This document shows, one piece after another, positions 1-64,000 of a stretch of DNA of 64,000 nucleotides. The DNA comes from Henckelia pumila (Eukaryota > Streptophyta > Magnoliopsida > Lamiales > Gesneriaceae). The notes under the pieces were generated by a model. The model worked only from the letters and a program-made list of their open reading frames with translations. It was not told the origin of the DNA and did not search any database. Positions within the stretch are counted from its first letter, which is position 1. Each line of letters begins with the position of its first letter. The DNA lies in the NCBI RefSeq assembly GCF_033568475.1, contig NC_133122.1:112422289-112486288 (forward strand), read 5' to 3'. Both the position numbers and the translations under genes were made by a program.

Positions 1-1533
1 AAGGTTTGAAGTTTTAAGTCAAGAACGACAAGAACAACTTACGTGGATCGATTACGCTATGTGATGCATGTAAATGTCTAAGTTTCATTCATGAAACCTA
101 TGTTCAATATGAAAGTATGATTTTTATCATCTATGACATGCATGAAGTAATGGAGTAAAGTTTTATGTTCATGAAATGAAAGTTATGACGGAATTTACGA
201 TGAAAGAATGATGTTTCATAATGAATGAAATTATATGATGAATGATGTTAAGATGAAGCATGATATGATATGTTGATGCATGAAAAGATTTTGATGTCTT
301 ATGTGTCTTTGTGGTGGCAAACACGGGATTGGTGCTCCGGTTTGGGCTCCGGAGAGGGCCTTTCCAAACATGGCTCATGAGACAGATAAGTACACGGGAC
401 TGGTGCTCCGGGATGAGCTCCGGAGAGGGCCTTTCCAAAGAACGAATGTTATGAGGCTTAGTGCCATATGCTTGTTGATCAACAGGGACTACGAATGTGC
501 CCATTATGAAGGTTTCCACAATTTCACATAATTCATCACCCCAAAATGATAAGTTTCTATGTAATGTTCATGGTTTATGTTAATGATTTGATGTTGTCCA
601 AGTTGCATGATTTTATTTATTAGATGTTAAGTGCAAAAGTTTATTTAAGAATGAAATAGTAATGTTTTGGAAATATTCATGAAGTCTATTTTCAAGATTT
701 AAAGTTAAGTAAGTTGATGTCTATGTTTAAGTTTCTTGCATCTTTTAAGAGTTTTGAAGTTCATGTTTAAGATTTTAAGTTTAAAGTTCCATGATGTTTA
801 CGTTAAAATTATTCAAGTTCAAGGTATCATGTTATGTATGCTCAAGTCATTTTAAGTTTAAATTATTTTGAAGCTATAATGACATCGATATGTATATTTT
901 AATCTTGCTGAGTCCTTTAGTTTCACTATACTTGAATGGTGCAGATGTTTTAGCAGTTTTGATTTAAAAAGCTTTGGTAGCACGACTGAAGAGTCCAAGA
1001 GGCGAAGACATTGCATGACACAATAGTTCAAAAGCTCTGATGTATTTAAAAAGAAAATATTTACCTATGTTTATTTATGTTATGTTGTTACAATATTTTA
1101 TTTACGATGTTCAAAAGTAATAGTTTAATTATTTAAATTGTCAATATTTTAAAGATGAGTTTTGAGGATCTCAAATGGTTCGTCTTTTAAATATTCATTT
1201 CAGTTTGATAGTTGTTAAGTGAGTTTCTCAATTGCTTTCAACTGTATTTTATTTATATAATAATTAATTGAATTCACATTCCCTTTTCCTATTTAAATGT
1301 TAGTAGTAAGTTTTGACGTGCCGTATTTTAAATGATCTTTGTTATTGAGTTGCATCAGTGTTTATTAGACTTCGTGAACACGGAGTCATGAGTTCTATTG
1401 TTAAAGATTTAGATTTTTAAATTCTTTTGGAATTGGTGTGATGCACTCGCTGTATGACTTTTAAGTTATGAAAAATTTTTCCAACCTTTTCCGCAATTAT
1501 TTTATTAAATGTTCTAGAATACGGGACGTCACA
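1..1533 (+). repeat. 5' LTR of element A (3' part only)
   Basis: Matches 4505-6037 and ends in ...GGGACGTCACA at the PBS. It contains a tandem module at about 325-440, two copies of a stretch ending CTCCGGAGAGGGCCTTTCC. ORFs of 76 and 116 aa here recur in both LTRs and are not real genes. Confidence 0.85.
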
Positions 1534-1535
1534 GT

Positions 1536-1547
1536 TGGTATCAGAGC
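1536..1547 (+). other. Primer-binding site of element A (initiator tRNA-Met type)
   Basis: TGGTATCAGAGC lies two bases after the LTR end. It is complementary to the 3' end of plant initiator tRNA-Met, the usual minus-strand primer of chromoviruses and many copia elements. Confidence 0.85.
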
Positions 1548-2731
1548 AATTGGCTCTGGGATATAGTTCGTGCGTGCAATCTCGTCAAGGACTCGAATGC
1601 TCCTGCCTCCATGACTGTAAGTTTAATGTTTGAAATTTTCAATTGTGTTTTCTCTTACAGTTATGATCGGGTGTGAATTTCAAAAGGAAATTTTTCATGT
1701 GTTTAATGGATTTTGGATTTGTGATCGTGACGAACTTTACTTGATTAAGAGCATCTTGAGGAAATAATGAGCATTGTTCAAAGACATGAATTTAGATTAA
1801 TGTTACTTTCTAAATTTGGTTAATAGTAATATCTTGTTTGGATAAAGTGAGTGATCATTTTTAGATTTGAATGTGCTATACTTTGGATACTATAGTTGGA
1901 ATAAAATATTTTGTGAGGGCACGGGATTTATTGATGAAAAAAATTCCTTCTTGGGCATTACAGTTAAGATTATTCTCTGAGGATGTTATACTTTCACCAT
2001 GAGGAATGTAAGATGATTATTGATTTTTCGTTGGAATACTTTTGTTGTATAGAATAGATTCGATGACAACTAATGTCCTCGGTGATTGTTTCTTTGGACT
2101 ATAAGAAAAATGCTTTAGGATTAAGCTGTGACACGAAAATTTGTTGGCATGTGAAATTACTTTCGGAGTATTACAAGGTTAAGTTAGTTGGAACAAGCTT
2201 ATTTTCAAGGTTAATAGTTTGAATGCTAAGTTTTAACGGATGAAATCTAGAATTTGGTTGAGCTTAGTAAAATTCTATCATTATGACAATACAATATAAG
2301 GGAAGAACAAAGAGTACAAGCATAAGTAAGAACAAATAAAAGACTTGTGATGGATATTCACCGAAAAATATAAGGCCCGTGAATAGTTACAATCATAAGT
2401 AGGAATCACGTGTCTGAAGATTTTGAGGATTTTGGTGATCTGAATTAAGTCTTAAAGCAGATTCACAGCCGATTTGAACAGATATGTTTCGATCTAAATT
2501 AAATCATCAAGCGGATTCGTGGCAGATTCAAACATATGTGTTTTGGTTTGATAAGGTTAAAATTGCAAATAAGAGCGATATATTATTTTATCAGAGTGCG
2601 CAGCAGATTGTTGATTTATAAGACAATAATATTGGAAATTAGACATGTAAGTGTGGGATTGTATGGATTAGTTGAGGAAAATTTATATTTTTGGAGATTG
2701 ACCAGTCAAATTTCGAGGACGAAATTCTTTT
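1548..2731 (+). other. Internal region of element A, non-coding
   Basis: About 1.2 kb of A+T-rich sequence between PBS and polypurine tract. I see no gag, protease, RT or integrase motif. The only ORF of note (2536-2733, 65 aa) runs through the conserved terminal nucleotide motif and has no recognisable protein features. Confidence 0.7.
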
Positions 2732-2744
2732 AAGGAGGGTAGAT
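2732..2744 (+). other. Polypurine tract of element A
   Basis: AAGGAGGGTAGAT sits directly before the TGTAATATCC start of the 3' LTR. This is the expected plus-strand priming site. Confidence 0.75.
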
Positions 2745-5700
2745 TGTAATATCCAGAAAATCCATAAAACTATTCTTGATTTATTAAAGAAATTTTAAAT
2801 GAATTTTAAGTTATTTCATTTGATTATTTTTGATTTAAATGTTATTGCTATTTAAATGCTTTTGTCATTTAAATGTTTTATTGTGTTAAATGATGTTTAG
2901 TTATTTCATTTTATTATTCATGATTTAAAAGGTTATGCTTGATTTAATGGTTTTATATTTTAAATTGTTTTATGTTATGATTATGTATATGATTTCATGA
3001 TTTGTGTGTTTAATGTTTTAACGTTCTCGGTTGAACTAATCATTTCAGGGCGAGTTTGATTCTGAACTCACGGAACGAAGCTAACCTATGAACGAGATCG
3101 TAGGAATTATTTTTACGAGTATTTTAAGTATAATATTGTAATAATTTTACTTTAATCTTCAAGAGGTGGAATATTTTATCAGTTCGTTTCGAAACATGTG
3201 ACCTGAATGTGTTTTAAGTAATCAACACACGTTATTTATTAATTAAACGTCACCTCATCCATCTACCATTTACCCACCTCATTAATCTATGGTTTTCCCC
3301 TCCTACTACATGCTCAACCCCACCCCATTATTCTATCATCCCCCCTCTTCACGTCAACTTTTTCCCATTCATTCTCTTTCCTTCCATTCTTCTTTCCTCT
3401 TCATTTCTTGGTTCCATCAGCTTCCCCAAATCCAAAGTAGTTTAGCTTCTAAAATTCCATTTGCGCCAAGGTTAGTCCATTGCCGAGGTTCCGGATCTTC
3501 TCGATCTTCATTCAAGGCAAGTTTTTCAACAAGCATTTTAAGATTTTGAAACCCATTCAAGATTATAAATATTTTAATATGAAAATGTATGTTTATGTGC
3601 ATGTTTTAATGGTTTATGATTTTGAAGAAGCATGAAATTACGAGTGTCAAGTTATGAATTGTTGAAATTGTGAAACGTGGTCGTTCTTGACAAGTTTTTG
3701 ATAGATGTGTAGAAAATAATAAATCTTTGAAGATTATGATGTTATTGAAAGTTTTAAAGGTGAGAAATTGATGTTTAATTGAAAGAAAATGAATTTTTGA
3801 GATTTTGAAGAAGTTGAGAAATTTTGATAGTATTTACGGTTTAAAAGTTTTGAAGCAAAATCATTTAATATTTTAGTCTTTTGAAGTTAGTTAATCCATT
3901 TTCAATTACAAGAAGATGAGGTTTGATGATTTATGTAGTTAGGATTTTGGGTAAAAGAAGTTTATGTTTGAAGTTTGAAGTGTTGAAGTTGTGTTTGGTG
4001 GCACTGGATTACCAATACTTGTTATGATTTTGAAAATAAAAATTAGTGTAGTAATCCAAATGATATGAGGCCAATTTTATTTGAAAGCTATCTTATTTAT
4101 CTATAACTTTGATGTTTTAGGTTTTGTCAAAATCATTTTGGAAGATTGGTCAAAATCACCCCAAAGTGTGTCGAGTGTTTTGAATTCCGGCAGTAACACA
4201 TCTGGGGAGAATGAGTATAACGTTTTACTGAAAACTCCAATTTAGGTGAGGTTTTCGGCATTAGGAAGCCAAGATCCAGAACTACAACTTTCTTGTTTAC
4301 CACTCTTTCAAATTCCGGCTTCAAAATAGAGTTTCAGAGCAAGCAAGAAGATCCATCTGCGCAGGTTAAGCGCGCCCGCGCCGAGAATTGAGCGGCCGCG
4401 CCTAACCTTCGAATTTCAAGTTCTTTTTATGTTATTTTAGGGTCTTAAATTAATGTTTATGATCTTTTAAGGCTTCTAAAATATATTTAAGAGTTTTTAT
4501 GCAAAAAGTTTGAAGTTTTAAGTCAAGAACGATAAGAACGACTTACGTGGATCGATTACGCTATGTGATGCATGTAAATGTCTAAATTTCATTCATGAAA
4601 CCTATGTTCAATATGAAAGTATGATTTTTATCATCTATGACATGCATGAAGTAATGGAGTAAAGTTTTATGTTCATGAAATGAAAGTTATGACGGAATTT
4701 ACGATGAAAGAATGATGTTTCATAATGAATGAAATTATATGATGAATGATGTTAAGATGAAGCATGATATGATATGCTGATGCATTAAAAGATTTTGATG
4801 TCTTATGTGTCTTTGTGGTGGCAAACACGGGATTGGTGCTCCGGTTTGGGCTCCGAAGAGGGCCTTTCCAAACATGGCTCATGAGACAGATAAGTACACG
4901 GGACTGGTGCTCCGGGATGAGCTCCGGAGAGGGCCTTTCCAAAGAACGAATGTTATGAGCCTTAGTGCCATATGCTTGTTGATCAACAGGAACTACGAAT
5001 GTGCCCATTATGAAGGTTGCCACTATTTCACATAATTCATCACCCCAAAATGATAAGTTTCTATGTAATGTTCATGGTTTATGTTAATGATTTGATGTTG
5101 TCCAAGTTGCATGATTTTATTTATTAGATGTTAAGTGCAAAAGTTTATTTAAGAATGAAATGGTAATGTTTTGGGAATATGCATGAAGTCTATTTTCAAG
5201 ATTTAAAGTTAAGTAAGTTGATGTCTATGTTTAAGTTTCTTGCATCTTTTAAGAGTTTTGAAGTTCATGTTTAAGATTTTAAGTTTAAAGTTCCATGATG
5301 TTTACGTTAAAATTCTTCAAGTTCAAGGTATTCTGTTATGTATGCTCAAGTCATTTTAAGTTTAAATTATTTTGAAGCTATAATGACATCGATATGTATA
5401 TTTTAATCTTGCTGAGTCCTTTAGTTTCACTATAATTGAATGGTGCAGATGTTTTAGCAGTTTTGATTTAAAAAGCTTTGGTAGCACGGCTGAAGAGTCA
5501 AAGAGGCGAAGACATTGCATGACACAATAGTTCAAAAGCTCTGATGTATTTATAAAGAAAATATTTACCTATGTTTATTTATGTTATGTTGTTACAATAT
5601 TTTATTTACGATGTTCAAAAGTAATAGTTTAATTATTTAAATTGTCAATATTTTAAAGATGAGTTTTGAGGATCTCAAATGGTTCGTCTTTTAAATATTC

Positions 5701-6037
5701 ATTTCAGTTTGATAGTTGTTAAGTGAGTTTCTCAATTGCTTTCAACTGTATTTTATTTATATAATAATTAATTGAATTCACATTCCCTTTTCCTATTTAA
5801 ATGTTAGTAGTAAGTTTTGACGTGCCGTATTTTAAATGATCTTTGTTATTGAGTTGCATCAGTGTTTATTAGACTTCGTGAACACGGAGTCATGAGTTCT
5901 ATTGTTAAAGATTTAGATTTTTAAATTCTTTTGGAATTGGTGTGATGCACTCGTTGTATGACTATTAAGTTATGAAAAAATTTTCCAACCTTTTCCGCAA
6001 CTATTTTATTAAATGTTCTAGAATACGGGACGTCACA
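2745..6037 (+). repeat. 3' LTR of element A (about 3.29 kb)
   Basis: Starts TGTAATATCC and ends GACGTCACA. The first 1.76 kb is seen only here because the 5' LTR is truncated by the window. It is distantly related to the LTR of element G (similar terminal GGGACGTSACA and a CTCCGGAG/CGGGATGAGCTC module). Confidence 0.85.
4358..4407 (+). repeat. GC-rich inverted repeat in the LTR of element A
   Basis: AGGTTAAGCGCGCCCGC and, downstream, the reverse complement of AGGTTAGGCGCGGCCGC form a hairpin with 15 of 17 paired positions in otherwise A+T-rich DNA. It is one example of a GC-rich hairpin module seen in most LTR families of this window. Confidence 0.6.
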
Positions 6038-7170
6038 GTTTGCGCTGATGCTGTTTGCGTACAGATTTGCAAGAAAAGATGCCCGCTCGATCGGTACACT
6101 TCAACTAATCGAGCAGTGCCAAGGAATTGGAAAACAGTAGGATTGGAAAAATATGCTCGCTCGATCCGCAGACTTCAACCGATCGAGCGAGACGGGCTGT
6201 TTGGAAAAAAATCTGTAATTTAGGAATTTTTATTTTTAAGGACTCTAGCCTTAATTAAAATATATATCTCGAATTTTAGAGTCTTGGGAATTATTCGAAA
6301 TCAGTTTTGGACGGCGAAAACATGGAGAGCATCTTGGCGGCTAGGTTTCTTTTCTCTTTTCTTAAATTTAATTTTCTTTCATGAATTTTTCTAGAAAATT
6401 CATGAATATTGTTGGCTAAGTTTTAGTACTTGGTTGAGGAAGACGAACCCTTGATTTTGTTTATTCATGAGATTCAAATTTTTCATTGTTTAATTCCAAA
6501 TTGCATATCAAGAGTTGTTTTGGATTGATTGACATGCTTGTATGTGAGATTTTAGGATTGATCACCTTGGGATTTTGCTATACAATCTATTGCTTAATTA
6601 GAACTCAAATCCGTAATTGTTTGAATCATCTGATTTTTAAAGAAACTATGATTAATATTTTCTGCTGTTGAATTTGTTAAATCGTAGGAACAACAATTGA
6701 CTAGATTAAATACAATCGCTAGTATTGTGTTGTCTAGATTCATCAGTTTTACTCATTTGAATGTTACCGTGGATTTAAATATAATCGCTGGTATTGAGTT
6801 AATTTATGGGGTAAGGGTTAACTTAGAACGCTGATGTCTATTTAACTAAAATTAAGGTGGAACATGAATTAAATTTTCAATGATGAATATTCAATGTGAA
6901 TTAATTATGTTTAGGGAATCAATGATCGAATGAATAATTTCAAGGGTGTAGTCGACCGATACCAAGTCTCGTTAGTTTATTGATCTTTTTTATTTTAATT
7001 CTTGCATAGTAGTTTATAAAATCCAAAAAACCCCCCTTTTATTATTTTCAGTATTTTAAGAACACTATTTAAATTTTACTTTCCTCGTGGGTACGATTCC
7101 TACTGACATTACTGCATATTTTGTTATCTGATTTGAGTTGGGTAATTTGGGCGTGACACGACTAAGCGTT
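6038..7170 (+). mobile_element. LTR remnant, probably Athila/Tat-type gypsy
   Basis: No coding potential. The 3' part holds a poly-pyrimidine stretch, TTATAAAATCC, and CTTTCCTCGTGGGTACGATT. This resembles the U5 end of Athila/Tat LTRs, where a short 'CCGTGGATCGA'-type motif precedes the LTR end, as in element D at about 51028-51042. Two related modules (around 6680-6740 and 6770-6810, sharing aatcgctRgtattg) are internal repeats. Two GATCGAGC-type inverted repeats lie at 6078-6192. Element A inserted at its left edge. Confidence 0.45.
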
Positions 7171-7650
7171 ACCAATTGGGCATGGCTTCGCTGCTCCTCT
7201 GGAAGAACCTCGATGTTGGCCGGCCCTCGATGATAAGGTTGGAAACTCCCTAAAAACAATAAGATTGAGAGGAGAGTTGGTGATTGTGAGAAATAAATGA
7301 GGCCCTTGGATGACCTATTTATAAGCGGAGTTCGGAAGCTCTATACCCTAGTTCGTAAAGTCCGAACTGCACATGGTTGCCATGTTCCGAACTGTTGTGA
7401 TCGAAAGCTCCGATCCTCACTTCGGACGTTCCGACTCATGCATGCATTGATGTGTCAAAACACTATTGACACCTCACTCAGTGTGCATGGCCTAACCTTC
7501 GAAAGCTCCGAACGCCTGTTCGAAAGTTCTGATCCCACCCTCAGATTCCAAAATGTTGGCCATTGGGTTTGGTGCTTTCGATCCCAATTCGGAGGATCCG
7601 AACTCTTTGGTTGCTCTGAAGCTCGATTCCATAACTGATCATATTAAGCA
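7171..7650 (-). repeat. LTR-like fragment with TCGGA/TCCGA inverted repeats
   Basis: At 7320-7640 about eight variants of TTCGGAAGCTCCGA occur, the same kind of module found in the LTR of element B. Next to them at 7314-7324 is CTATTTATAAG, a TATA box if read on the minus strand. This suggests a minus-strand LTR fragment, but no LTR ends could be fixed. The 113-aa ORF at 7297-7638 is an artefact of the repeat. Confidence 0.4.
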
Positions 7651-8337
7651 TCTGGTTAAGTAGGATTATTCTTAATCATGTTTTATCATTTAATCTCGTA
7701 AAATGAGTTGTGTGTTATTACATAGGTTCTCTAATTCTCGTAATCTTAGACAATTGATTGTTACTTCGCAATTTCGCATGTCAAAAATAAATTCATAGTG
7801 TTGGTGATCAATTGGCTTTAACTCAATTGAGAAGAAAACATATAGATAATACTGAGCAAATTAAAACAATTTTCTCTTTTCATAAGCAAAGAATGAATTG
7901 GACGAATTAAGACAAGTTATACATAAGTAACCTAACAATAATTCTATGTTCGCGTGGTTAAAACAACTATTCAACTCTTGAAGTTACAAATCTACAACTT
8001 CATAAAACATTTGATCAATATGGTAATAGGGAATGTTTGTCCTTTCTTCAATATTTTATCATGATCTCCTATGAAACTAATGATTCATGTGTGAAGCGAC
8101 CGTCTCATATTTAACACAAAATAAAGAAACTCATTCAATAACAAATCTCAATAATTATAACGTCTTAATCTTTTCTTTGTAAAGTTTGTGACAAATCATC
8201 AATGATCGGTGATTCCCAAATATTCTTCATTATTGCATCTGAAATTTTCCATTTTATCTATTTTATTATTATTTTTCCTTAAAGATATATTATACACAGT
8301 ATTTTTATTTTTATTTTTATCGCAACCCCTTCTCCTT
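7651..8337. other. Intergenic, nothing recognised
   Basis: A+T-rich, no conserved coding frame, no LTR ends or terminal inverted repeats seen. Confidence 0.5.
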
Positions 8338-8545
8338 GGAACCGGGTCGCCTATGGCTTCAAAGGCAAACACTTGTATGCAACCGTTGCACGGGTCATAT
8401 TCGTGTGACGGGTCTCTTATATGGGTTATCCATTAAAAAGTATTACATTTTATGTCAAAAGTATTACTTATTATTATAAATATGGATAGGGTTGACCCGT
8501 CTCACGAATGAGACCGTTGCACAGGAGTGTTACTCGGCTTCAAAT
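8338..8545 (+). mobile_element. MITE with GACGGGTC / GACCCGTC inverted ends
   Basis: The ends carry inverted elements (cgtgtgacgggtctc near 8410, gacccgtctcacg near 8495) around an A+T-rich core with repeated aaaagtattac. The layout matches a common short MITE family with GTGAGACGGTCTCAC-like ends that I know from asterid genomes. Degenerate relatives seem to lie at 12219-12350 and about 13530-13680. TSD not resolved. Confidence 0.55.
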
Positions 8546-8720
8546 AATGATTCTAATTAATCATAAAAAATTTATAAGAACATCTCCAAAATTTCAATTT
8601 TAATATAATATATAGATTTTTTTTATAAAAAATGATTTTATAAACTAGTATACATTGTACAAAAAGATTTTAGAATTCTTAATTTCTTTTTCCCAAAACC
8701 TTACAGAAACCCTAATTCAA

Positions 8721-9995
8721 ATGTGTGATTATGCTCCACTAAGTGTGCTACAGCGGGTGAAGCTAAGCTTGGATCAAGGAAGCCCCAATTTTTCTGAAGC
8801 ATTTCCATTACCCGCCATGAATCTGCACCCCAGAGCCAAATTATCGACCCGTATGATTTTCCCCTCTCCGCCTCCAAGAAAACCCTTTGTTCTCCTCCGA
8901 ATCATTAACACCCTGCAACGATTCAATTTCTACTCCATCGAAACCACTAGCAACATCAAAAAAACCTATCAATTCACCAAGCCCGGAGCCCGGAAATCTT
9001 CTCAGATATCACCAATCTTGAATCAGGGAATCAAGAAGCACAGTGAAGTGCTAACATCTTGGCCGAGACCAAGAGAGATTCCATACCAACCAAAAATTGC
9101 AAACTTGGTGAATTTGATCGGTCATGTCCAGACCGCTGTGAGGTTTGAGGTTTCTTCTAATGGGAAACGCTTTGCTGCCGCTGTGATTTCTCAAGCAGAT
9201 GGCGGTGAAAAGAATTCTTTGTTGATTCCTTTGGTTTTTGAAGGTGATTTGGCCCATATTGTGGCGTGCCATGTGAAGGAGAATGACACTGTTTTCGTTT
9301 CTGGAAAGTTGAGTAGGGATCATCCTATGCAATTGATGTTGAATCAGTATCTCGGAAGTTTTTGTGTTTTGGCGGAAAATCTTAAGTTTGTGGGGGGATT
9401 GGAAGTTAATTTCTTGGAAAAGAGAGAAGGGGTCTTGTTCAACATGGATTCGCATATTCTAGGTCGAAATGATGGTGAAATAGTTGACAAGGTTAAGTTT
9501 AAACCAGGAAAAGGTAAAGGGAAAAGCATAAAACGAACTCGGAAGAAAAAGGACACGGAGTTGCAGTTAGATTTATGGAGGGAACTTGTCAAAAATCCTC
9601 TGCAATGGTGGGACTATCGTGATCACAAGTCTAATGGATTAATTAAGGAAAATTTCCCCGATTTTAAACAAAAAGTAACCGATAAGGGACTCTGGTTGAG
9701 TAGTGCTCCTGAATGGGTGTTGCCAGGGCTTGGAAAACTGGAATTTGACGTCAAGGTTATTGGCGAAAGGCCTGGTGAAATGGACAGACCAAGTCAACTT
9801 GACAGATCTTGGAAGAATTTGGTTGAAAATCCAGATAAATGGTGGGACAATAGAGCAAACAAGAGAAACCCGAAGGGACCAGATTTCAAGCACAAAGAGA
9901 CGGGTGAAGCATTATGGTTAAGCAGCTCGCCAGCCTGGGTGTTGCCTGGTTTACCGCCTTCAAGATATGTTCGAAGATTGGTAATTCATACGTGA
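8721..9995 (+). CDS. Organellar single-stranded DNA-binding protein (OSB family)
   Basis: OSB proteins bind single-stranded DNA in plant mitochondria or plastids and restrain recombination between short repeats in organelle genomes. The 424-aa frame has an SSB-like OB-fold at about residues 121-208 (IANLVNLIGHVQ... to ...VFVSGKLS). It is followed by two copies of the plant-specific PDF motif at about 281-338 and 362-412, each with a Trp-Trp-Asp core and ending in WLSS.PxWVLPGL; two copies are typical of the family. The N-terminus is rich in Arg, Ser and hydrophobic residues with few acids, as in a mitochondrial presequence; targeting is inferred. The frame stays open upstream to 8655 but without an ATG. 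8721 is the first in-frame ATG and 8817 is an alternative. The coding region shows no intron, though GGTAATTC just before the stop could be a donor to a further exon. IRX9 follows on the same strand about 0.8 kb downstream. Confidence 0.85.
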   Translation: MCDYAPLSVLQRVKLSLDQGSPNFSEAFPLPAMNLHPRAKLSTRMIFPSPPPRKPFVLLRIINTLQRFNFYSIETTSNIKKTYQFTKPGARKSSQISPILNQGIKKHSEVLTSWPRPREIPYQPKIANLVNLIGHVQTAVRFEVSSNGKRFAAAVISQADGGEKNSLLIPLVFEGDLAHIVACHVKENDTVFVSGKLSRDHPMQLMLNQYLGSFCVLAENLKFVGGLEVNFLEKREGVLFNMDSHILGRNDGEIVDKVKFKPGKGKGKSIKRTRKKKDTELQLDLWRELVKNPLQWWDYRDHKSNGLIKENFPDFKQKVTDKGLWLSSAPEWVLPGLGKLEFDVKVIGERPGEMDRPSQLDRSWKNLVENPDKWWDNRANKRNPKGPDFKHKETGEALWLSSSPAWVLPGLPPSRYVRRLVIHT

Positions 9996-10795
9996 TTCAA
10001 TTTCCACCTTGTATATGCCTTTACTTTTTGTGGCATTGCCTCGCACATATTTTCCTTTCTTGTTAAGGAAGTCGTTCATTTTCTTGTATACCAACATTCT
10101 AAATCATGTCAAACGTGTGTTAGTTAATGAATCATTTTCCAACGATTACTACTTGTTTTGGATTGCTTTAGATGTCAATCAAAGCTCTTAACTCACAAAA
10201 AAAAGATTTTATCCCTTTCAAAGACAACTTTTTTGGGTATTTTTATATACACCGTATTGTGTTCATTCTTTTGTATCCGCAGTTAGTGACGGAGTACAAG
10301 AATTAGTATTTGAAGCTTTGAGCTGTGAAGTATATTCAATTATCCTTCAAATGATAGCACAAGAGTTCAAGTTTTTTCTACTAATTTTCATCATTATAAA
10401 AAAAATGAAAGAAAAATAAATTAGGTGGATGAATTTACATCTCAACAACTATTTGGTGCAAGGGAGCAATTATTTTTTATTTTATTTCTTATATGTCAAG
10501 GCATGACCCTGTCAAGCATAGCCTAGCCAATTAAATAACTCCATTCACTAACAACCATATGATTCAATTCACCTATATTAAATTCTTAATCATTATATTT
10601 TGTATCCCGCCATATTTAGAAGCGTAATTATTATTTGCGTTACTTCTGTTTAAGATTCTTGAATTTGAACACAAATCCCACATCATTACATCCCTCCCCT
10701 CTCCCAAATCCTTCATTCTCTTCCTCAAGAACTTCCCAACTGTCGGAATCCGGTAAAATCTGGAGAATATTAGTTTTTTACTCAATTCTTGGACT
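9996..10795 (+). other. OSB-IRX9 intergenic region
   Basis: OSB 3' end and IRX9 promoter/5' UTR. The last 120 bases before the IRX9 ATG are C/T-rich (catccctcccctctccc at about 10688), as in many plant leaders. I could not pick out a convincing TATA box or a specific secondary-wall element. Confidence 0.5.
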
Positions 10796-13090
10796 ATGGC
10801 ATCTCTGGAAAGATCAAAGAAGAAGATGCACTTATGGAAGAAAGCCATAGTCCATTTTATACTATGTTTTGTGATGGGATTCTTCACTGGATTCGCCCCA
10901 GCCAGTAGAGCCTCGATCTTCTCGGGCCATGTTGCAGCCCCAAAAACCGTAGAAGTTTTTCATCAGACAAAAACACAGAATCTCAACAGAAGTTTGTTGG
11001 ACGAGAGGCAAGAACTAAAAGCGCACGTTCAGAACTTGAAAAATGAGGTAATGTCAGAAGAGGAGGATGAGGAGGAAATTCAAGAAACCGATTCGAGGAG
11101 ATTGGTGATTGTTGTTACTTCCACAAGTAGGAGAAATAGGCTTCGCGAGGTGCTGCTTTTAAGACTTGCCAACACACTGAAGCTGGTGGCTCAGCCGTTG
11201 TTATGGATTGTTGTGGAACAGAAGTCTGACGAATCCAAGGTTTCAGAGATGCTAAGGAAAACGGGAATCATGTACAGACATGTTGTGTTCAAAGAAAATT
11301 TCACAGATTTCGATTCTGAAATGGATCATCAGAGAAATATTGCTCTTAATCACATTGAACATCACAGATTGAGTGGAATTGTCCACTTTGCAGGGCTTTC
11401 CAATGTTTATGATCTCAGTTTCTTCGAAGAGATTAGAGCAATTCAGTAAGTTTTATTCTGCCAATTCCTGAATTATTATTATTATTTAATTATTTTTTTG
11501 TAAATTCATCTTTTCGTGTCATAGCTTTTTTATGTGCCAACCGTAATAATTTGTCCCTGAATTATCTTCTTAATTAACTTGAAACGGTATCGAACATTCT
11601 ATAAAATATCATAGTCCATATTTTATTTTTTGACAATTGTTATAAGGTATCTAGTATTGATGAAGCTATTATAATTTTTAGTTATTCTTCCTATTTTCTT
11701 TTAAAAATTCAAGTTTGAAAATTCTCATTCTCAAATATATATAGATATATAGATAAATAATATTAGAGGACTGTGGTTAGTGTGGGTTGCAGTAAAATCT
11801 CGGTTTTAGTAAAGTCTGAAAACTCGTCACCGCTATCCTTATATGCACACCTGATAAACCATCACACTTTATTGCAACTTTATTGCAACTCACACTGGCC
11901 ATAATTCTCTAATATATTTCTTTAATGCAAGTTGACTTTATGTATTAGTTGAACCCAAAATCTTTATTGAATGTGTGTGTATATTTCAAATACCACTTGA
12001 AAAACGCAGATTAAAACTCAACTCTAAATTTGAGATACTCGAGAAATTCTATGCTACCTTTGGGGTTGCTACCCCAAGGGCAGATCAATGGTGTAGATTG
12101 ATCTGCAGATCAATTGATTTGATCTGCAGATCAAATCTACACCATTGATTTGGTAGCCCATCTGCCAGCATCGAATCACCCGAGATACTCACTCTCTTTT
12201 TTATTTGTTTATAAGTAGGTTTCATGTAGGACAGTTCATACATATAGTGAAAAAATATATTTTCACCATAAAAAAATAATACTATTATTACATTGGTCGG
12301 ATCGATTTTGAATCCATCTCACAAAATTTATCTATAAAACAATCTCATAAAAATATTTATGTTTATTTAATTAGGCTAGAGAACAATAATAATTCTAACT
12401 ATCTTCATGGATATTTATCTATTACAATGACAACATTGGAAAATATATTGTTTAATCTTTATCATTAGTTATAATTTGTGATAAAACGAGCGGAATGGAT
12501 TTGATTTCCAGGGCATTTGGAACGTGGCCAATAGCGAAACTATCAGCAAACAGGAAGAGGGTGATAATCGAGGGGCCGATTTGCAATTCTTCGGAAGTTA
12601 TGGGGTGGCATTTGAATAAAATGAGCTATTTAATAGATACAACACCACCCTCTATCCATATCTCAAGCTTTGCATTCAATAGCTCTGTTCTTTGGGATCC
12701 TGAGAGATGGGGACACACTTCATCTGTTCAAGATGCATTGCAGGTACATTACATCTTACTTATCTTTTTAAAGAAGAGCATCATATAGTAACAAAATTAA
12801 AATTAAAATACCCTTCAAAAATTAAAAAAAAATAAAATTTTTATCCCTATTTTAAACTTCATTTGTCCATTATAATCTTCATTTTATGATTTAATTTTAT
12901 TTTCAAATTTAAATTAATTTGAAACAAATATATAATACATATATACAATAAATAATATTAATATTTTAATAACACACGCAACTTATTTTATTTTTAACTT
13001 TAAATTGATTTGTAACAAACATATAATATATGTATATAATAAATAATATTCATATTTTAATCACACAAGCAGCACATGAGCAGACGACTA

Positions 13091-13134
<44 letters not shown>

Positions 13135-14047
13135 GAATTTTCAGCTGCACAACCATGTTTCCCCACTTGGTCCGCTACAATTAAAACCCGGTAGTGGGTT
13201 TTAGTGATGCGAAAAAAAACAAAAACCACTAAATCCACTACCGGGTTTTAGTGGTCGCGGACCAAGTGGGAAAACATGATTGGACAACGAAAAATTTCTA
13301 TATATATATATATGTGTGTGTGTGTGTGCGCGCACGTGCGCAATACAATATTCAATTTTTTTAAAAGAATAAAGCAATTTTTACGTGACGGGTATTTCTA
13401 ATTAATTCAATCTTGTGTCGCACGTCAATTTATATTATTAGTTTCCTTATATTTACGGAGAAATTCGACACGTATAATATTGCACTTATTAATATAAGGT
13501 GGTTTCTTCATGTATTTTTAGAGTAGATCTTTTGTTAGATGATTTATGGAACTATATCCGTGAAACGGATCAATCTGATTCATATTTTCGCAGTAAAAAA
13601 TAATATTTTTAATTAATTTGATTGGATTAATAGAGTTTTATATAACAAAATTGATTCAGGAAACAGTTTCATAAGATGTTATGATTTTGGGTTTTGGCAT
13701 CAGTTCTACACTCGATAAATTTATTTCAATATAGTTAAATTTGACTATTTTTTCCTTCCCATTTCTCCTGGTTATTTATATGAACTTATTGGCCTGTAAA
13801 AATTTTTAATGTTAAGTTGTGATATTTTAATGTTTAGACTTGACTTGATATATTTTAAAAATACCACTTTTCAATTTAGATTCTCATGTCTAAACTCCTT
13901 TTTTTTAAAACAAAAATTTAATTTCAGGATTCACTAAAATTTGTTGAAAAAGAGGTTCTTGAAGAGGAAACCAATTTAAAGGGGATTCCAGCCGAGAGTT
14001 GCTCTAATGTTTTGCTGTGGGACCTTCATATTTCCTCCGAAAAATAG
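10796..14047 (+). CDS. IRX9: IRX9, GT43 family protein of the xylan synthase complex (3 exons)
   Basis: Exons 10796-11445, 12512-12743 and 13928-14047 join into 333 codons plus stop, with GT donors, AG acceptors and matching phases. IRX9 works with IRX10 and IRX14 in the Golgi to extend the xylan backbone of secondary walls. The protein has a type II signal anchor (residues 17-36), an acidic stalk (88-98) and a GT43 domain from about residue 101 (RRLVIVVTST). Later landmarks are FGTWP at the exon 1/2 junction, SSFAFNSSxLWDPERWG in exon 2 and LKGIPAESCS in exon 3. At the usual GT43 DxD position (199-203) it reads AGLSN. This loss is known for IRX9 and separates it from IRX14-type proteins, so it probably acts structurally. 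Length and three-exon structure fit Arabidopsis IRX9. Intron 1 (1066 bp) and intron 2 (1184 bp) carry several MITEs. Confidence 0.9.
11761..11914. mobile_element. MITE in IRX9 intron 1 with about 36-bp terminal inverted repeats
   Basis: The left end TATTAGAGGACTGTGGTTAG is mirrored on the right by the complement of TATTAGAGAATTATGGCCAG, and pairing continues through AGTGTGRGTTGCARTAAA. 154 bp, no ORF, flanked by TA-rich DNA, so a TA TSD is possible. Superfamily not assigned. Confidence 0.75.
12041..12181. mobile_element. MULE-type MITE in IRX9 intron 1, 9-bp TSD
   Basis: A 141-bp palindrome-like element flanked by the direct repeat GAGATACTC (12032-12040 and 12182-12190). The ends are imperfect inverted repeats (ATTCTATGCTACC versus ATTCGATGCTGGC). 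The core contains two inverted copies of a stretch with caatggtgtagat and gatctgcagatca. A 9-bp duplication is typical of Mutator-like elements. Confidence 0.75.
12219..12350. mobile_element. Degenerate MITE relative in IRX9 intron 1
   Basis: Resembles the element at 8338-8545 in order of parts (tttcatgtaggacagttc at one end, aaaaaataatacta in the middle, atccatctcacaaa at the other) but is decayed. Assigned by pattern only. Confidence 0.35.
13092..13128. repeat. (TA)n microsatellite in IRX9 intron 2
   Basis: About 18 uninterrupted TA units, directly abutting the foldback element at 13129. A second short (TA)n plus (TG)n run lies on its other side at 13299-13339. Confidence 0.9.
13129..13303. 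mobile_element. Foldback MITE inside a (TA)n tract, IRX9 intron 2
   Basis: Arms of about 45 bases: CATGTTTCCCCACTTGGTCC at about 13154-13173 pairs with ggaccaagtgggaaaacatg at about 13259-13278. Inner arms acccggtagtgggtttt / actaccgggtttt also pair. Both edges run straight into (TA)n. Insertion into TA microsatellites recalls the Micron type of MITE, but the sequence itself was not matched to a named family. Confidence 0.7.
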
Positions 14048-14574
14048 AACATTGTCATCAAATATGGCGATAGACCAAACGAAGTTTAGCAGAAATTAAT
14101 AATGTGACAAAAATATTTCACATTTTTTATTAGTTTGTAACAATAATTATTGCCTTACCCTTATTTTTGCAACCCTTTGATATTGGTTTTTTTGTATTAG
14201 AAAGAATCGTATATCTTTGGCTGTATTCTTCATTGTAACCCTTTAGAAGGGTAAATTACTAAGTTGTATACATCTTTATCAAATCTCAAAATAGCTGATA
14301 ACCTCTTTTTACGAAAATAAATGGCATTTAATAATTCTGATAATGTGTAGTTGAATGTATAAAAATTTTCATTAAAACCATACAACATGCATGTGTTTTT
14401 ACCATTAAAATGTGAGTTTTTCCAACAAGACACTGAAAAATGATCAGAGAAATAAAATGACCAAAAAATTAAACGTAAAAAATTAATGTAACTTATATTC
14501 GTTTGTACTGATTAGATTTAAATTATATGTCTAAGTTTTAGCATTTAAATGGATCATTAACAACGTACACCCAA
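14048..14574 (+). other. IRX9 3' flank
   Basis: A+T-rich 3' UTR and flank. No ORF with recognisable content (the 67-aa minus-strand ORF at 14230-14433 has no features). Confidence 0.5.
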
Positions 14575-15231
14575 GTTCTTCATCCGTTTGCTTATAAGAA
14601 GATGTGATGTTGTGTACCACATTTCATTGGTATGGACATAGAGATATTTCATCATACAGATTAGTGTTCATACAATGAGTTCACTGTACCCTCCCTCTCG
14701 GACTTCTCAATTGGCTACAAGGGCGGGTGGAGGGGGTGACAGCCCAGGTCTGCTTTGGCCCATGTAGATATATATCTTGTTTTTTAAACCAAATTTTTTT
14801 ATGTCTTTAGCCAAAATTGATTATAGCCCAGCCCATATAGATTTATTATTTTTGATATATTATATAAATTTTATAAATACATTGATATTTCAAAAATTTT
14901 AGCCACTTTTTACTTTATTTCTGGCTCAGCCTCTGATTGGCTATCATTCATCGAGTGGATAAGTCCGTGATTATGGTCGTACACCATTAGTCCTTTTGAC
15001 CAGAGACAAAACTGAGGCTTTACATGCTACGACTGTGCTTTGACTCGTTTACCGACTCCATGAAGGTCAATCAGATGGTGAGATTGGGTACAGTTGCGAC
15101 ACATGTAGGAGCCAGTGCATTGTAGTCGGAAATTCACCGCTCACCTATGGGTGTGGATATCCTATATGATCTTATAAGATAATAGTGCATGAAATCTCTT
15201 ACCATAGTATGAAATATGCATTAGGGTAAAG
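14575..15231 (+). repeat. Copia LTR remnant related to the LTR of element E
   Basis: Collinear with 44063-44470 of element E's LTR: a TACCACRTTTCATTGGTA block, a TATCGAGTGGATA-type block, GTACACCATTAGTCCTT, CTGTGCTTTGACTCGTTTAC, and GGATTCACC/GTGTGGATATCCTAT blocks. It is diverged and interrupted by a small hAT MITE. Element G is inserted in or next to its right edge. Confidence 0.7.
14718..14935. mobile_element. hAT-type MITE, 8-bp TSD ATTGGCTA
   Basis: The element interrupts the copia LTR remnant. Perfect direct repeats ATTGGCTA lie at 14710-14717 and 14936-14943. Ends CAAGGGCGGG and the complement of CAGAGGCTGAGCC resemble the CAGGGGCGGAGCC-type termini of Tip100-like hAT elements. 218 bp, non-coding. 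Confidence 0.8.
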
Positions 15232-15896
15232 TGTCACGTCCCAAACTTTATTGAGTGTTACTCAAACATACATACTTAAAAATTTTGGAGAAAATTTTAA
15301 ATTTTGCGGAAGTATCATCTTTTTTATTAAATAAGAGTATTAAAAAGTGCACGAAATAATGAAATCAACTTTCAACAAACTTTGCCAACATGACAATCAA
15401 ATGAAAATTTAAAAATTGTTTTCCCTTCATCAGAATAAAATAATTGTTTGATAAAATCTCATCCAAATACCTCGCACTCATGCATCGCCCACTGGACCGA
15501 CCATAGCTCCTTTTCATGTCCACCAACATATTCATCGATGAAAGTATCGATATTCTCGTTACCTGCACCATTCAAGTATAGTGAGTCTAAAGACTCAGCA
15601 AGAATAATGCATAAAAGGATTTTTACTAAAACAATAACTGAGACAAAGCATTAGCATAAACTTTCATGCAAAACTTAACGTGAACATATCTTGAAGAAAT
15701 CATAACAATAATACATTTGGGGGTGATGAAGTATGTGTATTGTGGTAACCGTCATAATGAGTCATTCATAGTTTATGTTGTACAACAAGCATATGGCATT
15801 ACGCCTGTAAACATTCATTCTTTGGATAGCCGCTCCAGAGCTCATCCCGAAGTGCATACCCCTTATAACCATCTCGTGAGCCATGTTTGGATAGCC

Positions 15897-16453
15897 ATAG
15901 AGCCGTCAATTTGGGTTAGGTCCACCGGAGTTGGCCCGCCCCACCCCGCCCCGCCCCGCCCCGCCACACAATTTAAGTGGGTTGGGTTGAAATTTTTTCA
16001 ACCCAACTAAAGGTGGTCCTAGGTGGGCCAACCCGCCTAGGCACGCGATCCGCGCGGGTTGGCCCGCGGACCTGGAGAATTATTATTTTATTCTTAAATT
16101 TATTGTGATATATGTATTTTTTTAATGAAAGTTGTGAATTTTTTTTTGTATTAATTACTTAATTTATATAAAATTTAAACGTATGAAATCAATTTTTTTT
16201 TATTAATATGTTTTTATTAATATTTATTTAAGAAATGAAATTTATAATTAATTATAATAATTTTTATTTATTTTTATATGTAGTGAGCCAACCCATGATC
16301 CGGCCCGCCTAACCCGCAACCCATCTTGGGTTGGGTTGGATTGAGGATTTCCAGCCCACCGAGATGATGGGTCGGCCCGCCCTCGACCCGCTAAAAGGTG
16401 GGTTTTTGGTGGGCGGACCCGCCCCGCCACGGGTTGGCCCGTCTGACAGCTCT
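15897..16453. mobile_element. hAT-type non-autonomous element (557 bp)
   Basis: Ends AGAGCCGTCA and, on the complement, AGAGCTGTCA, followed inward by GC-rich arrays of ccgcccc/ggcccgcc around an A+T-rich core. Flanks GGATAGCC (15889-15896) and AGATAGCC (16454-16461) form an 8-bp TSD with one mismatch. The AGAGCTGTCA terminus is common among small plant hAT elements. Confidence 0.75.
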
Positions 16454-16561
16454 AGATAGCCGCTCCGGAGCTCATCCCGAAGTGCATACCCCGTGTAATC
16501 ACCACAAAACGCATAAATCATCAAAATATTTTTTTTCATGTATCGTATCATTCATTGCATC

Positions 16562-17795
16562 TAGGGATGTAAATGAACTGAACTGTTCGCGAGCTATTCG
16601 GAGCTCGGCTCATGAAAAAGATCGTTCGGGCTCGTTCGTTAAGCTTATTGAGCCGAGCCCGAGCTTAATTTTGAGCTCGAAAATTTTAACGAGCCGAGCC
16701 CGAGCTTAAGGATGTTCGGCTCGTTAGCTCGCGAACATGTTCGTTAATAGGCTCGGAAGCTCGAGCTCGGCTCGTTTAGGTGGCTCGTTAGCTCGGGCTT
16801 GGGCTCGGCTTGTTTAATGGCTCGTTAGCTCGGTTTGTTTAATGGCTTGTTAGCTCGGCTCATTTAGTGGCTCGTTAGATCGGGATCGAGCTCGGCTTGT
16901 TTAGTGGCTTGCGAGCTCGGGCTTGGACTTGGGTTTGGATCGTTTAGTGGCTCGTCAGCTTGAGCTCGGGTTCTGGATCGGGCTCGACTCATTTTGTTGG
17001 CTTGTGAAAATATATTAATTTATATAGTTTCTCGAACTCGGCTGGTTTAGTTATTTATATGCTCATTGAGTAAATTTAAATCTATAATATTTTAAAAATT
17101 AAATTAAATATTCCTAGAAAAAACTTGTTTTTTTTAACTAATAAAATTTTGATTTGTATTTGAAATTTATATCAAAGTATTGATATGATATAATAAATTT
17201 ATTTGCTTTTAAAATAGTATTGTAAAAATTATTAATATTGTTTTTACATATATATGCACACGAAACATTTGTTTGAAATTATAAAATTGTGATAACATCA
17301 TATCAAATTTTCAATTTTAAAACAAAAATTAGTATATTGTAATAAATAGAAAATTGCTGATAAGTGATAACATCTAATCAAATATAAAATAAAATTTTTT
17401 ATATTAGCATATATTTCATTTATATAAATGTTCACGATATGGAGACACAAAATTAACTGAAATAAAAAATTAGTTATAATATTCGATCAAATTTCAAATT
17501 GTGAAACCAAATTCAGAATTTCATTACAGATAGAATTTATGGATATTTTCACATATATATGGATACAAAAAAATTAAGTGTAATTAAAAAATAATGATAA
17601 CATTTACTTAAATTTAAAATTTTTATAGAAAAAATAGATACATTATTATGCATCAATATCGTTTGTGAATATTTTTGCACACAAAAACTAGTTAAAATAA
17701 AAAATAGTGACAATATTATATCAAATTTTGAACCAAAAAATATATATTTTATTATTTTTATTTCTTTTATTGGTAATTACGTTTTAGTAATAATT

Positions 17796-17841
<46 letters not shown>

Positions 17842-19700
17842 GAGTTTTGCTATCCTGCCCACCCACCGTGCCCACCTAATGTGCCCACCATGAGGTGACA
17901 CTCAACTATTGGACGCAAAATTCATCACATCCAATAGTTGAGTGCCACTTCATGGTGGGCACGGTGAGTGGACAGGATAGCAAAATTGTATATATATATA
18001 TATATATATTTGGTATCGTATGGACAACAATCTTAAGCACTTACATGGACAACAACTGATGTAACACTTTGTACATTCAATCAGTTATTATCACATGAGT
18101 TGTTAACCAACTAGGTGTCCATGATGGTCAAGTAAAAGTTTAAGGTAGAACACAAAATATCTTAAATTTCAATATTAAATATTTTTTTTTATTTTAGATT
18201 ATAATTTTATGACATACTTCGGGTTATATTAACAAAATAATACAACCCTAATCAAATGGAAGGTATATAGGTTTATAATTTATATTTTATTTAGTAATTT
18301 TGTTTACAAAAATACATGCGTGTATATAGCCATGAAAATACAGGAACAATTTTTTTCATTCATTTTATACATTTTCTTTTAATGATATTATTTATCTATG
18401 TGAAGAAAAAATTAGGTATATATAATTGAGATGAAAATATTATGATCTAAATCTTATCACACATTGGTTATTAAATCATTATATATAATTAAAAAAATTT
18501 GTGGAATAATAATATCATTTCATTGGTATAGGTAATAAAAATAAGCTTATCAATTATCAAACAAATTATAAAACCAAATTTTATTATGATTAAAACTTAA
18601 AAGTTAAAACTATGAATTCACTCTTATTAAATAATATGATGTTTATATGTGATCATTAGAATTATTATGTGGAATGATGTTTTAAAACTATGTCACCATA
18701 TAGGTGTCCATAAATTTGTGGTAGGGTGAAGTTTTGTTAAAATATTTTCAAATCTTAATTTAATATTTTCAAAAATTTAGTTGCAGACAACGACTTAATA
18801 CATCATTTGCGAGTGGAATAACTCTTCAAAAACAACAACTTATTTTCAGAAATTGTTTTACATAATTATAATAATTACCGATACGTTAGATACGTACAAA
18901 ATTATAAACGTGTTTTAACGTATTTTAAAATTATCGATAATTATAACAACTAATTATTAAAATTACCGATAAATATAACAACTAATTAAAATTACAAACG
19001 TATTTTAAAAAATGGTGGTCGCATTCAATTTTCTTCTTGCTTATATTAATTTGTGATACTGACTTTATTTTTTATATTGCAGGATGATTTTTAATTTTTA
19101 TTAGAGATGATGTTGCGAAGAATGTTGGTTGCAGGATGGATTTAATTTTTATTGGAGATGCAGTTTGCACTTTTCTAATAGTTTTTCTAATTTGGGTTTT
19201 TTATGTACAATGTAATGATGTTATATTGTTATTGTGTATCGTTGTAGTGGACTGTTGCATATGACATACATTTGATAATTAATTTTATAGTTTTATTTAT
19301 GTTTGTCATCTTTATTTTTTTAAGAAAAATTTAATTTTAGTTTATATAGAGATTTATATTTTGTATTTAAGCTTCACAAGCTCGAAAACGACCCCGAGCC
19401 CGAGCCCAAGCCCAAGCCCACTTAACGAGCATAATACGAGCTTGCTTAACGAGCCGGTTAAACGAGCCAGCGAGCTTGAAAACGAGCTCGTTTAACGAGC
19501 CAAACTCGAGCCAGGCTCGTTTCATAGGATAAATGAGCCGAGCCCGAGTCCGAGCTTACATATTCAATAAACAAGCCGAGCCGAGCTTTATTACAAAAGC
19601 TCGGATGGAGCTCGAGTCGAGCCCGAGCCTCCACATATACCAAACGAGCCGAGCCCGAGCCTGATACTGTTCGGTTTGGCTCGGCTCGTTTACATCCCTA
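16562..19700. mobile_element. 3.1-kb non-autonomous hAT element with GCTCG subterminal arrays
   Basis: Starts TAGGGATGTAAATGAAC and ends GTTTACATCCCTA (12-bp inverted ends). It is flanked by perfect 8-bp duplications ATTGCATC (16554-16561 and 19701-19708). Subterminal regions (16580-17000 and 19375-19690) hold dozens of GAGCTCG/GGCTCGTTAGCTCG motifs in opposite orientation at the two ends, as expected of transposase-binding arrays in hAT elements. The 2.4-kb core is A+T-rich with no transposase ORF. Confidence 0.85.
17837..17988. mobile_element. Foldback MITE inside a (TA)n tract within the hAT element
   Basis: Arms of about 65 bases: TTTTGCTATCCTG, CACCGTGCCCACC and CACTCAACTATTGGA each recur as complement in mirror order. 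(TA)n lies on both sides (17799-17836 and 17989-18008). It differs in sequence from the foldback at 13129 but has the same target preference. Confidence 0.75.
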
Positions 19701-20133
19701 ATTGCATCATATCATATCGTGTCATCATCATACACCTTGTAACATCATAAAATCATGCTCTTAAACTTTTCGTGATATCATCATGCATAAAATACTTCAA
19801 AACATTTCATGATAAAATAGCTTTAATGGGGAAAAATCACATAAACATGCAATACTTAGCATAATCGATCCACGTGAGTCGTTCCGTCCGTCCCGGACAT
19901 TCGAATTTGAAACTTTTTCTATGGAACATCTTAAAAACACTTAAAGGATCTTAAAAATAAAAAAACTTGAATTTTGGACTGAACGCATGAAAACTAAAAT
20001 TTTGAGACAGAACCCTGCTAGCTTGAGCGCAGGAACTTGCTGCTCGAGTGAGCCATGCGTTAACGCTCTCTCTCGAGCGGAAAAAAGATGCGCTCGAGCG
20101 AGAGGCTCGCTGCCGAGATTCCTAGGCAACGAT

Positions 20134-22221
20134 TGTAACGCCCCGTTTTTATCTTAAATGAGTTTATTTGAGTTAATCGGAGATTGCAGAGTTCACGAGC
20201 CGACTTGATTTTGATCAGGGTCCTTTTTGCAAATTTTGGAAATTTCAGGGACTAAAGTGCAAATTTGGAGTTTAATAATATTATCTACACTTAGATTTGT
20301 AATTAAATCACTTCTCCTCCTCCACACAACCGAGCTCCACCATTGAAGACGCCTCCAACTTCTTCCAAGCTTTCTGTTTTCAGTCTGAGCTCGATCCGTC
20401 CGTTAGAAATTAATTCTGAAGGCAGATTATCGATCACTGCAGTGAGAGCTCTGTTATATTGTAAGTATTTCTCCGATTGGATATGTTTTGTTTTTCGAAG
20501 GTTGTTAGAATCGATTTAGATTCTAGTATGTTGTTCTAGACAGAGTTCTGATCGTTTATTATCTGTCGGTTTTGAATTAGAGCGACGTCCGGATTTGTTA
20601 TGATTTTTGGAAGCCATTTTCGAAAATCTTGGTTTTGAGATTTGTTGGGTTTGTCTTGTTGTTGTGGTTTTAGCATTGAATTGAGTTGATATCAGTATTG
20701 AACTGCTGTCTGCGTTGCCGGTTTGTTCAGTTTATAGCCGTTATGCCGTCGGTTTGAGTTTTGAGGGTTTCAAACCGTTTTTGAGTTGTTGAACTTGGCT
20801 TGTAAGTTGGTCTTTGTTGTTGATCAATCTCTTGTATCTGAACAGATTCGTTTGGAGTTGTCAAGCCCTGAGTTAGCAGCTGATTGATCGTTTCAGAGTT
20901 GGACGAAGATCGGTAATGAGATTTACCTTGATCCGTAGTTGTTGTTTAGATTGTATAGTTGTTGATACAATCTTTTGTTGTAGCTTTCCTGGAGTTGGAA
21001 CTACTGCATTGAAAGGTAAAAGCAGTCATCGTAGCGGGATAGCATACTCGGGACTGTTGGTTCTCGAGTTTCCCTTTTTAAATCACATATTGCATTGATA
21101 TTTGTTCTAGCACGTGGAACTTGTAATTGTTGATTGATTGAGTTTTATTATGTGGCTTATGTTTATGTTTCTGTTATGCATTCATCTTGAGCCTACTTTG
21201 ATTTCAGCGGGCAGAACCGCCCTTTTTGTTAGACGTTTGGGAACTATGATTGAGTGGCCTAGGTTGTAGTATTTCGCCTAGTGCTAGCATACTCATTATG
21301 GTTGCTCAAAGTCTAGAGGAGTGGGATACGTGGCACCACCTCGATTGGGAGAGTCGGTGAGTCGTTACGTGATCTCATCCTCGGGATCCCAAAAGCAGAG
21401 CAATACTCCCGCGTTTATCAGAATCGATATCCTGGTTTTAAAGACATGCATATCATTAACTTCGACTTGAATATGTGGTTTGATAGCATGTTGTATATTC
21501 ATTACTTGATATGTTGCTTTTACTGGGATTATCATTCTCACCGGTTATCCGGCTGTTGCTTTGTTTTGTATGTGTACTTGGCAACAGGTGGGGCAGGAAC
21601 AAGTCAGAAGAGGCATGGTTAGCTTCGAGGGCAAGTAGTAGAAGTGAGACTCGGTTTAGAAGTCGAATTAGCATGTTTATCTAGTTTAAGATTGAAGCAT
21701 GTTAGAACTCGAACTTGATATGTTTTGTTATTCGAATTAGTTTGTATTCGGATTGTAATCTGAAATCGAAGTATGTTGTTGTTGTATCGATTTAGACTTC
21801 TGGTTGTTTTTAGGCCTTCTGAAAGCATGACTTGTTATGGCATGTTTCCCTACACCCTGTTATTGTAATTGTATTTGAAGGCATGTCGGACCAAGCGCGG
21901 AAATCCTTTTCCTTTTTCTGCAGCCTGAGCATTTCTGCCCAGGCCTTCCGCGCGCGGGCGAGGCGTTCCTCGCGCGCGCGCGAGGCCTCCGTTGGGCCTC
22001 TGAATGGTTTGCCCGCGCGCGCGCGAGCTTGGTACCTCGCGCGGGCGCGAGCCTTTGGTTGGTCTCGGGATCGTTTGCCCGCGCGCGCGCGAGCTTGGTT
22101 CCTCGCGCGGGCGTTTTAAAAAAAAAAAAAAAAAAAACTTTTGAATTGTTTTACTCTTGGATTCTTGTTCGCTTACTTGTTGTTTAATCCGAGATTAGTG
22201 GTTTAGAATCGAGGTCTCACA
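20134..22221 (+). repeat. 5' LTR of element H
   Basis: TGTAACGCCCCG ... GAGGTCTCACA, 2088 bp. Short ORFs inside (60, 72, 95 aa) recur in the 3' LTR and are not genes. Confidence 0.92.
21949..22137 (+). repeat. Alternating CG tract and poly(A) in the LTR of element H
   Basis: Several CGCGCGCGCG runs arranged as inverted repeats (cccgcgcgcgcgcgagc opposite cctcgcgcgggcgcgag), then about 20 A residues. The 3' LTR counterpart is at 29007-29199 and has one extra CGCGGG unit. Alternating CG of this length can form Z-DNA or strong hairpins. Confidence 0.75.
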
Positions 22222-22226
22222 TTAAG

Positions 22227-22238
22227 TGGTATCAGAGC
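22227..22238 (+). other. Primer-binding site of element H
   Basis: TGGTATCAGAGC, five bases after the LTR end; initiator tRNA-Met type. Confidence 0.9.
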
Positions 22239-22479
22239 GTTAAGATTCTTGGTCGAACTAGAGTGAGCGGGGTAGATCGAGTCTGTGTGTAATGACTCCT
22301 CGCATGTGTTTGAATTATTTAATTGTGTACTTAATTCCATGCGAGCATGCTTTATTGTTTGAGCATTATTTGAATTACATGGTTGTGTGATTTAAATTAA
22401 TAAAGCATGATCTACTTGAGATATAACTGTTTCTGTTCTCGACTGGTATTCGGTATTCCAAGCGGTTGTAAGGGCACTG

Positions 22480-25400
22480 ATGGTAGCGATTGAGATATCT
22501 CGTGTGCTAACCTTTGATTATCAGATGGGTCCTCGTCGAGTGATAAACAGAAACACACCACCAGTTATCCCTGCGACTGAACAAGCTAGCACTGAGGGTG
22601 ATCAGTTGGATGCTTCAGCAACTCCTATGGAAACCTTGCTGAAGAGATTTCAGTCGCTCAATCCGCCATTGTTGATGGGTTCAGAAAATCCAGTTGACTG
22701 TGAGAGTTGGTTGGATGATATGGATCAGTTGTTTGATTCCATTGACTACACAGATGACCGCCGAATCAGGTTAGTAATTCATCAGCTGCGTGGTGGTGCT
22801 AAGAGCTGGTGGATCATGACAAAGAAAGCATTTGAGAGTAGAGGTACAGAGGTTACTTGGACTCTTTTTAAATCTGAGTTTTATAAGCGGTTTTTCCCTA
22901 TCTCGTATCATAAGGATAAGGGAGCAGAGTTTGCAAATCTGAGGCAAGGGAATCTGAACATTGAAGAGTACGTGGCTAAGTTCGATAGTCTGTTGCGTTT
23001 TGCACCGCTAATTGCCGGAGATGAAGAAGCTAAGGCATATCAGTTCATCAACGGGTTGAACCCCGATGTCTTCACGTTGGTTAACACCAACAGGCCTAGC
23101 AACTTTGCGGATGCCATGAATTACGCAAAGGGAGCAGAAGCAGGCTTGTGGAGGCAAAGAGGTAATCAGGGGGCACCTCAGCAGCAGAGGCAGTATCAGA
23201 ACCAACCATCTCAGTACCAGAATCAGCCACCTCAACATCAGAACCAGCAGCAGAGGTATGAAGGTGGAAACAGTGGGGGAAACAGAAAGGATCAGTACAA
23301 GGCAAGAGGTAAACAGTTCAAGAGACAGGGGAACAGTTCGTCCAGTTCCAGTGGCTCGAAGCAATTCGGTTCAGGACCGAGTTCTGGGTCATCATCCTTG
23401 TACTGCAGCAAGTGTGGAGGAAGACACTCACCGGATCAGTGTGTGGGAGTCTTCGGCAATTGTAACACATGTCAGCAACCGGGACACTTCTCTAAAGTGT
23501 GCCCTCAACGTAATAGAGATAGAGCTCAGAGTGGGAGTTCGTCTAGACCTGCAGCTCAGCCGGAGAGGCAGTCGTCTGCAGTGCACTCTTTCCAACCCCA
23601 GCAACAGCAGAACAGACAGGGAGGTAGCTCTAGTGCAAATCAGCCTCCGAGACAGCAAGCACGAGTCTTTGCGTTGACAGAGGATCAGGCTCAGGCAGCA
23701 CCTGACGATGTCATAGCAGGTAACTGTTCGATTTTCGGTCATTCTGCTCATGTCTTGATAGATACAGGTGCTTCCCATTCCTTTATCTCTGAGAAATATG
23801 TGTTATTGCATGCTTTGCCAACTGAATTGTTGCCTACAGTAGTAGCTGTTACTTCACCTTTGGGTGGAGGAATTGTTTCTGTCCGACTAGTCAGGAACTG
23901 TGAATTTTGTTTCGAGGGGAATTTGTTAGAATTCGACTGTATTGTGCTTGGGTTGTCAGATTTTGATTGTATTGTCGGGATAGATGCTTTAACCAAGTAC
24001 AGGGCGACAGTTGATTGTTTTCTGAAGGTTGTCAGGTTCAGACCTGAAATGGCAGACGAGTGGAAATTCTTTGGTAAGGGTTCTCGATCTAGAATTCCTT
24101 TGATTTCAGTGTTATCTATGACTCGTTTGTTACAGAGAGGTGCAGAAGGATTTTTGGTTTATGCGGTTGATGTACTGAAATCTAGCCCAGCTTTGGTTGA
24201 CTTACCAGTGGTTAGAGATTTTGCTGATGTGTTTCCGGAAGATGTTCCTGGATTGCCACCCATTCGAGAGGTTGAATTCAGCATTGACTTAGTGCCAGGT
24301 ACTCAACCTATTTCAAAAGCTCCTTATCGTATGACACTTGTTGAATTGAGAGAGTTGAAGGAGCAGCTTGAGGATTTGATTTCCAAGGGATACATCAGAC
24401 CTAGTGTATCGCCTTGGGGTGCTCCTGTTCTATTCGTTCGGAAGAAGGATGGTTCTATGCGGCTCTGTATCGACTACCGTCAATTGAATCAGGCTACAGT
24501 TAAGAACAGGTATCCTTTACCCCGAATAGATGACTTGTTCGATCAACTGCAGGGTTCTTCTGTCTACTCTAAGATTGATCTGAGGTCAGGCTACCATCAG
24601 CTGAGAGTGCGAGAGGAAGATGTTCCTAAGACCGCATTCAGAACGAGGTATGGTCACTTTGAGTTTATAGTCATGCCGTTCGGTTTGACTAACGCTCCAG
24701 CTGTTTTTATGGGTTTGATGAACCGTATCTTTCAGCGTTATTTAGATGTGTTCGTCATTATTTTCATCGATGATATTCTTATCTACTCGAAGAACCGTAC
24801 TGACCATGCAGAGCACTTGAGAATCGTCTTGCAGATTTTGCGAGTTGAGAAGTTGTTTTCCAAGCTATCGAAATGCGAATTCTGGTTAGATCGAGTTGTC
24901 TTTCTCGGTCATATTATTTCTAAAGATGGGATTTCTGTCGATCCCAGCAAGATCGAAGCGGTTATGAATTGGCCTAGACCGACATCAGTACCTGAGATCT
25001 GAAGCTTCATGGGTTTAGCTGGTTATTACCGTCGTTTCATCGAGGGTTTCTCGTCTATTGCCAAGCCTATTACCCAGCTGACTCAGAAAAATGCGCCTTT
25101 TGTCTGGACTACAGATTGTGAGGCTAGCTTTGTTGATCTGAAGAGGAGACTGACCAGTGCTCCAATTCTTTCTATTCCGAAGGGTACTGGAGGTTTCACA
25201 GTGTATTGTGATGCTTCTAACTGAGGTTTGGGTTGTGTTCTTATGCAGCATAAGCATGTGATAGCGTATGCATCGAGGCAGCTGAAACCGCACGAGACTC
25301 GTTATCCGGTTCATGATCTTGAACTTGCAGCAATTGTATTTGCTTTGAAGATCTGGCGTCACTATCTTTATGGTGAGTCTTTCGAGATCTTTTCTGATCA

Positions 25401-27093
25401 TAAGAGTCTTAAGTACTTGTTTTCACAGGCAGAGCTGAATATGAGACAGAGAAGATGGTTAGATCTGTTGAAGGATTTCGACTGTGAGATCAAGTATTAT
25501 CCAGGGGTGTCGAATGCAGTTGCAGATGCCTTGAGCCGAAAGCTTTGTTCTTTATCTCTTTCAACTATCGGTGTTTCTCAGTTGGTCGATGATTGTTGCA
25601 CTGCTGGTTTAGAGTTTGAAACAGATAGGGAGACTATCAGAGTGTTTGCTATTCAAGCCGAGCCGGAATTGTTTGTTGCAATCAGAGAAGCACAGAAGTC
25701 TGAGCCGAGCATTCAGGTTTCGGTAGAGAAAGTCAGAACTGGGCATCAGTCAGAATTCCAGGTTAGAGATGACATTTTGTTTGTGAATAACCGTATTGTT
25801 GTGCCTGATATTTCGGAGTTGAGACAGCGTATTCTCCAAGAGGCTCATTGCAGTCGGTTTAGCGTTCATCCTGGAGGTCGTAAGATGTACAACGATCTGA
25901 AGAGTCAGTTCTGGTGGAAGAGAATGAAGGACGATGTTGCGAGATTTGTATCTCGGTGTTTGAACTGTCAGCAAGTGAAAGCAGAGCGGAAGCGACCAGG
26001 TGGTCTGTTGCACAGCCTATCTGTTCCTGAATGGAAATGGGATCACATTTCTATGGATTTTGTCACGAAGCTACCACGATCCGTTCGAGGATGCAATGCT
26101 ATTTGGGTAGTGATCGACCGATTGACGAAGTCCGCGTGTTTTATTCCGTACAGGATGACGTATCGCCATGATCAAATGGCTGAGTTGTATGTTAGCAATG
26201 TTGTGAGATTGCATGGTGTGCCGAAGTCGATCGTTTCAGACAGAGATCCTAGATTCACTTCTCACTTCTGGCACAGTCTTCAGGGGGCACTTGGTACTCG
26301 ATTGCATCTGAGTACAACTTATCATCCTCAGACAGATGGACAGTCAGAGCGGACTATTCAGACGTTGGAGGATATGCTGCGAGCGGTAGTGCTAGACTTT
26401 GGCACTAGTTGGCAGGATTTTTTGCCTCTTGTCGAGTTTTCTTACAACAACAGCTTCCAAGCGAGTATCGGTATGGCGCCTTTTGAGGCTTTGTATGGTA
26501 GAAAGTGCCGATCTCCGTTGTTTTGGGATGAATTGTCCGAGTCACCAGATTTGGGACCGGAGATGCTTAGAGATATGGTAGAGCAGGTTAAGATCATTCA
26601 GACCAGAATGAAGTCAGCTCAAGATAGACAGGCGAAGTATGTGAATGTCAGACGTCGACCTCTGAGTTTTGAGCAGGGAGACCGTGTATTCCTTAAGATT
26701 TCTCCGTTCAGAGGCACCGTCAGATTCGGTAAGAGAGGAAAGTTATCTCCGAGATTCATCGGTCCGTACGAGATTCTCGAGAAGATAGGCGATCTTGCCT
26801 ACAGACTTGCACTTCCTCCGTCTTTATCTGGTATTCACGACGTTTTTCACGTCTCTATGCTGCGAAAATATCATCCAGATCCTTCTCATATCCTTCAGCT
26901 TGATGAAGCCGAGTTAGACGAGACTCTGAGCTATTTTGAGCGACCGATTCAGATCCTTGATCGGAAAGAAAAGCAACTCAGGACCAAGTTGATTTCGTTA
27001 GTGAAAGTGCAGTGGAGCCGTCACGGAGTCGAGGAAGCGACTTGGGAGACAGAATCTGACATGAGACAACGTTTTCCAGAGTTGTTCGGATGA
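22480..27093 (+). pseudogene. gag-pol polyprotein of element H, two in-frame TGA stops
   Basis: One frame runs through gag, protease, reverse transcriptase, RNase H, integrase and chromodomain (about 1537 residues). Landmarks: a gag core; zinc knuckle [14 protein letters not shown] near residue 330; protease [10 protein letters not shown] near 427; RT with IDYRQLNQ and FIDDILIYS; RNase H with [13 protein letters not shown]; integrase with an HHCC region and DDE acids in MDFVTK, SDRDPRF and DGQSERT; and a C-terminal chromodomain ending in FPELFG. TGA stops at 25000-25002 (after the RT core) and 25222-25224 (start of RNase H) both fit C-to-T changes in CGA codons, as from deamination of methylated CpG. 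Otherwise open, so the damage is recent. The start may be 22480 or the second ATG at 22525. Confidence 0.9.
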
Positions 27094-27177
27094 CGTGAGT
27101 TCTTCTTACTGTCTTTTGATTCTTTATTCTATCTTTGAGTTGTGGTTCTCGTTGATTTCGAGGACGAAATCTCTTCT

Positions 27178-27191
27178 TAGTGGGGGAGAAT
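27178..27191 (+). other. Polypurine tract of element H
   Basis: TAGTGGGGGAGAAT directly before the 3' LTR, preceded by TTTCGAGGACGAAAT, the conserved chromovirus terminal motif. Confidence 0.85.
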
Positions 27192-29283
27192 TGTAACGCC
27201 CCGTTTTTATCTTAAATGAGTTTATTTGAGTTAATCGGAGATTGCAGAGTTCACGAGCCGACTTGATTTTGATCAGGGTCCTTTTTGCAAATTTTGGAAA
27301 TTTCAGGGACTAAAGTGCAAATTTGGAGTTTAATATATTATCTACACTTAGATTTGTAATTAAATCACTTCTCCTCCTCCACACAACCGAGCTCCACCAT
27401 TGAAGACACCTCCAACTTCTTCCAAGCTTTCTGATTTCAGTCTGAGCTCGATCCGTCCGTTAGAAATTAATTCTGAAGGCAGATTATCGATCACTGCAGT
27501 GAGAGCTCTGTTATATTGTAAGTATTTCTCCGATCGGATATGTTTTGTTTTTCGGAGGTTGTTAGAATCGATTTAGATTCTAGTATGTTGTTCTAGACAG
27601 AGTTCTGATCGTTTATTATCTGTCGGTTTTGAATTAGAGCGATGTCCGGATTTGTTATGATTTTTGGAAGCCATTTTCGAAAATCTTGGTTTTGAGATTT
27701 GTTGGGTTTGTCTTGTTGTTGTGGTTTTAGCATTGAATTGAGTTGATATCAGTATTGAACTGCTGTCTGCATTGCCGGTTTGTTCAGTTTATAGCCGTTA
27801 TGCCGTCGGTTTGAGTTTTGAGGGTTTCGAACCATTTTTGAGTTGTTGAACTTGGCTTGTAAGTTGGTCTTTGTTGTTGATCAATCTCTTGTATCTGAAC
27901 AGATTCGTTTGGAGTTGTCAAGCCCTGAGTTAGCAGCTGATTGATCGTTTCAGAGTTGGACGAAGATCGGTAATGAGATTTACCTTGATCCGTAGTTGTT
28001 GTTTAGATTGTATAGTTGTTGATACAATCTTTTGTTGTAGCTTTCCTGGAGTTGGAACTACTGCATTGAAAGGTAAAAGCAGTCATCGTAGCGGGATAGC
28101 ATACTCGGGACTGTTGGTTCTCGAGTTTCCCTTTTTAAATCACATATTGCATTGATACTTGTTCTAGCACGTGGAACTTGTAATTGTTGATTGATTGAGT
28201 TTTGTTATGTGGCTTATGTTTATGTTTCTGTTATGCATTCATCTTGAGCCTACTTTGATTTCAGCGGGCAGAACCGCCCTTTTTGTTAGACGTTTGGGAA
28301 CTATGATTGAGTGGCCTAGGTTGTAGTATTTCGCCTAGTGCTAGCATACTCATTATGGTTGCTCAAAGTCTAGAGGAGTGGGATACGTGGCACCACCTCG
28401 ATTGGGAGAGTCGGTGAGTCGTTACGTGATCTCATCCTCGGGATCCCAAAAGCAGAGCAATACTCCCGCGTTTATCAGAATCGATATCCTGGTTTTAAAG
28501 ACATGCATATCATTAACTTCGACTTGAATATGTGGTTTGATAGCATGTTGTATATTCATTACTTGATATGTTGCTTTTACTGGGATTATCATTCTCACCG
28601 GTTATCCGGCTGTTGCTTTGTTTTGTATGTGTACTTGGCAACAGGTGGGGCAGGAACAAGTCAGAAGAGGCATGGTTAGCTTCGAGGGCAAGTAGTAGAA
28701 GTGAGACTCGGTTTAGAAGTCTAATTAGCATGTTTATCTACTTTAAGATTGAAGCATGTTAGAACTCGAACTTGATATGTTTTGTTATTCGAATTAGTTT
28801 GTATTCGGATTGTAATCTGAAATCGAAGTATGTTGTTGTTGTATCGATTTAGACTTCTGGTTGTTTTTAGGCCTTCTGAAAGCATGACTTGTTATGGCAT
28901 GTTTCCCTACACCCTGTTATTGTAATTGTATTTGAAGGCATGTCGGACCAAGCGCGGAAATCCCTTTCCTTTTTCTGCAGCCTGAGCATTTCTGCCCAGG
29001 CCTTCCGCGCGCGGGCGAGGCGTTCCTCGCGCGCGCGCGAGGCCTCCGTTGGGCCTCTGAATGGTTTGCCCGCGCGCGCGCGAGCTTGGTACCTCGCGCG
29101 GGCGCGAGCCTTTGGTTGGTCTCGGGATCGTTTGCCCGCGCGCGCGCGAGCTTGGTTCCTCGCGCGGGCGCGGGCGTTTTAAAAAAAAAAAAAAAAAAAC
29201 TTTTGAATTGTTTTACTCTTGGATTCTTGTTCGCTTACTTGTTGTTTAATCCGAGATTAGTGGTTTAGAATCGAGGTCTCACA
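27192..29283 (+). repeat. 3' LTR of element H
   Basis: TGTAACGCCCCG ... GAGGTCTCACA, 2092 bp, followed by the TSD acgat. Confidence 0.92.
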
Positions 29284-30180
29284 ACGATGCACAGACGCCT
29301 TTATACCCTTCCTTTCTGATTTTTCTGCTCTAAATGACTCTCTTTCACCATCAAATATTTTACACTTGAAAAGAAATCATTCCTGGACAAGAAAACTTCA
29401 AAACTTGAAAAAGATTTGTCCCAAAAATTACCAACATCAAAATTTTGCAACTATGCTTCAAAATCCATAAAAACCTCAATACATTACACCTAGGACATCA
29501 GGAACACCTCACGCTTCATGTTTAAACATCATACTCATGAAATTTTACAAGACACATGCATTGATCATCATAAAACCACCTAGGGTTAAACCTTTAAAAT
29601 AGATATAGTCTTGAATGAGTTTCAAAACAGTAAAAACTTGCCTGATATATTTGATTGGAATTAACCTGGACAAAAGGATGATATAGCCTTGAGAATCGAA
29701 GAACCCTAGCCTGAGTTTGTAGTGATCGAGCGAGAGAGATTTTGAGTGAACGAAAATTGAAGCGTTCTAAAATGAGAGAAAGAAAAGAAATTGAACTATT
29801 TTTTTTGTGACTAATGGGCTTCCAACAAGGCCCATTAGTTACAATTAAAAGTTTTTAAAATTTTAACTATCTCAAATTAAAATACACTGCATCAACTTAA
29901 ACATTATTTAAATAAAATATTTTTCTTAACTCGTTTGGATGTAAGACTCGTTTCTACGACCCAGAATTAAATACAAACCTGAAAACATTAAAATCATAAC
30001 ACATCACATAAAATTCCAGGCATTAAAATAACTCACATAAATTCACATAACAATTAAACTTTTTGAAATAACATGCATTAAAACATATAATTAAAGTAAT
30101 TTATCGTGATTAAACTAGTGAAATTTTTGGACATTACAACTCTACCCTCCTTAAAAGAATTTCTTCCTCAAAATTCGACT

Positions 30181-32380
30181 TATCAAACAGCTCAGGATAG
30201 CGTGCTTGCATATCCTGCTCAGTTTCTCAGGTAGATTCCTCAACCAATTGGTTGTGCCATAGGACTTTCACCATTGGGATCTCTCTGTTCCTCAATCTAG
30301 GAACTTGTCTGTCCAAGATTTGAACAGGCATATCTTCGTAAGACAAGTCTGGTGTCCATTCCACTGATTCATGGCGAATAACATGCGAAGAATTCGCCAC
30401 ATACTTCCTCAACATGGAGATATTGAAAAAATTATGTACACCCTCCAAGTTTGGAGGTAGAGCTACTCGGTAATCTCGAGCCCCAACTTTCTCTAGGATA
30501 TCAAAAGGTCCTATATATATTGGACTCAATTTACCTCTCTTTCCAAATCTCAAGACACCCTTCCATGATGACACCTTCAAAAACACATGGTCACCAACTT
30601 CAAGCTCCAAATCCCTACGCCGTTGATCGGCATAACTCTTCTGTCAACTTTTAGCTGTCAAAATTATGTCTCTGATCTTGTCTATCAAATCCACTGTTTG
30701 AGTCACTATCTCCGGCCCCAAAACAACTCGCTCTCCAACTTCATCCCAATGCAACGGAGAAATGCCAACAGTTTCTTGATAACTATTGTTATAAGTGAAC
30801 TCCACTAAGGGCAATTTCGACTCCCAATTCCCTCCAAAGTCAATCATACAAGCCCTCAACATGTCTGTCTGAGGGTGGAAAGCTGTGCTGAAAGCTAACT
30901 TCATTCCCAAACCTCTGTGTAAACTTCCACAAAATTTCAAGGTGAACTTAGGATCTTTGTCAGACACTATTATCACTGGAACTCCATGAAATTTGACAAT
31001 TTCCCGAATATAGAGCTCTGCATACTGATTCATTAAGAGATTATTTCTGACAGGAAGAAAATGCACTGAATTCGTTAACCTGTCATCTATCACACAAATC
31101 GAGTTCATTCTTCGCGGTGTAATTGGAAATCCTACCACGAAATCCATAGTGACATCTTTCCACTTCCATGTGGGTATAGGAAACGGTTTCAAAAGTCATG
31201 CTGGTCTCTGGTGCTCAATCTTCACCTGCTGACATGTCAAACATTCACTCACAAATCTTACAATATTCTTCTTCATACCTGGCCACCAATATAAGGATTG
31301 CAGGTCCTTATACATCTTCGTACTCCCTGGATGAAGGGAATACGGAATAGTATGGGCTTCAGTCATCACCTCTACTCTCAGCGAGTCTACTGCTGGTACC
31401 CACATTCTACCTTTGCGATGAAAAATTCCATCCTTGATGGTATACAGTGTACCACCCTTAGCCTCATCTCTATTTCTCCACGCCATCAACTGTTCATTAG
31501 AAGCTTGACCTGCTCGAATTCTATCAAGCAAACTTGACACTACTGTTAAGGCTAATAGAGTGCATATCTCCATTGGTTCGGATACCTCCAAGTTCATCAG
31601 CTCTAAATCTGCAATTAACTCCTGTTGAACTATCAACTGGTTCAATGTCGCAAACTTGCGACTCAATGCATCTATTACTACATTAGCCTTACCTAGATGG
31701 TAGCTAATGTCACAGTCGTAGTCCTTCACCAATTCTAGCCATCTCCTCTATCTCATATTCAACTCCTTCTGAGTGAAAAAGTACTTTAGGCTCTTGTGGT
31801 CGGTCAAAATCTAGCACTTCTGACCATTCAAATAGTGTCTTCATAGCTTCAAAGTAAATACAACTGCAACCAACTCAAGATCATGCGTCAGGTAGTTTTT
31901 ATCATGAATCTACAGCTGTCTAGATGCATAAGCTATCATCTTATCATCCTGCATCAGAACAACCCTTAATCCACTCTTAGAAGCGTAAGTAAAAACCAAA
32001 AATTGACATGTGCCTTCTGGAATAGCTAGCACTGGTGCTGACATCAATCTTTCCTTCAACTCTGCAAAACTTTTCTCACACTGCTCTGACCACACAAACT
32101 TCATGCCTTTCCGGGTTAGAGATGTCAATGATAGAGAAATCTTGGAGAAATCTTGAATAAACCACCTGTAGTAGCCTGATAAACCCAAGAAACTCTGTAT
32201 CTCTGTAGCATTCTTTGGAGTAACCGAATTCCGAACTGCTTCTACCTTAGACAGATCCAACTCAATTCCCTTAGCTGAAACTATATGACCCAAAAATGCA
32301 ATTTTCTCAAGCCAAAATTCACACTTACTGAACTTTGCATACATCTGCTTCTCCTTCAGAATCTGCAACACCGTAGACAA
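30181..32380 (-). pseudogene. Broken pol of element G (RT end, RNase H, integrase, chromodomain)
   Basis: Minus-strand fragments in order: 32380-31910 (RT thumb: SKCEFWLEKIAFLGH, then FLGLSGYYRWFI), a stretch with stops through RNase H, 31732-31196 (RNase H end and HHCC zinc region, LTCQQVKIEHQRP), 31192-30644 (integrase core: MDFVVGFP, SDKDPKF; the glutamate segment is truncated after FHPQTD), and 30610-30227 (integrase C-terminus and chromodomain, ending in a premature stop after VEEST). The integrase lacks the segment after FHPQTD that normally carries the catalytic Glu. It is more decayed than H and B, as expected of the outermost element. Confidence 0.8.
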
Positions 32381-33062
32381 GTTGTGAGACCTAGGTTCTA
32401 AACAACTAATCTTGGATTAAACAACAATTAAGCATATAAGATCCAAGACTAAAAGTAAAAGAATTTTTTTTAAAAATGGGGTGCGCTCGGTCTGCTAAAA
32501 ACTGTAGACCGGGCGCCTCCAAAATCTCAGCCCTACTGTTCTGCTCAACAGGGGTTGCGCCCGGTCTGCTAAAAATAGCAGATCGAGCGCGGCCAAAACA
32601 TCAAACTTGCTGTTTTGCTCGGAAGGGGGGCGCTCGGTCTGCTATAAAATGTAGACCGTTCGCACCCTGCACCAGAACAACAAAACAGAAAACAACTTGC
32701 CAACTCAGACCAAAAGCCATTCAATACATCCAAAACATGATCATGCATTACAATCCCCGATTCTCCAAATAATACATGAGGTTCTAGAGTCTATCAGTTG
32801 CTCAGAAGATAGAACATGCAAAGACAACATTCTAACATAAGGCTCGCATATTCAATACAACATAAACAACGAAGTTCGAGATCTAAACATGTTTCAACAT
32901 AAACTAGATAGACATGCTGACACGACTTCTAAACCGAGTCTCACTAGTAGCTCTTCCTCTTGCTGCTAACCAGGTCTTCGCTGACTTGAACCTGCCCCAC
33001 ATGTTGCCAAGTACACATACAAAACAAAGCAACAGCCGGATAACTCCGGTGAGAAAGATATT
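32381..33062 (-). repeat. Element F: minus-strand LTR part, related to the LTR of H
   Basis: The minus-strand end CTAGGTCTCACA at 32381 matches the LTR end of H, and the stretch at 32920-33045 (complement of the tgtgtacttggcaac / ggtggggcagg / gagactcggtttagaag blocks) is clearly homologous. The five bases beyond the end, acttg on the minus strand, belong to the interrupted pol of G and would be the TSD. It is cut on the right by element C, so the rest lies outside the window. Three GCGCTCGGTCT/AGACCGGGCGC hairpins lie at 32483-32663. Confidence 0.75.
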
Positions 33063-33179
33063 TGTGGGGACCTCGGGTTGCTAATCTCATCTTAGGGCAA
33101 TTAATAATTAATAAACAATTAATCATGTATTTAAAAGAATCCTCAAACCAAATAAATTTTTTTTTAAAATATTGCACCT

Positions 33180-33357
33180 CGCTCGATCGGTAAAATCCTA
33201 CCGATCGAGCGGGCAAGGGATCTCATCCCTCGGGTCTAAGCAGATCTTGGCCTCGCTCGATTGGTCAAATCTTACCAATCGAGCGAGCAAGAAAAATAAA
33301 GTTTCTGCACAGCAATAACAGGCCTCGCTCGATCGGTGAAATCCTACCGATCGAGCG
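33180..33357 (-). repeat. Three covarying hairpins in the LTR of element C
   Basis: Three inverted repeats, each with perfect 12-base arms and an 8-base loop: 33180-33211 and 33326-33357 have arms CGCTCGATCGGT / ACCGATCGAGCG; 33254-33285 has CGCTCGATTGGT / ACCAATCGAGCG. The middle copy differs at one position in both arms so that pairing is kept. Spacing is about 72-74 bases. Confidence 0.85.
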
Positions 33358-33680
33358 GCCTCTCTGCAAAGAAAATTTGCAGAAATGTTTTGTGCTGTCA
33401 AGACTTGGATCAAAGCATAAATCCTCAACAAACATGGATTCTACACATGCTATAAAATCTGGAAATATGCATACATACATATATAAAGTCTCAAGCATCA
33501 ATCCATGCAGTTATTACATCAAACGGATAGTTGTAAAGGAATTAAAGCCATAGGCTACACAAAGTGTACTACAAGTCTTAAGTTCCATAACAAGTTTGAT
33601 GTTATCTAAGGTACATCATGTAGTAGCCCGTACCCTAATTGAGTAATTAAAGGATTAATGCTAATTAATTGAATTAGGTA

Positions 33681-33958
33681 TCGGACGGATCGGAAGCTCC
33701 GAAGGCACGATCGGAAGCTCCGAACAGGATCGGAAGCTCCGATGAGCGATCGGAGGCACCGATGTTATTACGTCAGGCATGACGTGTGGTTGGATCGGAA
33801 GCTCCGATCAGGACCGGAAGCTCCGATCACCCCTATCCGGAGTCAACAAGTGATATTTTGACACGTGGCAGATCAGGATCTTCGGAAGCTCCGATGACAG
33901 GATCGGACGTTCCGATCGAGGTTCGGACGTTCCGATCAAGGATCGGAAGTTCCGATCG
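33681..33958 (+). repeat. Array of TCGGA-N3-TCCGA inverted repeats upstream of the TATA box of element B
   Basis: About ten copies of GATCGGAAGCTCCGATC and variants with centres AGC, CGT or AGT; arms of 5-7 bases pair in nearly all copies. The array ends six bases before the TATA box, so it occupies U3. The 3' LTR copy is at 39623-39900. Confidence 0.85.
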
Positions 33959-33963
33959 TTGTC

Positions 33964-33971
33964 TATAAATA
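33964..33971 (+). promoter_or_regulatory. TATA box of element B LTR promoter
   Basis: TATAAATA about 345 bases into the LTR, directly after the hairpin array; the copy in the 3' LTR is at 39906-39913. The U3/R boundary would be about 30 bases downstream. Confidence 0.7.
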
Positions 33972-34960
33972 GAAGGCCGAGACTTCACTTTCATTTGCCA
34001 ATTCCGAGTTCTCCTTTCCTTTCTAGTCCTTTTGGAGCTGTTCTAGTCTTCTTAGGCTTGGTCCGGAGGTCAGAGAGGCGTTCGGTAGTCGTAGCGGAGT
34101 CGTGCCCAAGTTCTGGAGGCATCGACATCAAAGGGCTAACGACGGACGAAGGTATAGCTTTTGCTCCCTATAAATATTTAGGAGTATGCAATAGCTTAGT
34201 TAAGGCTTTTAGAGCACTTTAATGATAGTAGTATCATTTGGCAGTGTAGAGCAGACTATAGGCGTGGACCTAGAGTTGGTAGAGCTTGCACTGTTTTGAG
34301 GTACGGAAGTACTGTTCGAGATATCCTGACTGAGTATGCATGTATTATATGACTGCATGATTTATATGCCATGATATTATACTACATTCATTTGCATCTT
34401 GCTGTATCTCCTTCGAGATGTCTGTAGTAGGGTTGTACCCTATCCTGTTAGTGGATGGACTTCCATCGATTTGGGTCCGGCGTATCCACGGTTATCTCGG
34501 TATGGGAGCCACCTCCTGAAGCGATGGCACAGCGTGCTACATACCAGGGCCCGGTCTGTCTCTGTTATCTGATCCTTGACCTCGAGTCTATAGGAGTTCA
34601 TTTTTCATGCATGTATACTCATACTCTCGCACTGAGCGTTTTATGCTCACGTCTCGTACTCTGTATTTTTTGGACACCCTATTCCATGGGGCAGGTTTGC
34701 GATTGGACGAGGAGGGTGGATCCAGGAGGGGCTAGTCAGTGGTTGGCCAGCTGGAGCTTCGTCTAGGTTTTATTACTGTTGTTTGGGTTTATACAGCTAT
34801 TCGATTTGGTTGTATATTATTGGATAATTTCAGATTCCTTTACTTGGGATTGTATAATGTTATTGGATTCCGCAGTTTTATTCTGATATCTGTTTAATTA
34901 AGTTAATTGCATGCATAAGTTCTGTTTAGTAGGTGATCCGGGTAAGGGTCACTACATTTA

Positions 34961-34972
34961 TGGTATCAGAGC
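34961..34972 (+). other. Primer-binding site of element B
   Basis: TGGTATCAGAGC four bases after the 5' LTR; initiator tRNA-Met type. Confidence 0.9.
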
Positions 34973-35021
34973 ATGCAAAAGAATTCTTGGGATTTAGTCT
35001 CATCTTGAGGTATTTTTGTAG

Positions 35022-38000
35022 ATGTCAAATCGTGACGACCAGAGTTCTCATGGCAGTGTTGGTGGGCGTTGGGGTGATGCCGACCGGGAGCCTCGTCGAG
35101 AACGGCGTCATTGTCATCATGACGACGAGAGTTTCACTGTGCGTCGATTCTTAGCTATGGGTCCCAAGCCCTTAGTTGGAGGTGAGTCTCCGGAGGATGC
35201 GGAGAACTGGTTAGACCGCATGGAGACGACTTTTCAGACTTTCCAATGCACCGATGAGCAGAAGGTGAAGACCCTTGGCTATCTTCTGGATGGGCGTGCG
35301 CGCAGGTGGTGGAGGTTTACTTCTACACCTTTTGTTGCGGCGAGAGGAGTGGCCACCTGGGCCGAGTTCCGCACAGCTTTCGAAAAGCGGTATTTTCCTC
35401 CTGCACTCCGTCAGTCAAAGGCAGGCGAGCTACTGAGTCTGCGACAGGGAACCATGTCTATCGATGAGAATCAGCAGAGGTTCTTTGATCTGCTATCCTA
35501 TTGCCCCGAGATTGCTGATAGCTCAGAGATGAAGTATAATCTGTTTCTTCAGGGCCTTAACCCTGAGATCCATGACCGTGTGGCGGTTGGCGACGACATG
35601 TCCTACGAGGGTTTGGTGAGCCGTTGTCATCAGGCAGAGGACAGCATTCGGCGGAACAGGTCTTTCCCTCAGTCGAGGCCTGCTAGTTCTTTGGGTCCCC
35701 GTGCCCAAACTTTCAAGAAGTCTGGATCTTCTTCTTCCTCTGGTTCTGGAGGTATTGTCCGTTATGGTAAGAAGGACAAGTGTGATCACTGTGGGAAGAA
35801 CCATCCATCCGACAAGTGCCGTAGAGCTTCTGGAGCTTGTTTCCATTGTGGAGAGACTGGTCATATCCGGAGAGATTGTCCAATGTCTGGGGGAGGTGGT
35901 TCTGGTTCTGGTTCAGGATCGGGTTCTCAGGCCACCGTACAGCAGAGGTCACAGGGACAGTCTGCTAGGAGTTCTCATTTGAGGCCACGAGCTTTTGGCC
36001 AGGTGTTTGCCCTGAGACATGATCAGGCTGTGGAGGAGAATGAGAAAGTCATCGCAGGTACATTTATGCTTTATGGTATACCTGCTCTTGTACTTATTGA
36101 CACTGGTGCATCTCATTCCTTCATTTTTGCACGTTTTGTTAAGAGGCATAAGTTACCATGCATTGCACTAGACGTAGTGATGTCTGTTTCTACTCCGACG
36201 GTCCAATCTGCTTTGGCTAAGCGTCTAGTGATGGGTTGCCCTTTAGAGTTCGAAGGGAACGTTCTGTTAGCGAATCTCATGGTCCTGGCGATGGACGACT
36301 TTGATTGCATTCTGGGAATAGATATGTTGACTACCTATCGAGCTTCAGTGGACTGCTATCAGAGATTAGTATGCTTTCATCCGGAAGGGAGTGAGAGTTG
36401 ATTTTTCTATGGTGAGGGAGCGCGATCCCCGATGCCTTTGGTATCAGCTTTGAGAGCCTGTCGAGCTCTGGAGTCTGGCGGGGAAGGCTACCTTATCTAT
36501 GCAGTTGATTTGTCCGCTGAGAGTATTGGGATAGAGAGCATTCCTGTTGTGGATGAATTTCCAGATGTGTTTCCTGATGAGATTCCGGGTTTTCCTCCTG
36601 CTAGGGAAGTCGAGTTTGGCATAGAGTTGATGCCGGGTACTTCGCCTATTTCTAGAGCACCGTATCGTCTGGCTCCGTCAGAGATGCGTGAGTTAAAGAA
36701 TCAGCTACAGGATCTTTTGGACAAGGGGTACATTTGTCCTAGTGTATCTCCTTGGGGATCTCCTGTTCTCTTCGTGAAGAAGAAGGATGGGTCGATGCGG
36801 CTGTGCATTGACTATCGGCAGCTGAATCGAGTGACTGTGAAGAAAAAGTATCCGTTGCCTCGTGTTGATGACTTGTTTGACCAGCTGCAGGGCACATCAA
36901 TTTACTCCAAGATTGACTTGAGATCTGGGTATCATCAGTTGAGAGTCCGTGATCAGGACGTAGCCAAGACTGCATTCCGTACTCGCTATGGGCATTACGA
37001 GTTCCTAGTGATGCCATTTGGTTTGACTAATGCGCCGGCTATATTCATGGATCTGATGAACCGTGTCTTCAGGGAGTATTTGGACAAGTTTGTCGTGGTC
37101 TTCATTGACGACATCTTGGTGTATTCACGTAATACGGAAGAGCATGTTTCTAACTTGCGGTTAGTACTGCAGACTCTTCGAGATGAGCAGTTGTACGCCA
37201 AGCTGAGCAAGTGTGAGTTCTGGATGGATAGAGTGGTCTTTCTTGGCCATATCATATCCAGGGAGGGGATTTCTGTGGATCCAAGCAAGATTGAAGCGGT
37301 ACTTAATTGGTCGCGTCCGACGACAGTTGCTGAGATCCGTAGTTTTCTGGGTCTAGCAGGGTATTATCGTCGCTTCATTCTGAACTTCTCTCAGTTAGCT
37401 CGACCGTTGACGCAGCTTACCCGCAAGGGTGTGGATTTTGAGTGGTCCTCCGAGTGTGAGGAGAATTTCCGTGAGCTTCGACGGCGGTTGACTTCTGCGC
37501 CGGTGTTAGCATTACCGTCAGGATCTGGAGGGTATGTAGTTTACACGGATGCTTCTCTTCAGGGGTTAGGTTGTGTCCTGACTCAGAATGGGCATGTGAT
37601 TGCATACGTTTCTAGACAGCTAAAGCTTCACGAGGACAACTACCCAGTCCATGATTTGGAATTGGCAGCCATTGTGTTCGCTTTGAAGATCTGGCGTCAT
37701 TATCTTTATGGCGAGAAATTTGAGATCTTCACCGACCATAAGAGTCTCAAGTATTTGTTCACTCAGGCAGAATTGAACATGAGACAGAGACGTTGGATGG
37801 ACTTGCTTAAGGACTATGATTGCGAGATTAAGTACCATCCGGGAGCTGCTAATCTCACCGCTGATGCTTTGAGTCGCAAGGTGCGACTATCCGCACTTCA
37901 GACTTGTTCGATGTCTAGTGCGATTAGTGACTGTTGTACTTCAGGTTTTACCTTCAAGCATAAGAAAGGTAGGCAGAGTATCCAGATGTTTGCGATATTA

Positions 38001-39425
38001 TCTGAGCCAGCCTTGTATTCGCGGATCCGAGATGCTCAGATGTCTGATTCAAAGACCCAGCGTTTAGCTCGTCTAGCTAACGAGGGTAGCTCGTCTGGAT
38101 TTCATTATCAGTCAGATGGCTTTCTGTGTTTGTCTGGTAGGCTTGTGATTCCACAGGATGAAGAGTTGCGAGAGGAGATTTTATCTCAGGCACATCGCAC
38201 TAAGTTGAGTATTCATCCTGGGAGCAACAAGATGTACAAGGATCTACGTACTCGTTTCTGGTGGAAGGGAATGAAACGCAGTGTTTATCAGTTTGTTTCG
38301 AGATGTTTGGTGTGCCAACAGGTCAAAGCAGAGCACCGACGACCTGGAGGATTGCTTCACAGTCTGCCTATTCCTGAATGGAAATGGGAGTTTATCACTA
38401 TGGACTTTGTGACCCATTTGCCGGTATCCCCAAGGAACTGTGATGCTATCTGGGTGGTGGTGGACCGACTCACCAATTCAGCGCATTTCATTGCCTATAG
38501 CCGGGAGTACAATGTGGATCGTATGGCTCGGTTGTACATTCAGGAGATCGTTCGACTTCATGGAGTGCCTGTGAGCATTGTCAGCGATCGGGACCCCAGG
38601 TTTACTTCTAGATTCTGGGGGAGTGTTCAGCGTGCGATGGGTACTACTCTCAGTTTTAGTACAGCCTATCATCCGGAGACTGATGGTCAGTCAGAGCGCA
38701 CTATCCGTACGTTAGAAGATATGCTTAGAGCGTGCGTCATGGATTTTGGTTCAGCCTGGCAGGATCATTTGCCGTTGATCGAGTTCGCTTACAACAACAG
38801 CTATCACACTAGTATTGGGATGGCACCTTTTGAAGCGTTGTATGGGCGAGTTGTCGTACTCCACTCTTCTGGGAAGAAGTGGGGGAGAGACAGGCTGAAG
38901 GACCGGAGTTTATCCAGCAAGCGATAGACATTGTTGATCAGATCAAGAAATGGATTAAGACTGCACAGGATCGTCAGACCAGTTATGCTAATATCAAGCG
39001 TATTCGAGGTCGGAGAGAAAGTGTTTCTGAGAGTGTCACCTTTCCGCAAGATTCTCAGATTTGGCCTTAAGGGCAAGTTGTCTCCCAGATTTATCGGTCC
39101 GTTTGAAATCTTGGAGAGTATTGGCGATTTGGCTTATCGACTAGCATTGCCACCGCATCTATCCAGCATTCACGACGTGTTCCACGTATCTCTGTTGCGA
39201 CGGTATGTGGCGGATGAATCTCATATTCTGCAGCGATCTGAGGTTCAGGTAGACAAGGATTTGACTTATGTTGAGAAACCTCTTCGCATCCTGGATTATA
39301 AGGATAAGGTTTTACGGAACAAAGTCATTCCTTTGGTTTTAGTTCAGTGGCAGCGCCGAGGCACTGAGGAAGCTACTTGGGAGCTTGAGGACAGGATGCG
39401 TAAAGACCATCCTGAGTTGTTTTGA
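35022..39425 (+). pseudogene. gag-pol of element B, one nonsense and two frameshift breaks
   Basis: Gag (from 35022) has a Retrotrans_gag core, a zinc knuckle CFHCGETGHIRRDC preceded by CDHCGKNHPSDKC, then protease [10 protein letters not shown] near residue 360. A TGA at 36399-36401 lies where the related H frame has a Trp codon. The frame continues at once through RT (FIDDILVYS), RNase H ([13 protein letters not shown]) and integrase (HHCC region, [22 protein letters not shown]) to about 38850. There a single-base loss shifts the frame. A second shift near 38995-39010 restores it for the integrase C-terminus and chromodomain (to 39425). The remaining sequence is well conserved, so inactivation is recent. 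Confidence 0.9.
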
Positions 39426-39546
39426 TTTCATTCTTTAAGTTGTATTCAGTTGCAAACTCTGTAAACGTTTGATTTGAATAAAGAATGTTTCTGATTTCTG
39501 TATTTGCATTCGGTACTTAAGATCTGATTTCGAGGACGAAATATCT

Positions 39547-39560
39547 TAAGTGGGGGAGAA
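39547..39560 (+). other. Polypurine tract of element B
   Basis: AAGTGGGGGAGAA before the 3' LTR, preceded by TTTCGAGGACGAAAT. Confidence 0.85.
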
Positions 39561-40898
39561 TGTAGTAGCCCGTATCCTAATTGAGTAATTAAAGGATTAA
39601 TGCTAATTAATTTAATTAGGTATCGGACGGATCGGAAGCTCCGAAGGCACGATCGGAAGCTCCGAACAGGATCGGAAGCTCCGATGAGCGATCGGAGGCA
39701 CCGATGTTATTACGTCAGGCATGACGTGTGGTTGGATCGGAAGCTCCGATCAGGACCGGAAGCTCCGATCACCCCTATCCGGAGTCAACAAGTGATATTT
39801 TGACACGTGGTAGATCAGGATCTTCGGAAGCTCCGATGACAGGATCGGACGTTCCGATCGAGGTTCGGACGTTCCGATCAAGGATCGGAAGTTCCGATCG
39901 TTGTCTATAAATAGAAGGCCGAGACTTCTCTTTCATTTGCCAATTCCGAGTTCTCCTTTCCTTTCTAGTCCTTTTGGAGCTGTTCTAGTCTTCTTAGGCT
40001 TGGTCCGGAGGTCGGAGAGGCGTTCGGTAGTCGTAGCGGAGTCGTGCCCAAGTTCTGGAGGCATCGACATCAAAGGGCTAACGACGGACGAAGGTATAAC
40101 TTTTGCTCCCTATAAATATTTAGGAGTATGCAATAGCTTAGTTAAGGCTTTTAGAGCACTTTAATGATAGTAGTATCATTTGGCAGTGTAGAGCAGACTA
40201 TAGGCGTGGACCTAGAGTTGGTAGAGCTTGCACTGTTTTGAGGTACGGAAGTACTGTTCGAGATATCCTGACTGAGTATGCATGTATTATATGACTGCAT
40301 GATTTATATGCCATGATATTATGCTGCATTCATTTGCATCTTGCTGTATCTCCTTCGAGATGTCTGTAGTAGGGTTGTACCCTATCCTGTTAGTGGATGG
40401 ACTTCCATCGATTTGGGTCCGGCGTATCCACGGTTATCTCGGTATGGGAGCCACCTCCTGAAGCGACGGCACAGCGTGCTACATACCAGGGCCCGGTCTG
40501 TCTCTGCTATCTGATCCTTGACCTCGAGTCTATAGGAGTTCACTTTGCATGCATGTATACTCATACTCTCGCACTAAGCGTTTTATGCTCACGTCTCGTA
40601 CTCTGTATTTTCTGGACACCCTATTCCATGGGGCAGGTTTGCGATTGGACGAGGAGGGTGGATCCAGGAGGGGCTAGTCAGTGGTTGGCCAGCTGGAGCT
40701 TCGTCTAGGTTTTATTACTGTTGTTTGGGTTTATACAGCTATTCGATTTGGTTGTATATTATTGGATAATTTCAGATTCCTTTACTTGGGATTGTATAAT
40801 GTTATTGGATTCCGCAGTTTTATTCTGATATCTGTTTAATTAAGTTAATTGCATGCATAAGTTCTGTTTAGTAGGTGATCCGGGTAAGGGTCACTACA
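39561..40898 (+). repeat. 3' LTR of element B
   Basis: Same length as the 5' LTR, ends ...TCACTACA followed by the TSD catca. Confidence 0.93.
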
Positions 40899-42536
40899 CA
40901 TCATTTCAACTAAACCCGAGTCCTCACGTGCTAAACTCTTTCCCAAGCTGTCAAGGTCGTCTTTGACCAGCTCCTGCCCCCTCTGTTTCCATGCACACAT
41001 ACAAAACAAAGCAACAACCGGATAAACTCCGATGAAAAATAATTCCCAGTATAATCGACATATATAAAGCGTTAAATAAATCATATCAACTCTATTTATA
41101 AACGACTCAACAATAGAGTAAATAACGCATATATCAATTAAAAATTGATTCATATAACGTCGTTTGCCATCAAGATTCGTAAACGATCTTGACATGGATA
41201 TCCATCTATCGTAGTCATTCTTGACTCAAAAATAAGGCCGCCTCAGACCTTGGCATAGAATCAATTCAATAACATATCATATCGTAATCATAACGACTCA
41301 AACTCAAAGATCCACTAACTGAGATGGATCGAAAACATCAAAAACAAATAAAAAGATAATCAAGTATGTGATTTTTGCGGGACAACTCAAGAAACGTCAT
41401 TCCCGAGTTTCAAATCCCTGGCTCGCGATGTCGTCTTATACCTTCGTATATCTTGGTTCTGAACACTTCCAATCTGAAATATAACAATCAAAACAATCAT
41501 ATCAAACTTTATTCAATATGATCAATCCAAGATCGGATCAAACTCATCAATATAACGTCAATACAATCACTTCAAACCTCCAGAAAACTTCCTCGGTTCA
41601 AAGTCGGACTTCCTGAGTTGATCAAACTTGAAACTAATCTGAAATGTAACGATTATGATCAAGAAGTATCAGTATACAATAACAAGATCCACAACTCAAT
41701 CATAGTCTATCAAAACAACTTCAAAACCTAAACCGACGGCGTAGCGATTGAAAATCGGTAACCGACGAAATATCGAAACCATTTTCGACTTCGAATACAA
41801 TTCATACGTATATCACAACAGCAATAACCACTCATAAAATCATATAATAGCATCTATAACCATCGAACACTAGCTGAAAATCAGGATTAAGTGCAAGCAA
41901 CATGAATTCTTCAACCCGGTTTTGATATCGGAATACATAAACGTCGAAGAACATATACATATCATCAATATCTGATATCTACCAACTTTTGAACATCAAA
42001 ACATGCCGAAATAAGTAAAAAATTACATGAGATCGAAGCCCTCATCGCAAGAATTCCAGAACAATTTACGGAATCAAAATCGGATAACCGAAGCAAAAGA
42101 TATAAGGATTTAAAGATCAATAGCAAATGAAGAAGATGGGCTCTTGGCTCTGCTCTGTTCTTTCCTTCCTCTATTTCTGAATTTGCACGTATGCTAGCTT
42201 AGTCATCAAAGACAAAATTGGATATATTCAAGAAAAATTGCACTTTAGTCCCTGACACTTCAAAAATTGCAATTCAGTCCTCGACCCTAATTTTAATTCA
42301 ATTTCAATCCTAAATAATTTAAAAATATTAGAATTTAAATCAAAACTCTAAATATTCCCAAATTAAATATACTCGGATTAAAATTAAATAATCTCAGATT
42401 AAATTAAATAATCCTGGGCCTTACATTTCTCCCCCACTAAGACATGAGTTCGTCCTCGAATTCATAATCAGTCTAGATATGCAGTCTGTATATTCATAAG
42501 AATAAAGAATAACAGAAAACTGAATAAGAACTCACA

Positions 42537-43746
42537 TCAGTGGAACATATAAGGAAATCTCTGCCTCATGTCTTCTTCAACTTCCCACGTCGCTTCTTCA
42601 ACTCCGTGCCGAATCCATTGAATCTTTACCAATGGAATGGTCTTCGATCGGAGTTGCTTTTCCTTTCTATCGAGTACCTGAATCGGCTGTTCAAAATTGC
42701 TAAAAGTTTCATCTAACTCAGCTTCATCAGGTTGCAAGATATGAGCGTCATCAGATATATACTTTCGAAGCATCGAGACATGAAAGACATCATGTATTCC
42801 AGATAAAGACATAGGTAATGCGAGTCGATAAGCAAGATTGTCTTCTCAAGTATCTCATACGGCCCAATATATCGCGGAGATAACTTTCCTCGTTTACCAA
42901 ATCTGATTGTGCCTCTGAATGGTGAAATCTTCAAGAATACTCTATCTCCCTGTTCAAAAGATAACGGCCGTCGTCGCACATTCGCATATCTAGTCTGTCT
43001 GTGCTACGCTGTTCTCATTATCTGCTGAATCAACTTCACCTTCTCAGTTATCTGTCTAATCATATCCGGTCCCAACTCAGGCACCTCTGACACATCATCC
43101 CAATATAATGGTGATCGACACTTCTTCCCATACAACGCTTCAAATGGAGCCATCTCTATGCTTGTATGATAACAGTTGTTATAAGAGAATTCCACAAGTG
43201 GTATAGATTCTTGCCATGTAACACCAAAGTCAAGTATCACATCTCTAAGCATATCCTCAAGAGTCTGAATGGTTCGTTCAGATTGTCCGTCAGTTTGAGG
43301 ATGATAAGCAATACTCAAATGTAAACGCGTACCTAGAGCTTCCTGTAGGCTATGCCAAAAGTGCGAAGTAAATCTAGGATCTCGATCAGATACAATCGAC
43401 TTTGGCACACCGTGTAGTCTTACCACTTCCCGAATATAGAGATCTGCCATTTGATCATGATGATAAGTCATTCGATAAGGAATAAAGCACGCATATTTCG
43501 TCAATCTATCTATGATCACCCAAATAGCATCGCAACCTCGGGATGATCGTGGAAATTTCATCACAAAGTCCATGGAAATATGATCCCATTTCCATTCAAG
43601 AATAGATAAACTCTGTAATAAGCCACCTGGCTTCTTTCTCTCAGCCTTCACCTGTTGGCAGTTCAAGCATTTTGATACAAATTTAGTCACATCAGACTTC
43701 ATTTGTTTCCACCAGTACTGATTCTTCAAATCGTTGTACATTTTTC
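42537..43746 (-). pseudogene. Integrase and chromodomain of element C, broken and cut
   Basis: Minus-strand 43741-43004 encodes the integrase zinc region end ([15 protein letters not shown]) and catalytic core (MDFVMKFP, SDRDPRF, DGQSERT). After a frame change, 42979-42537 encodes the C-terminal region ([26 protein letters not shown]) and chromodomain (VEEATWEVEEDMRQRFP). Stops and at least two frameshifts (near 43003 and 42840) inactivate it. The upstream part is separated by insertion of copia E at 43746. Confidence 0.85.
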
Positions 43747-45560
43747 GGAAAGAGTGGGTGCCCGGTGAGCCAACTTGTGGCTAAGGGCTTTGATGACTCT
43801 TTGTATAAACAATCTTTTGTTTAATATTATTTACACTTTTATTAATGGCAATGACTTTATCTTTCTTCATATTGTTATATTGTGATATACTATTGTTGTT
43901 TTGATAAAGACCTTGAATATACTATAGTGTATGTAAGATGTGGTAGAACATGGAGATGTCTATCATGAAACACATCTTATAGTCAATGTATATTCTAAAC
44001 TGTTCCTAGTCAATTGAGCCGTCCGATAATAAGGATAAGGATCGCTCGAGTTTGAGACTAGCATTTGCGATGCGGAGTACCACGTTTCATTGGTAAGGAA
44101 CATAGAGATGTTCGAAGCATGCAAATGGATATTCATATGATGAATGATCGAACTACCGTATCCGGACTTTCCAAGTGGTTATCACTTATCGAGTGGATAT
44201 AGTCCGCGGTTTTGATTGTACACCATTAGTCCTTATTACTTGAAAAATCATTGAGACTCTATATGCTAGTACTGTGCTTTGACTCGTTTACCGACTCTAT
44301 TGGGGTCATCAGGTGTCGGGATTGGGTACAGTTACAACACATATAGGAGTCGATGCTTTGTTGTCAAGGATTCACCACATACTTGCGAGTGTGGATATCC
44401 TATGCGATCTGAGGAGATATTAGTGTGACGAATCTCTGGCCAGAGTACATGATGTGTTTTAAGAAATGGTTTCTTAGTAACACATGCGATGTCACTATTT
44501 GATCTTCAAGATGTATTGCATAGTTATCGAATCTCGACGACTCTCGATATACCAATGGTTGTTGATTCGATCGGGATATATGGATGAAGGGACCGTACTG
44601 TACGCTAACCAAAATCTATTGGTTCTTGTAGGCACTATCAGTGATACCTAGGGAATCATGGGGCGATGTTGCTAGGCGCTCTTACCATGATTCGATGGGC
44701 AAGTCGGAAATTGTTGTTCCAAGTCACAAGGAGTTGTGAGCCCACGGCTAGCTGTATCCCTGAACCATTGAGGGTCACACAGTGTAATGGATTTTTAATC
44801 CCCGTTGAGATAGTTAAATTTAAAGAGTTAAATTTAATGAACAAAGAAGTTGGACTTCTTAATTATGAGTAGAGGAGTAAGATTTCCTAAAATGACATAG
44901 GGATGGACATTTTTGGAAACCACTGAATTCGGATTCAGAAAAATTTATCTTGACTATAAAAGGTGCAGAAATGGTTTCTGTGCACATTGGTGAAATCGGT
45001 TTATCAATCGGAGTCACGATGAATTTTATATTAATTTTTGAACATGCGGGCTTTACTTGTCGGGCTTGAACTTATGACTAATGGGCCCTAAGCTGTTAGT
45101 GGCCTACATTATAAATAAGTTATTGCAGTACAGAAATAAAACACAACAGGTCACAAAATATTTTTAAAACCCTAGCTGCGTTTTTAATAAGTGGCCGCCC
45201 CTTCCCTCCCTCTGCTCGAAAAATCCAGCCTGTGAATTTTGAATTGCAGTCTGGTTTAACGGATCAAATTCGTTAATCTCTTCGTAGAAACTTCTGATAG
45301 ATTTTCTAGTGCAATCTATCAGAGGGATTAAATATCCGTTCGTGGACCTGATTGAAGAACAGTTCGTCCATCAGTTCCAAGGATATACAACAAGAGCAGA
45401 GCAATCTGTTGGTGTCCATAATCTCGATTCGAGATTGGAGGTAAAAATTTATAATTGTTATTTAATTTTTACACACACAATTTAATCGTAAAAGTTTTGA
45501 TACCCAATATGGAATCGTTCCATATAAAATTTTTAAACTTCCGCTGCACCGGGTATCAAT
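43747..45560 (+). repeat. 5' LTR of element E (3' boundary approximate)
   Basis: Start by comparison with 62429: GAAAGAGTGGGTGCCCGGTG. The 3' LTR copy begins TGAAAGAG, so the first T here reads G. The end is placed near CACCGGGTATCA (45547-45558) because GCCCGGTG at the start and CACCGGG at the end mirror each other. No complete second LTR is available to confirm it. Confidence 0.65.
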
Positions 45561-46642
45561 CCTAATCGATTGCCATGACCAATTTTGTAGGTGTATGTTA
45601 GGAATTTACATTTGTTTTTATTGTTGTTGGATTTATTAATGGGCCTGGTTTATGGCCCAATATGAATGTCATATGTAATAAAATTGGGCTTGGTTTATGG
45701 CCCGTTCCCACCCCTTAAAAATGTATCCCCTGCTTGTCATTGTTATTTATTGTAAATACATTAGATTTAGTGGGAGATCAAGATTTGAAGATAGAGGTGG
45801 GCCCAGCAGACAATAAAGACAGAAGAAATGTAAATTGGAAGCAAATGTAATAGGATTGCATTGCATACTGCATATTACCTAGGATTGGACTAAGACTCGT
45901 GATTGGCAACCACGGGTCGATTAGAAATGGAATCGATCATCCTATATAATATGTGATATTATAGTTGTATGCATGTTTTAGACAAAATTGTGTGAATCCG
46001 ACAAGCATACAAAATTTTAAAAATGATGAGACAAATTTTCATAATTAAAAATCCCTCATTTTAAATATGATTTAAAATTGATATCAAGATAAATAAAGGA
46101 AATTTAAATTTGTTTAAATGTTCCTACCTTCCATCAACGATCAATGTATGAGATGCTACCCGCGGATACGGTCCGGCTCATATTATTGGGGGGGCCCGTT
46201 CATCGGAAAGCTGTACATTGGATCGACACATGTTGTAAGTTGGGTGGAACTCCCATGGGATCGGCTCATATTATTGGGGGATCCACATGGCGACCGTCCA
46301 TCACAACTTAATATTGATGGGTCATCTTGACATGTCACAATAAACGGCGTCATATTATTGGGCCCTTATTGGACATGAGGTAAAAACATGGAGGTTGCTT
46401 TGGAAGCAATTGGGCTCTACCTTTTGAAATTATGGTTGGCTGATATTATTCGGGACCATAGATTGTCAATTGGACTCCATGTTCTCACTAAGAAAAACAG
46501 TTTCCCGTTTTCACTAAAGGGTAGTGAAATCGTTAAAATAGTGGGAGTGAGATTCATAAAATAAATTTCGCCTATTTTATGTCTTAGTAAATTGCTTAAA
46601 CAATCACTGATATTTGTCTGTTTCTTTTTAGTATTTCATAAG
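45561..46642 (+). other. Leader of copia element E with repeated TATTATTGGG modules
   Basis: Non-coding stretch of about 1.1 kb before gag. The motif TCATATTATTGGG or a variant recurs at about 46178, 46265, 46351 and 46441, each followed by G/C-rich sequence (gggggcccg, gggatcc, gggccc, cgggacc), at spacing near 86-90 bases. I could not identify a clean PBS; the usual TGGTATCAGAGC is absent. Confidence 0.6.
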
Positions 46643-49313
46643 ATGAATTCGCGTAATCCACTTTTCTCGATCCTCGAACAAAATAAGTTGACTGGCGCAA
46701 ACTATACGGAATGGTTTCGTAAGTTGAAGATTGTCTTGACTTCGGAGAAGATGCTCTACGTGTTAGAAAAATCTCCTCCGAAGGAAGCACCAGCTGACGT
46801 AAGTCCGGAAGAGTTAGCCAAACTTGATACATGGTTGGACCATGATATCAAGACCAAATGCTATATGCAAGCCTCGATGTCTGATGAACTCCAGAGGCGA
46901 TTTGAGGACACCGTGAATGCTGCTGACATTCACGTTCAACTCAAGGAACTTTTTGGGGCTCAATCGAGGGCTGAAAGGTTCTCTACTGTAAAGGAGCTAA
47001 TGACGTGTCGCATGCGTGAAGGGACTTCGGTCCGTGATCATGGGTTACGAGTGATTTGGCTCATACAGAAGTTGGTAACCCTTGATTTGGTGTTGGAGCA
47101 TGAACTCAACGTGGACTTACTACTTTTGTCTCTTCCTTCTTCGTTTGACGGATTTGTGGTGAATTTCAATATGAACAAGATAGAGGCCTCCCTTGAAGAG
47201 ATGGTCAATATGCTTGTGACATATGAATCCACATTAAAGAAGGATAAACCGGCTTTCTTGGTGGGCTCCTCTTCTTCTGCTAAGAAGGGGCCAAGTACAA
47301 AGGGCAAGAAACGTTCTGCCCCACCCAAAAAATCGAACCCGAGAAGAAGTACAAGACAAAGGCTTCAAACATGGAAAAATCCAAGGATGTTTGCCATTAC
47401 TGCAAGAAGCCCGGTCATTGGAAGCGTAACTGCAAGGAATATCTAGAGCAGTTGCGAACTGCAAAGGGTATGTTCTATATTGAAATAAATGTTTCACTTA
47501 ATACTACTTCTTGGGTATTGGATACCGGATGTGGATCTCACATTTGCAATGATTTGCAGGTGATGACAAGAAGTCGCAGGCTTAGAATGGGTGAGACCCA
47601 GCTGAGGCTCGGAAATGGTTCCAGAGTTGAAGCTAAAGCCGTGGGAGATGTTTATTTAATTTTGCAGAACGGTTTTAAGTTACTTTTAAGAGATGTTTTA
47701 TTTGTTCCGGATTTGATTAAAAACATTATTTCTATTTCTATGCTTGATAGAGATGGTTATTCTTGCAATTTTGTGAATGGGATTTGCAATATTTACAAGA
47801 ATGAATGTTTAATTGGAAATGGACAACTTGAAAACGATCTATACAACTTAAAACTAAAAGACGTTCCAATAAATTATGTTGATAAACCGGCAACAACAAA
47901 CAAAAGGAAAATCGATAGCCAAAACCCGGCAAACCTTTGGCACGCTAGGCTAGGTCATATTTCCTCAAGGAGGATGAACAAGCTAGTGGGAGAGGGCATG
48001 TTTGATATGTCTGATATTAACTCTCTACCTACTTGTGAATCCTGCCTAAAAGGAAAAATGACTAAATCTCCTTTTAAGGGGAAACCTACCTTTACTGATG
48101 ATTATTCGAGGTATGAGTATTTATATTTAATGAAATATAAGTCTGAAGCATTTGAAAAGTTCAAAGAATTCAAGGCTGAAGTAGAAAACAAGCTAGGTAA
48201 AAGTATTAAAGCACTTCGATCGGATCGAGGTGGAGAATACTTAAGTACCGAGTTTTTGGACTATCTAAAAGAGAATGGGATTCTCTCTCAGTGGACTCCT
48301 CCTATGACACCACAGCCTTATGGTGTATCGGAGCATCATAATCGAACTTTGTTGGACATGGTTCAATCCATGATGAGCTTCACTGAGCTTCCACCTTCGT
48401 TTTGGGGCTATGCGCTTGAAACGGCGGTATTGTTGTTGAACAACGTCCACACTAAAGCAGTGGAAAAAACACCATACGAGTTATGGAATGGCAAAGCTCC
48501 TAAGTATTCGTACTTGCGGATTTGGGGATGTCCTGCTTACGTGAAGCAGACAGTGGGAGATAAGTTGGATAGTCGATCCAGCTTATGTTATTTTTAGGGT
48601 ATCCGAAGAATTCAATCGGATATTATTTCTATTATCCTGCTGAAACAAAGGTGTTTGTTTCAAGGAATTCCACCTTCTTGGAGAAGGAGTTCTTATTGGA
48701 TAAGAAAGGCGAGATGATGGAACTCAAAGAAATTCGAGAAGAACCCGAAATACAAAATAACGATCCTACACCTCAGAAACCATTGATAGACACGCCTGTA
48801 CCTAGAAGATCCGAGAGGACTTCTAGACCTCCTATTCGATATGGTCTTCTTTTTGAAGGGGATCAAGATGAACCCGATGTTGGATGTGATCCAAGAAACT
48901 TCAAGGAAGCAATTTCTGATGCGGATTCAAATTTATGGCTTGAAGCTATGCAGTCGGAAATAGATTCGATGCATACAAACCAAGTTTGGTCTTTAGTAGA
49001 TCCTCCCGATGGAATTGTTCCAATAGGGTGTAAATGGATCGACAAGAGAAAGCTTGGGCCTGATGGTAAGGTATTGACCTACAAGGCGCGATTGGTGGCA
49101 AAAGGTTATACTCAAAGACAAGGAGTTGACTATGATGAAACCTTTTCACCAGTTGCAATGTTCAAGTCCATAAGAATCCTTATTGCCATAGCTGCATGGT
49201 ATGACTATGAGATATGGCAAATGGATGTGAAGACTGCTTTTCTTAATGGAGACATTAAGGAAGAAATCTATATGAAGCAGCCTGAGGGGTTCACATCCAT
49301 GGGAAGCGAGCAT
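46643..49313 (+). pseudogene. gag, protease, integrase and start of RT of copia element E
   Basis: Gag from ATG 46643 (MNSRNPLFSILEQNKLTG) has the Copia gag fold region to about 47230. A frameshift near 47340 moves to the frame of the zinc knuckle CHYCKKPGHWKRNC, protease WVLDTGCGSHIC, GAG-pre-integrase zinc region (HARLGH ... CESCLKGK) and integrase. The integrase has an internal deletion at about 48090: KGKP runs straight into TFTDDYSRYEY, so the segment with the first catalytic Asp is missing, while FTDDYSR and PYGVSEHHNR remain. A further frameshift lies near 48590. RT then starts (QMDVKTAFLNGDI) and is cut at 49313 by element D. The frame is resumed at 61263. Confidence 0.85.
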
Positions 49314-49887
49314 TGATGAAACTTAAAATTTGTAATTATTTATATGTTAAAAAGTGTGTTTTAAAATTTAAGTTTAATTAAAATTATGAAGTTGTATTAT
49401 TTTAGTGTTATGTGTTTATATTTAAATGTTTTACTAAAATGTTGTATTTTACGGTTTGCGCAGGTTTGGTAAAAATAAAATTACTCAAGCTACAGTGGTC
49501 ATAATGGAGTAATCTCAAAACCTGTAGAATCACAAAAGAGGCATCTTCAACTTTGTAGAAGACAAGAAATTCCAAAAACTTCATTAAGATGATCAAAATA
49601 ATAAAACATCAAAATGGAGATAGATTTAATTTTACTATGACCAGCTTGGAGTAAAAATATCATAAGTATTTCATATTTTATCCAAAAGGGGTGAATGAGT
49701 TGTCCAAACACATCTACACAAAATATCCTACGTGTTTTATGTTGAAAAGAAAGGCTGAATCGGTGGTCTAAGGTATCAAACATGCCAATTAAAGTTGGGT
49801 CATGGTATTGACATTCAAGGAGACAAGCACCCACCAACTTTACTATTTCACATTTAATGAGCCTTGGACTCTTGCTCTCATTTGGCC

Positions 49888-49895
49888 TATAAATA
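49888..49895 (+). promoter_or_regulatory. TATA box in the LTR of element D
   Basis: TATAAATA, followed by a C/T- and GTG-rich start region; the 3' LTR copy is at 60037-60044. Confidence 0.7.
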
Positions 49896-50395
49896 GATGT
49901 GTTGTATAAGCTTTGTAGTGTGCAAGAGTGTAGAGAATTCTTCATTTGCAAAATAAATATTGTGTGTGTGAGAATAAAAGTTTGAGTGTGCAAGTTTCTC
50001 AAGTTCAAGTATGAAATTTCTTTTATCTTTATTCTTGAGTTTCATGTTCATGGAAAGCTAAATCTTTTTATGTCAAGGTGAAAAGGTTTCATTGTTGGTC
50101 AAGTAAGATTGTCTATATTTTGTATATTCTTTTCTTTTCTATTTTTATTTTTACTAATTGATCTTTATTTGTAGGTATAATTTTGGATGATTTGTTGTTA
50201 TCTATTTACATCAAATGCTTGGTACCTTGAATGTGGTTACCTTGATTTGTTGTCAAATATGATACAATAATTACTACAATAATTATATACTATAAATATA
50301 TGTATCTATTTATAATAAAGTCATATATATTATTTAGACGATAGCGTGACACTGTCGGTTGTTCTAAATAATATATTGTGATTTGAACTAACATT

Positions 50396-50525
50396 TACTT
50401 TATCGCATCTAACTTTTACTTTTATCGCAACTAACATTTACTTTTCCGCAACTAACATTTACTTTCTCGCATCTAACTTTTACTTTTCCGCAACTAACAT
50501 TTACTTTATCGCATCTAACATAAAG
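50396..50525 (+). repeat. Tandem repeat CGCAWCTAACWTTTACTTT in the LTR of element D
   Basis: About six units of 19-21 bases (tttatcgcatctaacttttac, ttttccgcaactaacatttac and variants). The 3' LTR carries the same array at about 60539-60668 with one base fewer. Confidence 0.85.
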
Positions 50526-51114
50526 TCATATATTTTATTTAGACGATAGCGTGGCTCTGCCGGTTGTTCTAAATAAAATATTGTGATTTGATCTAACATT
50601 TACTTTTATGTCAATTTATATTTATGCATTTATATATATTATGGGTACCATGTATTAAATATCGGTGGATATTAATATAGTGGGAACTATATTATATGAT
50701 ATACTTGTTTAAATATTTAATTGTTCTTTTTATGTTTATATTTATTCATCTATATATATATTATGGGTACCATGTATTAAATATCGGTTAATCTGATATT
50801 AATATAGTGGGAACTATATTATATGATATACTTGTTTAAATATTTCATTGTTCTTTTATGTTTATTTTTATTTTAGTTTCTTTTATTTATTTTTATTTAG
50901 CAATCTTAATTAAACCAACAATGAACCTTTGAAACCTTGACAATTTTATAATTTGTGTATTTGAAGTTTTATAATAATATTTTCATCTATAATATATTAT
51001 TGCTAAAATTAAACTTACAACATCCTCTCCGTGGATCGATCTCGTACTCACGAGTATATTACTTGCAGACAACCTACACTTGGGTGAATTACAATTTAAG
51101 TTGTAGCAAGTTTT

Positions 51115-51132
51115 TGGCGCCGTTGCCGGGGA
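51115..51132 (+). other. Primer-binding site of element D (tRNA-Asp type)
   Basis: TGGCGCCGTTGCCGGGGA lies six bases after the 5' LTR. This PBS is typical of Athila-type elements and unlike the tRNA-Met sites of the other gypsy elements here. Confidence 0.88.
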
Positions 51133-51188
51133 GGTATAAATTAAGTTTAATTTTGTTATTATGTAAATAGTATGTTGTTTTTAATTGT

Positions 51189-54100
51189 ATGATTGTTTGG
51201 AGTCGTAAACAAAGTGGTAGACTTGTTCGAGTAACTGAAAATATTTTAAACATGGACGATAATTCTAATAATCAATATGATAATAATAATAATAATCATC
51301 ATCAAGAACATGAACAACCAAGAACACTTAGGCACCATATGAATCCAATAAGAACTAGTACACCATCTTGTTTAGTTTTTCCTCCTGATGCATCTAATTT
51401 CAATTTTAAGCCACAAGTCATTCAACTTTTACCAAATTTTCATGGCTTAGATTCTGAAAATCCATATTTGCATTTAAGAGAATTTGAGGAGGTTTGCAAC
51501 ACTTATAATGATCAAAATTGTAGCATGGATACTGTTCGATTAAAGCTTTTCCCTTTTTCCTTAAAAGATAAAGGTAAAACATGGTTGCAAAATTTGAGAT
51601 CAAGTTCAATAAGATCATGGGAAGAAATGCAACAACAATTTCTAAAAAAGTTTTTTCCTTCCCATAGAACAAACTCTTTTAAAAGACAAATTACAACTTT
51701 TTCTCAAAAACAAGGGGAAACATTTTATCAATGTTGGGATAGATATAAAGAGTTACTTAATACATGCCCACATCATGGTTTTGAAATATGGAGAATAATT
51801 TCTCACTTTTATGAAGGTTTAATACCTAAAGATAGGCAAATGATAGAATTCATGTGTAATGGAACTTTTGAAGATAAAAACCCAAATGAAGCTATGGAAT
51901 ATTTGGAGTCATTAGCAGAAAATGCTCAAAATTGGGATAATATAGGCTCAATTGAACCAAGTAAAACCAATAATTCAACAAATGGGGGTGGTATTTATCA
52001 TCTTAAAGATGATGTAGATATTCAAGCTAAACTTGCATCTTTAGCAAGAAAATCGAGTCATTAGAAATGAAAAAGAGTGATCAATTAAAAAGTGTTCAAG
52101 AAATTGTTTGTCATATATGTGACACACATGATCATCTTACAAAAAATTGTCCTACTTTGCCTTCATTTAAAGAATGTCTCCATGAACAAGCCAATTATGT
52201 TAACAATTTTAAAAACCAACATTAGATCCTTTTTCACAAACATACAATCCTGGTTGGAGAAATCATCCCAATTTTAGTTGGAGGAACGATAATAATGCAC
52301 AACCTTCACAACAACCTTTTCAAAATAACCAAAGTCATCAAGGTTATGCTCCTTATATCCCACCTCCAAGAAAAAATTTTGAAGATGAAATTCATGCATA
52401 CATTCAAAAGCAAGAGTCTATCAATATTCAAAACATTCAATCTATGAATGATTTGAAAGAAACTCTTGCAAAATTTGCATCTGCACTTAATATTCATGAA
52501 AAAGGAAAATTTCCATCTCAACCACAACCTAATCCTAAAAATCAAAATCAAGAAAAATTTGATCAAGTAAAATCTGTTATTACTCTTAGAAGTGGTAAAA
52601 TAGTTAATGATCCATATAGTGATGAAAACAAAGATCAATTAAACTCAAAGAGTAAGGATTCAAATCCTGATACTTTTGAGAAAGATGATGCTTTGAGTCC
52701 TAAAAATAAGAAAATTGATGATAAAATAAATAAACATGTTCCTTTTCCTCATGCATTAGTAAATAATAAAAAACAAAAAAATGATTCTGATATTTATGAA
52801 GTTTTTAAACAAGTAAAAATAAATATTCCATTATTAGATGCTATTAAACAAGTTCCTTCTTATGCAAAGTTTTTAAAAGATTTATGTACTGTAAAAAGAC
52901 AATTGCATGTAAAGAAGAAAGCATTCTTAACGGAGCAAGTAAGCTCTATTATTCAAAATAATTCTACCTTGAAATATAAAGATCCCGGTTGTCCAACAAT
53001 TTCATGTATTATTGGAAAAAATAAAATTAAAAAAGCTTTGTTAGATTTGGGAGCAAGTGTGAATTTAATTCCTTATTCAGTTTATGAAAAGCTTAAGTTG
53101 GGAGATTTAAAACCTACATCTGTCACTCTTTTACTAGCCGATAGGTCAATCAAAATACCTAGAGGTATCGTAGAAGATGTGTTAGTTCAAGTCGATAAAT
53201 TCATATATCCTGTGGATTTTATTGTCTTGGATACACAACCAATAGAAGTACATAACGAAATTCCAGTAATATTGGGACGTCCATTTCTAGCAACTTCAAA
53301 TGCTCTAATTAATTGTCGAAATGGAATAATGAAATTGTCTTTTGGAAATATGACTTTAGAACTTAATGTGTTCAATTTATGTAAACAACCAAGTATTAAT
53401 GAAGATGAAGATGATAATGCAATAGAAACAATTGTGGAAGAAAATATACACCAAGAAAACTTAAATCAACAATCTGAAGTTTGTTTAGTGGAAAGTTTTG
53501 ATTCAAAAAATGTTTTTAAATCAAAGTTATTTGAAGAAATTAATGAACTTGAAGAAGTAAAAGAAAATGATCATCCAAAACTTAATTTAAAACCCTTGCC
53601 AATAGAACTAAAATATGCTTTTCTTGGTGAAAATCAAACATATCCTATTGTAATATCTTCTACCCTCTTACCAAAACAAGAAGAAGATGTAATAACACTA
53701 CTTAAAAAACACAAAAATGCAATTGGATGGACTTTGCAAGATATAAAAGGTATAAATCCTTTAATCTGCACACATAGAATTCACTTGGAAGAAAATGCTA
53801 AAACATATCAACAACCACAAAGAAGATTAAATCCACACATGAAAGAAGTTGTTAAAAATGAAGTTTTAAAACTATTAGATGCCGGAATTATTTATCCAAT
53901 CTCGGATAGTAAATGGGTAAGTCCAACACAAGTAGTACCAAAAAAATCAGGCATCACTGTTATAAAAAATGAAAAGGGAGAATTATTACAAGCTAGGATT
54001 CCATCTAGTTGGCGTATGTGCATTGATTATAGAAAATTAAATGATGCAACTAGAAAAGATCACTTTCCGTTACCATTTTTAGATCAAATTTTAGAGAAAG

Positions 54101-56471
54101 TGGCAGGTAATCCTTATTATTGTTTTCTTGATGGGTATTCGGGGTATTATCAAATACCAATATCATTAGAAGATCAAGAAAAAACTACTTTCACTTGTCC
54201 GTTCGGAACTTTTGCTTTTAAAAGAATGCCATTTGGTTTATGTAATGCCCCGGCTACTTTTCAAAGATGCATGCTAAGTATTTTTAGTGACATGATTGAA
54301 GAATTTGTGGAAGTTTTTATGGATGATATAACTGTTTTTGGAAACTCATTTGAAAACTGTCTTAAAAATTTGGAAGAAGTTTTAAAAAGATGTGAAGAAA
54401 AAAATCTTGTTTTAAATTGGGAAAAATGTCACTACATGGTTAAATCCGGAATTGTGTTAGGGCATGTCATATCTGAAAAAGGAATTGAAGTTGATAAAGC
54501 TAAGGTTGATGTTATTGCTAATTTACCATCACCAAACACGATCAAAGAAATTCGATCATTTTTGGGTCATGCAGGATTTTATAGAAGATTTATAAAAAAT
54601 TTTAGCATAATATCGAAACCAATTTCAAATCTTTTAACAAAAGATGCACAATTTGAATGGACTCAAGAATGTGAAACTGCTTTTAAAAAAATAATTAATC
54701 TTTTAACTACATCACCTATTTTACAACCTCCTGATTGGTCTTTACCATTTGAATTAATGTGTGATGCAAGTGATTATGCTGTAGGAGCCGTGTTAGGACA
54801 AAGAAAAGAAGGTAAACCTTATGTGATCTATTATGCAAGTAGAACATTAAATAGTGCTCAAATCAATTATTCAACAACTGAAAAAGAATTACTTTCAGTA
54901 GTGTTTGCATTAGATAAATTTCGATCCTATTTAATTGGTTCTACTACTATTGTTTACACTGATCATTCTGCCATAAAATATTTATCAAATAAACAAGATG
55001 CTAAGCCAAGATTAATAAGATGGATTTTGTTGTTACAAGAATTTGATCTTGTAATAAGAGATAAAAAAGGAAAAGAAAATGTAGTAGCCGATCATTTATC
55101 AAGAATAATTTTTGAATCATCTCAAAATGAAATACCAATAAATGAAAATTTTCCGGATGATCAACTATTTTATGCTACTACTATGCCTTGGTTTGCTAAT
55201 ATTGTAAATTTTCTTGTGACAAATAAAATGCCTTCTCATTGGAGTTCACAAGATAAAAATAAATTTTTGAAAGAGGTCAAAAAATTTTATTGGGATGATC
55301 CTTATTTGTTTAAGTATTGTCCTGATCAAATTTTTCGACGATGCATACCCGACAATGAGGTAAGTAGTGTCATTAAATTTTGTCATTCTGAGGCATGTGG
55401 AGGTCATTTTTCGTCAAAGAAAACAGCTGCAAAAATCTTTCAATGTGGATTTTATTGGCCTTCTTTATTCAAAGATACACATTCATTTTGCAAATCTTGT
55501 GAAAATTGTCAGAAAATGGGTTCAATTTCAAAACGAAACATGATGCCTTAAATCCAATCATGATTATTGAAATATTTGACAGTTGGGGAATAGATTTTAT
55601 GGGTCCATTTCCATTATCTTTTGGATTCACTTATATTTTAGTAGCTGTCGATTATGTTTCAAAATGGATTGAAGCAATTGCATGTAGAACTAATGATCAT
55701 AAAGTTGTGATAAAATTTTTGAAAGAAAATATTTTTAGTCGATTTGGAATACCTAGAGCTATAATAAGTGATGGGGGAAGTCATTTTATAAATAAATCAT
55801 TTTCTTCGTTGTTAAGAAAATATGGTATTACACATAAAGTCTCTACTCCATATCACCCTCAAACGAATGGTCAGGTTGAACTTGCAAATAAAGAAATAAA
55901 ACAAATTTTGGAAAAAACAGTCAATCCAAATCGAAAAGATTGGTCTTTAAGATTAAGTGATGCATTATGGGCATATAGAACTGCATTTAAAACATCAATG
56001 GGGATGTCACCATACAGATTAGTTTTTGGAAAGCATTGTCATTTACCTGTTGAAATTGAACATAAAGCTTATTGGGCAATTAAAGCGTTTAATACTAATT
56101 TAGATGATGCATCTAAATCAAGAAAATTGCAATTAAATGAACTAGAAGAATTAAGAAATGATGCATATGAAAATGCAAAGATTTATAAAGATAAAACAAA
56201 AGCATTTCATGATAAAAATATTATGAGAAAATCTTTTGAAATCGGACAAAAAGTTTTACTTTATAATTCTCGCTTGCATTTGTTTCCAGGAAAACTTAGA
56301 TCGCGATGGTCTGGACCATTTATTGTTAAATTTGTCTATCCTCATGGTGCCGTTGATGTTGAAAATCCTAAAAATAATAATGTATTTAAAGTTAATGGGC
56401 AAAGACTTAAACCGTTTATAGAAAATGAAGTTCTTAATGAAAAGTTTATGCCTTTATATGATCCAACTTAA
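51189..56471 (+). pseudogene. gag-pol of element D (Athila type), open apart from three single-base frameshifts
   Basis: Gag begins at 51189 or at the ATG at 51252 (MDDNSNNQYDN). The frame is interrupted near 52052 (A run), then carries the zinc knuckle CHICDTHDHLTKNC, and is interrupted again near 52211-52215 (A run). From there pol is open to 55551: protease with LLDLGASVNLIP, RT (WRMCIDYRKLND, FMDDITVF), RNase H (CDASDYAVGAVLGQ, YTDHSAIKYL) and the HHCC zinc region. A third one-base loss at about 55550 (T run) shifts into the integrase core (55506-56471) with DFMGPF, SDGGSHF and [14 protein letters not shown]. There is no chromodomain. All three breaks are single-base losses in homopolymers, so they may be sequencing errors; otherwise the copy is dead. 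Confidence 0.88.
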
Positions 56472-56484
56472 TTGTTACTTATAT

Positions 56485-56504
56485 TTTTATTTTATTTTTG
56501 CAGA
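56485..56504 (+). promoter_or_regulatory. Candidate 3' splice site before the cargo ORFs
   Basis: A T-rich tract ending TTTTATTTTTGCAG lies just after the pol stop and 113 bases before the NABP-like ATG. Env-class genes in this position are known to be made from spliced RNA in some plant elements (for example Bagy-2). Inferred from sequence only. Confidence 0.45.
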
Positions 56505-56617
56505 ATTGAGTTCACTTCCCGGTTAAGTGGCGGATAACGGTACTCCGTGACTACTTTCAGTCGGTTTTATTTCAATTTCCCAAAATAATTGAATATATAT
56601 ATATATAAATATATATT

Positions 56618-57169
56618 ATGGATGAAGATATCAAAAAACTTGGTAAATATTTTCCATCTGTTTCTAAAAAAGTTCTGAGAATGATTTATGAAGGCAGATG
56701 TGAAAGATTGAGAATGCTTATGCAAAAAGGAATCCCGGAGGATATTCGTCTTATAATTGAAGCCAAGGTTCGATTAGGTGGTGAAGTTCCAAAATTCTTA
56801 CTTGTTCGAAATATGTCTGGACTAGGAAAAAGTACCTATGCGAAGAAAAGAAGGGCTAAAAGGTTAGATGTTTGTCATAATTGTGCCAGATGGACTTGTA
56901 ATAGACAATGCAGATCTTTGGGATATGTTTCCACAAATAGAGAAGATAAAATTGATTTCATTAAGAATGGGCTGAGTAAAGAGTCATTGGATGATATCTC
57001 ATTGACTCTTGAGACGCATTCTAGTGGAGATGTAAAAGGTCAACTTCTCCGTTTATGGAAACTATTCCAAGCGCAGCGTCATGGTGATGGTCTTGGGAAT
57101 CTGACTAAAAAAGACCCTATTTGCCAATTTATAAGAAAATTGGATGGTAAGCCAACCCTCGACTCATAA
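56618..57169 (+). CDS. Cysteine-rich basic protein resembling plant-virus nucleic-acid-binding proteins
   Basis: 183 aa, intact, after pol of element D. Residues 70-82 form a basic block (KSTYAKKRRAKR), followed at once by a small cysteine cluster C86-x2-C89-x4-C94-x3-C98 with His87. The order 'helical N-terminus, STYAKKRRA-like block, compact zinc finger, then DFIxxG' resembles the small nucleic-acid-binding proteins of carlaviruses and related Betaflexiviridae (Pfam Viral_NABP), which bind RNA or DNA and act in silencing suppression or host transcription. The likeness is from pattern memory, not an alignment, and the C-terminal 75 residues are unlike anything I recognise. It might also be a diverged host-derived zinc-finger protein. 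Base composition matches the rest of D. Start at 56618 follows an (AT)n leader; no other in-frame ATG precedes the basic block except Met30, Met34 and later. Confidence 0.6.
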   Translation: MDEDIKKLGKYFPSVSKKVLRMIYEGRCERLRMLMQKGIPEDIRLIIEAKVRLGGEVPKFLLVRNMSGLGKSTYAKKRRAKRLDVCHNCARWTCNRQCRSLGYVSTNREDKIDFIKNGLSKESLDDISLTLETHSSGDVKGQLLRLWKLFQAQRHGDGLGNLTKKDPICQFIRKLDGKPTLDS

Positions 57170-57311
57170 ATATTGAAGGAACACTGTGAGCCACAATCAC
57201 ATCACTGTTTATACGCATGCATGTTATTATTATATATTATTATTTTTTTTACTATTTTTATCATTTTGTTCACATCTGTATTCCTATTTCTGTCTTATTC
57301 CTTGTTTTCCT

Positions 57312-57318
57312 TATAAAA
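57312..57318 (+). promoter_or_regulatory. Candidate TATA box of the LOG cargo gene
   Basis: TATAAAA followed by TCACTCAACTCTCTC, a plant-like C/T-rich start region, 44 bases before the LOG ATG. It would give a leader of about 15-20 bases. Suggests an own promoter between the two cargo ORFs; untested. Confidence 0.45.
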
Positions 57319-57361
57319 TCACTCAACTCTCTCTATATTTTTTAAAAGAAAAGAAAAAAAC

Positions 57362-58000
57362 ATGACAGGATCTTCTTCACAAAAATTGAAAAATATTTGT
57401 GTCTTTTGTGGTTCTAATACTGGAAAGAATGAAATATTTGTTGATGCAGCAATTAATCTTGGAAAAAAGTTAGCAGAGAGAAAAATTCACTTGGTTTACG
57501 GAGGAGGCAATATAGGGTTAATGGGATCTATTTCAACAGCAGCTCATCTTGGAGGTAGTCAGGTTTTGGGTATTATTCCTACAGCTTTAGCTGAAGGAAA
57601 TATTACAGGTGTTACGGTTGGGGAAGAGTTGAAAGTTTCATCAATGTACGAGAGAATAACTAAAATGATAGAAAATTCTGATGCTTTTATTGCCTTACCT
57701 GGTGGTTTTGGTACTTTAGAAGAAATTTTTCATGTTGTTTCTTGGGCACAACTTAATATCCATAATAAACCTGTTGGCTTGTTGAATATCAATAACTATT
57801 ATGATGGTTTGTTGACTTTTCTCGATGTAGCCGTGGAACAAAATTTTATTTCAGAAAATTCACGAAGGATGCTCATCTCTGCTTCGAATGAAGACCAATT
57901 AATTGATGATCTCCAAGCTTTTGTTCATCAACCTGATTCAGCTATAACAAAGATCAATTGGTCTCAACCAACCAGTAAGAAAAGAAAACTGGATCATTGA
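57362..58000 (+). CDS. LOG: LONELY GUY-type cytokinin riboside 5'-monophosphate phosphoribohydrolase inside element D
   Basis: LOG enzymes release active cytokinin bases from their riboside monophosphates in one step (cytosol and nucleus). The 212-aa ORF is full length. Motifs: CVFCGSNTGK (13-22), YGGGNIGLMG (46-55), the signature PGGFGTLEE (113-121) and WAQLNIHNKPVGLLN (108-122 region onward). The catalytic Arg98 and Glu121 of the family are kept; residue 99, usually Lys in plant LOGs, is Ile. A basic SKKRKLD end could be a nuclear signal. Host LOG genes have several introns, this copy has none, so it was captured through RNA. It lies 192 bases after the NABP-like ORF and inside the LTRs of D, where Athila elements carry env. 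A+T-rich codon use like gag-pol suggests long residence. Family is certain; activity is not shown. Confidence 0.93.
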   Translation: MTGSSSQKLKNICVFCGSNTGKNEIFVDAAINLGKKLAERKIHLVYGGGNIGLMGSISTAAHLGGSQVLGIIPTALAEGNITGVTVGEELKVSSMYERITKMIENSDAFIALPGGFGTLEEIFHVVSWAQLNIHNKPVGLLNINNYYDGLLTFLDVAVEQNFISENSRRMLISASNEDQLIDDLQAFVHQPDSAITKINWSQPTSKKRKLDH

Positions 58001-59449
58001 TTCAACATGTCATGAAATGGTTTGTGTTTGTTCCTCATCTTCAATAATTCCAGGTGATATCTCTTTCATCATGTACTCTTTATTTTTCTTAAAAAAAAAA
58101 AAATTAAAAACAATGTCATATTCAGGATTGGGGGAGGGTTTATCTCTAAAAAAAAAAAAAAAAAAAAAAAAATTTAAAATTTAAAAAAAATATATTTCTT
58201 TAATAATATTATTTTTCTTTTTCAATGGCAGAGTAAGGAGTCAAAAACTCCTGACACGCATTAGTTTTTATTTATCATCTTATCACAATAGATTAGATTT
58301 TAATATTCCGTATATATTTAAATTGCAAACTACTAAGAAAATGAAGTCTTTTTGTATAGATGTTTATTTATTCTTCTTTTTACCAATTTAATAGAAAATA
58401 TATAATTGATGGGATATAAGTTATAAATAATATATAATTGTGTGTTTTCAAATATATATTTTCTAAAACTTTTATGAGTATATAATTAAAGTGATATTGA
58501 TTGAATAAATAATAACATGTATAATTGAGGGAATTAATTTGTAAAAGTATAATAGTTACTCACATAAATTTTGTGAGTGAGGGGTAAGAATTGAGAAAAC
58601 AACTTATAAGCTTTTATTGATTATTAAGAAATGGTTGATTACTAGATTAAACCCATTTTGAAAAAAAAAAAAGAAAAAAAAAAAGAAAAATGAAAATTGG
58701 CTGCAAAGTTGTTTGAAGTTTGATTGTAAAGATGTAGAGTATTAATATCTCTACTATAATTATTAATGTAATAGATTTACCTCATAAAAAATAAAAAAAA
58801 ATAAATAAACTTTGAAAAAAAAAATGTTACATTTTCAAAGTTTATTGGAGGTATTTGATTATGTAAAAACAATTTTGCAGCCAAGCAAAAAAAAAAAACA
58901 AAAAAACAAAAAAACAAAAAAACAAAAAAAAATGGGTTTATTCTTTGTAAATCATCCTATCTTATTTTCAATATTAGGTTATTTGATTGTCTGCTTTACT
59001 AGCCATTTTCAAAGAGTGTATAATTTTCTTCCAACTCCACGAGTGAAAAACAACTATATATGAAATACTTTAACCCAAGAGAATATGGAGTTGAGACTTT
59101 TACATTAATATTCCTGATGATATACATGTTATGAAAATGATTTCTATTATCCTTTTAATTATATTATTCTCAAAGTTTTTAGAAAATATTTATGTAAAAA
59201 AAAAAAATTATATATTTACTATTTTGATATTGTGTGAAATATATATGTATAGCCCATCCAATTACATATTAATATATTGGTTGATAATGAGATTTATAAA
59301 TAAACATATGATCTCCTCACAAGTGTGTTTTTAAAATTTTAAAGTTTGCAAATTTGAATATATATATTAAGGAATAAAAATCTAACTTGTGATTTTATGA
59401 TATTTTATGATATTTTATGATATTTTATTACTAAGGGACTAGTAATTAG
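58001..59449 (+). other. Non-coding 3' region of element D
   Basis: A+T-rich, low complexity. Holds the A13 tract at 58091-58103, a G-rich motif GGATTGGGGGAGGG at 58125-58138 (polypurine-like, but 1.3 kb before the LTR), an A25 run at 58148-58172, a small hairpin AGGAGTCAAAAACTCCT at 58235-58251, an (A7C)n run near 58889-58930 and four tttatgatat units at 59393-59430. ORFs of 83 and 67 aa here are low complexity and not credible genes. Confidence 0.7.
58091..58103 (+). repeat. Poly(A) tract 90 bases after LOG
   Basis: A13 follows about 90 bases of LOG 3' flank. Consistent with the tail of a captured LOG mRNA, but the region is A-rich, so chance is possible. Confidence 0.45.
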
Positions 59450-59462
59450 CCGGTTTGGGGTG
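59450..59462 (+). other. Polypurine tract of element D (weak)
   Basis: CCGGTTTGGGGTG directly before the 3' LTR; G-rich but not a pure purine run. Confidence 0.5.
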
Positions 59463-61257
59463 TGATGAAACTTAAAATTTGTAATTATTTATATGTTAAA
59501 AAGTGTGTTTTAAAATTTAAGTTTAATTAAAATTATGAAGTTGTATTATTTTAGTGTTATGTGTTTATATTTAAATGTTTTACTAAAATGTTGTATTTTA
59601 CGGTTTGCGCAGGTTTGGTAAAAATAAAATTACTCAAGCTACAGTGGTCATAATGGAGTAATCTCAAAACCTGTAGAATCACAAAAGAGGCATCTTCAAC
59701 TTTGTAGAAGACAAGAAATTCCAAAAACTTCATTAAGATGATCAAAATAATAAAACATCAAAATGGAGATAGATTTAATTTTACTATGACCAGCTTGGAG
59801 TAAAAATATCATAAGTATTTCATATTTTATCCAAAAGGGGTGAATGAGTTGTCCAAACACATCTACACAAAATATCCTACGTGTTTTATGTTGAAAAGAA
59901 AGGCTGAATCGGTGGTCTAAGGTATCAAACATGCCAATTAAAGTTGGGTCATGGTATTGACATTCAAGGAGACAAGCACCCACCAACTTTACTATTTCAC
60001 ATTTAATGAGCCTTGGACTCTTGCTCTCATTTGGCCTATAAATAGATGTGTTGTATAAGCTTTGTAGTGTGCAAGAGTGTAGAGAATTCTTCATTTGCAA
60101 AATAAATATTGTGTGTGTGAGAATAAAAGTTTGAGTGTGCAAGTTTCTCAAGTTCAAGTATGAAATTTCTTTTATCTTTATTCTTGAGTTTCATGTTCAT
60201 GGAAAGCTAAATCTTTTTATGTCAAGGTGAAAAGGTTTCATTGTTGGTCAAGTAAGATTGTCTATATTTTGTATATTCTTTTCTTTTCTATTTTTATTTT
60301 TACTAATTGATCTTTATTTGTAGGTATAATTTTGGATGATTTGTTGTTATCTATTTACATCAAATGCTTGGTACCTTGAATGTGGTTACCTTGATTTGTT
60401 GTCAAATATGATACAATAATTACTACAAAATTATATACTATAAATATATGTATCTATTTATAATAAAGTCATATATATTATTTAGACGATAGCGTGACAC
60501 TGTCGGTTGTTCTAAATAATATATTGTGATTTGAACTAACATTTACTTTATCGCATCTAACTTTTACTTTATCGCAACTAACATTTACTTTTCCGCAACT
60601 AACATTTACTTTCTCGCATCTAACTTTTACTTTTCCGCAACTAACATTTACTTTATCGCATCTAACATAAAGTCATATATTTTATTTAGACGATAGCGTG
60701 GCTCTGCCGGTTGTTCTAAATAAAATATTGTGATTTGATCTAACATTTACTTTTATGTCAATTTATATTTATGCATTTATATATATATTATGGGTACCAT
60801 GTATTAAATATCGGTGGATATTAATATAGTGGGAACTATATTATATGATATACTTGTTTAAATATTTAATTGTTCTTTTTATGTTTATATTTATTCATCT
60901 ATATATATATTATGGGTACCATGTATTAAATATCGGTTAATCTGATATTAATATAGTGGGAACTATATTATATGATATACTTGTTTAAATATTTCATTGT
61001 TCTTTTATGTTTATTTTTATTTTAGTTTATTTTATTTATTTTTATTTAGCAATCTTAATTAAACCAACAATGAACCTTTGAAACCTTGACAATTTTATAA
61101 TTTGTGTATTTGAAGTTTTATAATAATATTTTCATCTATAATATATTATTGCTAAAATTAAACTTACAACATCCTCTCCGTGGATCGATCTCGTACTCAC
61201 GAGTATATTACTTGCAGACAACCTACACTTGGGTGAATTACAATTTAAGTTGTAGCA
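59463..61257 (+). repeat. 3' LTR of element D
   Basis: Nearly identical to the 5' LTR, followed by TSD agcat at 61258-61262. Confidence 0.95.
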
Positions 61258-61262
61258 AGCAT

Positions 61263-62414
61263 AAGGTATGCAAGCTTCAGAGATCAATTTATGGTCTAAA
61301 ACAAGCATCAAGAAGTTGGAACCAGAAATTTGATGAAACAATAAAAGATTTTGGTTTCATCAAGAATCCGGAGGAACCATGCGTGTACAAGAAAGTAGTT
61401 AAGGATGCGGTGACATTCTTAGTACTTTATGTTGATGACATCCTACTCATTGGGAATGACGTAGGGATGTTACAGTCAACGAAGATATGGTTATCAGGTA
61501 GATTCTCGATGAAGGATTTGGGTGAGGCATCCTATATTCTTGGGATACAGATCTATAGAGATAGATCTAAGAGAATGATAGGACTCACTCAATCAACCTA
61601 CATCGACACCATATTGAAACGGTTTTCAATGGATGGGTCCAAGAGAGGACATCTACCCATGTGTCATGGAGTTTCTCTATCCAAGTCTATGTGTCCCAAG
61701 ACTGATGAAGAGATAGAGAAAATGACACATGTACCATATGCGTCAGTCATAGGTAGTATCATGTATGGGATGATATCTACCAGACCGGATGTAGAATTTG
61801 CTCTGAGTATCACGAGCAGATATCAAGCTAATCCTGGTCAAATGCATTGGAAAGCCGTGAAGGACATTCTTAAGTACTTGCGAAGGACTAACAATATGTT
61901 CATGGTATATGGAGGAAGAGAACTAAAATTGGAAGGTTATACCGACTCTAGCTTCCAAAGTGACGTGGATGACTCGAAGTCAACCTCTAGATTTGTGTTC
62001 ATGCTCAATGGCGGTGCTGTCTCTTGGAAGAGTTCCAAGCAGGACACCACAGCGGATTCCACCACTGAAGCAGAATACATTGCAGCATCAGCTGCTGCTA
62101 AAGAGGCCGTTTGGATGAGGAATTTCGTCCAAGAGTTGGGCGTCATTCCTGAAGTTGTTGGTACAGTCCCGGTGTACTATGACAACACGGGTGCCGTTGC
62201 TCAGGCAAAGGAACCAAGGTCTCATCAAAGATCCAAACACGTACTGAGGAAATACCACATCATCCGGGAGATTGTGGAAAGAGAAGACATCACTGTCGAA
62301 AGAGTGGCCTCTGCAGACAATATCGCTGATCCACTTACTAAGCCCTTGCCAGGACCATTATTTGACAAACATCGCGAAACAATGGGTCTACGTAGTATGA
62401 CTAGTTGGCTATAG
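61263..62414 (+). pseudogene. Rest of RT and RNase H of copia element E
   Basis: The frame resumes exactly where D split it: residues ...GSEH end at 49313 and KVCKLQRSIYGLKQ follows after the duplicated agcat. Landmarks are YVDDILLIGND, LGIQIYRDRS, and RNase H with GYTDSSFQSD, TEAEYIAASAAAKEAVW and KHVLRKYHIIRE; it ends with the stop at 62412-62414. This part is intact as a reading frame. It is followed by the polypurine tract GGGCAAGTGGGAGA (62414-62427). Confidence 0.9.
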
Positions 62415-62428
62415 GGCAAGTGGGAGAT

Positions 62429-62970
62429 TGAAAGAGTGGGTGCCCGGTGAGCCAACTTGTGGCTAAGGGCTTTGATGACTCTTTGTATAAACAATCTTTT
62501 GTTTAATATTATTTACACTTTTATTAATGGCAATGACTTTATCTTTCTTCATATTGTTATATTGTGATATACTATTGTTGTTTTGATAAAGACCTTGAAT
62601 ATACTATAGTGTATGTAAGATGTGGTAGAACATGGAGATGTCTATCATGAAACACATCTTATAGTCAATGTATATTCTAAACTGTTCCTAGTCGATTGAG
62701 CCGTCCGATAATAAGGATAAGGATCGCTCGAGTTTGAGACTAGCATTTGCGATGCGGAGTACCACGTTTCATTGGTAAGGAACATAGAGATGTTCGAAGC
62801 ATGCAAATGGATATTCATATGATGAATGATCGAACTACCGTATCCGGACTTTCCAAGTGGTTATCACTTATCGAGTGGATATAGTCCGCGGTTTTGGTTG
62901 TACACCATTAGTCCTTATTACTTGAAACATCATTGAGACTCTATATGCTAGTACTGTGCTTTGACTCGTT
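62429..62970 (+). repeat. 3' LTR of element E, first 542 bp, then interrupted
   Basis: Matches 43747-44288 with about three differences, then stops in the middle of ...GACTCGTT where a second LTR begins. Confidence 0.85.
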
Positions 62971-64000
62971 TGTAAGAGTAGGTGCCCAGTGAGCCAACTG
63001 TGTGGCTATGGGCTTTGATGACTCTTTGTATAAACAATCTTTTGTTTAATATTATTTACACTTTTATTAATGGCAATGACTTTATATTACTTCATATTGT
63101 TATATTGTGATATACTATTGTTGTTTTGATAAAGACCTTGAATATACTATAGTGTATGTAAGATGTGGTAGAACATGGGGATGTCTATCATGAAATACAT
63201 CTTATAGTCACTGTATATTCTAAAACCGTTCCTAGTCGATTGAGCCGTCCGATAATAAGGATAAGGATCGCTCGAGTTTGAGACTAGCATTTGCGATGCG
63301 GAGTACCACGTTTCATTGGTAGGGAACATGGAGATGTTCGAAGCATGCAAATGGATATTCATAGGATGAATAATCGAACTACCGTATCCGGACTTTCCAA
63401 GTGGTTATCACTTATCGAGTGGATAAAGTCCGCGGTTTTGGTTGTACACCATTAGTCCTTACGACTTGAAACATCATGGAGACTCTATATGCTAGTGCTG
63501 TGCTTTGACTCGTTTACCGACTCTATGGGGGTCATCAGGTGTCGAGATTGGGTACAGTTACGACACATATAGGAGTCAATGCATTGTTGTCAAGGATTCA
63601 CCACATACTTGCGAGTGTGGATATCCTATGCGATCTGAGGAGATATTAGTGTGACAAATCTCTGGCCAGAGTACTTGATGTGATTTAAGAAATGGTTTCT
63701 TAGTAGCACATGCGATGTCACTAATTTGATCTTCAAGATGTATTGCATAGTTATCGAATCTTGAGCGACTCTCGATATACCAATGGTTGTTGATTCGATC
63801 GGGATATATGGATGAAGGGACCGTACTGTACGTGAACCAAAATCTACTGGTTCTTGTAGGCACTATCAGTGATACCTAGGGAATCATGGGGCGATGTTGC
63901 TAGGCGCTTTACCATGATTCGTTGGGCAAGTCGGAAATTGTTGTTCCGAGTCACAAGGAGTTGTGAGCCCACGGCTAGCTGTATCCCTGAACCATTGAGG
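62971..64000 (+). repeat. Second LTR of the E family, inserted in the 3' LTR of E
   Basis: Starts TGTAAGAGTAGGTGCCCAG and follows the E LTR sequence to the window end (to the equivalent of about 44780). It differs from the LTRs of E clearly more than these do from each other (for example aactgtgtggctatggg versus aacttgtggctaaggg). The candidate TSD is tcgtt at 62966-62970. The right end and any internal region lie outside the window. Confidence 0.75.

Follow-up and report, generated by a model that had tools for sequence, protein, structure and literature searches.

An LTR retrotransposon with an intact LOG gene

The window, by which we mean the whole stretch of 64,000 nucleotides of Henckelia pumila DNA that was analyzed, contains an LTR retrotransposon with two accessory open reading frames (ORFs) between pol and its 3′ LTR (Table 1). 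The first encodes a protein that matches profiles of viral nucleic acid-binding proteins (NABP), and the second encodes a protein of the LOG family. In this copy, three separate ORFs make up the gag-pol region. The LOG ORF has no internal stops and lies inside the two LTRs, with AGCAT on both sides of the element, so that the preliminary description of an intact, element-borne LOG ORF at this place is confirmed.

Table 1 Features of the LOG-bearing element in the window
Feature	Position	Strand	Basis or remark
Target site duplication AGCAT, left	49309..49313	.	right copy at 61258-61262
5′ LTR	49314..51108	+	terminal-repeat comparison
Putative primer binding site TGGCGCCGTTGCCGGGGA	51115..51132	+	read from sequence; presumed match to tRNA-Asp
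Splice-donor-like G/GTATAA	~51134	+	after the putative primer binding site; sequence only
gag ORF (PF03732)	51189..52064	+	ORF list and Pfam profile match
pol ORF: protease-like, RT, RNase H, integrase zinc domain	52444..55551	+	Pfam
Integrase core and C-terminus (PF00665)	55506..56471	+	Pfam
Pyrimidine-rich stretch ending TTTGCAG, splice-acceptor-like, just 3′ of pol	56485..56503	+	alignment
Accessory ORF 1 (NABP), 183 aa	56618..57169	+	Pfam PF05515, PF01623
Accessory ORF 2, element-type LOG, 212 aa	57362..58000	+	ORF, Pfam, NCBIfam and structure matches
G-rich stretch GGTTTGGGGTG, putative polypurine tract, 5′ of the 3′ LTR	59452..59462	+	sequence
3′ LTR	59463..61257	+	terminal-repeat comparison
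Target site duplication AGCAT, right	61258..61262	.	pairs with 49309..49313

The element is young, as had been claimed for it: an alignment of its LTRs, 1,799 columns long with two shared bases past the LTR end counted in, shows a single transversion and four gap columns. With a substitution rate of ~1.3e−8 per site and year, the single LTR substitution dates the insertion to roughly tens of thousands of years ago. In the Pfam layout of pol, the RNase H domain reaches to residue 867 and the integrase zinc domain begins at residue 968; a second RNase H would hardly fit into the ~100 residues between them. An extra RNase H marks the Tat lineage, and Athila elements have the order gag-PR-RT-RH-INT without it (excerpts of PMC6317226). 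Judged from domain spacing alone, the LOG-bearing element therefore appears to fit Athila rather than angiosperm Tat. The Athila ORF-1 domain PF03078 had no match in the five element ORFs scanned with Pfam; according to the same excerpts, this domain is present in 16% of Athila elements, so most lack it.

The LOG-bearing element interrupts a Copia element, parts of which occupy positions 46592-49313 and 61258-62414. A profile scan found Copia gag (PF14223) and pol domains upstream of the insertion, and an ORF that resembles the remainder of Copia pol was read by eye downstream of it. Probable Copia LTRs lie at 43748-44289 and 62430-62971 (99.4% identical), and a further copy follows in tandem from about 62970. 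The window also holds a Gypsy element at 20132-29283 (terminal repeats 20132-22221 and 27190-29283, 99.0% identical) with RT, RNase H, integrase and a chromodomain match below the cut-off, and a second one at 33618-40898 (terminal repeats 33618-34956 and 39560-40898, also 99.0% identical) with gag, protease, RT, RNase H and integrase domains. A direct repeat of 1,536 bases at 1-1536 and 4505-6040 (98.4% identical) perhaps represents the LTRs of another element.

The LOG protein matches PF03641 over profile positions 1-130 of 131 (E = 5e−39) and TIGR00730 with 177.4 bits against a cut-off of 96.35 (E = 2e−52), and it matches the solved structures of AtLOG3 (2a33, E = 3e−64) and AtLOG8 (1ydh, E = 7e−57). 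The full-length profile match, the PGGxGTxxE motif and the catalytic Arg and Glu together place it in the LOG family; the signatures YGGGNIGLMG and PGGFGTLEE, as well as Arg98 and Glu121, were all found where the preliminary description had read them. The score against the equivalog model NF058542 was 122.9 bits, short of its 300, a value that plant LOGs may not reach either. With the plant cytokinin riboside 5′-monophosphate phosphoribohydrolases AtLOG3 and AtLOG8, the window protein shares the family, the catalytic Arg and Glu, and PGGxGTxEE. In contrast to them, it lacks Lys99 and Glu124, having Ile99 and His124 in the substrate pocket, carries a basic tail, and is encoded by an element.

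The LOG gene is multiplied with the element across the genome

The assembly that was searched measures 884.7 Mb. A protein search with LOG returned 466 candidates, of which 150 were scored, the window's own copy among them. All 150 scored places match at 97-100% identity over the full or nearly the full length, they lie on many contigs, and 34 of them reach the top score. This uniform match excludes a chance presence of LOG in the element. Further copies had been named beforehand as a check on the claim that LOG moves with its element, and the claim holds: all 70 loci that were fetched contain both LOG and NABP, and 68 of them also the integrase end. The element order was printed for 5 of these 70 loci, and the 960 bases upstream of LOG were aligned in all of them. 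A separate search with NABP (150 scored of 505 candidates) found a scored LOG at a distance of 727-845 bp on the same strand for 117 of the 150 NABP copies, and for 55 of the best 60; in the other 33 of the 150, LOG may be unscored or decayed. Stops interrupt 13 of the 150 scored LOG copies versus 23 of the 150 scored NABP copies, the two lists having been ranked separately. The copy numbers of LOG and NABP rule out a single odd copy. An artifact of assembly or annotation, which would have to recur at 150 scored places on many contigs and in 70 loci with both accessory genes, 68 of them with the integrase end, and which would leave the LOG homologs from other species without account, has a practically negligible probability.

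Within-genome variation was analyzed in 70 of the 150 scored copies. They were ranked by LOG similarity, with 30 at the top score, and the sample is therefore biased. In these 70 LOG-ranked copies, fourfold diversity is similar in LOG (.0195), NABP (.0219) and the spacer (.0224) and lower in the integrase end (.0107), and second-position diversity is.0033,.0145 and.0096 in LOG, NABP and the integrase end, respectively. Among variants found in at least six copies, nonsynonymous and synonymous changes number 1 and 7 in LOG, 5 and 4 in NABP, and 3 and 1 in the integrase end; among single-copy variants, the corresponding numbers are 45 and 17, 61 and 24, and 52 and 5. The pN/pS ratios across all 70 copies are 0.50 for LOG, 0.67 for NABP and 1.66 for the integrase end. 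When the sample is narrowed to the 33 copies that are also in the best 60 for NABP, LOG has a pN/pS of 0.59 (21 and 10 variants), which is not low, and NABP and the integrase end have 0.27 (8 and 8) and 1.47 (18 and 3). The pN/pS of LOG within the genome is thus not a clear sign of constraint.

These ratios of 0.50 and 0.59 are what one might see if LOG were a functionless passenger, transduced and amplified with the element, and LTR elements are known to transduce genes (excerpts of PMC7264820). Such a passenger is nevertheless very improbable. Second-position diversity in LOG (.0033) is lower than its fourfold diversity (.0195), although ranking by LOG similarity biases both values, and stops are fewer in LOG than in NABP in the separately ranked lists. 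The reading frame, the catalytic residues and the tail pattern persist across relatives that are 56-88% identical to the window protein (20 aligned), and this persistence we take as selection on LOG.

Related LOG proteins form a lineage of their own

Scoring 8,000 candidate relatives of the window LOG gave 7,973 matches, of which the best 120 were listed. These 120 and the window protein (n = 121) are referred to below as element-type. The host-type set for comparison consists of the 120 matches listed among 8,000 candidates when stretches of AtLOG3 and AtLOG8 were the queries, and it contains LOG1/3/4-like and LOG8-like proteins only. Two of the best 120 of the 7,973 relatives are 78 and 88% identical to the window protein, and identities of 57-67% follow. 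The relatives come from at least nine genera (Primulina, Diplodiscus, Reevesia, Pterospermum, Populus, Paulownia, Melia, Parasponia and Xanthoceras), and some of them represent clusters of many sequences, 327 in the case of one from Pterospermum. The element-type proteins are 44-59% identical (median, 50) to their nearest host-type row, and the window protein about 53%.

We infer that all 121 compared proteins are element-borne from surroundings that were seen in the window genome and, elsewhere, indirectly for a few. The Xanthoceras prediction P0003 includes a 38-aa stretch that is 55% identical to the pol ORF in the window, and two pairs of LOG and NABP matches (P0065/P0139, 4511; P0012/P0216, 2128) have the same source and the same contig size. 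Six members of the element-type set (P0010, P0032, P0054, P0073, P0082 and P0096) are annotated as LOG3-like, LOGL10 or LOG enzyme in public genomes of plants. Some annotated plant LOG genes may therefore be element genes, and counts of the LOG family may be inflated.

A tree was built from 43 element-type and 25 host-type proteins and one outgroup, with the tail and positions 99 and 124 excluded. A single branch sets the element-type LOGs apart (98/93; present in 100% of 200 bootstrap trees), in a tree that has long branches and narrow host sampling. Rooting rests on a single, very long-branched LOG from a viral contig (40% identity), and the element-type fork then has a support of 84/94. A first quick tree (40, 25 and one proteins) gave the same split between element and host types (95). 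The viral outgroup, the one LOG that a scan of viral contigs returned, lies at the edge of an IMG/VR contig (L001:1-573), and its pocket carries Lys and Glu as in the host type.

The substrate pocket is altered and the catalytic residues are kept

In Corynebacterium glutamicum LOG, Lys100, Glu125, Met96, His97 and Trp129 belong to a dimer-interface pocket that presumably takes the prenyl group, Lys100 is also placed at the adenine, and the pocket Met, His, Lys, Glu and Trp are stated for AtLOG3, OsLOG, CpLOG and CgLOG (excerpts of PMC4979012). The plant numbering that we use is that of C. glutamicum minus one, a shift set in the present analysis. The window protein has M95, Y96, I99, H124 and W128 at these places and thus differs at three of the five prenyl/adenine pocket positions.

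The change is shared by the lineage. In the element-type set (best 120 of 7,973 matches and the window protein), the catalytic residues Arg98 and Glu121 are found in 115 and 118 of the 121 proteins. Position 99, which is Lys in all 120 listed host-type proteins, is Met, Ile or Leu in 114 of the 121. Position 124, likewise Glu in 120 of 120 listed host-type proteins, is Gln or His in 110 of the 121 and another residue in 4. The proteins that keep Lys99 and those that keep Glu124 are the same 7 of the 121, and both residues are gone in the other 114. Among the remaining pocket positions, H96 is replaced in 67 of the 121 and W128 is kept in 120. The preliminary description had singled out Ile99 as unusual; the residue is real, but it is a trait of the lineage rather than a peculiarity of the window copy, and its coupling to position 124, like the LxLxL tail of the relatives, had been overlooked. 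On the tree, the loss of Lys99 requires one change and the loss of Glu124 one change. Xanthoceras P0067/P0100 together with P0089/P0090 have the host-type pocket, do not have LxLxL, and fall outside a clade of 39 (99/100).

Because Lys99 and Glu124 were lost together and the catalytic pair was kept, the presumed cytokinin side-chain pocket appears to have been rebuilt in a coordinated way, with the cleavage site unchanged. When residues of the AMP site in the C. glutamicum enzyme, Lys100 named among them, were changed to alanine, activity on AMP was almost completely lost, Ser19 excepted, in a text that does not itemize the mutants (excerpts of PMC4979012). By analogy, the element LOG enzyme may be dead.

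These residues bear directly on plain cytokinin activation, the role favored by the preliminary description, in which the element LOG would convert cytokinin nucleotides to active cytokinins and so promote division of the cells that express the element and, with it, transmission of the element. The retention of the catalytic residues and PGGxGTxEE, of W128 in 120 of 121 element-type proteins (best 120 of 7,973 and the window protein), and of K99 and E124 in the early-branching members would suit this role. The earlier wording "hormone-activating enzyme" is weakened by a family without two residues that are placed in the adenine/prenyl pocket (excerpts of PMC4979012): K99 and E124 are both lost in 114 of the 121 proteins, H96 is different in 67, and the LxLxL tail of the relatives would be unneeded for cytokinin activation. 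On balance, plain cytokinin activation seems to us rather unlikely, and the earlier interpretation as a whole is partly supported.

Most relatives have a C-terminal LxLxL behind a basic cluster

Within the last 12 residues, LxLxL is found in 98 of the 121 element-type proteins (best 120 of 7,973 and the window protein) versus 0 of the 120 listed host-type proteins, 6 of which have the motif elsewhere in the chain, never C-terminally. Of the 121, 108 have a basic cluster among their last 22 residues, versus 1 of the 120, and 93 versus 0 have both features. LxLxL is missing from 23 of the 121, including the window copy, whose protein ends in KKRKLDH and so has the basic stretch KKRK without LxLxL. 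On the tree, LxLxL requires three changes, for which a single gain followed by two losses is the simplest account; one of the losses falls in the window's clade of five (100/99), where the other four proteins do not have LxLxL either.

Conservation of the tail was evaluated in 100 of the 121 rows, selected for the basic cluster and a length of 212-221, after exclusion of the rows that bear any of five named endings without LxLxL. In these 100 tail-selected rows, Leu at positions −5, −3 and −1 is kept in 99, 97 and 99, respectively. On a quick tree built from residues 1-196, these positions underwent at least 1, 3 and 1 changes versus at least 6, 6 and 15 at positions −6, −4 and −2.

In published abstracts, an EAR motif is defined as LxLxL or DLNxxP. 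We read the LxLxL tail of element-type LOGs as a candidate EAR motif, from its sequence pattern, and the window protein does not have one. Proteins of foreign agents that are tied to TOPLESS or to an EAR-type motif have precedents in HaRxL21 (PMC7446885), Jsi1 (PMC8126959) and PopP2 (PMC5539180). As described in excerpts of these papers, those proteins are pathogen effectors of oomycete, fungal and bacterial origin that have been put to the test, whereas the element LOG is known by sequence alone and the window copy itself is without LxLxL.

In another reading, the LOG fold would serve only as a noncatalytic, nucleotide-binding or dimerizing platform, with the protein acting as a nuclear corepressor adaptor by way of its tail, or else through other partners. 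The joint loss of the pocket residues and the low variation of the LxLxL positions relative to their neighbors agree with such an adaptor. The presence of R98 in 115 and of E121 in 118 of the 121 proteins (best 120 of 7,973 and the window protein) is hard to explain without catalysis, however, and the window's sub-lineage has multiplied without LxLxL, as seen in the 34 top-score places among the 150 scored. We therefore regard a noncatalytic adaptor as unlikely.

The NABP partner

The NABP protein scores just above the curated thresholds of PF05515 (Viral_NABP; 25.9 versus 23 bits) and PF01623 (Carla_C4; 23.1 versus 20.9 bits). Of 292 candidate relatives, 227 match at E up to 0.001, and all 23 relatives that were scanned match both profiles at E up to 0.01. 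The four cysteines of the C-x2-C-x4-C-x3-C pattern are invariant in 23 aligned relatives. The organisms named among the best 120 of the 227 are plants, among them Populus, Xanthoceras, Acer, Rhamnella and Orobanche. In the Rhamnella prediction P0206, an integrase C-terminus (78% identical to that of the window over 111 aa) runs into NABP. A scan of viral contigs returned no NABP relatives, no NCBIfam family was matched, and the sole match among solved structures was not significant (E = 0.2).

The scanned relatives of the element NABP thus match both profiles of the carlavirus-type proteins (PF01623 and PF05515), but the element NABP sits in an LTR element, and its Cys spacing presumably differs from that of the viral proteins. 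Some carlavirus proteins act as silencing suppressors, and by analogy the element NABP may do so as well.

The two accessory genes could be expressed from spliced messages. The TTTGCAG of the acceptor-like site is intact in 67 of the 71 rows aligned, which are the 70 loci and the window, whose copy is also among the 70. Read from the sequence, joining of the donor-like to the acceptor-like site would yield a spliced message, as in retroviruses, that encodes NABP and perhaps LOG.

A proposed history of the captured LOG gene

We propose that an Athila-like lineage took up a plant LOG gene long before the window copy was inserted. The captured gene, intronless in the copies seen in the window genome, would have been retained as a second accessory gene 3′ of the nucleic acid-binding ORF, and both would probably be expressed through spliced transcripts originating in the 5′ LTR. 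The early branches (Xanthoceras and P0089/P0090) would have retained the normal LOG pocket. In a later branch, Lys99 and Glu124 would have been replaced, with Arg98, Glu121 and the phosphate-binding motif retained, and the C-terminal LxLxL would have been gained behind the basic stretch; the window's sub-lineage would now have the basic stretch only. We conjecture that the enzyme still releases the base of a nucleoside monophosphate, now one with an altered side chain, that it acts in the nucleus, that the members with LxLxL also recruit the TOPLESS corepressor, and that LOG in some way benefits the element.

As for the core of this proposal, namely an accessory gene that is kept by selection, retains its nucleotide chemistry, has an altered substrate and is probably nuclear, the sequence comparisons leave us evenly divided between accepting and doubting it. 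A retrotransposon may, on this proposal, use a LOG enzyme to act on its host cell. More tentatively, and with a probability that we would put well on the lower side, a eudicot-wide lineage could have turned the captured LOG into a nuclear effector with a new nucleotide specificity and a nuclear-import/TOPLESS tail, delivered with NABP as a two-gene toolkit against, or for the reprogramming of, the host.

Relation to LOG-type domains and enzymes reported in other elements

The preliminary description knew of no described example of a LOG gene in a retrotransposon, and this claim falls. A LOG-type YgdH domain was reported in Gypsy consensus sequences of Citrus sinensis, C. clementina and Populus trichocarpa (excerpts of PMC9289625), which rules out that LOG in Gypsy elements is unreported; the same source calls the finding in line with Steinbauerova 2011. 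The likeness lies in an extra LOG-type domain in plant Ty3/gypsy elements, and these elements and that of the window are probably of the same kind. The account in those excerpts takes two sentences, within which the NABP partner, the pocket change, the tail, the copy structure and a LOG tree are absent. In a weak search of the open-access literature, we recognized no description of the NABP partner, of the pocket change or of an EAR-like tail on an element protein. What is known is the LOG-type domain in Gypsy elements; what that search did not turn up is an account of the change in the LOG enzyme.

That LTR elements carry accessory ORFs is well established, and in plants the functions of these genes are mostly unknown (excerpts of PMC7264820). 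The element LOG is an accessory gene with a known chemistry, a pocket change that is placed on a tree and, in most members, a tail with a testable partner, and this combination makes the role of such accessory genes an experimental question. A comparable case of an LTR element with an ORF for a host-type enzyme is an orchid Gypsy with a captured AlkB-type RNA demethylase (excerpts of PMC9289625). Enzyme, element and host are different there, and the orchid enzyme is active in vitro.
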